From positions 18,440,366 to 18,504,365 of the forward strand of contig OX387185.1 of the NCBI GenBank assembly GCA_947561395.2: a stretch of DNA of 64,000 nucleotides, read 5' to 3'. How positions within the stretch are numbered: position 1 is the first letter of the stretch; every line of letters starts with the position of its first letter. Both the position numbers and the translations under genes were made by a program. Positions 1-64,000 of the stretch are shown one piece after another. The notes beneath the pieces are model-generated. The model saw only the letters and a list, made by a program, of their open reading frames with translations, searched no databases and was not told the DNA's origin. Origin of the DNA: Buxus sempervirens. Lineage: Eukaryota; Streptophyta; Magnoliopsida; Buxales; Buxaceae.

Positions 1-1120
1 CCTGATTTTTCTTTCTTTTTTAGTAAATTTCTTTCTCCTGCTGAGTGAGGCAAGCATCTCTTTTCATGATTTGGGATGATCTCCTTTGCTCTTGAAGGAG
101 GTAACATCACATTATCTGGAATTTGGATAACCGCCCAATCAATGAAGGGAGATTCAACCTTGGCTTCATTCTCTTCTTTTATTACCCCTTCCTTCTTTTT
201 CTGACACCCTTCTTTCACCTTTGCCTCATTTTCACTGGCTTGTTCATGTATCTTACACTGCTTTGATGCTTCTGTCTGCCACTTTTTTGCCTTTTCACCC
301 ATCATTTCATTTTCTTTCAATTTTAGCTTTTCTTCTTCCTCTTCCTTCCTTTCCTTGATATTAAAATCTGCCCCTGTGTGAGTCTCCTTCCCCACACGGC
401 TCCATTCATCTTCTTTTTCAAAATAAACCCGGACTGTGGTACCAACCGGAGCAATAAATTGAGAAGGGTCAAATCTTCTTTTTCCTGAAAAAATTACCCC
501 TACTGCATTTGAGCTGCCTGCCCCATTGTTATTTGTAGATGGGATGGGTGTGACTGAATTGAATGATAAGGAGTTATTATCCAACAAATCCTGGATTGCA
601 TGCTTTAGGGCCAAGCAACGATCAGTGGTATGCCCTGGAGTGCTCATATGATAATCACAAATTGCAGATGAATCATAACTCTTCCCTTTGCTTGCATGAG
701 GATTTGGCAACTTCAAAGTCACATAACCTTTCTAAAGTAAGGTAGGCGAAAGTTCAGATGGTCTCATAGGCAGTTTAGAAAATTCCCTTCTTTTTCTTAC
801 TTCATTTTCCTCCTTGGGAGCTAATTGGTTTAAGGGTACATTGATCTGGATAGGAGGTAAAGGAGCTTGATGAGTTGACTTGATTGGAGATGGATTAAGA
901 CTGATTTGAAAGGGTGCCTTGGGATGTTGTACCATATTCACTTTTGCTTCTCTCCTTTCCTTAGATTTTTTCTTTCCATTACCATTTACCTTGTTATGAG
1001 TGGAGTCTTGTTGACTGACCATGGCGGAATGATCAATTATCTTGCCGAATCTGATCACATCCTCAATCCGGTCAGCCACTTGTACTAGGGCAGCAAAATT
1101 GGTGGTAGTTTAACCCACCA
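1..1120 (-). pseudogene. Tat-lineage gag C-terminal and linker fragment (Tat-3)
   Basis: Read on the minus strand this is the C-terminal part of a Tat/Ogre-type Gag plus the linker after it. From 1118 downward it matches the Tat-1 Gag segment around HLVG..TTNFAA and NRIEDG (an in-frame stop replaces the residue after HLVG). A zinc-knuckle-like C..H...PGHTTDRC lies near 600-680, and a FIDWA block near 130-170 resembles the post-protease linker of Tat-1 at about 10420. Relative to Tat-1 the middle is shortened. The N-terminal half of the same Gag lies at 23846-24619 on the same strand; the two halves are separated by Tat-1, with about 36 codons missing between them. The fragment joins LTR sequence abruptly at 1120/1121. 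No intact product is possible. Confidence 0.8.
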
Positions 1121-2817
1121 AGTGTTCTGGGAATATTAGGAGACTAAAGAAAGTGTTACAGACCGAAAAAGTTCGGCCAGAGATGTAGATCTAGAAATAA
1201 CAGAGAGTCTAAAATTTCAGTGACTATCCGCTCAGTTGACGCTCACTTGCGCCAACTTCGGGTAGTGGACGCAAGGTACATTCTTCCCATCCGCCGAGCT
1301 TGCACCTAGTTCGCGCTCAGCTCGCGCGGACTTAAAATTTATGCGCGCATTTCGTGCGAACCTCGCGCTAAACTCACGCTCACTTCGCGCTCACTTGAAT
1401 TTAGGTAGGCGCATACTCCATTTTCGACCATCGACCTATTCGCCGACCTCGCGCCTAGCGCAGGAGGTCAGCGCATGGTCCGATATTTTGCCGAAGTGCA
1501 TAATTGACTAAACCAAGCTGGGTTTTGATGACCTGAGGGTTCAAGCACTTAACCAAACACTTGTTTAGAATTTTAGAAACAATATTACCTATTCAATTAC
1601 TAGGAGAAAATTAAGTGGAAATTCTTAGAAGCTTCCAAGGCAAAAATTTAGGTTATTTGTAAGTGATGTACTGGGTACCTAACACTAGGAGTTCCTAGTT
1701 AGTTTCCTCTTTGTTTTTATACAATGTACTTGGTTGAGGAATTATTAAATCCTGGTTTTACTTGTTGGAAAATTTTGAATGTATTGTAAAGATTTTCTTG
1801 GTGTGAGTAACTGAGTTTTATTTCAAATTGGCATGTGTTACGAATTTGGGGAAATACTGAAATTACTTGAGGTACCGTCTGGTCCAGAGGGACATGTGGT
1901 GAACTGTGTTGAGTTATACATGATGTGGCATGTATGGTTTTATTTTGATGTTGGAATTGAGATTATACGATGATTTACTGTTTTGGTTTAGCTTGTCCTG
2001 GATCCATGCTTAAGCTTAGTAATGTAATGTTATTGTTGGTTGTTGAAATTGCATGGCCTTATGTGTTGCCACGACCAATGTAGAGCAGCCAGAAACCCTG
2101 AGTAGGCCTAGTTGTCAATGCCGAAACCCGAGGAGTAGGCCGGCATTGGATGATGAAACCCTGAGTAGGCCGTCATTTCAGAGTTTCCGAAACCCTGAGT
2201 AGGCCGGAACTGTGTACATGGAGGTGTGGAGTGTCTACTTGGCATGTTTAATTTATCAACTTAACAATAGTCATGACATTGACCAACCGATGTGTTGCCG
2301 TATTGAATTGAAATGTGATTAGAACTGATTAATTGGTTTTGGTTTTTAAACTTGGAAATTGTATTAGTTGCTTAATCGTACGGGATGTTTATCGATGCAT
2401 AATTTGAACTGCGGTTAACTATTTTTGCATGCATATGCTACTCGCTGAGATATTCGTATCTCACTCTATTATTTTTGTTTTGTTTTCAGATACTCGAGGT
2501 GAGGCGACTATTGGGGTAGATCCGACTGAGACTTATGGGGAGGAAGACTACTATTACATTCCTTAGACTTGTAGGTTATTTTGATTTGAACTTTGAATCA
2601 ATTGAATGATTGAGGTGTAACAAAGTCTATTGGGGTTGTACCATTTGAATCCTAGTTAAGTTTTAAATATTGAATTCTTAGATAAAGTATATTTGTGCAC
2701 TCTGATATGTTTTAGTTAGATGATTATCCAGCGATCATAAATGATTAAAGATCCTTACCTAACACTCCGTGAGAGGTGTTATATCTTTATTGAACAACAC
2801 GGATCCGGGGCGTTACA
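1121..2817 (+). mobile_element. 5'-truncated Tekay-like LTR (family A)
   Basis: Homologous along its length to the 3' part of the solo LTR at 54479-56714: the same GC-rich block (about 1235-1470), the same minisatellite with 'ccctgagtaggccg' units (about 2080-2215), the same hairpin/acceptor/exon module, and the same terminus CGGATCCGGGGCGTTACA. It lacks roughly the first 660 bp of the LTR. The right end falls inside the U3 dyad array of the Tat-1 5' LTR (the next bases, tacat, match 22376-22380), so it was inserted into that LTR. Its left part was later deleted together with the start of the Tat-1 LTR and about 108 bp of Tat-3 gag. Confidence 0.8.
2447..2566 (+). other. LTR hairpin, 3' splice site and EEDYYY exon
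   Basis: Hairpin gagata/ttcg/tatctc at 2447-2462, T-rich tract, acceptor AG at 2488-2489, then a short open exon (2490-2566) whose reading ends EEDYYYIP and TAG. The D codon at its start would be completed by a G from an upstream exon. Part of a module found in nine LTR copies of this window; the matching donor of this copy is deleted. Confidence 0.6.
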
Positions 2818-4449
2818 TACATATACGGACACCACTGGACCGTAAATCATTTACGAGCACATTAGATTTGTGCGAGTTTTATTCTTTCTCGATTTCTAAG
2901 CCTTATCTTTAGTCCAATATCCCTTTAAATGAGCGAATTATATCTTTTATTCGTTCGGATTATCTTTGTTGGCCATGGATGGGCATTATCTTTGTGTTTA
3001 ACTCAATCTAAAACTCTATCTTGCCAAACCTTGGACCAACCATGCCCCAGTGTTTGCCTATAAATAGAGGGCCTTTCCTCAAGCAAAAGGCCACAAAAAT
3101 TTTGAAGTCCAAGGAGCTCCAAGAGAAGAAAGGAATCCCTGCTGCTCTGCTTGCTCAATCCAGGTAAGTCCCTTTTCCCTTTTATTTTCTGTCTTCAATT
3201 CTAAAAGTAATAGGATCTTTTCCATTGCTGTAGAATAAGGCCATCTTTTATTCTGTATTCCTAAACTTTTCTCTAAGTACCTCAAGAGTCTCTCTAGCCA
3301 TAAAACGTGAAGAGAGAGCTAGGGGAAAGGGGAACAAGTGGATCCCTAGAGTAGAACCCCATATCTGTTTTTCTCCTTTTTTCTAGAATAAGGCCTTTGA
3401 TTGTGTTTGTATACCCAAACCTATCTCTAAGTACCTCAAGAATCCTCTCTAGCCGTAAAACGTGAAGAGAGAGCTAGGGGAAAAGAGAACAAGTTGATCC
3501 GTAAGGTAGACCCCCATGTGCTCTAATCTGTTAGATGTGGCTGCTTTTGATATCCTGATCATGTTTTAATGATTTTATATCTGGATTAATCATATGAATC
3601 CATGATGTTTATAGCATGAGATTCCCACTTTTTTTTAAACTTTGGATTTTCACCACTTTTGCACCTACAGCACTGTTTTCGTGATTTTTGAGATATTAGG
3701 CTAAGATCCTCGATCTATCATGATCAATATGATAGATCTGGATTCAGAAGCCTGAAAGTAATTTCTAAGGTTTCATGATGTGGTTTTTGAGTCCTTTTTC
3801 ATTATTGAGAGTAGACCCTATGGTCTAAGATCTCCCCTTTTGATGTTCTTCATCAACGTGGGTATTTTTGTTTTGATTTCTTGATTTAATGTGAAATTTG
3901 GGCTATATCTATATCCTGGACTGTTCAAGTTCAATTCTGCAATATTTTATAAAATCATATTTTTCTAGATTTCTAGAATTTAACTTGAAGCCAGATTTTT
4001 GAAGTTTTCACTTTAGATTGGTTTTATTTGATTTTATCTCAATTTTATTTTAATCATGAAAACCTAGGAATGGTATGATCATATTTGAAAGTTCTGGATC
4101 AATCAGGCTATTCGTATGAAAAAACCATACAGTTTTGTCTTTTTGTGATTTTTCATGATTTTTGTAGCGAGCCCTTTTTCCTTTATTTTAACATGAACAA
4201 TACCTGACAACCACCTTGTGTGGATGAATAGGGGTGCCTAACACCTTCCCCTGTTCATAACCTAATCCCCTTACCCATCTCTATTTGTTTTTTTTAGAGG
4301 GTTATTTTTACCCTAAATTTGCCTTTTGTGCTTATTTGATATTTTGGTGTCCATTCACACCTAAACAGAATGGTGGTGACTCTGTGTTTTTAACCAATCC
4401 CGTGTGATGATAGGGAAGTCATTGAATTGATTTTTTCTCATGTCTCACA
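2818..4449 (+). repeat. Tat-1 5' LTR (start missing)
   Basis: Aligns with 22378-23845. The start (TGTAGACACCCC in the other LTR) and the first ~170 bp are missing because of the insertion and deletion at 1121-2817. It ends ...CATGTCTCACA at 4449. One and a half dyads of the U3 array survive at 2824-2857. Compared with the 3' LTR it has ~170 bp more near 4110-4290, so the 3' copy probably lost that part. Confidence 0.88.
3058..3169 (+). promoter_or_regulatory. TATA box and 5' splice donor in Tat-1 LTR
   Basis: CTATAAATAG at 3058-3067 is a textbook plant TATA box, so transcription should begin near 3090. About 100 bp further a perfect donor CAG|GTAAGT lies with its GT at 3164-3165. The same pair is at 22617 and about 22723 in the 3' LTR. 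A possible partner is the acceptor at 6968-6969 just before gag, which would give a ~3.8 kb leader intron. Confidence 0.6.
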
Positions 4450-4451
4450 AC

Positions 4452-4469
4452 TGGCGACTCTGCTGGGGA
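4452..4469 (+). promoter_or_regulatory. Primer binding site of Tat-1
   Basis: TGGCGACTCTGCTGGGGA begins two bases after the LTR end. This is the PBS type typical of Tat/Ogre elements, reported for Ogre to pair with tRNA-Arg; I could not check it against a tRNA sequence. The Tat-2 PBS (35056) is nearly identical. Confidence 0.8.
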
Positions 4470-5719
4470 ACTGTGGATTTAAGCCTTTTGGTGTTTTAGT
4501 TCATGTTTTTGATATTTTTGGATTTGCTTGCTATTTTGTGTTTTTAGCATGTATTTGTTTTGCTTGCTATTTTGTGTTCTTAAGCATGCTTGGTATGTTT
4601 TAAATCTAATTTATTGCTTAAGAGTTCATGGGGGTAGAAACATGCTTAATTTTGATTTATAGGATTGTTTCTAGAAACATGCGTAAGGGAGGTTCGTTTT
4701 GCTGAACCATGTTTATTTCTTGCTATATTTTTATAATAGCATGTTTTAATTTTCAGCATGATCTCCATGATGTGTTTTTGGGTTGTATAACATGATCATA
4801 TGTTTGCATGATTGGATGATTTTTATGAGCATATTTTAGGTGCTATAGGGATTGCTTTGTGTATTTGTTTACTTTATATATGTTTTCCTATTATTCCTTG
4901 GTTTGTATATGCATGGCTACGAAAAAAGTGGTAAGGGTTTGGGACATTGTGAATGCACCCAATTTTTACAATGCACTGTGCACATTTTATTTTTTTACAT
5001 AGCCTACCTATAACCTATAGGAAGTTGAACCCGAATGTGTGTAGCTTGGCACAACGAGGTCGATACTTCGGAAAGCGAAAGTAAAAACATTCACTTTAGA
5101 ACTTTGGGCCAATGATGTGATGATAACGTGGATTTGTGATTCGATTCTAGTCATCACTAGGCTTGAGTGCTAAGTTGTCACTAAGCCAAAACCCAAAGCC
5201 CCTACGCTTGAAGGTGGAGATACATGTTTTTTGGCTAAAGTACACAATTATGTGGGGATATGGGTTTGTAATTGTGGGAAGGCCGTTTGCATGGTTCGCA
5301 AGCCAAGGCATAATGCGGATGCCCTATTGAAGGTAAACAAGATAACAAGGTAACCTTAATTTTTGCATTATTTTCATGTCATAGGGGTGTCATGGTGTCC
5401 ATCAGTTTGGGATAAAATTGGTCCCAAATAGGCATGTTCCTAAAATTGGTGTAGCCCATAAGAAGAGATTTTAACTCTATTCAGGATCAAGCCCAACCAA
5501 TGTTCATACAAAAGGCAACCAAAGGGTACCATACCCCTAAATATGGTGTCGATTTGGAGGGAACATGTGCCCTCCTAAACAAGTGTTTTGGCAAATAGGT
5601 CAAGGTCCACTTTGGGACAGTTTAGAAGCCTTGAAATGGGTGAACCGTATGTTTGGATGAGCAATTAAAGTGATCAAATCATGTAAAAACTGAAAAAAAA
5701 ACAGAAAAGAGTTCCGTAA
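4470..5719 (+). other. Tat-1 leader, no gene seen
   Basis: AT-rich untranslated leader with no long reading frame. If the donor at 3164 and the acceptor at 6968 are used, all of it is intron. No start codon context of note. Confidence 0.6.
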
Positions 5720-5850
5720 ACCACAATTATAACACGGGCTGGGCTCGCCCGTATTGGTTATACGGGCTGGGCTCGCCAGTGCAAACCATACGGTCACGGC
5801 TTGCTCGTAATTTCAATGCGGTCAAGACCGGACCGTACTGTATATGCGAT
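5720..5850 (+). promoter_or_regulatory. Phased dyad array in Tat-1 leader
   Basis: Five units starting at 5720, 5748, 5776, 5804 and 5832, exactly 28 bp apart. Each is a 6-bp half-site near CCCGTA, 7 bp, then an inverted half-site near TACGGG. Best unit: 5748-5766. The 9-bp spacers are themselves similar (ctgggctcg, cacggcttg). The first unit is degenerate. Confidence 0.8.
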
Positions 5851-5984
5851 TTTCGCGGACAATTTAATTTTAATCAGTTTTTCCCATTAAATCTTGTTCC
5901 TTTAACCTTTAAAAAATGATAAAGGGAAATGAGTATGAATAAAATGCTTCAAAAAAAATAAATAAATAAAATGTGAGAGAAAAT

Positions 5985-6790
5985 CCTTTGGGCCTCTGAA
6001 AGCCTTTCAATTTCAGACTTTTTCTTAAAAATCCTTGGTCCTCTGAAAGCCTTTGAATTTCAGACTTTTTCTCAAAAATCCTTGGGCCTCTGAAAGCCTT
6101 TGAATTTCAGACTTTTTCTCAAAAAATCTCCGGGCCTCTGAAAGCCTTTGAATTTCAGACATTTTTCAAAAATATCCCTGGGCCTCTGAAAGCCTTTAAA
6201 TTTCAGATCTTTTTCCTTTGGGCCTCTGAAAGCCTTTGAATTTCAGATTTTTTTCCTCGGGCCTTTGAAAGCCTTTGAATTTCAGATCTTTTTCCCTTGG
6301 GCCTCTGAAATCCTTTGAATTTCAGATCTTTTGGGCCTCTGAAAGCCTTTGAATTTCAGATCTTTTTCTTTTGGGCCTCTAAAAGCCTTTGAATTTCAGA
6401 TCTTTTTCTTTTGGGCCTCTGAAAGCCTTTGAATTTCAGATCTTGTTCTTTTGGGCCTCTGAAAGCCTTTGAATTTTAGATCTTTTTCTTTTGGGCCTCT
6501 AAAAGCCTTTGAATTTCAGATCTTTTTCCTCGAGCCTCTGAAAGCCTTTGAATTTCAGATCTTTTTCCTTGGGCCTCTGAAAGCCTTTGAATTTCAGACC
6601 TTTATCGAAAATCTCTGGGCCTCTGAAAGCCTTTGAATTTCAGACCTTTTGCAAAAATATCCTTAGGCCTCTGAAAGCCTTTGAATTTCAGACATTTTCC
6701 AAAAATATCCCTGGGCCTCTGAAAGCCTTTGAATTTCAGACATTTTCCAAAAATACCCCTGGGCCTCTAAAAGCCTTTGAATTTCAGATC
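5985..6790 (+). repeat. Leader minisatellite with 28-bp core
   Basis: About 19 copies of a core beginning gggcctctgaaagcc and ending tttgaatttcaga, separated by variable T-rich spacers, total period about 32-50 bp. The same core occurs in reverse in the Tat-3 leader at 28270-28610, so it is a family trait. It ends ~170 bp before gag. An open frame across the array is a by-product of the repeat. Confidence 0.88.
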
Positions 6791-6949
6791 CTTTTCTCTT
6801 TTTGTGGGACCTGTTGGAAGCCCTAGAATATTCCAACAATTCTAAAAAAAAAAGAAGCAAATAAAGAAACAAATCCAAACTCGTGTTCACCCAACTTGCA
6901 CATAGGCATTTATAGGCATGTGAATGAGATTAAATGGGCACTGATATTT

Positions 6950-7022
6950 TTTCCTTTATTTTTTGCCAGGTACCAATACACTTGCAATCATAGCTCCTGT
7001 AACCAGATCAAGAGCTCGCGCC
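6950..7022 (+). other. Predicted 3' splice site before gag
   Basis: A T-rich tract ends in AG at 6968-6969, followed by gtaccaa and an open frame without ATG up to the ATG at 7023. Tat-2 has the same arrangement (AG at 43165-43166, then gtaccaa), and Tat-3 has one at 24631-24630 on the minus strand. The residues between AG and ATG (SPYLLRS-like in Tat-2 and Tat-3) are conserved, as expected if they are translated or under splicing constraint. Confidence 0.5.
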
Positions 7023-8048
7023 ATGAATCCCATTGAGACTGAAGCTGATGCTCCTTACCCAGATATTGTCCTGCTACAGGAGCAAGTGGCAGGACTAGCC
7101 CGAATGCTAGAAAACATACTGTCGGTGCAGGCCCAACAAGTGCAAGCCCAAAATCAAGCATCCACTTCCAACCCAGCACCTCCACCCCAAATCAATATTC
7201 CACCTCCAGTTCAACCTATTCCTGAACCCGTTTATGAACCCACCCCTGAACCTATACTGATCAGGGATGAGACAGTTGAATCAGACAAAGCTAAGGAAAA
7301 GGAAAGGATGAGGGAAGAAGTTGAAAGGAAGTTCATGCACAGACTGGAAATGATCCAAGACAAACTGAGGGAAGTAAAAGGGGTGAACAACTTCAGGGGC
7401 ACCAACTTTGAGGACTTATGCCTGTACCCTAATGTTAACATGCCAGCTAAGTTCAAGTGCCCAGACCTAGACAAATATGATGGCACTGGCTACCCCATGA
7501 GCCATCTGAAGTTGTACTGCGGTGCGCTATGCCAGTTCGGGCAGGATGAAGGCGTATTGATTCAACTCTTCCAAAGGAGCTTAACTGGAACTGCGTTGAG
7601 ATGGTTCGTCACTTTAGACCACGGAAAGATAAGAAGATGGAAGGACCTAGCAGATGCCTTCTTAGCTCAGTACCAGTTCAATTCAGAGATCGTGCCAGAT
7701 AGGTACGACGTAATGAGAATGAGTAAGGTAAGGGACGAATCTGTAAGGCAGTATGCCAAAAGATGGAGGGAGACTGCCTCCCAGGTTAGGCCACCCACGC
7801 TAGAGCAGGAGATGATTTCTACTTTCATCAGTACATTGGATCAACCATTCTACAGCCACCTGGTGGGTCAGACCACCACTAATTTTGCGGCTTTCGTACA
7901 AGTGGCCAACCGAATCGAGGACGGAATCAGGTCGGGTAAAATAATTGACCACTCTGCTATGATCAGTCAGCAAGACCCCAACCTAAAGAAAGGAAGTGGG
8001 TTGAAAAAGAATAGGAACAAGAAAGAAGGGGCGGTGAACATGGTGTAG
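7023..8048 (+). pseudogene. gag: gag, matrix/capsid part (Tat-1)
   Basis: Structural Gag of a Tat/Ogre element, which would form the virus-like particle in the cytoplasm. The frame is open from 6963, but the first ATG is at 7023 (MNPIE...), matching the MNPE start of the Tat-3 copy, so I chose it. Residues KFKCPDLDKYDGTG, a LFQRSLTG block and YAKRW mark the retrotransposon gag domain at about 7450-7770. A short coiled-coil-like stretch (EQVAGLARMLENIL) lies near the N-terminus. The frame ends in a TAG at 8046-8048, but the same frame continues coding homologous Gag sequence beyond it, so this is a premature stop and not the natural end. Confidence 0.85.
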
Positions 8049-9380
8049 CCACCATCAGACCCTAACAAGCCCATACAAATCAACATACCTGCTCATTTTC
8101 CTACTCCATCTGCTCCATCTACCCAGGCCCCCATGAGGGTTAATGTGCCAGCAGTACCCTCAGACCAAAAGAGGGTTTTTACTAAAGAGGAAAAGGATGC
8201 CTATTTCGTAGCAAGGAGAAATAGGGTTTTCACCCCTATTCCAATGACTCATTCTCAGTTGCTGCCCACTTTATTACAAGCACGGTATATCACTTTAAAA
8301 GAACCCAATTCGAATGCATCCAAGGGGAGAAATTATGACCCCTCCACCACTTGTGATTTCCACATGGGTGCACCTGGGCACTCTACTGACAAGTGTTGGC
8401 CGCTGAAACACGCCATTCAAGATTTGCTTGACCAGAATACCCTGTCTTTTAATACCGGGGCTCCTAATCCTCCTAGAACAGATATTGGACAAAACCCTCT
8501 GCCTCAGCATCATGGGGCGGGCCCATCTAATGTCATAGGGGTCATTTCTTCTGATGAAATAACCTTTGACACATCCCAGTTAATTGCTCCAATAGGGACA
8601 ACAGTCAAAGTTTATTTTGACAAAAGAAGTTGCAATAAAGAAATAAATGTGATTTCAAAAGGATATGATCGTGCTGTTGAGAGCATTAGCTCTGCTTTGG
8701 ACCAGGCCTCCTCCCTCATGGCCCAATTAAACATTGCAAAGCCGCCTTTGGTTATCAATTGCAATCCATTCACCCATTTTTCACCCACTTTATCAAAACC
8801 ACCATTGGTCATAAACTGTGACCATCTCAATGCATCAGTCACTTCTGCAACCTCTCAACCAAAACAGTGTCCACCATTGGTTGTTGATATTCCTCTTACT
8901 CAAATTTCATCATCCAAGTCCAAACTTCCTCCCTTGGTGATAAATGTCCCTAAGCCTTCCTACTCTGAATCGGCTGTACCATGGAACTACAGTGAAGGCT
9001 ACACTACTACATTCCCTGCAGCTGAGGCAGAAAGAAAGAAAGAAGTGAACCTCATGATGAGGTCAGGAAAATGTGTAGGAGTGGAAGAAAAACAAAAGGA
9101 GACAGAGAAGGAAAAGGAAGAAGAGAAAAATAAAGGAAGGGCCAAGGTAGGGGAAGATGCCCCTCAGGTAACTAACAGTGAGGCTGCTGACCTCATTAAG
9201 TTAATTAAAAAGAATGAGTTCAACATTGTCAAGCAGTTGAACAAAGTCCCTGCCCAGATCTCAATACTGGGCTTATTGTTAAATTCTGAAAAACATAGGG
9301 ACTCCTTGTTAAGGGTACTCCAGGGGGCCCATGTGCCTAAAAATATTGAACCAGACCAACTAGGCAAGATGGTTGGGTAA
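8049..9380 (+). pseudogene. gag: gag C-terminal part with zinc knuckle (Tat-1)
   Basis: Continues the gag frame after the TAG at 8046. A zinc-knuckle-like motif CDFHMGAPGHSTDKC sits at about 8352-8396, followed by KHAIQDLLD, which is also found in Tat-2 and Tat-3. After it comes a degenerate proline-rich repeat region (PPLVIN/PPLVVD units, about 8750-8960) and a lysine/glutamate-rich stretch near 9080-9140. It ends in TAA at 9378-9380, again in frame with the protease that follows. Function: nucleocapsid-type RNA binding and linker (family knowledge). Not translatable as one protein because of the two stops. Confidence 0.8.
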
Positions 9381-10115
9381 ATTTTATCTCATAATGTCAT
9401 AACTTTTTCTAAAACAGAGATCAGCCCAGCAGGGTACCATCATGTTGACCCTTTGCACATAGCTGTGCTCAGTAAGAGTTGCATAATAGCCCGGGTTTTA
9501 ATTGATAATGGGTCGGCTCTGAATGCCTGCCCGTTAATAACATTTGTTAAGCTCGGTCTGGAGCAAAATAAAATAAAACAAAATGGAAGAATCATAAGAG
9601 CATTTGATAGCTCTAAAACAAACTCCCTAGGGGAGGTTAAACTGCCGGTCACCATTGGACCGTATATTTTTAACATCACATTTGAAGTGATGTATATACC
9701 TGCAACCTTCAACCTACTCCTGGGAAGGCCGTGGATTCATACAGCTAGGGCTATACCATCTACCCTCCACCAAAGAGTCAAATATATTAGAGGGCAAAAG
9801 GTGATTACTATCCTAGCTGAAAATTTGGTTCCTCCCATGTGGTCCCCTGATGTACCCTACATAAACATGGAAATGACTACAGACAAGTTGGCATTTCACT
9901 CTTTTCAATTTGAAACTGTCAATTTTATACCTGGGGGGTATCAGGAAAAAGAAGGAAAGTTGACCTGTGCTGAGAAAATGGTCAAGAATATACTGGGAAA
10001 GTACAATTTCCACCCTGGAAAAGGTATGGGGGTTAACCTGCAAGGAAGGATAGAACCGGTAAAGGTTAAGAAGATGATCTACAGAGCAGGATTGGGGTCC
10101 AAGCTAAGGAATTAG
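9381..10115 (+). pseudogene. Aspartic protease domain (Tat-1)
   Basis: Retroviral-type aspartic protease that would process the polyprotein. The active-site region reads VLIDNGSALN at about 9495-9530, with D-N-G in the usual D-T/S-G place; this variant is common in Tat elements. A NLLLGRPWIH block at about 9711-9740 is the expected second conserved patch. The C-terminal part has a PGKGMG glycine motif (about 10010-10030). Same frame as gag, so gag and pro were one reading frame of about 1050 codons from 6963 to 10115, interrupted by two stops. Confidence 0.82.
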
Positions 10116-10810
10116 AGAAGACAGAAGGAGATGGAAGACATGAAATTCCCTCACATCAGGGAAACTTTTCCTAAACTTTCTCATATGATTTAACTGTCTC
10201 TTCCCCAGGATCAGTCCAAACCCGCATACTATAACATCAACCCATTCCAGAAACCCAAGTCCTCAACCGTGCAACCATATGTTCCACCCCCACCTTCACA
10301 AGCATTGGGTGGGCCTGGGCCACAGGCAGAATAGGAGCATGATTTCTCTGAGGACGTTGGAGCCTTTTTTGCCATGACTGAAGGCAACCAAAAAGAAGGA
10401 GCAGAGGAGCTACCTTTCATTGATTGGGCTGCAGTAGAAGTTCCATCTGGGACAGGCCCTACAGAAGAAGCAGGCGATGCAACTCACCCAATACTGGTGA
10501 TTTCAGATGCGGACCTTGAGCTTGAGGAGCAGGCTTGTATCCCTGCCCCAGATTCTTTTATATTGAACAATTGGGAGGAAACTCCCCTTACTTTTGAAGC
10601 CGCGTTTGTTTGGCAAACAGACATGGCTTCCAAAAAAAAACTCCATTAGTGGAATGCCCTTTTCCTGAAGATTTTAATGAGCCTTTGTCTTCAGGAAAAG
10701 ATTTTGTAGAAGGCTCTCAAAAAACACAAAAGGATTTTTCAATTTTTTCTAGAAAAATTAAATTTTTCAAAAAGGTCTAAACCACTTATGAACCGTATAA
10801 GCAAACGGAA
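10116..10810 (+). other. Protease-RT linker (Tat-1), decayed
   Basis: Continues in the protease frame with proline-rich (10265-10310) and acidic (10374-10649) stretches, but carries in-frame stops (near 10190 and 10332, and at 10647) and changes frame before RT. A FIDWA block near 10420 also occurs in Tat-3. In Ogre elements an intron lies in this interval (family knowledge). I see no convincing donor/acceptor pair here and do not assign one. Confidence 0.55.
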
Positions 10811-11596
10811 TTGGATCAGGTTGAGTATGACTTCAACCTCGAGCTCAACTTTGACCTAATAGGGGTTGAGGAAGAGACCAAGGACGAAGAAGACGACCTT
10901 CCAAAAGAAATCACATATCAATTGGAGCGTCATGAAAAGGGGGTTCAACCCAATATTGAAGAGACCATATCAATAAATCTAGGGATCGAAGATGACCCAA
11001 AAATAGTAAAGATTGGGGTATGCTTATCTGAGGTACAACGGGATGAAATGATACGGTTCTTGGCTGATTATGAAGATGTATTTGCATGGTCGTATCGGGA
11101 TATGCCAGGGTTAGACACGGACATGGTTGTGCACAGGCTACCAATTCTACCAGATGTTAAGCCAGTTAAGCAGAAGTTGAAAAAGTTGAAACCTGAATGG
11201 ACATTGAATGTCAAAGATGAAGTGGTTAAACAATTCCAAGCAGGATTTTTGGCGGTCTCCATGTACCCTGAATGGCTTGCAAATATAGTGCCAGTGCCAA
11301 AGAAGGATGGAAAGGTCCAAATGTGTGTAGACTACAAAGACTTGAATAAGGCAAGCCCAAAGGATGATTTTCCACTTCCACACATCGACATCTTGGTGGA
11401 CAACACTGCTGTACATAGCCTGTTCTCGTTCATGGACGGTTTTTCTGGGTACAATCAAATTAAGATGGCTAAGGAGGATCAAGAAAAAACAGCCTTCATT
11501 ACACCTTGGGGTACCTTCCACTACATTGTCATGCCATTTGGGCTTAAAAATGCCAGGGGCAACCTACCAGCAGGCCATGACAGTATTATTCCATGA
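10811..11596 (+). pseudogene. Reverse transcriptase, first half (Tat-1)
   Basis: N-terminal half of a Ty3/gypsy reverse transcriptase, which copies element RNA into DNA. Visible landmarks: FAWSYRDMPGLD ahead of RT, VPVPKKDGKVQMCVDYKDLN (about 11290-11347), the first catalytic Asp in FMDGFSGYNQIKM (about 11430-11468) and ITPWGTFHYIVMPFGLKNA. Just after LKNA, near 11556, a single-base difference shifts the conserved sequence into another frame, where it continues. The 40 codons after that in this frame are not RT. The first residues (from 10811) follow a frame change relative to the linker, so the true start is not visible. Confidence 0.85.
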
Positions 11597-12335
11597 CATG
11601 ATCCATAAGGAGATGGAGGTCTATGTGGATGATATGATAGCCAAATCATGTGAAGAAGAAGACCACCTGATCAACTTGAAGAAGGTGTTTGACCGGCTCA
11701 AGAAATACAGTCTAAGGCTTAACCCTGCGAAATGCGTCTTTGGGGCTACATCAGGAAAATTATTGGGCTTTATAGTAAGCAGAAGGGGAATTGAGATTGA
11801 CCCAGCTAAAGCTAAAGCAATCATTGAAATGCCATCACCTAGAACGGAAAAGGAAGTTTGTGGTTCTCTTGGAAGGATTCAGTACATAAACCGGTTCATA
11901 ACACAGCTCACCACTATCTGTAAACCAATTTTCAAGCTTCTAAGAAAGAATAACCTGACGGTCTGGAATGACGATTGCCAAGAAGCCTTTGACACAATAA
12001 AGGAATATTTATTGAACCCACCTGTGCTAGTGCCACCAACTCTAGGAAGACCATTGATTTTATACTTGTTAGTTTTGGAGATGTCAATGGGGTGTGTCTT
12101 GGAGCAGCATGATGATACAGGCAGAAAGGAAAGGGTGATTTATTACCTAAGCAAGAAATTTACAGAATATGAAGCAAAGTATTCCCCTTTGGAAAAGACT
12201 TGTTGTGCTTTAGTGTGGGCAACTCAGAGACTGAGGCATTATTTCCTTAGTCATTCCACCTTATTGATATCCCGAATGGATCCTTTGAAGTATTTATTTG
12301 AGAAACCGGCTTTAACTGGCAGAACAGCAAAGTGA
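11544..12335 (+). pseudogene. Reverse transcriptase second half and first RNase H (Tat-1)
   Basis: Genuine homology begins near 11544 although the frame is open from 11364. It holds the YVDD catalytic motif (about 11622-11633), LGFIVSRRGIEIDPAKAKAI (about 11764-11823) and the connection domain. From about 12040 comes the gypsy-type RNase H (IYYLSKKFTEYEAKYSPLEK, then LVWATQRLRHY). The first RNase H Asp usually found in this family appears as Glu (VLEMSMG). The frame ends at a TGA (12333-12335) in a position where relatives have Trp; a TGG to TGA change fits methylation-driven decay. The same frame continues after the stop. Confidence 0.85.
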
Positions 12336-12338
12336 CAA

Positions 12339-14237
12339 TTGCTACTCTCTGAATTTGACCTCACCTATATCACACAGAAAGCCATTAAGGGTCAAGCCAT
12401 TGCTGATCACTTAGCTGCACACCCTTTACTAGAATACCAACCTTTGAAGACTAATTTCCCTGATGAGGCAATCCTATTTACAGAAAAAGAAGAAGGTGAA
12501 AACTCTTGGCAAATGTTTTTTGATGGGGCCACCAATATGAATGGAAATGGAATAGGGGCTGTTTTGATCAAGCCAGATGGGGCACACATCCCAATCGCAG
12601 TGAAGTTAAGGTTCCAATGCACAAACAATATTGCAGAGTATGAAGCATGCATAATTGGGTTACAAGCAGCCTTAGACCATGAAGTGGAGGAACTTGACGT
12701 ATATGGAGATTCAAGTCTTATCATCTTCCAAACAACTGGTGAATGGAAGACCAAGGATCACAAATTGATCCCCTATCACCAGTATTTGGAAGAAATAAGC
12801 AATAAATTTACTCGAATTTCCTTCAATTATATGCCAAGGGCCAAAAAACAGTTTGCGGATGCTTTAGCCACATTGGCTTCAATGGTCAGTATGCCAGAAG
12901 GTGTTAATATTAGACCATTGGAAATTGAAGTCAGGGATGAACCTGCTTATTGCCTTGTTCTAGAAGAAACACCAGAAGAAGAAGTACCATGGTTTCAAGA
13001 CATTAAGAACTTCCTAAATGATCGGAATTTGCTAGAAAATGTCACTTCTACAGAGAAAAGAACAATACAGAGGTTGGTAGGTCAGTTTTTACTAAGTGGT
13101 GGGCAGTTGTACAAAAGATCACACAATGATATCCTGCTCAGATGTGTTGCCAAGACCGAGTCAGAAAGGTTAGTTGAAACTATACATGGAGGAGTTTGTG
13201 GACCCCATATGAACGGGCATATGCTTGCCAAGAAGATTCTGCGATTGGGATATTACTGGTCGACGATGGAGCACGATTGCTATATACATGTCAAAAGGTG
13301 TCATTTATGCCAAGTGTATGCTTATAACAAGAATGCACCCCCAAGTGAATTGCACAACATGACATCTCCATGGCCCTTCTCCATGTGGGGTATAGACGTC
13401 ATTGGAATGATCTCTCCAAAGGCATCAAATGGACACAGGTTTATACTTGTAGCAATTGATTACTTCACCAAGTGGGTAGAGGCAGCTTTACATGCAAACA
13501 TCACAAGTAGCCACGTTCTGAAATTCTTGAAGCACAATATCATTTGTCACTACGGTTTGCCAAGTGCCATAGTATCAGACAATGCTTCAAACCTTAAGAA
13601 CAAGGACATGAGGAAGATGTGTGAACAATTTCAGATGACCCATCACAAGTCAACTTCGTACAGACCAAAGATGAATGGGGCAGTGGAAGCAGCGAATAAG
13701 AATATAAAGAAGATCATCCAGAAAATGGTAGTGAGTTTCAAAGATTGGCATGAAATGCTACCACTTGCTCTACATGCTTACAGAACCTCGATTCGGACTT
13801 CTACAGGGGCAACGCTGTATTCTTTAGTATATGGGATGGAAGCGGTTTTACCAGTAGAAGTAGAAATCCCTTCATTAATAGTGCTAATGGAAGCTAAATT
13901 AGAAGAAGCTGAATGGATACAGTCAAGATATGATCAACTCAATTTGATAGAGGAAAAGCGTTTGAAAGCACTTTGTCATGGCCAATTGTATCAGAAGAGA
14001 ATGGCCAGGGCTTACAATAAGAAGGTGAAGCCCAGGACTTTCCAAGAAGGAAATTTAATATTGAAGAAAATTTTACCCTTTTTGGAAGACCCTCGTGGAA
14101 AGTTCAAACCAAATTGGGAGGGACCTTATATGGTCAAGAAGATCCTATCAGGGGGTGCTCTTATCTTAACAGAAATGAATGGGAAAGATTTTCCTGAGCC
14201 AATTAACTCTGATGCAATAAAGAGGTATTTTCCTTGA
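12339..14237 (+). pseudogene. Archaeal-type RNase H and integrase (Tat-1)
   Basis: 632 codons without a stop, but the natural start is lost to the TGA just before. Residues ~55-185 form the second, archaeal-type RNase H that defines the Tat clade, with catalytic Asp62 (FFDGA), Glu100 (NIAEYEA), Asp124 (YGDS) and Asp174 (FADALA). The integrase follows: zinc-binding His283/His290 and Cys321/Cys324, then the DDE core with Asp353 (GIDVIG), Asp414 (VSDNAS) and Glu450 (GAVEAAN). The 35-residue spacing between the last two is canonical. The C-terminal part (about 560-630) has the usual GPY-like patch (NWEGPYMVKKIL). It ends TGA at 14235-14237. All catalytic residues of these two domains are present. 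Confidence 0.9.
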
Positions 14238-15139
14238 ATGAATATTACTAGGAAATGATCTAAGGCCATTTTTCCTTATATCCCAAAATTTTCATCCCTA
14301 GTCAAGCCAATTTGAGCTTGTTCTTCTTCTTTGCTAAACATAAACTGGACTTACAGTCTTATATTGGGGCAAGGCCAATAGGGGCAAAGCCAATAGGGGC
14401 AAAAAGAGAAAAAAAGAAAGAGAAGAAAAATAGTGTCAAATGAAAGCTAAATATATAAAAAAAGGGAAATGGGATTAAATTCATCGTGACTGTAAGTCCG
14501 GTTGACCTATTTTCACACTTAGGAAAATTTTGAGCCTTTAATACCTTTTCTTTCATAAACCGAGCTTAGCCTTTATTTCGTCCTATTCTTAAGCCCTAGA
14601 TGATTTTAGTATATTCATTCAACTTTCAGAATAAGATTGGTGATGACGGAATGCAGAAGCCGGCCCTAGTGAAAACCGTAATTGGCGCTAGGGGCAATAG
14701 GGCAAAAGAAAAAAAAAAGAATCAAGGGTTGAGTTGATCATGTGGTCCAAATTTAATCAGCATGGGCACTAGAAACTGAGCAGATTAGCAGGGTCAGTCA
14801 TGAAGAAAAAGCCATTAGGGGATGATTCTAAAGGTTACAGGATAGACAGATTTGGTCTCTCCCTATTGCTTGGATTACCCTTTTCATTAGTCAACCTGAT
14901 TTTAATTCCTTTGATTATATGTGATTAAGTGTTGTGGATCAGCTTTCAAAAAAAAACTATACTTTGACCAATGATGAGAAATCAAATACTTTTTTATAAA
15001 ACTTCTGTTTTTACAAGCATCTGAGAATTCTGAGGCCAATAATAGAAAACCTATTTTTGAATTAAATCTATTGCCTTTCCACTATTGGAGTTTGCTTTGT
15101 ATAAAGGTATGAAAAAAAAAGGAAAAAAAAAAAGATAAT
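14238..15139 (+). other. Tat-1 region between integrase and antisense gene
   Basis: No gene. Short degenerate direct repeats of 'caataggggcaa' type occur near 14365-14402 and again near 14690. It holds the convergent 3' ends of the sense polyprotein and the antisense DUF7745-like gene, so both polyadenylation regions should lie here. Confidence 0.5.
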
Positions 15140-16946
15140 CTAATCCCTACTCCCTAACTGCTCCTCGAGCTCCCTAATCCGAGCTGCCTGAGTTGCAATG
15201 ATTCCAGAAGCTCCCTCTGCATCGAGATCGCTAACAAAAGAGATGATCTCATCTGAAAGTGATTGCTTGATCTTCAACGCCCTAAGGTCAGCCAGGGAAT
15301 CCTGATATTTCTTCCGCATCGCTCGTACTTCAAAGCGACGAGCCTGTCTTTGTTCTTCAAGTTTCTTCTCCATGGCAATGCGACAAGACCTCTGCTCTTC
15401 AAGTTGCCTCTCCAGATCAATACCCTTTATCCTGAGTTCTTGTGCTTCTCGTACCCAAATTTGTTGAAGCCGCTTGTGGGTTGCCCTTTCAAACTCCAGA
15501 ATGTCCTCATAAGTAGGGGGAAGAATTGCAGGAGGATCCTCTGGTACTGGGGCATGACTCTGCACCTGCTCTTTGATCCAGAAATGATAGTCCTTCACAT
15601 GAGACTCAGAAAAGACTGGACCCCGCAGAAAGCAAACATAGGACCACTCATTCATTAATTGAGCATTTAGCCCCATGGTGGCTGATGTAAGTGGCCTTAC
15701 AAGGCTTTCATAGCCAGTTGGGATCATGATTTCCTGGGTCGCTCCAAACTGTCGAAGAACCCTCAAAGGAAGATAGAGAACAATAGATTTCAAGCCTGCC
15801 AAGACCAGAAAGTTCCTATCTCTGAAGCTGATCACTGTTTCTGGATTGGGCTGATAAGTGCCAGGCCATCTCACTTGATCATTCTGGAGAGTACCCAAGA
15901 AAGTGAACCATCCCTGCTTGCCGCTTTGGATATTAGGACACCCCTGTTGCTCATCAAAACAAGAACTTTCAATCTTGGAAAGAAGCGGCGAGTTATCTGT
16001 TCAACCTAACTCAGGTGGTCAAGCAACCAAAGCTGCAAAAAAGGGGAGTATTTCAATTTATTTTAAAGAAAAAAAAAGAAGAAAAGAAAAAAAGAAAAAG
16101 AAAAGAAAAAAAAAAGAAGAAGAAGAAAAAAAGAAAGAAAGAAGGGGAAAGAAGAAAAAAACAAAAAAGAGAAGAAGAAGAAGAAAAAAAGAAAGAAAAA
16201 AAAAGAAGACAGAGAAAAATTTTATTTTTTATTTTTTATTTTTTTACCTGTAGGATAGGGGTGCAGGCAAGGAAGCGTTTCTTCTTTCTGAAATAGCAGT
16301 CAGTCAGAGCCTGGTATATCTCTGCCAAGATCATAGGAGCCAATCTCTCACGTTCCCTAACCTGGCAGACAACTAAGATGAGAGCCAAGTCAACCTGGTC
16401 GTCACCCCATGGAAAAAGCAACTGATTGACCACTATCAGAGTCAAAGCATTAAACTTGGAATCCTTGTCCCCACTCCTTAGAATTTTTTTAGTCAAAAAG
16501 GCCTGGGAGCAGGTCAATAGTGTATCAGAATTTCCTAAGTCTTTCTTCCCTATACCCAAGAAGGTGGAGGCCTCCTTTTTGTAGCTAGGCTTTAGGGGCG
16601 GGTTCACCACTTTTTCAGAAAACCTTAGGCCAAGGATGGTTTCAATTTCTTCTATGGTAGGAGTCATTTCTTTGTCATCAAAGCGGAAGAGATTCAATTC
16701 AGGAACCCAGTGTCCAATCAAAGCTTCAATGATTTCCCATTTAAAGGGAATTTTAGGGATGTGTAGGATGTGGCCTAAGTGGATGGAATCCCAGCGAATT
16801 TCCTCATCAAGGGTCATGGAGTTAACCCGCCTATCATAGAAGGAGTCTACAACATTGTACCTGGTGAGATTAGGAGGTTTGGATCTAACAGGTTGTCTTG
16901 CAGGAGAAGATCCATCGGCAAAAGAGAAACGGGCAAGGGAAACCAT
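15140..16946 (-). pseudogene. Antisense DUF7745-like gene, two exons
   Basis: Minus-strand gene inside Tat-1. Exon 1, 16946->16248, starts with ATG and is open for 233 codons. The donor CAG|GTAAAA is at 16247, and a T-rich intron ends at AG 16034-16033. Exon 2 runs 16032->15140. The intron is phase 0 and its polypyrimidine tract appears on the plus strand as the A-rich 16065-16220. The protein resembles ORF1 of Tat-2 (LRVLRQFG, LVRPLT, MNEWS, SESHVKDY patches), a family I believe is DUF7745. The last ~85 residues are a predicted coiled coil rich in E/R/Q. Exon 2 is broken by a TAG at 16008-16006 and a frameshift before about 15900. Function unknown. It has its own promoter-like block upstream (17037-17199). 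Confidence 0.65.
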
Positions 16947-17036
16947 GGAAACACCAAAGAAGCCAAGGAAAGTAGAAAACGGAAAGCTCAGGGAGTTTTC
17001 AAACTTTTAAAAACATCACAGTGACGTTCCCCATGA

Positions 17037-17199
17037 GTTTATATAGAAAATTCGAAAAGACAGCAAAATCCGTAATTATAATACGAGCATGGCGTGCCCA
17101 TATAGAGAATACGGACACACTGTGACCGTGAAATATTTACGGGCAGAGTGCACCCGTATTAACATTACGGGCACGGCTTGCTCGTAAGCTAATTACTGT
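17037..17199 (-). promoter_or_regulatory. TATA box and dyad array driving antisense gene
   Basis: On the minus strand TATATAAAC lies at 17045-17037, 91 bp before the ATG at 16946. Directly upstream of it are five dyads starting (plus coordinates) at 17069, 17097, 17125, 17153 and 17181, exactly 28 bp apart, each a 6-bp half-site, 7-bp gap and inverted half-site (best: 17153-17171, CCCGTA..TACGGG; the last is degenerate). The nearest dyad is 24 bp from the TATA box. Confidence 0.78.
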
Positions 17200-17414
17200 T
17201 TCTTCGGAAAAATGCAAAAAAAAAAATGGGAAGTTTCAATTTTAATGCTTTCCCAAGTTTCACCTGTCCCTGCTTTAACATATAGCATGCAAGAAAAGCT
17301 AGAAATAAAAGGAAAAAGAGCATAAATGAATAAAAATCAAACTTCTTTTATATATATGAAGGTGTACATCGTTTTGTCAAAATACAAGTACATGAATGAA
17401 TCCTAATCTACTGT

Positions 17415-20286
17415 CTATACAGGTCCACCCCTACGGCCACGGCTACGTCCTCTGCCTCGGCCACGGACTGGAGACCGCCGGCACTCAAAAACATGCCGCA
17501 CAATGTTACGGGCTGTAATACGGGTCATCCTGCTCAAAACAGACTGAATATCATGCCACATATATAAAGGCACAAGGCCAGCAATGGGATGATCAAGAGG
17601 AACGTACCCTGAAGTATCTACATATCCCGTAGACTCGGTATCAGAATCAGTAGAGGCAGACTCAGTCGCAGGACCAACGGCAGCAGGCGTCTCCTCTGTA
17701 GGCCCTGTGGCAAGATCAGCGGGAATGGACATCCCAGGAGAATCAGCATCATGTATAGGCTCAACAGAAGCCTCCTCTATCACCACGGCCTCCTCGGTAG
17801 GCTCCACCACAGCGGCATCCCTGGCCGGCTCCATATCCATATCAGCAAACACATCAGGAGTGGTCTCAGGTGCTGGAGCAGACTCTGGCACATCCTCAGC
17901 AGTAGGTATAACCTCAGCCTCGATCTTAGGCTCTGCTGCAGGTGCCTCTACTGATCTGGGATAAGTCACAAACTCCACCCGTTCCACAGAAAAAACCTCA
18001 CCACGAAGGTGCATAGGCACAGATGAAGTAGGTGAAAAAGGGCCGGCTGTGTCATCCTGAAAATAAGAAAGGGAATTTTAGTCAGAACAGGATAAACAGA
18101 GATAAAAGCAAAAAAGAAAGAGGTGAAAGAATTAACTTGGGTATGAGATGGACCCGCCTGGTCCTGTGCATCAGAAGGGCCCGCTTGGCCCTGTGCCCTG
18201 GCAAGCTGTCCCCAGAGATCGGAAATAGTAATGTAGAGGGCGTCCCGCTCAGCAATAGCAGCATCTCGCTGACGCTCTATATCAGCATACCGAGATTGGA
18301 TCTCTGCCAACTGAGCCTCCTGAAATAGAAGAGAAGTGTCAGAAAATGCCAAGACAAATAGAATATATGAATTGAAGATCAAAAAAGAGAGGGCATACCG
18401 TCGTGTCGTAGGCCCTGATCACTACCCCTCCTATCTCCGTGACTCCGCCACGGATAGGCATGGGTGGCATGAGGCACCCAACTGAAGATCGCCTGAACCA
18501 GGCATCATAGTCACCCTCCTCCAATGATGTCTCTGCCTCAATCCAATCTAGAAACTGGGCAGGATCAACAGGCAGAGGAGGAAAGGAAGGAGTAGTATCT
18601 GGAGGGATGACAAGAATCCGAGGCTCTCCAGCATGCTGATAAAAGAAGCGCTCGCCGCAATACCAGATGCTGCCCATCTGACCAATAAAGAACTAATATC
18701 TCTAACATCTCTGGTCAGGGGCAAAGGCATCATCTCTAGCCGCATGCAGGGCCAGCACCTCATGAATGTCCTCCATCCCGGGGACGAACAGCTGAAAAAA
18801 CAGAAAGAATAACATTAGACATGTGATTCAGGAAGGAAAAAAGAGGAGGGAGGAAGAATTAAAGAATATTACCTCAGACCGATATAGCATGTCCAGGTGG
18901 GCCCGGGCAGACCTAGGACGACTCTTTTCAGAGTCGTGCTCCACATGACACCATCTACGAGCCATGGGATATGTCTCCTCTGGCATCGTAGAGGTAGGAC
19001 GGAAATAGGGGATATAAACCCTAGCAAAGAACTGCAAAAAGGAAGAAAAAGGGTCAAGAAGAATAGAAAAGGAGAAAAGAGAAAGAAAGAGAAAGAAAGA
19101 GAAGAGAAATAGATATTTCACCTGCAGGAAGGGCCAGAAGAATCTACACCCAACTCCAGCTCCTTTGGAAGTAGAGAGGCCACTTATTGATCGGCGCAAG
19201 CCGGCCAAAATGGTACCAAAAATGAGCGGGCCCCAGGCGTACCTCCTCGCTCGATGAAGATCTCCCAATAAGCTCAAAAAATGAGGATTGACAGAAGTCG
19301 TGTCCTCTGGGAAGAAGCAGGAGCCCATCATATATAGAAAAATGAAGCGGAAGGCAAATGGAAAAGCTGGATCACCGGCGGCAAGCTGGCCAAGCTGCCT
19401 CCCCCGGAAAGTCTCTCTCAACCAAGTCAGAGACAATCTCGCTCTCCCTATATCCCAGGCCTTCGGAGGCAGCACAATATAGCCAAGATAAGAGGCAATC
19501 TCCTCGGCATCCGGTATCACCATCTCGGGAATAATATCACCGATCATCCTGATCCCGGTGATAAGCGTGAAGTCAGACGGCCGGATCCCAATCTCAATAT
19601 CTGGAAAATGGAAGCTCAATGTCTCAGGGAAGAACCTCTCGAGCAGCGCCGCAATAAGGGCTCGATCCAGGCGAACATCTGGAATAGTGATGAAGAGGCC
19701 AAAGCCATACAAGCCTAGCTCCCGGCGATAAGCTGAACTGCAATCTCCAATAAATCTAATAAAACTGGCCCAGCTCCCTCTATAATGAGACATGGGATAC
19801 TCCAAAGGGATGTCTGCCCTAATACACGCTGAGGGATGAGTCCTCAAGCCATGCAAAAGATCAGTATCCCTAATCTGGACAGCCACCTCCTCAGGGACCT
19901 CAACCCTGGTCCTGACCTCATCTCTGCCACGGCCTCCTCTGCGACCTCCTCTACGGCCCTCATCATGGCCTCTGTCTCTGCCTCCACCCTGGCGCCTGCT
20001 ACGGCTCCTGTCTCTGCCTGAAGCCTCAACTGCCAGCTAAGGAAACAATTGGAAGGGAAAAAGGAATCAGGGTGATGCATTTTGTGAAGGAATGTGAAAT
20101 TTTAGAAAGGTTAGAGTATACCTCTGGGGTCGCCTCACGCGAATCTCCAGAAGGGAGATCTGGGATATCAGAATCGGAATCCCTCTCGGCCCTCGAAGAC
20201 GAGGCCACATCAGCATGATCCCGCCGAACCCTCGAGGAGGAGGGCTCATATGCAGGATCCCTGGAGGCTGATCGAACACGAGCCAT
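17415..20286 (-). pseudogene. Antisense plant-mobile-domain (PMD) gene, six exons
   Basis: Minus-strand gene with six predicted exons: 20286-20122, 20036-19122, 19031-18873, 18791-18399, 18319-18137, 18056-17415. All five introns are GT-AG, short (about 80-90 nt), T-rich and phase 0, giving 818 codons. It opens with an Arg/Ser-rich segment and an RGG-rich stretch. Residues ~160-360 are a plant mobile domain (ALLERFFPETLSFHFPDIEI, then a W...F...YAWGPLIFGTILAGL block), the MAIN/MAIL1-type fold also carried by some plant transposons. Exon 5 is coiled-coil-like (IERQRDAAIAERDA), exon 6 is acidic and Pro/Ala-rich and ends in an RGRGRGRSRGRRGG tail. Two TAG codons in exon 4 (18704-18702, 18695-18693) probably inactivate this copy. 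Likely nuclear; molecular function unknown. Confidence 0.75.
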
Positions 20287-21757
20287 CTACGGTTCAAATC
20301 AAGGAGATGTTAATTATTCTTGTTAAAATTTTTAATTGCTTGATTTTCATTTTAACCAAATTTAATTGATTTGCAGGAAGAAGAAAGAAACTCCCAATCA
20401 AATCCAGAGCCAACTGAAGTAGTTCATCTTTTATTATCTGTCTTGGATCTAATCAAGGAAACATATAAAAATTATATGTGGGAAGTACAGACTTCTCACA
20501 TATTCCCTTTATATGACAAAATAAAGAAAGAAAGAAAAAGAGAGAAGGAAAACTTTAATTTAGAAGAACTCTAATTTGTGTGTATAACGATTTAATTCCC
20601 TAACTACTGATTTTATGTAATTTCAGGGAGTTAACAGAAAGTTGGAGCATTCAAGTGAGGAAAGTATTCAGATTTGTCAAGATTTTGAACAGTGATGACA
20701 TAAACAAGAAAGTAAACCATGTTTCAATCAGGAATGTGGTTTCAGAAAGAAATGTGCAGAAAAATTCCTAGAAAAGGCAAGCTTATCTCAAAACAAATAT
20801 AGTGCATGCATGGGATACTAGCAAGCTAATCAGCATGTTAGCAATGCAAGGTTAGACAGCGGAGAATTTAACTGCATTCAAAGACCAATGGCTAATTGCT
20901 CCCGAAGGCCAATGGAAAAAGGGAATCAGAACTTCAATTGGAAGCATACAAGATCAAAGCAGAAATTCAAAGCAGAAATCAAGTCTGAATAAGAGAAAGT
21001 TACAAGCATGTGTCATTAGCAAGAAAAATCAGTATACGGATTGGAATTTGAGGATGTATTCATTCAAAAGCTGGAAAATGCAGAAAATCAGCAGCCAATG
21101 CATGAGTTTATCAAAACTACAATTCAAAAGCTTGGGGAATAGATAGGCATGTTTAGCAACAGTAAACATGAGAACAGAAATTGCACAATACTCAAGCTGG
21201 AGGAATTGCACAGCAGAGGTTAATTCATGCAAGAACAAAAAAATGGTATAACAAAAATCAGGCATTGTGGCCAATGGCACAGCAATTCCGGAGGAAGTAC
21301 ATGGCATTTGCAGCAAAAAAAAAATATAATCATTCAATGCTCATTCAAAAACAAAAATCGCAAAGCATACAATTTGGAGGAATTACTCAAGATGCATTGC
21401 AAAGCATTCAGTCAAGTAAAAGGAATTGATTTTCGGCATACCTGTTTTTGTCGAAATAAGGAACGGGCAAAGAAAAGTGGAAGCTTTGAGCACACTCACG
21501 GATGGTATCTGATGTGTGTGGAAGCCTTGAACGAAATCCCAAGAAATGGGAACGTGTACCAGTCTCGGTAGTGGGAGATGAGAGTCACCGGAGATAGTGG
21601 ACGTCGCCGGAGAAGTTGAGTGTCACCGAAGAAGATGGTCGTGCACTATTGAGATCGAAGAGGACCGGAGAAGAGAATACGGGCATGAGCAAAATAGGGC
21701 AAAATGCGAGCATAAGAGAAAGAAGAGTCGCGGCCGCGGTTAAGAAGGAAGCCGAAA
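20287..21757. other. Upstream region of antisense PMD gene
   Basis: About 1.5 kb between the PMD start codon and the dyad array at 21758. No convincing coding sequence. A TATA-like catataaagg on the minus strand lies at about 20508-20517, ~225 bp before the ATG, and may be the promoter. Alternatively transcription starts near the dyads and this is a long 5' UTR. Confidence 0.45.
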
Positions 21758-21859
21758 TCCATAAAATCAATACGGGCAACAAGCGTCCGTGAAGGTAATA
21801 CGGTCCAATTCGCCCGTGTTTAAATTACGGGCAACATCTGTCCGCAATATAAATATGGG
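21758..21859 (-). promoter_or_regulatory. Dyad array upstream of PMD gene
   Basis: Four units starting at 21758, 21786, 21813 and 21841 (28, 27, 28 bp apart), each 6-7-6, for example CCCGTG..TACGGG at 21813-21831. Half-site is the same as in the other Tat-1 arrays. No clear TATA box beside it. Confidence 0.75.
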
Positions 21860-22172
21860 CGAAGCAGAAAATCTCATTTTTTATTATTTTCTCCACACTT
21901 TTCAGGAGGTTAATGTCCATATTAGTTGTAAGTTGCAAGGATTTCCACCTTACCCACTTTTGTTTAAAAATTTTGTCCCAAATCTCACTTCATAGCCACG
22001 AGTGCTCAGTGAGAGGAGAGAGGAGGATTTGCCCCTTAAGCTTAGGGACTTTTCAGCAAATCTTCCGCAATGAAGTCTTTTTCCAAAATCATCCATTTAA
22101 TCCTTGCAAAATGCAATTAATTAGATAAAAATCTCAAAAAGTGCAATTGGTGGGTCTTTTTGCTCTCTGCTT

Positions 22173-22207
22173 GTAATTGGTTCCAATTACCAGCAAAGAG
22201 GGGGCAG
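22173..22207 (+). promoter_or_regulatory. Inverted repeat and polypurine tract of Tat-1
   Basis: Polypurine tract aaagagggggcag at 22195-22207 lies immediately before the LTR start at 22209, as needed for plus-strand priming. Four bases ahead of it is a perfect 8-bp inverted repeat with a 2-base centre (gtaattgg/tt/ccaattac, 22173-22190). Confidence 0.75.
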
Positions 22208-22208
22208 T

Positions 22209-23845
22209 TGTAGACACCCCAAATTGCACTACAAAATGAGAAAATAATGAAAACATGTAATTGGGATTTAAAACAAGGCAAAAATGCATGAAAATCAATA
22301 ATTTAAGCCTTGCCCGTATTGTATCTACGGGCTGAGCTCACCCGAATTGTATATACGGTCACGCAGCGCCCGTAATACATATACGGACACCACTGGACCG
22401 TGAATCATTTACGAGCACATTAGATTTGTGCGAGTTTTATTCTTTCTCTATTTCTGAGCCTTATCTTTAGTCCAATATCCCTTTAAATGAGCGAATTATA
22501 TCTTTTATTCGTTCGGATTATCTTTGTTGGCCATGAATGGGCATTATCCTTGTGTTTAACTCAATATGAAACTCTATCTTGCCAAACCTTGGACCAACCA
22601 TGCCCCTGTGTTTGCCTATAAATAGAGGGCCTTTCCTCAAGCAAAAGGCCACGAAAATTTTGAAGTCCAAGGAGCTCCAAGAGAAGAGAGGAATCCCTAC
22701 TGCTCTGCTTGCTCAATCCAGGTAAGTCCCTTTTCAGTTTTATTTTCTGTCTTCAATTCTAGAAGTAATAGGATCTTCTCCATTGCTGTAGAATAAGGCC
22801 ATCTTTTATTCTGTATTCCTAAACTTTTCTCTAAGTACCTCAAGAGTCTCTCTAGCCGTAAAACGTAAAGAGAGAGCTAGGGGAAAGGGGAACATGTGGA
22901 TTCCTAGAATAGAACCCCATATCTGTTTTTCTCCTTTTTTCTAGAATAAGGCCTTTGATTGTGTTTGTGTACCCAAACCTATCTCTAAGTACCTTAAGAA
23001 TCCTCTTTAGCCGTAAAACGTGAAGAGAGAGCTAGGGGAAAAGAGAACAGGTGGATCCGTAGGGTAGACCCCCATGTGCTCTAATCTGTGAGATGTGGCT
23101 GCTTTTGATATCCTCATCATGTTTTAATGATTTTATACCTGGATTAATCATATGAATCCATGATGTTTATATCATGAGATCCCCACTTTTTTCTAAACTT
23201 TGGATTTTCACCACTTTTGCAGCTACAGCACTGTTTTCGTGATTTTTGAGATATTATGCTAAGATCCTCAATCTATCATGATCAATATGATAGATCTGGA
23301 TTCAAAAGCCTGAAAGTAATTTCTAAGGTTTCATGATGTGGTTTTTGAGTCCTTTTTCATTATTGAGAGTAGACCCTAGGGTCTAAGATCTCCCCTTTTG
23401 ATGTTCTTCATCAACGTGGGTTTTTTTGGTTTTAATTTCTTGATTTAATATGAAATTTGGGCTATATCTATGTCCTGGATTGTTCAAGTTCAATTCTGCA
23501 ATATTTTATAAAATCATATTTTTCTAGATTTCTAGAATTTAACTTGAAGCCAGATTTTTGAAGTTTTCACTTTAGATTGGTTTTATTTGATTTTATCTCA
23601 ATTTTATTTTAATCATGAAACCCTAGGAATGGTATGATCATATTTGAAAGTTCTGGATCAATCAGGCTATTCGTATCTGGTTGTTTTTTTTAGAGGGTTA
23701 TTTTTACCCTAAATTTGCCTTTTGTGCTTATTTGATATTTTGGTGTCCATTCACACCTAAACAGAATGGTGGCGACTCTGTGTTTTTAACCAATCCTGTG
23801 TGATGACCGGGAAGTCATTGAATTGATTTTTTCCCATGTCTCACA
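22209..23845 (+). repeat. Tat-1 3' LTR
   Basis: Starts TGTAGACACCCC directly after the PPT and ends ...CATGTCTCACA. 1637 bp. It holds the U3 dyad array (22313-22415), a TATA box (TATAAATAG, 22617-22625), the splice donor near 22723 and a region matching the 5' LTR throughout, apart from a ~170-bp deletion near 23670. The right flank (ctcac) continues into Tat-3 gag. Confidence 0.9.
22313..22415 (+). promoter_or_regulatory. U3 dyad array of Tat-1 LTR
   Basis: Four 19-bp units at 22313, 22341, 22369 and 22397, exactly 28 bp apart. The first is the best match: CCCGTA, 7 bp, TACGGG. They lie ~200 bp upstream of the TATA box. A remnant of the same array is at 2824-2857 in the 5' LTR. Confidence 0.82.
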
Positions 23846-24619
23846 CTCACGGACTCATCTTTTCCCTTGCTCATCCTCATCATGTCATACTGGTTTGGCA
23901 CGATCTCCGAGTTGAACCTGTATTGTGCCAAGAAGGCATCTGCCAAGTCCTTCCACATTCTTATCCTTCCATGATCCAAGGTGGCAAACCACCAAAAGCA
24001 GCTCCAGTTAAGCTCCTCTGGAAGAGCTGAATCAGTATGCCGTCATCCCGGCCAAACTGGCATAAAGCCTCGTAGTATAACTTCAAATGGCTCATTGGGC
24101 AGCCCGTGCCATCATATTTATCAAAATCTGGGCATTTAAATTTGGCCGGTAGACTTACATCGGGGTATAGGCACATGTCTTTGAAATTTGTGCCTCCGAA
24201 TGCATTCACCCCTTTCACTTCCCTCAGTTCATTTTGTATCCTCTCCAGCTTATTCATGAACTTATTTTCCATCTCCTCCCTCATTTTTTCCTTCTCTTTT
24301 TCTTCTCAAATTCAGTTTCCTCCTCCCTGATCAGTATAGGTTCAAGAATTGGTTGGTGAAATTCAGGTTGAGGTGGAATTGGTATTTAAGGTTCTGGTGA
24401 TGGCGCTTTTTGAGTTGAAGAAGCTTGGTTTTGAGCTGCTTGGGCTTGGGCTTGGACTTGGTTATACAGTAGTGTTTCCAACAGCTTAGACATCCCAGCC
24501 ACCTGCTCTTGAAGCTGATGAAACTCTTGAGCAGATACAGTTGGTTGGTTCTCCGGATTCATTCTGACAGCTTTGGATCTTAGCAAGTATGGACTTCGAT
24601 GTGTAGCAATGATTGCCAC
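23846..24619 (-). pseudogene. gag: gag N-terminal fragment (Tat-3)
   Basis: Minus-strand continuation of the Gag at 1-1120. From 24619 downward it reads an AIIATHRSPYLLRS segment, MNPENQ, a Gln-rich stretch and then the gag domain (KFKCPDFDKYDGTG, LFQRSLTGA). Several small indels break the frame (one between 24386 and 24284, another near 23990). It ends at DESV, exactly where the Tat-1 3' LTR abuts, which shows that Tat-1 inserted here. The ATG of the MNPE start is probably the translation start. Confidence 0.82.
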
Positions 24620-24846
24620 AAAGAGAAACCTGGTAAAAGAAGAGAAAAAGAAACATAATTCAACTCAAACTCACACTATTTATGGATGCATGTACGCATG
24701 TTTGGGTGAACATGAGTTTGAATTACAATTTTTTTTTTTTTTTTGCTTTTCTTATTTTTTTATCTTTTTTCTTTTCTTTGTTTTGGTCGAAATTGACCTT
24801 GTGAAGAGAAGTGCTGGGCCTCGCCCTCTAGTGTAAAAGTAGCTAA
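24620..24846 (-). other. Tat-3 leader next to gag
   Basis: Matches the Tat-1 sequence just upstream of gag (for example the gggtgaacatgagtttg region against 6870-6900). It contains the acceptor AG (24631-24630) and a long T run at 24729-24744. It meets truncated Tekay gag at about 24846. Confidence 0.6.
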
Positions 24847-25236
24847 TCACACCTTCTTGTCCTCCAGACAGTCCATCGTATCAAACATACGCTCAACTCT
24901 GGCCACCCAACTCTCCACCTCCAACGGATGTGGAACTCCATGGAAGGGCGGGGCAGTCAACTTCCGAAACTGATCAATGTCCCTCAAGGACAACTCCTCT
25001 CCCATCCGCTGCTGATCCACTGCAGCTCCTTGACCGTTCTGGTGGCCATTTCCATTCCCAGTTTGGCTCATCCTCTCCTCCATTTCCATCGCAAGGAGGT
25101 GGGTGAGTGAGCCAAAAGCAGCCCAAATGTCCTCCACTTGTGGTGGAGCCCCATGTGGCGGCGCCGGTGGATGCTCCTGGGGTATATCCTCACCTGGAGG
25201 ATCTAAAGGCCTCGCTCGTCTACCTCTACCAGCCAT
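24847..25236 (-). pseudogene. gag: Truncated chromovirus (Tekay-like) gag
   Basis: N-terminal part of Gag of a Tekay/Del-type chromovirus. I chose the ATG at 25236 (MAGRGRRARPL) because upstream codons lack an ATG. It is Arg-rich, then Pro-rich, and the last third (FRKLTAPPFHGV.HPLEVESWV..VERMFDTM.C) is the start of the retrotransposon gag domain. Coding stops at DKKV, where the element is cut off and Tat-3 leader begins. The LTR and PBS lie just upstream on the same strand, so this identifies the owner of the Tekay-like LTR family in this window. Confidence 0.8.
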
Positions 25237-25372
25237 GTGTTCTTGCAAACATATAACACTATATTAGTTAGGAATTCTCTTCTAATCCTCATGGTTCTAT
25301 CTAACGTACACACAATATCCCCAAGGTTTCCTAAGGTCGTACTACTTAGGAACTTCTAATTCCAGCTTGAGG

Positions 25373-25384
25373 TCTCTGATACCA
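25373..25384 (-). promoter_or_regulatory. Primer binding site, tRNA-iMet type
   Basis: On the minus strand TGGTATCAGAGA begins four bases after the LTR end, the usual initiator tRNA-Met complementary PBS of chromoviruses. Confidence 0.8.
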
Positions 25385-25388
25385 TCTC

Positions 25389-27661
25389 TGTAACGCCCCC
25401 GGATCCGTGTTGTTCAATAAAGGTATAACACGTCTCACGGAGTGTTATGTACAGGCCCATAACTAATGTGATCACTGGATAATCACATAAGATATATCAT
25501 ATGAGAGTGCACAACAAATCTCGACTAGGAAGTCTAAAATAATATTTGATTATAGTCAAACGAATCAACAACAATCCACTTTATTACATTTCCCAAATCA
25601 AACGAGTCAAAGTTCCAAACCAAAATAAACCTACTAGTCTATGGTACGTAGTAATAGTCCTCCTCCCTATAAGTTTCAGTCGAATCTACCCCAGTATGCG
25701 CCTCACCACGAGTATCTAAAAACAAAACAAAACAAACGGAATGAGATACGAATATCTCAGCGAGTAGCATATGCATGCAGAAATAGTTGTCAACAATTAT
25801 AAATATGCCACGATAAAAAACGAACACAAGTAAGTCAATAAAGATAATTCTGAATTATAAATCCAAATCCCAATAACAGTTTACACAAAGACCAACCACA
25901 AATACCGATTTAACATCGATGGTCAATGTCATGACTATTGCGTAAATTGGTTAATTAACATGCCAAGGAGACATCCACACCTCCATGTACACAGTTCCGG
26001 ACTACTCAGGGTTTTGGAGCTCTGAAATGACGGCCTACTCAGGGTTTCGTCATCCAATGCCGGCCTACTCCAGGTATCGGCATTGACAACCAGGCCTACT
26101 CAGGGTTTCTGGCTGCTCTACACCGGTCGTAGCAACACACAAGGCTATGCAATTACACCAATAAACAATACCATCACATTACTAAGCTTATACAAGGATC
26201 CAGGAGAAGCTAAACCAAAACAGAAAAACAATTTCATAAACTCACCACTGTCAACACATTAAACCCACCACTGCCATCACCATGTATAACACAATACAAC
26301 TCAACACAGATCACTCCGGACTAGAATCATACTCATGGAACTTCAGTAGACATTCTAACCCAATACACAAATTCATATCAATAGTATAATCCTTTACTCA
26401 CACAAAGACAATTTTTCGTAATCCGGTTCAACACCTTGCAATCCGTTAAAACTCAAGTTAAACAAGTTCACAAACCAGAAAATATGTAAAACATGGATAG
26501 AACTATAAAACTAACTCAGGGTATCAAGAACAGGAATTAAACTACAAACAGTCCTTTGAATATCACTTTTGGAAACTCATAAAACATACCAATCATAGAC
26601 CCAATGATCTCCGAATGTTTTGAGCATATCATAATACTTCTAACATCCAAATCTTGTTTTTGGCTAAGAGGTTTAAGCCTGACAGCACCAAAAATGGCCT
26701 CAACATGGTCAGTCGCACATCCCCTGGAAAAATGGAGGGTGCGTTGACCTCAGCCCCTTGGCGCACTCGGCGCCAGCTCAGCGGACCCAAAATTTTACAT
26801 GCGGCAAGGAGATGTAGCTGGCAGCAACCCGGCGAATACCCCCTTGTTCTTCTCGGTAAAATTTTACTCGCTGTTAATGCAATATACCTATGACTGTCCT
26901 AGTTTCAAGCCTCTATAACGATTTTTCTATGCTTCTACTATCTTCAATAGACGATTAAACTCGATTGGAAATTAATCCTAACACATTACATGTTACAACT
27001 CTATAATCTCTTCGAAAACCCAGTCCGAAATTAAAATATTTCCACAACCATGCATTACGACTGATCTCAGAAATCAAAACCCAAAACTCAAATTAAAACG
27101 ATGCTACTCACCTGTTATATGCTCAAATCCCTACAACTGCAACTCTGAGAACCGAAAGCTCCGATATCGATCTTCGGCCCAGATTTTCCTCCGATCAAAA
27201 ATGGTTTTCTGAACACTCGCTGATCGACAAGAACACTACAAGTCTGCTCTTCTTCCCAAAGCCCTAGAAATCCAGCCGCCAATTCCCTCCTATTCAAAGT
27301 GCCAAACCTACACTCCGAGTACACTAAGTATTTATACTCGCCCTACCCAACTCATGGTTCGCTGCATGCTCGCCCACGCATCTCCCTACATGCGCAACTT
27401 TTCCAGCCGTTTGACCTAATGAATCTATTCCCCACCTAATTGCCCACATACACATAAACAGTTTATTTGTAAACGACTGAATTCAAACAGAAAATAGTTC
27501 AAATTATAATCAGCATGTTACTAACCTTAATTTATCTTGCTTCCACGTCTAATGTCTCGAATTCCCATTATACCCCTACTTGACAGATCTCTGAAAATTT
27601 CACCCATACAGACTTATTAATTCTCATAAACAATGATTATGTAGAAATTTTTGGGTTTACA
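25389..27661 (-). repeat. Tekay-like 5' LTR (family A, minus strand)
   Basis: 2273-bp LTR reading from TGTAAACCC (27661) to GGGGCGTTACA (25389) on the minus strand, followed by PBS and gag. It has a TATA box (TATAAATAC, 27336-27328), a donor CAG|GTGAGTAGC (GT at 27111-27110), a GC-rich block near 26700-26830, the 'gagtaggccg' minisatellite (about 25995-26125) and the hairpin/acceptor/exon module. Predicted LTR intron 27111->25716, 1396 nt. The element's 3' part is missing, so no TSD can be shown; the right flank is tagac. Confidence 0.8.
25639..25758 (-). other. LTR hairpin, 3' splice site and EEDYYY exon
   Basis: Hairpin gagata/cgaa/tatctc (plus coordinates 25743-25758), acceptor AG at 25717-25716, exon 25715->25639 ending EEDYYYVP and TAG. 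Confidence 0.6.
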
Positions 27662-28648
27662 TAGACAACCCAGAGAGATTGATGTTTGAAATTCATAGGC
27701 TTTCAAATGGCCCAAAAAGGTTATGTCTAAAATTCAGAGGCTTTTAAACGACCCAAAAAGGTTGATGTTTGAAATTCAGAGGCTTTCAAACGGCCCAAAA
27801 AGGTTGTATCTAAAATTCAGAGGCTTTTAGACGGCCCAAAGAGAAGGTTTCTAGAATTACTTAGGCTTATAGAGGCCTATGAATTGGTTGGTATGAAAAA
27901 GACCATCCAAAGAGTTGTTGGAATATTTTAGGGCTTCCAATGTCCCACAAGATACGAATTGGTTGGCACGAAAAAGGCCATCCAAAGAGTTGTTGGAATA
28001 TTTTAGGGCTTCCAACATGTCCCACAAGATATGAATTGGTTGGCACGAAAAAGGCCATCCAAAAAGGTTGTTGGAATATTTTAGGGCTTCCAACGTGCTA
28101 TAGGATACAAATTGGAATTAAGGCTTCCAAAGCCTCCTGAAATTACTCAGGCTTTCAGGAGCCTATGAAGGGTTCTAGAATCACGCAAGCTTCTAGGTGC
28201 TTATAAGGATAAAGATCTGAAATTTCAGGCTTTCAGAGGCCTATGAGTTTCTAAATTAAGGCTTTAGAAGGCCTAAGAGGTTAAAAAAAATCTGAAATTC
28301 AAAGGCTTTCAGAGGCCCATAGAAATTTTGGAGAAAATCTGAAATTCAAAGGCTTTCAGAGGCCCACAGAAATTTTGGAGAAAATCTGAAATTCAAAAGC
28401 TTCTACAGGCCCACAGAAATTTTGTAGAAAATTTGAAATTCAAGGGCTTTCAGAGGCCCATGGAAATTTTGGAGGAAATCTGAAATTCAAGGGCTTTCAG
28501 AGGCCCATGGAAATTTTGGAGGAAATCTGAAATTCAAGGGCTTCCAGAGTCCCATCGAAGTTTTGGAGAAAATCTGAAATTCAAGGGCTTTCAGAGGCCC
28601 ATGGAAGAAATTTTTTCTTTTTTTTTTAGACTTTTGATTTGATTCTTT
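27662..28648 (-). repeat. Tat-3 leader minisatellites
   Basis: Minus-strand leader of Tat-3. At 28270-28610 the same core as in Tat-1 (tctgaaattcaaaggctttc on the plus strand) repeats about 7-8 times with ~57-bp period. At 27840-28100 a different ~80-bp unit (ttggcacgaaaaaggccat.. ttggaatattttagggc) repeats three times. At 27700-27840 shorter degenerate units occur. No coding potential; open frames here are repeat artefacts. Confidence 0.75.
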
Positions 28649-29227
28649 TGTAAGCGTCTCATTTTTGCGCTCCCAGAAGAGCCGGAAATGCAAAACCCAG
28701 CTAAAAAGTCAAACCTTGAGGGGTCGAAAAGTTGACTTTTTGATCAAGTGAAAATTGACCACCTTGATTTATCTCAATGGATAGAGAATCCCAACACGAG
28801 TCCAACGCAACTGAGTTTGCAGGAATCGGAGTCCGGATGAAGGTTCTGCAAGCCGGTCAAGCTTAAAGGGGAGCCACAAGTTGACTTTTTGCCGAACCTC
28901 GTGCCAGATGCTTGGCCCTATGTCATTGGATATAGGGCTCCGATACTGTTCTAACGCAACTGAGTTTGCTCAAATCGGAGTCCGAATGAAGGAGATATGA
29001 GCTGTCGAAGTTTCGGAGCAGCAAAACCGGAAATTGCACACGTGGCGAAGAAACTGCACACGTGGCGACAAACGCAGCAAAATATCTCAGGGGGCGATCT
29101 TTAAATATCCAAAACTTGCCAAATATCTCTGGGACTAAACCAAAACTCGCAGGGGGCAATCTGCAGATATCTAAAAGTGTCAAATCGGTCAAGTCGAGGG
29201 GCAAATCTGTAATTCTTTTGATTTGTA

Positions 29228-29487
29228 TCCGACCAAATATGTCGGATACACATATTTTTGTGTATCCGACATATATTGTCGGAGACAAAAGATTTTCTAA
29301 GCGAGATTCACGCCGATTCCCCGACAAATTCGCAGCGGCATTAAAATTCCAAATTATTATGTTTTGTATCCGATATTTAATATCGGATACAAGTAGAACT
29401 TATTGTATCCGACCATATAGGTCAGATAGACTAAGTATGTAGTGTATCCGACCTATATGGTCGGATACATTAAGTTGCCTATTTAAG
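29228..29487 (+). promoter_or_regulatory. Dyad array and TATA of Tat-2 LTR
   Basis: Five dyads with half-sites TCCGAC/GTCGGA (often extended to GTATCCGAC/GTCGGATAC), all with a 7-bp gap, starting at 29228, 29265, 29369, 29408 and 29447 (spacing 37 or 39 where adjacent). The last ends 15 bp before TATTTAAG at 29480. Confidence 0.8.
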
Positions 29488-32230
29488 GGGCCAGTAGCCC
29501 CCTTTCTTGGGGTTGGCTCCTTCTGGTGGTCTTAGCCTTTTTTCTCCCTCCTTGACCAACCCGAATGCTCTTCTCTCCAGCCTCATTTGCTCCCACGTCC
29601 ATCATATACCAGTTCCATATCATCTAATCCCTTGTCCTTCTCCTTTTCTTCATCTCTCACTCATCCACAAGAAGGAGAGTTTGCTGTTGCTGTTGGTGGT
29701 GCTCAAAGTGCTGCTCCAGCTCTTGACCAAGTCCAAGTGGAGGTGAAGCACACCCCCAAAACAGCTTGTAAACCCAAGGTATGTAATCTTGCATGGTGGT
29801 GTTTAACATATATGAGCATTTATCTGTTTAGAGCATGTAGGCTCTCATACTTGCTATAGGATCCCATTTGTGCATGGCTTGTGAGTTTCTTCCCATTTTT
29901 ATTGTCTCTTCACATCCCCCGTGGGATATTACCCTTCTAAGGTAAGAGAGGTAACCCACTAGTAGCCAAAAGTGAGGAAGAGACGGCTTCATATTTGATT
30001 TAAAAGATTTGGAGGTCCCTGGGAAGCAGCTGCAACTGTTGTTTTGTGTGGTGATGATCTCTTCCCCTTCGAAGGAGGAGCATGTTCCTCATAAAACCTC
30101 TCTAATGTACCCCCCATGTAACCCCCTATCTCCTTTCTTATGATCTTTCTCTCCTCTCCATGGTTATCACTTGCTGATTTTTCATCTTACCAATGGGGTA
30201 CTCTCTCTTTATTTACATATCTGGAGATGGCATGATAGATGAGTATATGTGAGGGTACCTCCATGTTAATGTTGTGAGTATGTGCGCATATGCAACCCCA
30301 CGACCATGCTCCCACCCCCTTCTATCTTGCTGTATTTTTTTTTTGCACAATAATGTGTTCTTTGGAGTGCTACTAACAACACATGGTTAGTGGGGTTTTA
30401 GTTGCCAATTAGCTTGCTGTCCTGGCATGCTTTGGTATCTCAAAACCCCTCCCTAGTGCAGCATCCGAGCCAGGACAGTCATGCCATCTACCTCCTGGTA
30501 CGACAGCTGTCCCCAAAAGGTTTCCCCACACCCACCTATGCATGTAAGCCCCAGATGGTTTGCTGTTATGAGTTATGGCTGCCCCCCTTTCTTTTTCTGT
30601 TTTGATAATTGCTTCACAGACATGCTCCCCCAACCCCTTTGGCTGTGGCCGTATCCTTCTTGGAGCACCTAATTGTTCTAGGTAGCATGCTTCCCTTTAC
30701 CCCACAGCACCCCTTGCCATGACCCAGGTGCGTTGCTGCTAGAGATAGCAGCAAACCCCCACTGTTTGCTGCTGTCCCAGCAGGTTTGGAGGACTAAAAC
30801 CACCCCCGGTTTTAGCCCCTAAGAGCCGTGCATGAACCCCCCCTCTCCTATCTCTTTTAGGTTATCTTTTAGCACCTCTTAGCATGCTTAGATACCATAG
30901 TAGTTGTTGTTCCTCTCTGGTACAGCAAGCTTTTTTTTCTTACTTGCGTTGCATGTGAGCATAAGTAGTGTGCTTTACTGTTTGAAACCTTTGCCATGCT
31001 CACCATCCCCCCCCCCCCCCTGTTGTGATATGGATTAGCCCATGCATGCATGCTTTCCCCTTCCCAACATCCATGTATTCCGAGCCCCATTGCTTGCTTA
31101 ACCCTTCTTTATTCGTTGTTGTACCTGTACCCACAGCAAGACCTTTGTTATCTCTTGATAATGTGTACATGATGTACCTTTTTATTGGATTATTTTGGAT
31201 ATGTGTCCCCCACCATTTGCTGTTTTGATCCTTAAGCCTACCCCCATACCCATAGCCCACCAGCACTTCCCCTCACCTAGCACAATAACATATGAATGCA
31301 TGCTCCCATCCCCTTTAACCTCGCTGTTTTAAGCCCACCAACAGCCCTCCTTTGCCCCCCTTGGATTTCTATTTTCTCCTTGTGCTTTAGTATACCCCAT
31401 GTCATGCCACTATTATGCGCATAAACCTATGCCCAGTTGGCTTCCTTATGCCTACCATTTTTCATGTGATAATGGGCTCGTTGATAAGCTGTTGTTTGGG
31501 CTAATGAATTGTTGTTTATGTTTGTGTATTAGCATACTTCTTGGCATGCATTGCAAGCTTATTGTGCTCCTTAGTGAGTCAATGTCTTTAGCTGCTGTTA
31601 TTTTTATTGTCGTTGATTCCACGGTGCTATAGCAGGTATGCTTGTGTGGAAACTAAGTAGAACAAAATACCTTGCTGTTGGGCTTGATTCTTGTTGCATT
31701 AAAGTGATGCCCTTGTGCGCACGTCGTGCCCGTGCGAGGGCGCGCGCAAAAGCAAGGGGAGAATAGGGGTTAGGAGTCGCCACTGCCTGATGGGGTGCAG
31801 GCAAATACCTGGATGCCCTAAGGATGTCTATTTTGGTCTGCAGCTTGAGATTCTGAGAAAGGGCTCGGTTACGGCCTGGGGAAGTCCGTAGACACCCCGT
31901 CGGTTTGACGGGTCCCTTGGGTTTCCTGGTTTGCGAGTCAACTCAATTCTAAATTCACCCTACTTCTATGCCAGCATGCACATTTTATTGGTCCAGGTGG
32001 GGGCCACCAAGGTTGTGTGGGTCCCCTTCTCTTTTATTTGATTTGATCTTTTTATCCAGATGATGTTGGTCTGATGTGGACCCCGTTGGAAGGCCCACAA
32101 GATGCCAATTTGGGCTTTAGTGAAAGCCCAAGTCTCATTTGGGGTTACGTTGGATAACCCCATTTATTGGATTGGTAATTTGGTTTGGGGGTTGATTAAT
32201 TACACAGAATTGGTGGGTTTACTGGGCCTA

Positions 32231-32305
32231 ACTGCAGAACAGGTGCGGTTTGGCCCGAACCGCGCATATTGTGCGGTTAGAGCCAAACCACCCTGTGTAT
32301 GCGGT
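32231..32305 (-). promoter_or_regulatory. Second dyad array in solo Tat LTR
   Basis: Three units at 32231, 32259 and 32287, exactly 28 bp apart, half-sites ACCGCG/TGCGGT with a 7-bp gap. Located in the transcribed (R/U5) part, far downstream of the TATA box. Confidence 0.75.
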
Positions 32306-33399
32306 TTTGGCACAGAAAGCCCAAAAGGCAGTTTTTCATGGGGTTTTGGGTTCCTAGGTCTCTTGTGATGTTTCAGCAAGGTCTGGGCCCCTATGTGGGC
32401 CCACGATGGTTCAGAGAGGGGAAAACCCCTCCTTTGGTCTCTTTTGAGCTCTACGATTCAAGCAAAGGCGGAGGGGAGAAGGCCTAGGGCTTGCCTCTTC
32501 CCTTTTTACACCACGACCAGCAGGGAAGTAGGGACTTGATTGTCCGTACCTTTGTTCCTTTCATGCCACATAACAACAAGCAAATGGGGGGTATAACAGT
32601 AGGTACGTTGGGGGCATGCTAGCATACAAATATAGTAAGTTAAATGGGGCCAAGGGGAGGCACGTTAAGGATTCAAAACAACAGCACACTAAAGGGAAGA
32701 AGGGACCATGCTCACACATACAAACATGCATATTTTGCCATCCCTAAACATGCCGAAACCAGTACCTCATTGGGTGCAAAAGTATATCACTAAGAAAGAA
32801 AGAGAAGGGGGGTTACATAGGGGTACAACGGATTGGCCATGCAAGAGGGAACATGCTCCCTCCAAAAGTAATCAAAACACAGCAAAATAGTAGCTTAAAT
32901 GCCCTAGAAGCATTCAAGAAGTCTCTCACCCTGCCTTGGAACAAAACGTATGGTCCCCCCTTACCATGGGGGACTCACTTATCTTAGTGGGATCACAAAC
33001 AAGGGAAGAGAAAGAGACAAAGAGGATAGATGCATGCTATGAACACTAAACAAACTAATGAACACTAAACCAACTCATTTCAATTTATGTTAAGCAAAGT
33101 GCAATGGAGAACATTACCTAGGGTTTAGACACCCTAGAGAAGTGTATTTGAACCCCCTTTGGGCAAACAAAACGGCTGGAGCTCCTCCTTTTGGCACCAA
33201 TAGTAGCTCTTCCTCTTATTCTCCAAGTTCTTGAGTGGGAAAGAAGAGAGTGGAGAGGGGTAGGATGGTCAAAGGAAGAGTGTTTTGGGTTTGGGGGAGC
33301 TAGGTGGGGCAAAAGGAGGGTTTTCGTATCAGAGGCAGTGGAGGAGAAGTAGTGGAGATCAGCCAAAAGAAGCCAACCCCTGTCTACTGTTCGGATTTT

Positions 33400-33691
33400 C
33401 TATTTATAGAAAACAGAGACAAAACCGCATACTCAGTGCGGTTCTGCCAAAAATGAACAGTAACTGCACATATCGTGCGGTTTTGGTCAAAACCGCAGGG
33501 TATGCACAGTTTTATCCTTATCTTTTCAGCAATGATTAGGGGACAAACTGGTCAGGCGTGCCATGCAACCGCACTTACAGTGCGGTTACTTTTCGCGCGC
33601 CGCTTGCACTAATTGGCTCGCGTAAACGGTGGCTGAAAAAATCAACCGCACACCATATGCGGTTGCGAAGCAACCGCATATTGTGTGCGAT
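33400..33691 (-). promoter_or_regulatory. U3 dyads and TATA of solo Tat LTR
   Basis: Dyads ACCGCA/TGCGGT with a 7-bp gap at 33424, 33463, 33568, 33644 and 33673; a degenerate one near 33492. The nearest is 15 bp from the minus-strand TATA box at 33400-33409. Confidence 0.78.
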
Positions 33692-35055
33692 TGCGGCAAA
33701 TCTTTCAGATTTGTCTTTTTCTCTCCCATTTTTTGGTTGAGTTGATGGCTGAGGTGACTCAGCCGCCCACTCAAACAAATCATGCCCCTCCAATTTTTAG
33801 TATTTCCCATTTATTTAACTAGTTTAATTAAGATATTAAACTTTGACTGATTTGCCCCTGGAACTGTTTTGCTTATATCTTTTCCATCCGGGCTCCAGTT
33901 CACACAAATTTAATTGCGCTGGAACCGTGTTGGGATTCTCTACCCATTGGGATAGGATATAGTAATCAACTTGGGCTCAGGTAAAATGTCACTTTTTGCT
34001 CCTTAGGATTTCGACCTGTTTTGCTGTTCTTTAGCACATTTTTTGGTTTGATCAAAATTTGGGTGCTTACAGCCCTCAACCAAACTTAATAAACCAATAG
34101 ACCCGGAAACCCAGCATGGGACTTGGACCGCCGGTCCAACTCGGAACAATTATTGGGCCTTCCAACGAGGCCCACCAAGCCCAATAACCCTAGGTGCATG
34201 CAAATAAGCAAGCAAAGCAAAATTAACTGATTGAACCGAGCGGGCCAAACCCAATGCGGCCTACCCGAACCTTGTCTTGTGGAATGAATGTGTTTGAATT
34301 GCATGGTTTGGCCGAGACCCAGGGCTAGGGCCTATCGGGCTTGCCAAAGCCCACTAACTAAAACTAAGGAAGGGTGGAAACCTTAAACTTCAAAGAACTG
34401 AAATTTCAAGCCCAAAGTTTGGACAACGGGCCCCAAGCCCAGTGTCCAACTCACCCTGGCAAAGATCAACAAGATAATCCAAAGGACTTTTGGCAAACAA
34501 CATGGGGGCCCACCCAAAGGCCTACAAACCAATGCAGACCCACCTTTTGCATGAAAATCACTTAAGCCACCAAATTTGAACAAGTAAATAAAACCAACTC
34601 ATTTCACCTGAGCCCAAAGGGCCTCCTAGGACTAAACAGAGGCCCACCAAGGGGCACGTGGGCTTAACCAAGCCCACCAGGGACATCGTGGGCCTCCCTA
34701 TGAGGCCCACCCTATCAGACTCAGATCACCTAAATTAAGCAAGATAAAAGCAATTAAAGGGACCCACACCACTCAAGTGGTCCCGCCAGACTTAACCAAA
34801 TGGCATGCTGGATTAGGAATCAGGTGAGAACCAAAGTGAGTTGACTCAACCAGGGAACCCACGGGACCCATCATCCGACGGGGTGGTCTGGGGTGTCTAC
34901 GGACTTCCCCAGACCACAACCGAGACCTTTCTCAGAATCTCAAGCCGCAGACCAGCCCAATGGACTAACTTAGGCACTCAGGTGTTCGCCTGCACCCCAT
35001 CAGGCGGTGGTGACTCCGAATTTTCCCGTGCGGCGTTTCCGACGCGCGCACAGCC

Positions 35056-35073
35056 TGGCGACTCCACTGGAGA
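35056..35073 (+). promoter_or_regulatory. Primer binding site of Tat-2
   Basis: TGGCGACTCCACTGGAGA, three bases after the LTR end; same type as Tat-1. Confidence 0.8.
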
Positions 35074-36582
35074 TTTCTCAGCCCAGTAGGACCCTGGTTA
35101 GATTGAGTCAGCGTAAGAGGGATTTAGTTGATATTTAGGACTCTTGCTATCTTTTTTAGTAAAACGCAAAATACATGTAATTACGTGTTCTGGGGAGTCC
35201 TGCCAAAGGGACGCGATAATTACCCAAGGCAAGCGGAATTTAAGCGGTCCCCTGTGACCCTCCACTTACCTGAGGATTCTCCAAGAACCTCGTATTGCGT
35301 GCCAATTCTGCACCTTACTATACGAGACGGTAACAATCTCGTTATCAACAAAATCCAGACAAAACTCACCCGTGTAGACACAGCACGCAGCCCAACTACA
35401 CACACGGGCACGCCACCACAACGTGGATGGATTTAATTTCCCGCTTTTGTGTGATAAACTACGTGGGGTGACACGCACGAGGGAGGCTGCGTGGATGATC
35501 CGATCCCGAATGAATGAGTGAAAATACGGATATTGCATCTTCTTTACCAAGACTTAGATCTCTCTAGCAGCCTACCCTTTTGATTCCTACGAACTGATCT
35601 TTGGGATGGTATTAGCACCTACGCTCCCATGGCTTGCTAGGGAAAGCAGGGTAAACCCATCCCCCCAGTTTTCTAGAGTCCATTAGCACCACCGGTTTCT
35701 TGCCGTGCCACGCAAGGATCCAGTACTGGTCTAGACCCTTGTAGGCTTATGTCTCGGGCTGGGTATCCTTCACCACCTAATGTTTCTGAATGAACCACGC
35801 ATTGTGCTTGTGAGGGTGATTGTGTTGTGAATGATGAATACAAGAGGAGTAAAATCGGAATAAAATCCAAAGTCCATTAGGGGCACCAACCCCCGCTTTT
35901 TGCATCAAAATTGAGTAAACCCTAGATTCTGGGCTACCTCAGCTTTAATTTAGGAAACTAACCCACCTTTGATAAGGGGAACCACCCCAGATCCATGCAT
36001 TGAGTCCTGTAAGCTATGGGTCTTGACCCATTAAAGTCCGCTGGGAGCACTTTAAGTCCAGATTGGTCTTTTAGAGCAGAAGAAAGCCGGCCAGATCAAA
36101 CAAACAGATGAAAGCATGCCAGATCAGAATAAGGGCACTAAACCCTAGATCTAGGAATTTTTAGCCTACCCGCTTTAAAAGCAATTTGTATCCTTCCTTT
36201 TGGCTCCCAATAGCCTTAAGGATGAATTCTTTGCAGTTTTGTAAATATCTTGTAAAATTCCGCCCTCGATGGCAAGTTGTAATTTTTGCTATGGTCCGAC
36301 ACCGAAAGCAGATGAAAGACAGAAGACTAATCAGGACTTGAATGTGCTCCTCTACACAAGTATGTCTAGGAGTCTCGCCTTCATTGGTGCCAACCCTTAG
36401 GACCACACACCATATGTGCCTGAGTTAAATTCCGCACTATTTTAGTTTTCTGTTTTATTCTGTGAAGCTTGTTAAAACTGCTAGTGGTTAGTCCTTTGCT
36501 TGCTATTATGCATATTTTAGGACTAATTAAGAGTCTGGTGTGGAACCCTGAATTGATTTGGAATTTCGATTGGATAGTTGGC
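35074..36582 (+). other. Tat-2 leader between PBS and ORF1
   Basis: About 1.5 kb with no gene I can support. Short frames on both strands have no recognisable similarity. Confidence 0.5.
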
Positions 36583-37851
36583 ATGGCGTCTTCATCCTTA
36601 TCTGAGAGAGTCCGTTTCCCTAGGATAGAGAAGTGTGCCTGGGACACCCCCTGGATCCGTTCTTGGACAAGGCAGCTCCAAGGGAGTAAGCAGATTGAAT
36701 GGGAGCACAAATACCATATGGGACAGACTTTGTCCCTGTTAAACGTGCCGATCAACTGGGATTTGATCCAAGCAGCCCTGCTTTTCTAGGATCCCCAGCT
36801 TTCAGTGTTTCGATTCGGGATCAATGAGTTGACTCTCAAAATTGAGGAACTTGACCTGTTCCTCCGATTTCGTGACTTAGGAGAACCCGCTAGGCCAAGT
36901 CTCAAAGAAAGCTACAAGAATGTAGCTTGCGCTTTCTTTGGCCTCTCAAGGGGAGAATTCTAGACCTTAGGAGGTGACAAGTCATTCACGAGGGTCTCCA
37001 AAACATTCCTTGCTGAAAAGATAAGAAACAAAAAGCAGGAAAGACCCCGTGCTTGGTTTGACACCTTCACCCTTGTGGTTCTGTCGCAAACCTTTTTTCC
37101 AACTGGGGGAGACACCATTAATTTGGCCCTCATGGAAATTGTGGATCAACTCAAGGCGGAATACCGAATCACGCCACTGAGCCTAGCTCAATTGTTCCAT
37201 TCCCTAACTTCGTCCAAAAATGGAACCCGGAGGTTTCAAGGGTGCGCTCCCCTTCTCCACATTTGGCTGCAAGACTACCTGATGGTGTCATCACCTGTTA
37301 GTGCACATTATAGGGTAGCCTGTGATAACATCATATGGCTAACCCGAAGAGAGATCAAACCGGACCTACCCGCTCGTGAGGATTGGTTTAACCACTTTCT
37401 CCATCTAAATGGAGAAACATACATTCGATGGTGGGGAACATACAACATCCCCTACACCCCCATTATAGCTTTCAAGAAAAGAGAGGGCATTGCCCTAATA
37501 GGCCTTACCCATGCTGTGCCATATTATCCGATTCGGGTTCTAAGACAGTTTGGGAAACCGCAGGGAATCCCGATCAAGAACGACATGGGCAATTTGATTG
37601 GTCCACTCACTAAGGGACTAAGGACGCAACTGCTGATGGAGTGGAAGACGATGTGCATGTATCGGGAAGACGTCTTCATCGAATCCCACTTTCGGGACTA
37701 CGAGCAATGTATAGCTCGGGATTTCGGCCACGACAGCCCCCCACCTCTTCAGCCTGTCGCTTCAATTGACATTCCAGTTCCGCCCCCTAACACATATAGG
37801 GACAAGGTGGCCGAACTGCAGGAGACCCACTCCTGTATCCATTCAGCTTAG
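36583..37851 (+). pseudogene. ORF1 upstream of gag (DUF7745-like), Tat-2
   Basis: A 423-codon frame from ATG 36583 (MASSSLSERV) to TAG 37849-37851, interrupted by in-frame TAG at 36787-36789 and 36961-36963. It matches the antisense gene of Tat-1 over its length: WD/RF-type patches early, AQLFHSL in the middle, then IRVLRQFG, LIGPLT, LLMEWKTMC and IESHFRDYEQ. Unlike the Tat-1 version it ends shortly after, without the long coiled coil. Its place, sense strand between PBS and gag, is that of ORF1 in Ogre elements. Function unknown; probably the same protein family in a different genomic arrangement. Confidence 0.68.
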
Positions 37852-37898
37852 GTGATTAAACCGGAGATTGGTGGAGGATCGTCCTGGCATAGCATACC
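37852..37898 (+). repeat. Start of Tat-2 leader repeat, split by insertion
   Basis: Matches units at 42400-42450 (gattaaaccggagattggtgg). The array continues at 42150 after the solo LTR. Confidence 0.65.
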
Positions 37899-38159
37899 TG
37901 TAAAACCCTGACCCGGATTATATCTTAATTATTAAGATTAATTATCTAAAGTGTGATTATTAGACTAATTAAGTAATTGTGTTATGAAGATGAGGTAAAT
38001 GTGGATTATTCTTGAGGATAATTGAACTGTATGAAGGTTATTAAGGAAAATTTAATCAATGTTATTTCTCAATTCCAATTGTCTAAGATACTCTCCAATT
38101 AGCTTAAATGAATTGGAAATCAAATTCTGAAAAGTTAGACTTATGTGTACCTAGAGTAA

Positions 38160-39540
38160 TTCCTAAGTATACCCATGGTACCCTAAAGTTTACCACAGGT
38201 ACCCTCCCGGATAACACTAGTGTATACCCATGTATACCCCAAAATACTCCCAAGAATATTTAAAGTAACTCCTAAGAGTACCCAAGGTACCTCCCAAGTG
38301 TACCCAAATTATCCCCTAAGAATACTCAAAGTAACTCTTAAGAATGCCCAAGGTACCTCTCGAGTGTACCTTAAGTATCTCCCAAGAATACCCAAATAAC
38401 CTCTCAAGTATACCCCAGGTACCCTACTTCTATACCCAAGGTACACCCAAGTATTTCCTAAGGTACCCCCATTGGGTGCCCAAGGTATGCTCAAGTATTA
38501 CCCAAGGTACCACCCAAGTGTTACTTAAAGTACCCCTCAATTATACCTAAGGTACCCCACTTGTATCCCTAAGGTACCCTACTTTAATTGCCTAAGGTAC
38601 CCCTGTGTATACCTAAGGTATCCTCTTGTGTTTGCCTAAGGTACCCTGTGTTTACCTAAGGTATCCCCTTATGTTTGCCTAAGGTACCCCTATGTTTGCC
38701 TAAGGTATCCTCTTGTGTTTGCCTAAGGTACCCCACATGTATAGCTAAATACCCCCTTATATTACCTAAGGCACCTCACTCATATTGGCTAAGGTATCCC
38801 ACTGTTTTGCCCAAGGTACCCCATTCGAATACCTAAAGTACCCCCCTAATTGTACCTAAGGTACCTCACTTGTATTACCTAAGGTATTCCTTCATTTTAA
38901 CTAAGGTACCCTACTGTTTTACTTAAAGTACCCCTTGTTTAGCTAAGGTACATTCCCTTATACAGCTAAGGTACCCCCCTTTATATAACTAAAGTACCTC
39001 CAACATACCTAAGGTACATCCCCTATATTACCTAGGGTACACCCCTTGTACTTCCTAGAGGTACTCCTCTCATATAAGTAAGGTACCCCCACTGTTTTAC
39101 CTAGGGTACACCCCCTTATATAGCCAAAGTACCCCCTTTGTCTAACTAAAGTAACCCCTATATAAGTAAGGTAACCCCCCATTGTTTTGCCTAAGGTATA
39201 ACCCCTTATATAACTAAGGTACACCTCTTCTATAGTTAAGTACCCTCCTCAATATAACTGAAGTACACCCCCTAAGCTTATTCAAAGTTTACCCCCTTAG
39301 AATGACTAAGGTAAATCCCTTGAAACATCAAGGTACCTCCTCAAATAACTAAAGTACCCCTCGTATAACTGAGGTACCCTTATGTGTTAACTGAGGTACA
39401 CCTCCCAAGCATTTCTAAAGCATGCCTTTTGAAGTGGCTAAGGCAAACACCCCACTTAACACTAAGGAACCCACTTAATACCAAGGTACCCCACTCGAAT
39501 GACACTAAGGTACCCCTGGTATGCCTTAGGTACACCCTAG
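38160..39540 (+). repeat. Degenerate 'taaggtacc' satellite in LTR U3
   Basis: Around 1.4 kb of degenerate units of about 20-45 bp built on cctaaggtacccc. The same array, reverse-complemented, is at 45384-45514 and 53919-53990 in another LTR copy. Many units carry KpnI-like ggtacc. No coding function. Confidence 0.8.
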
Positions 39541-40924
39541 GGTTTAGTTGAATAAAAGCTTGGTTTGGGGGTAGATTTGAAAGACCAAAAAATTGGGCAT
39601 ATAAAAGGATGCCCTAATTTCTAATTAAGTGTTTTGCAAACCCATTTCTCTTGTCTTGGTCGTATGAAACAAGAGGGAAAGTGTGGGAGTTTGTTTGAAG
39701 CTTCAAGAGGAAGAAGAAAAAGGAGAGAAGAGCTTGAAGAGAAGTTGAGCTTCTCCATTAGCAAGTAAGTAGCAAACCCTTCAAATCAAAATGAATTACT
39801 AAAATTCGTATTCTCTCTCTAGGGTTTGATTTATTTGAAGAAATGATCTTGCATGTTGCTATTTGCTTCTAAAATTCATGGGGTTTGATGATATGATACT
39901 CTTGTTTAGTCTTCTATTGATTTGCCATGGATTTCCAGCTCTATTGATTATATTTCAGATTAGGGTTTGAGATTTGGGATGAAGCTTTGGTTTGGAAAGT
40001 GTTTTAAAGCATGTTGGGATGTTTTATGATAATCCTATTTGATGTTGGAAGTGTTGGAAATGATTCCCATGAGTTTGGTGTTGAAAATAGTCAAAATATT
40101 TCAAAATCCCGACCTGGCGATTAATCCTGAGATTGGCGATTAATCCTGAGCCAAAACCCTAAAAACTAGTCTCTGTTATTTTAAATCGCGGCTCAGGATT
40201 AACCTGGGCGATTAACCCAGAGCCTTAGCGCACGCACTCTAAACCTCAGCGCATGCACGTCCATTGCCTTAGCGCGCGAACGCGCAAACGTCAACCCTCA
40301 GCGCGCGCACGCTGCCTCGTTTTGTTTCCTTAACACACGCGCGCTGCCTTTGTTTTAACCTCAATGCCCAAACGTCCAAACCTCAACGTCCGCGCTTTGA
40401 AGCCTATTTTTGAGAACTCATCACCCTTTTTCTCCTCAACCCTCTTCCAAACAACCCAAGGTTTTACCCCCCATTTGGAACCAATAAAAATACTCCCAAG
40501 GCCCAATTCCCAACCAATAAAAAGTCAACTTTCCAGTTTGTGCCTAATTTTCCAGTTTTTCTGATTTTCAAAAAAGGCCACTTTTTGAGTTTGATACCCA
40601 AACGAGCGATTCAGAAGCCCAGAAAATTCTAGATGATTTGTATACCATCCAATAGACTACAACCAAAATTTGAGCCCCAAACTCCTTGTAAATTTGTCTA
40701 GAAAAATTCTACACCGAAAAGTCAACGTTCTTATCCGGACTTAGAATATTTTTGAGGTCCAAAACTTTTTGTCTCGGAATCCATTGATTTTTGGTATGGT
40801 GACTTATTTGAGATTTTTAAGATCAACCCACTCATCGAAATTGTGTTTTGAGGATTTTATGACCTTCGTTTTGATTGGCTTGGATTTATGAAAGCAGTGT
40901 CGAAAAACTCTTATATGGTTTGAT

Positions 40925-41440
40925 TGGCTTTGACCTATGGTTTTATTGGCAGTGGATGGGGAATTCCACTTGCCCTTGGCATGTATTGGCAGTGGATGGG
41001 GAATTCCACTTGCCATTGGCATGAACTGGTAGTGGATGGGGAATTCCACTTGGCTTTGGTTTAAGCACTGGTTTTACTCTTGGAATTGAATGGTTTGTTT
41101 GATTTATGAGTCGTCTAATTGGACATTGCTCTTAGTGTGGATCCACAGTGAGTCTAATTAGTGTGTTGGTATTGGCTTCATGGTACTCGTTTGATTGACT
41201 TTGGTTTTCATGAACCGGGGCAGTGTAGAAGTACTCCACTCAGCCTTGATTCATCGGGCAGCGTAGAAGTACTCCACTTGGCCTTTAGTCATCGGGCAGC
41301 GTAGAGGTATTCCACTTGGCTTTGATGCGTCGGCGGTGTAGAAGTACTCCACTTGGACTTGATTTCGTCGGCGGTGTAGAAGTACTCCACTTGGCCTTGA
41401 GTGCGTCGGCAGTGTTGAAATACTCCGCTTGGCCTTAATC
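40925..41440 (+). repeat. Minisatellites in LTR intron
   Basis: Two neighbouring arrays: three ~58-bp units (tggcagtggatggggaattc) at about 40950-41060, then six ~50-bp units (cggcagcgtagaagtactcc) at 41220-41440. They lie between the predicted donor and the hairpin/acceptor module. Confidence 0.78.
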
Positions 41441-41653
41441 TTGGACATCGATCATTAATCTGATTTGGATATTTGACTTGGAATTGTTGATTTGATTTCA
41501 TGAATTACCCGATTGAGATATTTGACTTGGAATTACACTTTATATCTGTTTGAGATGTTTTGGTTTACATTTGGTATCTTATACTTGTGAATATTATCAT
41601 GATGTTACAAAATTGCATAAACTATTTCTCTACATGCATGTTTGCTGCTTACT

Positions 41654-41750
41654 GGGACTTTAAGTCTCACGCGTGTTTTGTTTTACCGGATTTGTTTTCA
41701 GATCCGCTTGGTGAACCGCGTATTGGGGCAGGCATTGAAGGTGAGCTTTA
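41654..41750 (+). other. LTR hairpin, 3' splice site and short exon
   Basis: Hairpin gggact/tta/agtctc (41654-41668), acceptor AG 41700-41701, exon reading (D)PLGEPRIGAGIEGEL then TAG at 41748-41750. This family keeps the GE but has lost the EEDYY end. Confidence 0.55.
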
Positions 41751-42149
41751 GTTCAGGCCAGAGGATTTCTACCAACCATAGTAGGGTTCTTATTATGATG
41801 ATGTATTTTGTCTTGGGGATTGTATATGAGATGTAAATATTATTTTTGGACTTATACTCTTGGAAGAATCTTTTGTACTTATCTGTATATTTTGGGGAGA
41901 TCATTGTGAATGGTTAGTTGCCTTAGTTGTATTTTGTTCACATGTATATCATGTTTTGGAGATTATAGTACAGATGACATTTTGATTAGATGGAAATTTT
42001 TATTCCATGCTTCTTTAGTCATGCACTCTGATGATTACTTTGTAATTTCCCAGGATTAATTGTGTTAATCCGGTTTTATTGGGCCCATAAGTAGGTCTCG
42101 GGTACGGGTTGATGCTGTGATAGGGCAGACCCGGATCTGGGGCGCTACA

Positions 42150-42560
42150 ATACCCCTAGTGAGGCACCGAAGTCAATGGTATTTAAACTAACGACTAGCT
42201 AAGGCACGCCCGGGTATCACTAGCCGAAGTTTTAGGGTGCCAACGCTGTCAAGTGAATAAACTGGATGGTTGAGGTACGTCCTAGTATAGCATACCCCTA
42301 GTGAGGCGCTGAAGTCAATGGTGTTTAAACCAACGACTAGCTAAAGCACGCCCGGGTATCACTAGGCGAAATTTTGGGGCACTGAAGCCACCGGTGATTA
42401 AATCGGAGATTGGTAGAAGATCATCCTATCATAGCCTTCCCCTCGTGAGGTGCCGATTAGGACACGCCCGGGAACTATTAGCCGAAGTTAGGCGCCGAAG
42501 CCCCAGTGATTAAATCGGAGATTGGCTGAGGTACGCCTGGGTGTTGCTTTTCAGCTCACC
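42150..42560 (+). repeat. Tat-2 leader repeat, about 120-130 bp units
   Basis: Roughly three to four degenerate units containing 'gaggcgccgaagtcaatggt', 'aacgactagctaaggcac' and 'cccgggtatcactag'. Continues from 37852-37898 across the solo LTR. Confidence 0.7.
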
Positions 42561-42609
42561 CCCTGCGGAGACCCTGCATGGTCCAATCCCGTGATACTGA
42601 GCTCAAATA

Positions 42610-43060
42610 AAAACCCCAGAATTGAAGGTTCTCTTCCCTTGCCATGACGGCTAAAATAGATCAAGCTTAACCCCAGGTTCTCTTTCTAAGCCAGATGGCT
42701 AAAACAGACCAGACTAGGGTTCTCTTTCCCAGTTGCTTGAGAGTGACTAAAATAAATCAGTTTTTTAAAATTAGGGTTCTCTTTCCCAGTTGCTTGAGAG
42801 CGACTAAAATAGATCAGATTTTCAAAATTAGGGTTCTCTTTCCCAGTTGCTTGAGAGCGACTAAAATAGATCAATTTTCAAAAATTTCGGCGTTCTCTTT
42901 CCCTGCCATTTCCAAGTGGCAAAAATAGATCAGCCCTTTTTGAAGTTTCTTTGGGTTCTCTTTCCCGACTATCCTAGGACAGTTAAAATAGATCAATTTT
43001 AAAGTAATCAGGTTCTCTTCCCTTGCTGTCTTAAGGATGGCTAAAATAGATTGGATAATT
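42610..43060 (+). repeat. Tat-2 leader minisatellite, ~55-60 bp units
   Basis: About eight units, each with ggttctctttccc, ttgcttgagagcgact and aaaatagatca. Comparable in position to the array at 5985-6790 in Tat-1 but of unrelated sequence. Confidence 0.8.
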
Positions 43061-43166
43061 TAATAAGGATAGAAAAACAACAAAAAATAAATAAATTCGA
43101 TTAAATTATAAAATTGCATGATCTATTTGTGTAAAATTGTACTAATACCTGCTTATTGTTTTAAAG

Positions 43167-45340
43167 GTACCAAAATAGCTTCCCGAAGTCCATACTTGCT
43201 CAGATCTAGAAGAAGACTTGAGATGGAACAACAAGGAGATCAAACAAGCCGGCAAAGCATCCGGCAGAAACTAGTCAGGCGCATGCCATGAATGAGATGC
43301 AGCAGAGGATTGATAGCGTAAGCACCATTATTTAGGACTTGATGGCGGAATTAAGGGAATTGAGACAAGTCCCGCTCCTAGTGCCGATTGCCCAGTAGCA
43401 ACCCATTTTCCCACCACAAGCAAAAGTGCCTCAACCATACCCAGTGCACCCTCCACCGGAGATTCCACCACCACCTCCGCCGCCGTAGGCAGTTCCACTT
43501 CCCCCAGCCGTGCCGGTCCACCCTCCACCTCAGGAACAGATTGCACCTGTCCAGCTGGGACAGGAAGAGGAGGATTGGTATAGGAATCCGCAGGCCCAGT
43601 TTGAGGAAAAGATGGTAGCAGTGAAAGAAGAAAGCAAGGCAAAGATAGTGGCAGCAAAAGAAGAGAGTAAAGCAGAGATGGCCGCTATGCGGGAAGATTT
43701 GTTGAAACATCTGCAGCCCAGTACGGTCCCAAGTGAGGCTACTCTGGACAGCCTTTGCTTTTTCTCAGACATTCAGCTCCCCCCTAAGTTCAAATGTCCA
43801 GATTTGCATCAGTTTGACGGTACAGGATGCCCGTTGAACCATTTACGGTCTTATTCTGGAGATATGTGCCAGTCTGCCAAAGACGAAAAAATAATGGTGC
43901 AGTTTTTCCAGAGATCTTTAACTGGGGCAGCTTACGCTTGGTTTTTTAAGTCTGGATAAAACCGAGATAAAAACCTGGAATGACCTCGCAGCGGCGTTCA
44001 TCCAGAAGTATCAGTTGAACAGCCAAATTGTACAAACAAGGGCTGAGTTGTAGAGGTTGACGAAGAAAAGTAATGAATCGGTGCATGAGTATGCCAAGAG
44101 ATGGAAGGAGTTGCGAAACTAGTGCAACCACCACTACTAGAATAGGAAATGACCTCCCTATTCATAGCATCACTGGGGCAACCTTTCTTTTCTCTGTTAC
44201 TGGGGCAGAGCACATCCAATTTTAATGACTTGATTCTGATGGCAGACAGGATCGAGGATGCAGTAAGGGCTGGCAAGATAGATGGCAGCGGCCAGAACCC
44301 TGGGCAGAGAAGGCCGATAGCTGGGCAAGGTAATAGAAGCCAAGGGCAATAGCCCAAGAAGTAGGAAACTCAAACTGTCAACTATGTACAGCAAACATGA
44401 CCATATCACTTTTCGCAAAAGCCTGAAGCAGTGGCACCCCAAGATCAAGGGCAAGCAGCTTACCAAGGGGTAAGAAGAACTAAAGAGGAGATGGAAGCAA
44501 GAATGAAAAGGGTATTTACCCCTCTCCCCTACGCCCTAGCAGAATTATTTCCTACGCTGCTAAAGAAGGGGTATTTACAGATCAAGCCCCCAAATCCCCG
44601 GATGGTTAATTCGAGAAGTTACAACGCAACTGAAAGATGCGAGTACCATTCAGGTGCACCGGGGCATCATACCAATCGATGCTGGGATTTAAGACATGAT
44701 ATACAAGACTTAATCGACAGTAAGCGGATTTCAGTAGATCCCCCAGCACCAGCAGCGCCAACTCCTGCTACTGGTACCTCTACAAACCCTCTCCCAGACC
44801 ATTCCAACGCATCTTCGAGCAATACCACCAACCAGATAAGTTGCAACCAAGGCAATCATGAGTGGTTTGATCCATCTAGACTGATTGGACGTCCAAGGCA
44901 AGTTGTCAGGATGCATCTGCAGGAAAGTGTAGAATAGCACACGATAAATATCATCAAAGAAGGCGATGATGAGGTATCCCCAGATCTCCCTCTGGTGCAT
45001 TTCTATCCATTCGAAGAGCTGGAGTTCTTCTACCCTACAGCCTACAGCCATCCCAGATACATCCGCCATAAATATTTTTGACCTAATAGATAGCCCACCG
45101 CATGACTTCACCGCCCTCTCCTTTGAACCACCCACCTTTAACCTTTCACAACTCCACTTAGAACCCTCGTCTTACCATGCTGTACCACCACCATATCAAC
45201 TCCAACCCCTTTACCACCAGTCTACCATCACCACTACTAAAGCTGAAATCGACCGGATCACCCGATCTGGTCAATACGTAGGCACTGACCCCCCCCCCCC
45301 CCCACCCGCACCGAAGGAGGAGACAGAAGAAGAGAAGAAC
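43167..45340 (+). pseudogene. gag: gag (Tat-2), broken
   Basis: Starts after an acceptor AG at 43165-43166; the ATG is at about 43222 (MEQQGDQ). A Pro-rich stretch is followed by a Lys/Glu/Ala-rich helix (about 43600-43700), the gag domain (KFKCPDLHQFDGTGCP, FFQRSLTGAAYAWF; 43784-43944), a zinc-knuckle-like CEYHSGAPGHHTNRC at about 44639-44683 and DLRHDIQDLID. It is damaged by a likely extra T in a T run at about 43940-43946, several stops near 44048-44145 and a later frame change before 44966. It ends in EEEKNTK at about 45343, where it is cut and LTR sequence follows. No protease or polymerase of Tat-2 is present in the window. Confidence 0.8.
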
Positions 45341-45343
45341 ACA

Positions 45344-45383
45344 AAAATCCAATTTTTAATATTATTAAAAATTCAGGATTTTA
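45344..45383 (-). mobile_element. 40-bp remnant of a Tekay-like LTR start
   Basis: Reverse complement begins TGTAAAATCCTGAATTTTTAATA, matching the start of the LTR at 48094 except for one or two bases (position given here in place of the full run). Probably an LTR inserted in the next LTR and then almost wholly deleted together with the rest of Tat-2 gag. Confidence 0.55.
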
Positions 45384-47949
45384 CAGTGGTACTTTGGGGT
45401 AATACTTGGGTGTACTCTAGGGATACTTAGGTGGTACTTTGGGTAAAACTTGGGTGTACCTTAGGTATACTTGGGTGGTACTTTGGGTAATACTTGGGTG
45501 TACTCTAGGGATACTATAAAACCCTGGATTTTCCTAAAATAAAGTAAATTAAATAAGCCTATGTAAGATCCCAACTCTCTAATCAATGTTTAAGCTGTAA
45601 TTGTAATATTATAACTGACACAGGGTTTGTGTTGTGAAGGTGATCCTTCAGAGGTCTAGATTGGAATTACGAAGCAAAGTCCTCAAATTAAGAAGGGACC
45701 TTAAGGGGAGTTTTAATTGTAATTTGGAGTTTAATTAATATGTTGATAAACAATTGATGTTCTGTAGATATAGGTTGCTAAAATATTTAATGGCATAATA
45801 GTAAATTAAATGAGCTAATGGATAAGGATAAGGAGGTAAACAGTTTAAATAACAAGCGTAATATGGGGAAAGAGGAAAAATTGATGAAAACCCACCTAAG
45901 GCCTCATTCATATGAATCAATTTGGGGGTTTTTCTTCTCTTCATTTCTTCTCTTAAACAAAACCCTAACCCTAGTAATTGATGGGGGGATTTGTTGTATT
46001 TGGTTGAAGGAAGGATTCCATTCAATGGGAAATCATACTAGAAGCTTAAAGTGGAGCTAAGTTGCTGATTTCAAGCTTGGAGAGAAGCTAGAAACTTGAC
46101 GAAATTGGTGTTTTCATTTCAAAGTTGTGTTGCTCAAGCTAAGACGAGGGTGATTATAGCTTCAAGGTAAGCAACACCCTTCTAAGAAAACCTTGATTTA
46201 GTTTTCTTGAATCCAAAATGAATTTTCGGATTTCTGTTGCTGATATAGAATTTTTGGTGATAAAATGATCTATTTCGTATATAATTGTGTTCTTTTGTTA
46301 GGCATAAGTTAGGGAAACCAAACGGTATGCTTGCTAGGTATATCATACAAATTTTGAACCCTTAAGAATGCCAATTTGCTATAGTTTTGGAGGTTAGAAT
46401 CTTAACAATTGAAATAGGTTCAGATTTGGGGATTTCATAGTATAAGTGCTTTGGTTTATATGAGATTGCAATTGAAGATTTATTTATGATAATTAGTGAT
46501 GTTAGGAGGTAATAGAGAGATCTGGGAAGTATAACAAAAATTGGTAGTTAGGAACAAGCCTTGTAAGTTGAAAAATAGAAACAATCCTGTTAACTGTTCC
46601 AAAATCGCACCATATTTCTGTCAGCATGTGAAAACATGAAAACGATGCCTAAAAATTCAAACTAATAGCTTAAAATTTAGTTTAAGGTGTTTATAATTGA
46701 ATGGAGGTGATTTTGGACTGATTGGACATTAGGATTTTGCAATAAAAATCATGAAAGTTAGATGGTTCTCGTCCTAGTGTGGTAAGACAGCTCGTAACTA
46801 CCTGTAGTAGAATTGCTATAACTCTCTCTAGGAAACTTCAAATTTAACTCCGTTTGATGCGTTAGAAACTAGACTCGTAAATCTTTCTATTGGTATATGG
46901 GTCACTAGTTAGTTCTTCACCAATTGAATCAGGTTTGACACTTTGTAATTGTCAAAAACCAGATCTATAGTTTTACTGCATTTTTAGGAAAAAGTGTATG
47001 TTAGCCCAATTTTACATACGATTAATTTAAGGTTTGCAAATTCATAAGTTAAGATTGAAATGATATCATTATTATTGTAAGTTGCTGTTAAATGAGTTGC
47101 AATTTATTTTAGATGCATATGAGTACAGTATGTTATAAAATGAGATAAATGTGATGCTATGTTTGCATGAGAAAGTATTGCTTGAATTTTCTACATGAAA
47201 TGAACGACTTACGATGAAATGTATGAAAGCATGAGGGCATAGGCCCATGATTTGAAAATAGATATAATCCATGGGCAATGGCCTAAATAATTATGAATTA
47301 GTAGCCCTTCAGGTTGTATTTGAGAAACAAAATTCTGTTGACATGGAAATGATTGTATAAGATACAAAAGAAAATGAAAGGCATAAAATGTAACTTAAGA
47401 TGCGGATCTGTATAACTTAAGTAGGTGTGTTTAAGTATAAATATCGTGACCTTTGATACTATTGTTTCACTATATGTTGATTTTATTGATTCCGGCTCAA
47501 AGCCAAGGTTCTATTGATTCCAGCGTGAGGCCAATGATTGTATTGAATTCCAGAACCAAGGGGAATCGGTGGCTGATGCCCAAGCTTCATCTGGATGCCC
47601 TACGCTAAGGGGAATCGGCATTAGGATGCCCAATACCAAGGGGAATCAGGTTGGATGCCTAACCTATAGAGTTAGATGTGGTCACGACATTTACACTTAA
47701 ACCATCTAGTTAATCTTATAAATGGAATGAGATCAAAGTGGTTGTTATTGCATAGAGTTAGCATATTTTAATTATTAATTTTCCATTGATTGATGAATGC
47801 CTTTATAAGCATGTGCTAAATATTATGAGTGATCTTTAATGATGTTTATTGGCATGTTGCATCGGATTTTGATATAGTGCTATGCATCATGGATTTAAAA
47901 AGATATGGCATGAACAGTGATTTTAAAAGCATGCATAGTGTTGCTTACT

Positions 47950-48088
47950 GGGACCTTCGTCTCATTAAACGTGGTTTATCGGTTTTGTTTTAGATCCATC
48001 GACATCTGGAGAAAAAGCCGATAAGGGGAAAGAGAAAGCGTTGGGATACAAAGAGGAGGACTTCTTCAGGCTTGCTAGGACTACCTAG
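47950..48088 (+). other. LTR hairpin, 3' splice site and EEDFF exon
   Basis: Hairpin gggac/cttc/gtctc (47950-47963), acceptor AG 47992-47993, exon with SGEKADKGKEKALGYKEED then FF and a TAG at 48086-48088. The next LTR is inserted immediately after this stop codon. Confidence 0.6.
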
Positions 48089-48093
48089 ATAAT

Positions 48094-50560
48094 TGTAAAA
48101 TCCCGAATTTTTAATAACATTAAAAATATTAGATTTTGTTGTTAATTAGTTTAATTAAGGGAAAATCTTATAAATAGAGAAAAGGGAATTATTTAGAGAA
48201 AAATAATTAAATAAAAAATATGAGAAATTATTAAAAAGGGCAAATCCGTTAATTTAGTTTCATTAGTGGGGTTGGTGGTTTGGTATGGGAGCTAGCAAGG
48301 GCAATTTTGGCAATCTGGAAATTAAATGAGAAGGGATTTAATTTAAAGAAAGTGATGGTTATAAATTTTAGCTAAATAATAATAATATGTCCAAATTATT
48401 TTTCTTAGGTAAGATGCTAGTATAGGCCATTGGTGGAGTGGCAAGTTCTTAATCAAATGGTTAAGAGGATGATCCTGAAGAGAAATGGTGTAGGTGAGTA
48501 TACATGGGATCATGAATAAGTTAAGTGGTTTGAGCACGACCATCGGCCTATAAATAGGTCCCTATTGGGTTGAATTAGGGTTTTGGCCGATCAAATGTGA
48601 AGGGAGATTCGTGAAACAGTGGAGAAAAGAAAGGGTCGGAGGAGGAGTTGCGGCTGTTGCTCAATCAGATCGAGAAGAAAGAAGAAGGTGAATGTGAGCT
48701 GTGAGTTAGAGTGGTCGAGAGGGAAACCAATGGTAGATTTCTTCTATCAAAGATTTTGGTGGCAGCAGGTTTCAGATCTTAGTCGTTTCGGACCGAGAGA
48801 TCAGATCTGGAACGTTTGGGCGGAAGAATTGGGATCAGAGGTGAGCGGTAGAGATTTTTGAGTGAGAATCGCTGCCGTTGGTGCCTAGTCGAAGCCTTGG
48901 AGGTGCTAAGCTTGAGGGTATTAGAATTAGGTGAGTAGCATCATTTTGATCTGATGTTTTGGGTTGTATATTGAGTTTAGCCGGAATGCATGATTTCGGA
49001 AAATATCGTTTCGAACATGGTTTTTGGAATAATTTTAGAGGCGAAAAATAAATGTGGGTAGATTAATTTCGAATTGTGTTTAATAGTCTTTTGAAGATGG
49101 TAGAAGTATAGGAAAATCGTTACAGAGGTGAGAAACCAGGACAGTCATGGAGATTTGGAGTTAACAGTGAGTCGTGAAAATACCGAGGTGTCCGCTGAGT
49201 TGCCGCCAACCTATTTTCACTCAGTGGCAGCTTGGCGCGAGCGATTTGTTGGATCCGCCGACCTGGCGCTAACTGCGCCGAGGTCAGCGCACCCACCAAA
49301 TGTTACAGTGAGGTGCGGCTGATCATGTTGAGCCTATTTTTGATACTTTAGGGATTCAATCTCTTAGCCAAACCATAGATTAGGATGTTAGAGGTATTTT
49401 TTAAGTTATTCAAAACCTTTGTAGATGTAATTACATGAATTATGGGTTCTACAAGTCAAGTTTGGGGGAACTGTTGATGGTAACTTACTATTCCAAATGT
49501 CATGAGTTAATGATTTAGTTTTATTTATGTTTTACATTTGTTTCCCATTTATGAACTTGTTTAAACTGGGTTTGCGTGTTTTCAAAGTGTTGAACAGTAG
49601 ATCTAAATTTTCTTCGTGTAAGAAAAATGAGTTTTCTGCTAATGGAATTGGTTTTGTTTTGGGTTGGAATACCTATTGAGATTACATGAATTTCTGTTCT
49701 GGTCTGGAGGGACTTGTGATGAGGTTATGTGGCATTATACATGATGATGTTAATAGTTGGGTTAATGTGTTGTCAGTGTGATGTTTATAAAATTGTTTTT
49801 TGTTTTGGTTTAGCTTCACTTGGATCCAGAGTCTAAGCTTAGTAATGTGATGTATATGTTTTATTGGTGTAATGGCATGGCCATGGAGTGTTCCCACGAC
49901 CGGTGTAGAGCAGCCAGAAACCTTGAGTAGGCCTAGTTGTCAATGTCGATACCCGGAGTAGGCCGGCATTGGATGACGAAACCCTGAGTAGGCCGTCATT
50001 TCAGAGTGTCTGAAACCCTGAGTAGGCCGGAACTGTGTACATGGAGGTGTGGATGTGGCTCTGGCATGTTGATTAACCAATTTAAACAACTTCATGACAT
50101 TGACCAATGTTGGGTTTTGACTTTACTTGTCACGAGATGTTTTATCCGCTGGTTTGTTGGTATTATGGTTCATTAGCTATATCATTTTGTCTGATGAATT
50201 ACTGTGAGCTTAGTCGGATTAATCGTGTTATTGCCATCGTTATTTGCGTATTATTCGATCCATGTTTTACAACTATGAAAAATGTATTTGTGCATGCATG
50301 TGCTATTCACTGGGATATTCGTATCTCATTCCGTATTGTTTTGTTTTGTTTTCAGCTGCTTCGAGAGAGGACAATACTTGCGGGTAGTTACTTGGTCATG
50401 TGAGTTTATTTCCGTATGGGATTATTTTAGCGCACTCTGTTATATAGTTATTGTTGTATTCATGTTTTTCCTTCACTTTGATATTGCAATCCTGTGTTAC
50501 ATATTAACCTCTGGAGATGAGTTATGGTTTTTCTACATAACTCGGATCAAGGGCGTTACA
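48094..50560 (+). mobile_element. Solo Tekay-like LTR, innermost (TSD ATAAT)
   Basis: 2467 bp, TGTAAAATCCCG to AAGGGCGTTACA, flanked by ATAAT at 48089-48093 and 50561-50565. TATA box TATAAATAG 48549-48557, donor AG|GTGAGTAGC (GT at 48931), GC-rich block 49180-49320, 'gagtaggccg' minisatellite 49910-50040, acceptor AG 50354-50355; predicted intron 1425 nt. The exon after the acceptor is eroded and no longer reads EEDYY. A short Arg/Lys-rich frame after the TATA box (48619-48861) ends before the donor; I see no reason to call it a gene. Confidence 0.9.
50312..50355 (+). other. LTR hairpin and 3' splice site, exon eroded
   Basis: Hairpin gggata/ttcg/tatctc (50312-50327) and acceptor AG 50354-50355. 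The downstream exon has lost its reading frame. Confidence 0.5.
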
Positions 50561-50588
50561 ATAATGTATATCTTATTTTGGATTTATG

Positions 50589-50594
<6 letters not shown>

Positions 50595-50638
<44 letters not shown>
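50595..50638 (+). repeat. (GA)n microsatellite
   Basis: About 22 uninterrupted GA dinucleotides, inside the 3' part of the LTR 45562-50939. Confidence 0.95.
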
Positions 50639-50641
<3 letters not shown>

Positions 50642-53119
50642 TTAGATGACCCACTTTTGTAAAACTATGTATATAACTTTTAATGGGTTCTTTTGATACC
50701 TTTTCTTCATGGCTTACACTTTAAATGCTTCTTTTATAGTTAGTTTTACTATACACATATAGTATATGTTGCACCCACGTTTATCAGGGATTTTACACAT
50801 TTAGATATCGTCCATTTTCTAGGCGTTATATACGCCTTTGTTCAAAAAAAAATTACCATCATGTTTATTAGGACCTGGTTAACATCCCTTAGCTAATCTC
50901 TATTCAAAGGGACGAGATGCGGCTTATTGGGGTGTTACAGCCTAAACATTGAGAAGTTAAGATTTAATTTAGGCATTGGAAGAATAATATTATGATCCAA
51001 AGAGATATTAGTAACTAAATAAATAAACAATAATTTTGAGTAATTAGGAATTTAAATAGTGACTTCATTTAAATAGGAAAGAGCATGATTGATTTAGATA
51101 AATTGGGAGAGTGAATTAAATATAAAGGATTGGAGAAGATAGGTATTAATCCAAGTGCATTATATGGTTAAGATTGATGTGAAGAATAAAGAGGAGAATT
51201 TTTGGAAAAAGATCCAAAGGTTAAATATGGAATTACAAGGAAATGGTATTTTGGTCATTTTCCAATTAGCCAAATTAATATATTGAGTAATTAAATAATT
51301 ATTAGACTTGAAATATTTAACTAGCCTTAATTTGGGTTAGGTTTGAATTTAAATAGCAAATTATAACTTAAACGTAGGGAAAAGGGTACATTGGTGATTA
51401 TGGTTGATAAGGAGCCTTAAATTTGGGGATAAGATAAGCTTTGGGGTGTTTTAGTAATATTTTAAAATAAGAAATTAAATATGCACGAAAATTATCTAGA
51501 AAGAAGAGTTTAGATAATGAGGGATTTAATTGGTATAGTACTAGTAGAGAATTAGAAGGTGGAGAAAAAGTATGAATTTATTTAGAAGGTCTCCTAAACC
51601 TATTAGGACTTCTAATTAAGTGAGCTTATAAAAGGGAAGGTCTAGGGAAGGTTTAGGATTTGGAAAGTAAGCCAAACTAAGAAGGAAAAGATAAGGAATT
51701 CGTGCTTGGGCTTGGAGAGAAATAAGGGGAAGAAGAGAATGAGAGAAAAGAGAGGGACGAAAAGAAAAGGGAGGTGCTAAAGAGGTCCGCCCAGCCAATT
51801 TTGAACAACGATCCACGGAGATCCAACCATTGGAATGAGTTGAAATTTAGAGGTTGTAATCTACACATGAGCAACTTCAATCTGAACGGTGGAGATTGGA
51901 TTTGGAGGAGTCTAAGGTGGTGCGAACTAACCCAGAAAATTGGTGAAAAATCAGATTTAGAAAGAAATAGGAGTTGCAGAGATGGCCGACTAGCCAACTT
52001 TGAACGACAAGATATCCTAGTTCCAACCGTTGCAATGGGCTGAAATTTTTGGGTTTTGATCTACTCATGGAGGACTTCAAACTAAACAGTGGAGATCTAA
52101 ATTGGAGAAGTCTAGATGGTGCTATCAATATCATAAAATGGGTACAGAAGGAGTTTCGACAATCTGGGTTCATCAAAAAGGCAAGTAGCAAACACTTAGA
52201 AAACTTGAGGAATTGCATGATTTTCGTGTTTTATTATTTAAATATATTATGAGATGATTTAGAAGCAAACCATGTTCGTTTAGACAAGGTTTTTGTAAGT
52301 GTTATGTGTTTGTTTAGGGTTTCTTAAAAACTGTTAAAGTGTGGTTATATGATTGGTTTTGATACGATTTGATTTATAAACGAAGTTTATTATGTTTAAA
52401 TTGTTCTAACATGTTTATAAAATGTTTTAAAATGATTTAGAATGGATTTGATGCATTGGATATTGAGTTGTGGAATTTTTATTGAATTTCGTAATTTTTC
52501 AGAAATTTGCATCGTATTGGGCCGCCCGAACAGTCGCTTGAGTGCCCTGTGTATTTGTCAAAACCCGAGAGCAATTTTCCCATATTTAACTGTCACCCGA
52601 ACAGTCACTCGAGCGACCGATCGAGCGACCAACCCTAAAACGACCGAAATGTAAGGCCGTTCGAATGCCCCTTTGCTGCTCGAGCGCCCTATCTGTCAGA
52701 TTTTGAAAATTCACTTTCAACCTAATTTATCACTATAGAATTGTTTTTATCCATTTCTAACCTATGTGCCATCAAGTTTAGGGTATTTAGAGATTGTTTG
52801 CACTAGCGGATGTTTAAAATTCATTTTTATAAATATTTTGGGTAGATTTTACCAATGAGGCACTTTTACTTAATACCATTGTTCCAAATAATTGTCTTTT
52901 TAACCAAAGTTGATTTTATGAGTTCCTACACCTGTATTTGGTCTATCTGGACATGTTTTGAGTTCTGAATGATTTTACATATACCTGGATTATTTTGTCC
53001 ATTGAAACCGTGATCTTGAGGCATTATATGACTCCACTTGTATGGGTTTTTGGGTCACAGTTGTGACAAAGCAGGTGCCTGGTTTATTATTTCCGCACGG
53101 CGGATTTGGTTATTAGTAT

Positions 53120-53460
53120 TTATATCCACAGTCCGTGTACTCGGTGGGAAGATGGTTATTTGTTTATCCTCAGTCTGTGTACTCGACAGGATACTTCCTC
53201 AATCCATATACTCGGTGGGAAGCTGATTACTTTTGGTTATCCTCAGTCCGTGTACTCGGTGGAAAACTAGTTACTTTTGGTTATCCTCAATCCGTGTACT
53301 CGGCAGGATACTTCCTCAATCCGTGTACTCAGTGGGAAACTGGTTACTTGTTATTTGGCTTACTTCCTCATTCCGTGTACTCGGCGGTAAGCTTGTTGTT
53401 TTGTGGCTGGTGCCTTTTATCCTCAGTTCGTGTACTCAGCGGGATACTTCCTGATGTTTG
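53120..53460 (+). repeat. Minisatellite in LTR intron
   Basis: About seven degenerate ~45-50-bp units containing cctcagtccgtgtactcggtgg, at the same relative place (between donor and hairpin) as other, unrelated arrays in sister LTRs. Confidence 0.75.
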
Positions 53461-53624
53461 TAATTATTTTTCATTGTGTGATGTTACAGATGTGGTCTGC
53501 TGTATTGTCGTGATTTCTATATTATCGTTTTCTGGTTGTTGTTGTTGTTTGGTTTAATTGCATACCCCATGACTTATTTTATATAAACATGGACTAATTT
53601 CATGCATGCACCTTGCTACTTATT

Positions 53625-53702
53625 GAGATTTATTCTCACTCCAGTTTTCCCCAATTTTTCAGGTAATCTTGGCGATGACGACAAGCATTGGGCTAGTATG
53701 TA
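53625..53702 (+). other. LTR hairpin, 3' splice site and short exon
   Basis: Weak hairpin gaga/tttat/tctc (53625-53637), acceptor AG 53661-53662, exon reading NLGDDDKHWASM then TAA. Keeps an acidic core but not EEDYY. Confidence 0.45.
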
Positions 53703-54359
53703 AAAGGGAAGCCAATTTAGTTGTAGACTAGTTTCATAAGCTTAAGGAAATTTTAAAGGTTAAAGATTAATTGTTAGTGAATATTATTTTATGTTTCCGC
53801 ATATAACTCTGATGATGTTATTAATAAAGGTTTTAATTTGATCTGGATTTTAGTTGCTTTTGTTACTTACCATAACACATCGGGTTTTGGGAAATGGACC
53901 CGGAATCGGGGCGTTATAGATACTTGGGTGGTACTTTGGGTAATACTTGGGAAGTTCTTTCGGCGTTCTTGGGAGATACTTTAGGTACACTTAACTCTAA
54001 TTTTTCAAACTTTGATTTCCAATTCATTAAAACTAATTGAAGGGTATCTTAGCCAATTGAAATTAATAAATAACATTAACTAAGCTTACCTTAATAACTT
54101 CAATAAGTTCAATTGATTTCCCTAAATCCTCAAGTATAATCCACATTTAGCCCATTTTCATAACACAAATACTTAATTAATCTAATAATCACACTTTAGA
54201 TAATTAAGCTTAATAATTAAGATGTAATCTGGGCCGGGGTTTTACATTATGGGTTTAAAGAAATTCTCGGTATTGTAATTGGTTTGTTAAGGATTATCTT
54301 TATCGTGGCATGATTTTATAAATGTGATAAAATGTTTTATCATGCATGTGCTACTTGCT

Positions 54360-54477
54360 GGGATATTCGTATCTCATTACGTTTTGTTTTGTTTTGTTTT
54401 TAGATACTCTTGGTGAGGTTCCGACTGTGGGGTCAAAGCCGAAGGATTATAGAGATGAGGATTATTTCCGTCCTTAG
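54360..54477 (+). other. LTR hairpin, 3' splice site and DEDYF exon
   Basis: Hairpin gggata/ttcg/tatctc (54360-54375), acceptor AG 54402-54403, exon reading (D)TLGEVPTVGS then KPKDYRDEDYFRP and TAG at 54475-54477. Confidence 0.6.
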
Positions 54478-54478
54478 A

Positions 54479-56714
54479 TGTAAAACCCCGTTTATTTTCA
54501 GGTTTTATGAAAAAATAAATAAATAAATAATAATTACAATAATAAATATCTAAACTAATAAGGTGTGGATGTAGGGGTTTTGGTGGGCGAGCTCACACAA
54601 TATCAGAGTTAAAGGGGTCGTCGAGCAGCAAGCGTCCAAGCGTATTGCGGAAGGTATAAATAGTTTAAGAAATTAGGTTTTGGGTTTTTGCCCTGAATAC
54701 GTGTATATTCTACTGAGAAGGTTGTGGCTGCGGCTTTTGTTTAGGGTTCTTCGAGAAAAAGGAGTTGGAGAGGTTTTGGTGGGAGAGTCGAACTAGGGAA
54801 GACTTACTGCCAGTAAGTTTTTGCTAAGAAGAAGTTCGGAAAGGCTTTCCTCCTTCAGAAAACCTCTGCTCGACCAGAGCAAGCAGACGGCCGAAGTGAT
54901 TGGGGATTTTCTGATTGGGGATTTTCTGGGTTGCTGATTGCCAAGACTTGGAAGCATAAAAATGTGAGTGGCACTGTTTTAAAACCTGGTTTATGTTATT
55001 CGTAGATTTTATTTCAATGAATGCATGGTTATCGAATGAATTATTCACTGAGTTTCTGGGCGAAGGCAGTCCGAAGGTTTTTTTTGTATAACAGATTGGG
55101 GATAATTGAAAAGTATGTTAGATTAAATTCAAAATAGGTTTGAATGTGTTCTGGGGGTATTAGGAGACTAGAGAAGTGGTTACAGACTGAAAAATTTCGG
55201 CCAGAGTTGAAGATTTGGAGTTAACAGAGACTTGAAAAACACAGTGAGTATCCGTCCACTTGGCGCCCACTGGCGCCCACTTCGGGAAGTAGGTGCATGG
55301 AGAAATAGACTTGGCCCCTTTCTCGCACCTATCCCGCACCCTTCTCGCGCCCACTTAAATTGGATGCACCTCTTCTCGCGCCCTTCTCACGCCCACTTAC
55401 CATCGAGTGAGCGCATACCCTGATTTTAGTTAAAATATTATCCGCCCACCTCGCGCCTACCTCAGGAGGTGAGCGCATAGTCCACTTTTCTTGCTGAATT
55501 TCATAATTGAGTAAACCAATGGGGATTTTGATGCTAGAAGGTCTTCGATCACTTAGCAAAGTACTTGTTTAGGACATTAGAGACAAAATTACTTATGAGA
55601 ACATTGAAGATAGATTCTGGAATTTCATAAGAGCTTCTGAGGTAGATGTAGGGCAACATTTTAGGTGATGTTCTGGATACCCAACACTGGGGCTTTTAAT
55701 TTAGTTCTTTTTGGATTATACACTGTACTTGATTGAGATTTATTAAACCCTGTTTTCTTGATGGCAAGTTCTGAATTATGTTGCAAGGATTATTCACTTA
55801 TGTGAGTTGATGTTCTGGTTGGAACACTTGTGTGAGTTGATGTTCTGGTTGGAACACTTGTGTGAGTTGATGTTCTGGCTGGAACAACTTGTGATGTGTG
55901 TACTGAATGCGGAGTTTTTATCGGTTATTTATCGGCTTTGGGTTTAGCTTCCCATGGATCCTTGTTAAGCTTAGTAATGTGATGGTATGTGTTTATTGGT
56001 GTAATTGCATGGCCTTGTGTGTTGCCACGACCAGTGTAGAGCAGCCAGATACCCTGAATAGGCCTGGTTGTCAGTACCGATACCCGAAGTAAGCCGGCAT
56101 TGGATGACGATACCCTGAGTAGGCCGTCATTTCAGAGTGTCCGATACCCTGAGTAGGCCGGAACTGTGTACATGGAGGTGTGGAGTGTCTACTTGGCATG
56201 TAAATTAATCAATGTAACCATATGCATGACATTGACCTTGTTTTGTGTTGTTATCGGAAGTACGTTGTTTTAAATTGTTGGTTATTTGTCGAAGCATGTC
56301 TTATAACTGTGTTAACTATTTCTGCATGCATGTGTCACTCACTGAGATATTCGTATCTCATTCCCTCGTTGTTGTTTTGTTTTTCAGATCTTCGTGGTGA
56401 GGCGCCTACGGGGGTAGATCCGACTGACACCTATAGGGAGGAGGATTATTACTACCGTCCTTAGTCTAGTAGGTTGCGTAGTCTTAAACTTTGTTAAATT
56501 GAACTTGTGGGAATTGTAATAAGGTAGTAAATTAGAACCTTTTTGATGTATTTGAAGATGCTATGAATTGCCTGGATGAGAGTTTTAAATTGTGCACTCT
56601 GATATGATATAAATTGTGTGTGATTATCCAGCGATCACCATTATTGAGATCCTTACCTAACCCCTGGGAGACGTGTTATATCTTTAATGAAAAACACGGA
56701 TCCGGGGCGTTACA
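54479..56714 (+). mobile_element. Solo Tekay-like LTR (family A, TSD TTAGA)
   Basis: 2236 bp, TGTAAAACCCCG to CGGATCCGGGGCGTTACA, flanked by TTAGA (54474-54478, 56715-56719). TATA box TATAAATAG 54655-54663; donor either GTAAGT at 54813 or GTGAGTGGC at 54964. GC-rich block 55250-55480, a perfect 30-bp repeat in three copies (55801-55890), 'gagtaggccg' minisatellite 56040-56165. The best full-length reference for the truncated LTR at 1121-2817. Confidence 0.92.
56344..56464 (+). other. LTR hairpin, 3' splice site and EEDYYY exon
   Basis: Hairpin gagata/ttcg/tatctc (56344-56359), acceptor AG 56386-56387, exon 56388-56464 ending EEDYYYRP and TAG. Nearly identical in protein to the copies at 2490 and 25715. 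Confidence 0.65.
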
Positions 56715-56969
56715 TTAGATATTGTGGGTTATCTTGTGGACCTTAGTTCCAATGATTCATGTGTCTTGTTTGGTATTATTTTTGATATTGGATTGATTTG
56801 AGATATTCATTGATTTAATTCCCACGCTTAATAAAAGATTTAAATTTCCGCACTCTAATGTATATACCCATGTTGTTGATTGAATTGGAATATGAAATGT
56901 GGGCCCATACATAACACTCCGTTAGACGTGTTATATCTTTAATGAACAACACAGATTCGGGGCGGAACA

Positions 56970-57741
56970 ATGGGCCTTTGGTTAAGTGAAATGCTATTTA
57001 ATTAATCAAACCATATTAGTCGGACTGGGTGGGGCCCACTGGGCCTAAGGCCCATTTTGGGTCATGGGAAAGCCCAAAACCTTGCTAGATTCAATTGTTT
57101 TAGTTGAGAAAGGTTTAAAAAAATCAAGGGAACAAAATCTGCATTTTTAGGGTTTTTTGGGGTTTAACCGAAATTACATGTCGGTCAAATACTATTTAGG
57201 CATTACTGAAATTAAATTTCGGGCATGTATATTTCAGCTATGCATAAAATACAGCTTGCCCGACTTGAGTTTTCAGGCAAGCTAAAAAATAGACTTTTTA
57301 TAGTTTTTCAATGGGGCTTGGGTTCCATGGTTCTTTGGGGTAACCAGGGACTATGTGGGCCCCACTGTAGGCCCACAGTGGTCTATGGTTAAGGCAATAA
57401 GCCTTATTTAGCTACTTGATTGACTCTAAACCAAAGGGAAAGAGGGAAGCCTTGCTCCCCCCCCCCCCTCTCATTGATCTGGAAATCAAGATATAAACAG
57501 GGACCTCAAGTGTCCCTGTTTTGGTGTTAAAGGCATCCCCCCTCCCTCCATGAGAAGAGGGAAGAGGGTGGCTCGAATGACCCATGCCCATGTCTTTCGG
57601 CCATACCACATTCATTCTCAATCCATCATTTACAATAACAAATGAAAAGAAGCAAAAATCCCTTATGAACATGTTGAGAATAACAGTGGGTGTGTGTTTC
57701 CATATAATGTGCATGAATGACAAAAGAAAAGGGGTTGGAAA
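56970..57741 (-). mobile_element. Fragment of a Tat-type LTR
   Basis: Resembles 32080-32600 of the solo Tat LTR in the same orientation (gggccca-rich text, 'ctatgtgggccc', 'gggacctcaagtgtccctg'). It holds two dyads, ACCGAA/GTCGGT at 57167-57185 and ACTGAA/TTCGGG at 57205-57223, both with 7-bp gaps. Cut at both sides by Tekay-like LTRs. No gene. Confidence 0.6.
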
Positions 57742-60240
57742 TGTGAAATCCCAGATTTTACTAATAAATCAATAAACTAATTGGTTAATAATATGCAGGT
57801 GATGAGATTTTGGTTCAACTCGGAGGAATTCAAGATGAACCGGAGATGATAGGAGAGCCTATATAAGGTGAGTTCATGGTTATGGACTAGGTATTATTTT
57901 AATTTAATAATTATAGTTGCTATGGTTTATATTAGTAAGAATTAATTATATTATAATCAAGGAGAATAAACAGGGTTGGTCGAACCCAATGAGAGTGGGT
58001 TGACCCAAAGATTAGTTGGTTTAAGGTTAAAGGTTTGGTTGTAATTGGTTTAATGAAGAAAGGGCATCATGGTAAAAGTCTTTAAAATAATAAAATACCT
58101 AGTAGTGCATGGAGTGATTTACGTGGAGTTTAGAAATTTAGAATAGAAACAGCCATGCAGTTTTCTCCTTGCTTCCTATTTTCTTCTCCTAGTTTCCTTG
58201 TGACTGAACCAAACCCTAACCAACCTGTTGGAGCTATCGTAGAGAAGGAAGAAGGAGGATTTTCGTCCACAAAGAACTCTGGTAAGAGCAAGTAATAAAT
58301 AGTTCTGTTTTGGAGAGATAGATATGTTGCTAGATTCTAAAAACGTGATTTTCTTAACCCAGACGTGATCGGGCTTGTTGGGATCATTTGACAAACTTAG
58401 GAGTGATATTTCGTTGCTCTTAGAGAAGGTTTAAATTCCAAAAACCAGGTAAGTAGTCCCTTGACGCTTGAATAAAATTCAAATTCGTGTAGACGATATA
58501 CATAGTTATTCGATGTTTTGATGCGTTGTTTTTGTTATTTATGATGTTTTAATTGTTGGGAATTGTTCTAGCATGTTTATAAAATATTTTAGAATGATTT
58601 AGAATGGTTTTGATGCATTGAATATTGAGTTGTGGAATTTTTATGGAATTTCGCAAAGTTACAGATTTTTCACGTATTGGGCCGCCTGAGCAGTCGCTCG
58701 AGCGACCTATGTAATTATTCCAAAACCCGAGAGCAATTTTACCCAGATTGAACTGTCGCTAGAACAGTCACTTGAACGACCTATCGAGCGACCTACCCTG
58801 AATTAACCTATTGTGTATTTCTGATCGAGCGCCCTTGGCCGCTCGAGCGACCATTCTGTCAGATTTTGGAAATTGACTCTTCAACCTAGTTTTTCACCAC
58901 GAAAGTGTTTTTATCCAAATTTAAGCTATGTACCATCAAGATTGGGGTATTTGGGAAATGTTGCACTGGTGGATGTTTAAAATTCAATTTTATAAAGATT
59001 TTGGGTAGATGTTTCTAAAGAGGCACTTTTACTTGCTTCCATTGTTCCAAAAGATTTTACTTTTAACCAAGGATGGTTTTGTGAGTTCATACACCTGTTT
59101 TTGGGTGATATGAAGGTATATTGTACATCGATGGAGTCGATACACATTCGGGACATATGGGCCCATTGAAACCTGGAGTTTTGGACATATAACTTGATAC
59201 ATTCTGTTTTGGTTTTGTGTCAACGGTGTGACAAGGCTGGTGCCTGATTTACTGTTTCCCGCATAGGCAGATTTGGTTACAAATATGGTTCTGTATTTTG
59301 GTAGGTGTTATTGAGAAGTATGTCCATTACCCTGGTTGGTTTTCTCACTGTTGAGTGGACATAACAGTTATATGGATCCATAGAATAGCTAGTAAGTGAA
59401 ATATGTATTAGAGGGGTTTGAATTCTGTGTCTGAGGCATTCCATCATCTCGAGAATGGTATTGCTCCTGGATTGGTCGGTCGCTACATTACCCACTCCTG
59501 GATTGGTTGGGCCGTACATGCTAACTCATGGCTGGGTTCTTCCGTTGGTGTTGAATAGCCAAACTGCAGAGCGGCTTGTCCATCGTAATTCGGTTAGGTA
59601 GCATATTGGCACATGTCTACTCTCTTTTTCTGGTATACTATTTCATGAGTCCCATGAGGTGGACAAAATGTATTTCATTGTGGTCTTGATTCTTATTGTG
59701 ATTATTCGGATTAAGCGATGCATATTCTATTGTGGTCAACTATTTACATGATTGCTTACTGAGATGTTGTTTCTCACATTATTGTTTTATCGGTTTTGTT
59801 TTCAGATATTTCTGGAGAGGACGTTACTAGGGTTGAGACTCCAGGGGATTACTGTGATTACCAAGAAGAAGACTATTTCATTCCTGTGTAGGTCCAGTAG
59901 GACATGGAGAGACATTTAGATTTATTTTCTTAGGGATTAACTTTAGTATTTTAATTGAGGAATTTGATGTTATTTGAAGGATGATTGGTATCTTTATACC
60001 ATATCCTTGGTGGATGTTATTTATGTTATTTAGTTGAACCCTTTCTAGACTTCATAGATGAAATATAAAAGGATTATTTTGGTAGTTTAATTCCGCGCTT
60101 TCTAAAAGATGTTCTTATTTCCACACTATGATATAATAAATGAAATTGTTTAAGTCTGGAATAGTTGTTTTGGGTCATTTTCCCTAACGAACCAGATTTG
60201 GGTTTATGTGTGTAAATAAACCTGGATTCGGGGCATTACA
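57742..60240 (+). repeat. Tekay-like 5' LTR
   Basis: 2499 bp, TGTGAAATCCCAG to GGGGCATTACA, followed by a PBS. TATA-like TATATAAGG 57860-57868, donor CAG|GTAAGTAG (GT at 58449), YCGAGCG palindrome block 58680-58860, acceptor AG 59804-59805; predicted intron 1357 nt. The left flank is ggaaa; no matching duplication was found. Confidence 0.82.
59761..59891 (+). other. LTR hairpin, 3' splice site and EEDYF exon
   Basis: Weak hairpin gaga/tctc (59761-59775), acceptor AG 59804-59805, exon with SGEDVTRVETPGDYCDY, QEEDYFIPV and TAG. Confidence 0.58.
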
Positions 60241-60244
60241 AAGA

Positions 60245-60256
60245 TGGTATCAGAGC
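60245..60256 (+). promoter_or_regulatory. Primer binding site, tRNA-iMet type
   Basis: TGGTATCAGAGC four bases after the LTR end. Only ~30 bp of internal sequence remain before the next LTR starts. Confidence 0.8.
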
Positions 60257-60269
60257 AATAGGATCCTAA

Positions 60270-62614
60270 TGTGAAACCCCGAATTTTCACATAATAAATA
60301 AATAAATAATAAATAAAAGAAAATATGAGTTCAAGTCCTAGTTACAAATAAAAAGTGAAGATTTAGAGGATAAGTAATTCAAATAAGTAACAAGTTGTAA
60401 ATAAAGAAGGAATTTTGAGGAAATTAGCCTAAAAGGGTATTTTGGTATTTTTCAGAAAAGGGTAATTAATAAATAAATCATTAAATAATAACTAGGATTA
60501 GAAAATAGAAGAAAATAATTTATTTAAACAAGTTATAAATTAAAAGGAAGTAATAAAAGCCTAAAAGAGGAAAAAGAGTAATTAGGAGATTTCAAGTCTT
60601 AATTGGGAGAAAAGTAACTTAATTTGGGTTTTAGGTGATATCTATGATTTAAGTGAGTGTTAGGCACGAAATTAGGCTGTAAGGAGTGTTTAGATAATAA
60701 GAGATTTGATTAGTATTGTTTTAGTAGAAAAATAGAATGTGGAGAAAAAGTAGAAATTAATTAGAAGGAATTAGACTTTAATTAAACCTTGCTTGGGTTA
60801 ACCCAATTAAAGGAGCCTATTAGGGTTGGTTTAGGAATTCTAAAGCCAAGTATAAATAGGAGAGTAAAGTGAGACAAGAGAGAATTTTCGTGGGTTTTAT
60901 AATGAGAGAAAAGAGGGAGAGAAAGGAAGAAGAAGGTTGCTGGAAATGTCCGACCAATCTCCATCAAAATGCGATAAAGGCAAATCCGTACGGTGGATCG
61001 ACTTCAAATGTGGAGGTTTTGATCTTCACTGATGGATCTACAATGTGAACGGTGGAGATTGGAATTAGAGAACTCTAGGTTGGTGCGTTTGGGAGCAGAA
61101 GTTGGGTCCAGAATTAGAAACTTCAAAGGAAGATAGATTTTTAGCGTATGAGGCAAGTAGTAACCCTTGAAAACTGGAGGAACTGCATGGTTTTGTTTTC
61201 TATGATTTAATATGGTCTGAATGGATTAGTTGGAACTGGATTTACATGGAATCAAATGTTTTATGTTATAGGATTTTGTATTCTTGAAGGATTTGTTAAA
61301 GTAATGAAGAAAACTTGGTTTGATCATGCAAATAATTTTAGGTTGGTATTTAATTGAAACAAATTAATCTAGTGGGCTTTAGATATGATTTAGAATGTTA
61401 GTAGATTAATTTAGACCAATGAAACTTATAGCAAAAGCCTAAAAATCAAAACTTGCTAAATCTGGAATTTTTAAACTGGAATTTTGTACGAGCGCCTAGG
61501 ACCGCCCAGCTTACCAGGGTAGGTGCTCTATGCAGAAATTGCATATTTTGAGGATTTTTGTGATACGAATAAATATCCAATAATTTTTCTGATAAGTTAA
61601 GCATACTAGCATCTTTGTAAAGACCTAATTAAAGTATTAAAATTTATAAAATTATATTTTGTAAATAACCAAGTAATTTGAGGTTCTAAGGATAGGATAG
61701 AATATGAAAGGGACTAAATTGAAGATAACAACAATGGGAATAATACTAACTTGTATTTATGGATTAAAAACATCTTCTAAACTATATTTTAGGTTTGTAG
61801 AATATGTTGGAAATTATAAATACAGAAAATTGAAATAAATACTATCTTAGGTATTAATATGAGAACTTGGATATAATAAAGGGATTAATAAGGAAAACTC
61901 TAAGCAAGACTTGGATTACTTTTGGTTTGTATTTTAAATATGAATATTGGTTTCTGGAATTGCATAAACTCTGATTTCTATTGAATTTATGATACATGAG
62001 TTTTATTTTGAATATAATTGGGAAAATGCATATGTTATTCTGAAAAAGGCTTTATTTGGATTTTTAAGGATTGAATCATGGTTTTCTCTTGAAATTGAAT
62101 ACTTTGGTATGGATTGGTATGTGGTATGTGGTATGATGTTATTCGCTTTTCTTTTACAGTTAGGTGATACGGCTTCTGTGGTTGAGTTGATACTAGCTTT
62201 TACGGCAGAGATGGGTAATCCTATGTGTAGAGATGTATAATCCTTTACAGGTAAAGTGTGTATGCCTCCCACAGTAGCATGTCCTCCCGTATGTTATTTT
62301 ATCATGGTTTATGTTAGTGGGCTTAGCTGTATATGGATCCATAGTTTTGGCTGGTTAGCTAAGTGGTATTTCGTTTGGGTTGAGTTACTCCTATGTGTGA
62401 GCGCGCTTCCCTTGCAAGTTAGTTTGCTCTGGAAGCTACTATGTCTTGAGGGACACTCCGGTTCTTCTGGTGATTCCCTGTACATGTGGGTAAGCGGTCA
62501 CCTCCATGTATTGATTTCGGTGCTGCATGCTGGTGGTACATGCCAACTCTGTTGAGTTCGTGCGCAATAAGTCGATGACTACGGCTCCTATCTAAGGTGA
62601 TCTTCACGAGTGTC
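60270..62614 (+). mobile_element. Second Tekay-like LTR, end uncertain
   Basis: Starts TGTGAAACCCCG at 60270. TATA box TATAAATAGG 60851-60860; donor of GC type GAG|GCAAGTAG at 61153; possible acceptor AG 62158-62159. The usual GGGGCGTTACA end is not found. The text after about 62260 resembles the post-hairpin part of other LTRs only loosely. It stops where Tat-type LTR sequence begins (TGTGCACA at 62615). No convincing EEDYY exon. A frame at 61989-62240 has no recognisable similarity. Confidence 0.55.
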
Positions 62615-64000
62615 TGTGCACACCTAAAACCTGGATCCTAGATCGCACACCGGGTGCACCTTCTGTACGTGCCTCAGGACATTCGGAGTCGCCACTGCCT
62701 GAGAGGTGCAGGCAGACACGGTTTTGCCCTAATCAGGTCTAAGTCTAGTCTGCGGCTTTTTCAGAGTTCTAGCTAAGTCCTCGGTTACGTCCGGGGAAGC
62801 CCTAAGACACCCCGGCCCGCCCCGTCGGTCTCCTTGGTTTTTGAGTCAATTTCACCCTTTTCCTAGACCAGCATGCTACCTTGTTAGGTCTGGCGGGGCC
62901 CTCTAGAGGTATGGGTCCCTTTTTATTTGATTTTATATTTTTATTTATTTAAGTGAAGTGGGTCGGACCCGGGTCCCGTTGGAAGACCTGTGGGTTGCCA
63001 TGGTTGGGCCTTGGGCCTAGTTGGGTTATTGGGTAACCCATTTGGTTATTTATTGAAGCTTATATTTATTTACAATTCATTTGGGCTTAACGGGGTTGGA
63101 ATGGGCCCATTAGCCAAGGGTCAAGGGTCCTGGGCCTGTTTATTGAAAACAGGCCTGGTATAAGCCAGTCAAAAGTGGGCCACTCAATTGAGCCCAAGGT
63201 GGTCTTGATGGGCCCATCTAGGCCCAAAGTCCTCAACTGGGCTAAGAATAGCCCAAAGTGTATAAGAGACCGGTTCAAGCCGGTTCAGGTATGGTCCAGT
63301 CCAACCGGGCCAAAAAACTACATTTTTTACATTACTTTTACATTAGCCCATATTTTCTATACGGTCCACCGTCGCCCGTAGATGAAATCCCATTTGCCTT
63401 GCCCGTGAAGCAAACACGGTCCAGACTGGACCGTTCTGAGTTTACGGGCGCCTCCAGTTTTGCATATTTGGTGCCGACTCTTCCTAGGATCAATTCCGTG
63501 GCCTTCTCAGGTATTCCAGAGACCTCTGCTAAGCTTCTGAGTTTCTTCAAAATGTTGTATTGGCTTCATTAGGCTTTCAAAGCCACCTTTCTTCTCCTTT
63601 TATGTTCTTTGGGTCTTGGGCTTCCTTCCCTTTTTTATTTAATCAACCAACCACATCCCTCATTCAAGAAAGAGGAGGAGATATTACAAAAATTCATATA
63701 TCTTCAAAGGAACAAAATGAGTAGTTAAATTTGTTAATTAAAGTGTCATTTAGACCCTTTCTTTCTCCCTTTTTTTTTTATGATGACCATCTTCCTGAAG
63801 TTGATCTCTCATGTCATTCAAAAACAGCAATTGGATTAGTGATCACAAGAACAAAATGTAGAAAGAAACTTGAAGAGATATTGAAATTGATAATGTTATA
63901 TTGTAAAGTTTAACATACTTACAGTAGAATTACTTGTTGATTCCGATTGAATTGGGCAGCGCTTCCGCGTCCTCCGGGATTTCTTAAAATGGTATGGAAA
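62615..64000 (-). mobile_element. Tat-type LTR, minus strand, running out of window
   Basis: The left edge TGTGCACA corresponds to an LTR end; 62690-63000 matches 31775-32100 of the solo Tat LTR in the same orientation (gtcgccactgcctga, ctcggttacg, gaccccgttgg-like text). It is rich in gggccca words. A dyad array lies at 63347-63448. The U3 with the TATA box should lie beyond 64000. From about 63450 to the end I see no gene. Confidence 0.62.
63347..63448 (-). promoter_or_regulatory. Dyad array at right end
   Basis: Four units starting at 63347, 63375, 63402 and 63430 (28, 27, 28 bp apart), CCCGTA/TACGGG type with 7-bp gaps; the second has a weak right half. Same half-site as Tat-1, although this LTR is a different copy. 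Confidence 0.72.

Follow-up and report, generated by a model that had tools for sequence, protein, structure and literature searches.

Phased CCG-N11-CGG dyad arrays at promoter-like places of Ogre/Tat-like retrotransposons in Buxus sempervirens: candidate operators of a self-coded regulatory circuit

The window analysed here, a stretch of 64,000 nucleotides of Buxus sempervirens DNA, contains an LTR retrotransposon in which short inverted dyads recur in regular arrays. A sequence-only reading had placed such arrays at five sites of this one element, and all five were found again, at most 1-2 bp from the places given. The question is what function the arrays may serve and what protein could read them; no account of them turned up in the papers searched. 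The element and its arrays are arranged as follows:

2817-4449, plus strand: 5' LTR (LTR1), 5' end truncated, 96.6-97% identical to LTR2
2824-2858, unstranded: remnant of the LTR1 U3 array, 3 half-sites
5733-5837, unstranded: leader array, GCCCGTA class, 8 lattice positions, 2 without the CCG core
6945-9380, plus strand: gag region, Pfam PF03732 in 6945-8048
9381-14237, plus strand: protease-like, RT, RNase H and integrase region, from ORFs and Pfam
15140-17006, minus strand: gene A, PMD/DUF7745, two ORF pieces, 16236-17006 and 15140-16000
17035-17046, minus strand: gene A TATA box CTATATAAACTC, between array and ATG
17068-17186, unstranded: gene A promoter array, 9 half-site positions in 14-bp steps, 3 without an intact CCG
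17415-20286, minus strand: gene B, ATG at about 20286, PMD in 18828-20036
21757-21860, unstranded: gene B promoter array, a single step of 27 bp; the ATG is about 1.4 kb downstream
22209-23845, plus strand: 3' LTR (LTR2), begins TGTAGACACCCC
22312-22416, unstranded: LTR2 U3 array, 8 half-site positions, 1 without an intact CCG

The element is Ogre/Tat-like Ty3-gypsy, and a PMD-bearing (plant-mobile-domain), Ogre-like identity suits it better than the Tat-1 label of the sequence-only reading. A PBS-like TGGCGACTCTGCTGGGGA, which presumably fits tRNA-Arg, lies at 4452, 2 bp past the end of LTR1. Because LTR1 begins only at 2817, its U3 array is reduced to a remnant. The Pfam matches of the pol region, scanned outside 9381-10115 and 11346-12335, are RVT_1 in 10781-11596 and RVT_3, rve and Integrase_H2C2 in 12336-14237, with the RVT_3/RNase_H match upstream of the integrase. 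The Pfam scan gave no convincing family for 8049-9380. The ORFs stop at 10115 and restart at 10781, and no plus-strand ORF of at least 120 amino acids is listed for 10116-10780; this gap exceeds the 274-bp mean reported for the Ogre intron, in an element that has frame breaks. Identity as a VANDAL was rejected: VANDALs are Mutator-like DNA transposons, whereas LTRs, gag, RT and integrase were found in the carrier. The Ogre/Tat trait of PF10536 in antisense genes between the integrase and the 3' LTR is present in both gene A and gene B. In the available text of PMC6317226, PMD is reported for 57% of Ogre elements.

The dyads had been described as CCCGTA-like inverted repeats with a 6-bp half-site and a 7-bp gap. 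The inverted dyads stand, but the unit is better given as a 7-bp half-site, GCCCGTA, whose orientation alternates every 14 bp, and the lattice is a CCG-N11-CGG dyad every 28 bp. Since half-sites and gaps are both 7 bp long, both dyads of the lattice measure 14 bp from centre to centre. The lattice position preceding the leader array, at 5719, matches at just 3 of 7 bases. The alternating, evenly spaced half-sites suggest that a multimeric protein may bind cooperatively. Arrays occupy the U3, the leader and the region upstream of each antisense PMD gene, and these places are non-coding and promoter-like in the window element as well as in its relatives; the leader array, for example, is at the same place in L016 and L021.

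The lattice is far from a chance arrangement. When CCCGTA is allowed at most one mismatch, the window contains 10 dyads with a start distance of 13 bp and 3 chains of at least four half-sites, against a mean of 0.35 dyads (maximum 2) and no chain in 200 dinucleotide shuffles. In the whole genome, YCCGTR-N7-YACGGR has 20,309 matches and the same pattern read backwards 355, while the version with an N8 spacer gives 72, against 1,411 when that version is read backwards. As the backward controls vary to this extent, the comparison of N7 with N8 is preferable. The excess over shuffled sequence, the genomic enrichment and the 28-bp peak that the sequence-only reading had anticipated were all seen, the peak in the window and 20 fetched stretches. 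All counts and comparisons come from one plant genome.

The geometry extends beyond the GCCCGTA sequence. CCG..CGG pairs whose 2-bp flanks are fully symmetric, counted in the 20 loci and the window, number 57 at distance 14 and 0-2 at other distances, save 7 at 27 and 16 at 42; the loci had been chosen by the GCCCGTA pattern, and 21 of the 57 have flanks that this pattern could not match (ATCCG 17, AACCGC 3, AACCGG 1). In the window alone, with three of four flank bases symmetric, there are 15 pairs at distance 14 and 0-2 elsewhere, save 5 at 42. At least three classes, GCCCGTA, ATCCGR and AACCGC, can be told apart by the bases on either side of CCG; CCG-N11-CGG is their common core, and the geometry is fixed across families. 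Genome-wide, the ATCCGR class has 47,011 dyads against 114 backward, and the AACCGC class 6,478 against 794, an excess of only 8-fold. The spacing between dyads varies (28, 38, 39 bp). In the ATCCGR class, 50 of 59 neighbouring pairs less than 130 bp apart are separated by exactly 39 bp (89 of 90 places among the matches listed). The difference between 39 and 28 is 11 bp, about one helical turn. Further arrays of all three classes occur in the window, outside the range of the sequence-only reading:

29227-29466, plus strand: ATCCGAC-class arrays, last CGG 15 bp before TATTTAA
32230-32306, unstranded: AACCGC-class array on a 14-bp lattice
33423-33692, minus strand: AACCGC-class arrays; on this strand CTATAAATAG follows the last CGG at 16 bp
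about 63346-63449: GCCCGTA-like array

Judging by its distance, the array at 32230-32306 is the probable leader array of a minus-strand element.

Arrays of this kind could be non-functional tandem repeats, lengthened and shortened by replication slippage and homogenised inside each element by gene conversion or by template switching during reverse transcription, so that no reader would be needed. The gene A promoter array is indeed 28 bp shorter in L031 and 27 bp longer in L025 than in most copies, Retand elements often contain tandem repeats (PMC11963269, available text), and homogenisation could yield a single class per element. However, spacers differ within and between arrays while CCG and spacing persist, slippage alone does not keep mirror symmetry, and CCG-N11-CGG is common to classes that differ in flanks and periods. 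The ratio of N7 to N8 matches and the recurrence of arrays at the same promoter-like places also count against this explanation, which we regard as improbable. Conservation of phase amid diverging flanks, proposed from the single element, holds in the element and its relatives. The arrays are also not one recently duplicated tract, since every position has retained its array even where the surrounding sequence of a copy has diverged. Among young GCCCGTA copies the identity is 0.85-0.97 for half-sites, 0.78-0.92 for spacers inside arrays, 0.85 for upstream DNA and 0.93 for coding sequence, a modest constraint on the arrays.

The half-site sequence switches jointly at every typed position of an element, the geometry being kept, as several comparisons show. 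The ATCCGGT element carries ATCCGGT sites at the gene A promoter (L047:3239-3376), the gene B promoter (L015:1727-1786) and the U3 (L015:2413-2550). Over the sequenced end of the integrase, its last 151 residues, this element is 91% identical to the window element; for gene A the identity is 80% in the N part and 70% in the C part. The AACCGC element likewise has AACCGC sites at gene A (L020:6540-6657), gene B (L046:1188-1247, with a single good half per dyad) and U3 (L046:1700-1965). Four C1 elements (starts 3409340, 3441586, 3679720 and 4234113) have ATCCGR at five places whose distances correspond to U3, leader, gene A, gene B and U3, and no exact dyad of the GCCCGTA or AACCGC pattern lies inside them among the matches listed. 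By eye, 19 of 19 copies with at least two typed positions are of a single class, save three single dyads, at L011:4156, L024:1140 and L046:1081, which mix classes or belong to a different one. The gag of another ATCCGR element is only 67% identical to that of the window element, so the ATCCGR lineage is not everywhere a close relative.

The concerted switch bears on whether the reader belongs to the host. One or more host DNA-binding proteins, hijacked activators or host repressors, could read the CCG dyads, and families would differ by the paralogue that they use or escape. The arrays adjoin TATA boxes, as would suit such a protein, and occur in a copy without a PMD match. The GCCCGTA class is also common to distant families, as a common host reader predicts: family B belongs to it, yet its PMD protein is just 30-36% identical, so motif and protein phylogeny do not match in a simple way. 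However, a single host factor offers no reason for flanks that switch together at all typed positions, and the identical dyad geometry in all classes points to one protein family. A host reader is thus possible but rather doubtful.

The antisense genes are the alternative source of a reader. The first piece of gene A, with its ATG at about 16946, matches Pfam PF24924 (3.7e-19) and PF10536 (5.7e-12), and the second piece has weak matches; by eye, the C-terminus looks charged and coiled-coil-like. In gene B, PF10536 matches at 18828-20036 (2.5e-21), and the scan gave no family for 17415-18077. Its start, its introns and RGG-type basic stretches near both ends are tentatively assigned by eye, and a leader intron probably lies between its array and the ATG. 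Structure predictions for both PMD proteins are of low confidence (pLDDT 36 and 37) and lend no support to DNA binding by PMD. Within the GCCCGTA class, genes A and B diverge alike (A 86-91%; B 89-90%, three copies). Between GCCCGTA and ATCCGR the identity is 80% for gene A and 51-53% for gene B, while between GCCCGTA and AACCGC gene B (64%) is little of an outlier relative to gene A (69%). The excess divergence at one switch, among three elements with both genes, suggests gene B as the reader.

In nine promoters, drawn from three classes, the last CGG lies 15-17 bp from the TATA box; eight more TATA-like matches at 14-19 bp were set aside as AT-rich spacers inside arrays. Gene A of the window lies outside this range at 24 bp. 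Its TATA box CTATATAAACTC is invariant across a 21-sequence alignment. The family A LTRs and the leader arrays show no TATA anchoring. The position of the gene A array also bears on nucleic-acid structure, RNA hairpins or DNA cruciforms acting for example in packaging, reverse transcription or termination. Every unit is an inverted repeat and genomic RNA would contain the leader array, but the gene A array is upstream of its TATA box and hence outside the gene A transcript. Moreover, each alternating half-site could pair with either neighbour, and pairing does not need a fixed CCG core; such a role is very improbable.

We consider it somewhat probable that the arrays are promoter-proximal operators of a self-coded circuit with a lineage-specific, element-encoded regulator that would act in the manner of VANC/VANDAL anti-silencing. 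The cis part (arrays, geometry and classes) is well supported, and the reader is probably an element-encoded PMD protein. A dimeric protein made by the element itself, most likely from an antisense PMD gene with gene B favoured, would polymerise along the array, with CCG as common core and the flanks as lineage-specific code. It would activate, or keep unsilenced, the genomic promoter and its own genes, and would also act in trans on copies lacking its gene, as the arrays kept by the L021-L022 copy described below suggest. If its specificity changed, all operators of the lineage would have to follow, giving lineages without cross-talk.

The same cis part and reader would serve if the PMD protein were instead a repressor that binds the arrays to limit copy number by autoregulation, and the probabilities of the two explanations overlap. 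A lattice that, in several promoters, stops about 16 bp before the TATA box also suits blocking, and the host PMD proteins MAIN and MAIL1 act in silencing (PMC5418596, available text), although both are also required for the expression of some genes (PMC7156037, available text). A copy spanning L021-L022 argues against repression: its LTRs are 99.9% identical with a 5-bp repeat at the ends, it keeps U3 and leader arrays, a gag region is present and 61 residues match the stretch that precedes RT, and neither an integrase nor a PMD match was found in it. Such a copy, without a PMD match and recently moved, is more easily explained if the array helps it. We take the repressor to be unlikely.

It is useful to compare the activating circuit with known systems. 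In the available text of PMC5735166 and PMC10398659, the VANC/VANDAL system of Arabidopsis similarly combines a mobile element with family-specific, repeated short non-coding target motifs (YAGTATTAY; AGTTGTCC and AGTTGTAC); within a lineage these repeats arise, disappear and change together. The VANC-like trait of element-specific repeated non-coding motifs changing in concert is present here. However, the VANC21 motif is described there as arrayed in one orientation, whereas the window has inverted dyads at fixed spacing close to TATA boxes. Experiments have shown that VANC binds and that methylation is lost, whereas the present system is known from sequence alone. The protein would presumably be a different one (our candidates match PMD by Pfam), and the cis code also differs. 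The domain of genes A and B is shared with MAIN, with MAIL1 (grouped with PP7L) and with the Gypsy-only clades PMD-A1 and PMD-A2 (PMC5418596, PMC7156037, available text). The former source leaves the function of PMD to be determined and speculates on anti-silencing use by MULEs, and the latter ties a DOWN promoter motif to host PMD genes; as described there, host PMD genes act in silencing, unlike the role proposed here. The antisense ORFs of Retand TRP28 and gene23 of Grande belong to Tat-type elements and lie between pol and the 3' LTR, as in the window element, but have another domain, PF04195; gene23 has its own promoter driving transcription and a proposed regulatory role, and the family-specific tandem repeats of these elements, of unknown function, are described without a dyad code in the available text (PMC11963269, PMC7264820). 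Gal4-type operators, CGG-N11-CCG, are inverted CCG triplets with an 11-bp spacer read by a dimer. They are single sites of fungal zinc-cluster proteins, whereas the window has a continuous lattice, and the likeness is an analogy only.

A more far-reaching and tentative proposal is a lineage-specific activation or anti-silencing code of LTR retrotransposons that arose separately from VANDALs, in which an antisense PMD protein would polymerise on CCG-N11-CGG lattices before every promoter of its own lineage, and switches (28-bp GCCCGTA, 39-bp ATCCGR, AACCGC) would split lineages into sets that do not cross-react. Neither the PMD domain nor the antisense genes of Tat/Ogre elements have a settled function, and the arrays offer a concrete target for tests. 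This genome contains about 74,000 exact dyads in the three classes; their geometry is exact, and related elements exchange specificities in concert. If the elements' own proteins read the arrays, sequence-specific self-regulation would be known from plant transposable elements a second time, in an independent case that involves LTR retrotransposons, and the recognition code could be solved from the natural switches of specificity. If the PMD code is true, it would give the plant mobile domain its first molecular function and may hint at the origin of the host silencing factors MAIN and MAIL1.

The window element is an Ogre/Tat-like Ty3-gypsy retrotransposon whose plus strand has matches to gag, reverse transcriptase, RNase H and integrase. 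Two antisense genes, A and B, are located between the integrase and the 3' LTR, and both match the plant mobile domain (PMD). The features are as follows:

from 2817, LTR1, cut
15140-17006, minus strand, gene A, PMD match
about 17415-20286, minus strand, gene B, PMD match
22209-23845, LTR2

A published survey reports PMD in 57% of Ogre elements (PMC6317226). A phylogeny confines two PMD clades to Gypsy elements, and what the domain does is described there as undetermined (PMC5418596). For gene A, a first look at the genome gave 5,528 candidates, and 148 were scored.

The sequence-only reading placed 28-bp phased dyads at five sites of this element and proposed them as its own regulatory signal. 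All five arrays were confirmed in the sequence where they had been placed. The half-site is the 7-mer GCCCGTA or its complement. Gaps of 7 bp separate each half-site from its two neighbours, which places half-sites of alternating orientation 14 bp apart. Chance as the source of the arrays is ruled out: the window contains 10 dyads and 3 chains of at least four half-sites, while 200 dinucleotide shuffles gave means of 0.35 and 0, respectively. The expected enrichment was also found in the 676.5 Mb plant genome, where YCCGTR-N7-YACGGR occurs 20,309 times versus 355 when read backwards. With one base added to the spacer there were 72 matches; the backward control of this longer pattern gave 1,411, and backward controls are therefore rough. 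In 20 stretches of 10 kb around matches, exact half-sites recurred at the predicted 28 bp in the same sense 8 times, at 13 bp inwards 26 times and at 15 bp outwards 17 times. The strict three-half-site pattern had a sole match among IMG/VR viral contigs (L045), located inside an ORF; it was judged to be chance and serves as the background figure. Two other fetched stretches, L006 and L010, contain single dyads such as ATCCGTG..TACGGAT; these form pairs about 540 bp apart in another repeat and are not arrays.

A de novo repeat scan and a symmetric-flank search showed a single dyad geometry common to the arrays. CCG..CGG pairs with symmetric flanks number 57 at distance 14; at other distances the count is 0-2, except for 27 (7 pairs) and 42 (16 pairs). 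Outward CGG..CCG pairs peak at 14 (22 pairs), 25 (12) and 42 (13), and there are also 9 pairs at 12 and 5 at 15. For eleven control triplets the count at distance 14 ranged from 0 to 10. Some of them peak elsewhere, for example TCC with 21 pairs at 16, because the same arrays are read one base out. Besides the CCG dyads, the de novo scan returned TCTGAA, GTACAA and AGGTAC repeats. Tandem repeats of 40-48 bp that contain TCTGAA/TTCAGA pairs lie between the leader array and gag (5980-6797 of the window) and occur again, inverted, at 28287-28606; these elements have in them a repeated inverted motif of a second kind. At 38165-39532, diverged 22/44/87-bp repeats extend over about 1.3 kb and contain AGGTAC words in both orientations.

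The flanks were divided by us into three classes: CCGTA or CCGTG (the GCCCGTA class, including GACCGTA and AACCGTA), ATCCG (ATCCGR) and AACCGC. Fourteen LTR starts were found by a TGTAGACACCCC-like search of the window and 20 loci; nine are GCCCGTA, three ATCCGR and one AACCGC, and the remaining one has no array within its first 300 bp. Genome counts are 47,011 ATCCGR dyads versus 114 backward, and 6,478 AACCGC dyads versus 794 backward. The dyad period is 28 bp in the GCCCGTA class and 28 or 38-39 bp in the AACCGC class. In the ATCCGR class it is 39 bp in 50 of 59 close neighbours among the matches listed (89 of 90 places, one lone place being dropped). The 28- and 39-bp periods differ by 11 bp, about one helical turn, and the angle between neighbouring dyads would therefore be kept. 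ARF-like factors (CCGAC/GTCGG) and DREB are host transcription factors that could be considered as readers of the arrays. However, only the ATCCGAC class resembles their sites, and they would not read all classes.

The window element has GCCCGTA at the U3 of the LTR, the leader, gene A and gene B. An element spanning L047 and L015 carries ATCCGGT in four dyads at gene A, two at gene B and four at U3. Compared with the window element, its integrase shows 91% identity in the final 151 residues (84% in DNA); gene A is 80% identical in the N part and 70% in the C part, and gene B 51-53%. For gag, a different ATCCGR element (L014 with L048) shares only 67% identity with the window element, so the two lineages are not close throughout. 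Gene A, gene B and U3 are all of the AACCGC class in a third element (L020 with L046), whose DNA is 69-76% identical to the window over aligned parts; its gene B array consists of two dyads, each with one good half only. For L046 the class of the LTR and gene B was expected beforehand to be that of gene A, and AACCGC was found at both.

In C1, a genome sequence whose dyad matches were listed, four elements show ATCCGR among these matches at five places spaced like U3, leader, gene A, gene B and U3; the leader of one of them has just one dyad. These place names follow from distance and were checked in sequence for the U3 and leader of the 4234113 element. No exact GCCCGTA- or AACCGC-pattern dyads were found inside the four elements among the matches listed. 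In two of them a GCCCGTA dyad precedes the first array, by 256 and 765 bp; this dyad lies in the LTR of a different family, which the ATCCGR element seems to have entered. AACCGC dyads at C1:7812049, 7812189, 7828426, 7832776, 7833368 and 7833508 are spaced approximately as U3, gene A, gene B and U3 would be, and are probably another complete AACCGC element.

Judged by eye, all 19 copies or part copies with at least two typed places have a single class (12 GCCCGTA, 5 ATCCGR, 2 AACCGC). Arrays were grouped into copies by us from distance and orientation, and the count covers neither copies with one typed place nor further unassignable ATCCGR groups of the listing. Three single dyads deviate: L011:4156, L024:1140 and L046:1081.

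In 20 other copies, the gene A promoter has its array on the upstream side of a TATA box, CTATATAAACTC, which is invariant in 21 of 21 promoters including the window. The distance from the box to a mark beyond the array is 187-189 bp in 16 of the 20 copies and 192 bp in the window; L031 is 28 bp shorter, L025 is 27 bp longer, and L030 and L034 run into other DNA. In 18 of the 21 sequences (L030, L031 and L034 dropped), identity is 0.85-0.97 for half-sites and 0.78-0.92 for spacers within the array, with 0.93 for coding sequence, 0.90 for the 5' leader and 0.85 for upstream DNA. These values suggest some constraint, which is not strong.

The last CGG is located 16 bp before the TATA box in five family B LTRs and 17 bp in a sixth. 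Within the window, the distance is 16 bp for an AACCGC LTR and 15 bp for the ATCCGAC LTR; the ATCCGGT gene A promoter also has 16 bp. In two further family B copies, where the last dyad has decayed, the last CGG is 28 bp further away. Eight other TATA-like matches at 14-19 bp were set aside as AT-rich spacers within arrays. The rule of about 16 bp fails in family A LTRs and in leader arrays, and the distance for gene A of the window is 24 bp.

A possible reader of the arrays can be sought among the element's own genes. Between copies of the GCCCGTA class, identity is 86-91% for gene A and, for gene B, 89-90% in three complete copies, or 89-93% with one partial copy (six were fetched, and two gave no match). 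Against the ATCCGR element the values are 80% for gene A and 51-53% for gene B. They are 69% and 64% against the AACCGC element, and 72% and 53% between the AACCGC and ATCCGR elements. By these comparisons gene B changed beyond expectation at one switch, which also altered the period; three elements are too few to settle the reader.

A recent copy extending from L021:4827 to L022:7390, with LTRs 99.9% identical and the end repeat ATTTT, retains the gag region, a short match before the reverse transcriptase, and the U3 and leader arrays, while integrase and PMD matches were not found in it. It is a member of a non-autonomous family keeping arrays, and arrays kept without a PMD match are as expected of a trans-acting factor. 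However, family B has GCCCGTA-class arrays, yet its PMD is only 30-36% identical, which counts against a simple rule pairing class with protein. The idea that PMD is a known DNA-binding or recombinase fold gained no support: a piece of gene B had no PDB sequence match at E up to 10, and two AlphaFold predictions, which suffered from a lack of relatives, reached pLDDT of only 36 and 37.

Other PMD genes and interrupted LTRs were also observed. A diverged PMD gene with stops, 32-37% identical to gene A, lies on the plus strand at 36688-37830 of the window; the AACCGC arrays close to it, at 32-34 kb, have the opposite orientation. Another diverged PMD gene, at L005:7108-8444 (with L002 and L003), has the same direction as the GCCCGTA-class LTR-like promoter found about 3 kb upstream of it and perhaps marks a family with a sense-strand PMD gene. 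Family A GCCCGTA-class LTRs of C1 (L013 about 5618/8351 and L014:5622) are interrupted at nearly one and the same point, some 780-790 bp into the LTR, by DNA that differs between the two and is an ATCCGR element in L014. Here one family possibly inserts preferentially into the LTR of another.

No account of these dyad arrays was found in the open-licence literature searched. The nearest known system is VANC/VANDAL, in which tandem-repeat motifs change along with the protein (PMC5735166, PMC10398659). The logic is common to both, but VANDAL is another class of element with another motif design. The arrays very probably form a cis code of promoter-proximal operators with class-specific flanks. 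It is rather likely that they are read by a protein encoded by the element, and we tentatively suggest that this reader may be a PMD protein, acting as an activator or anti-silencer.
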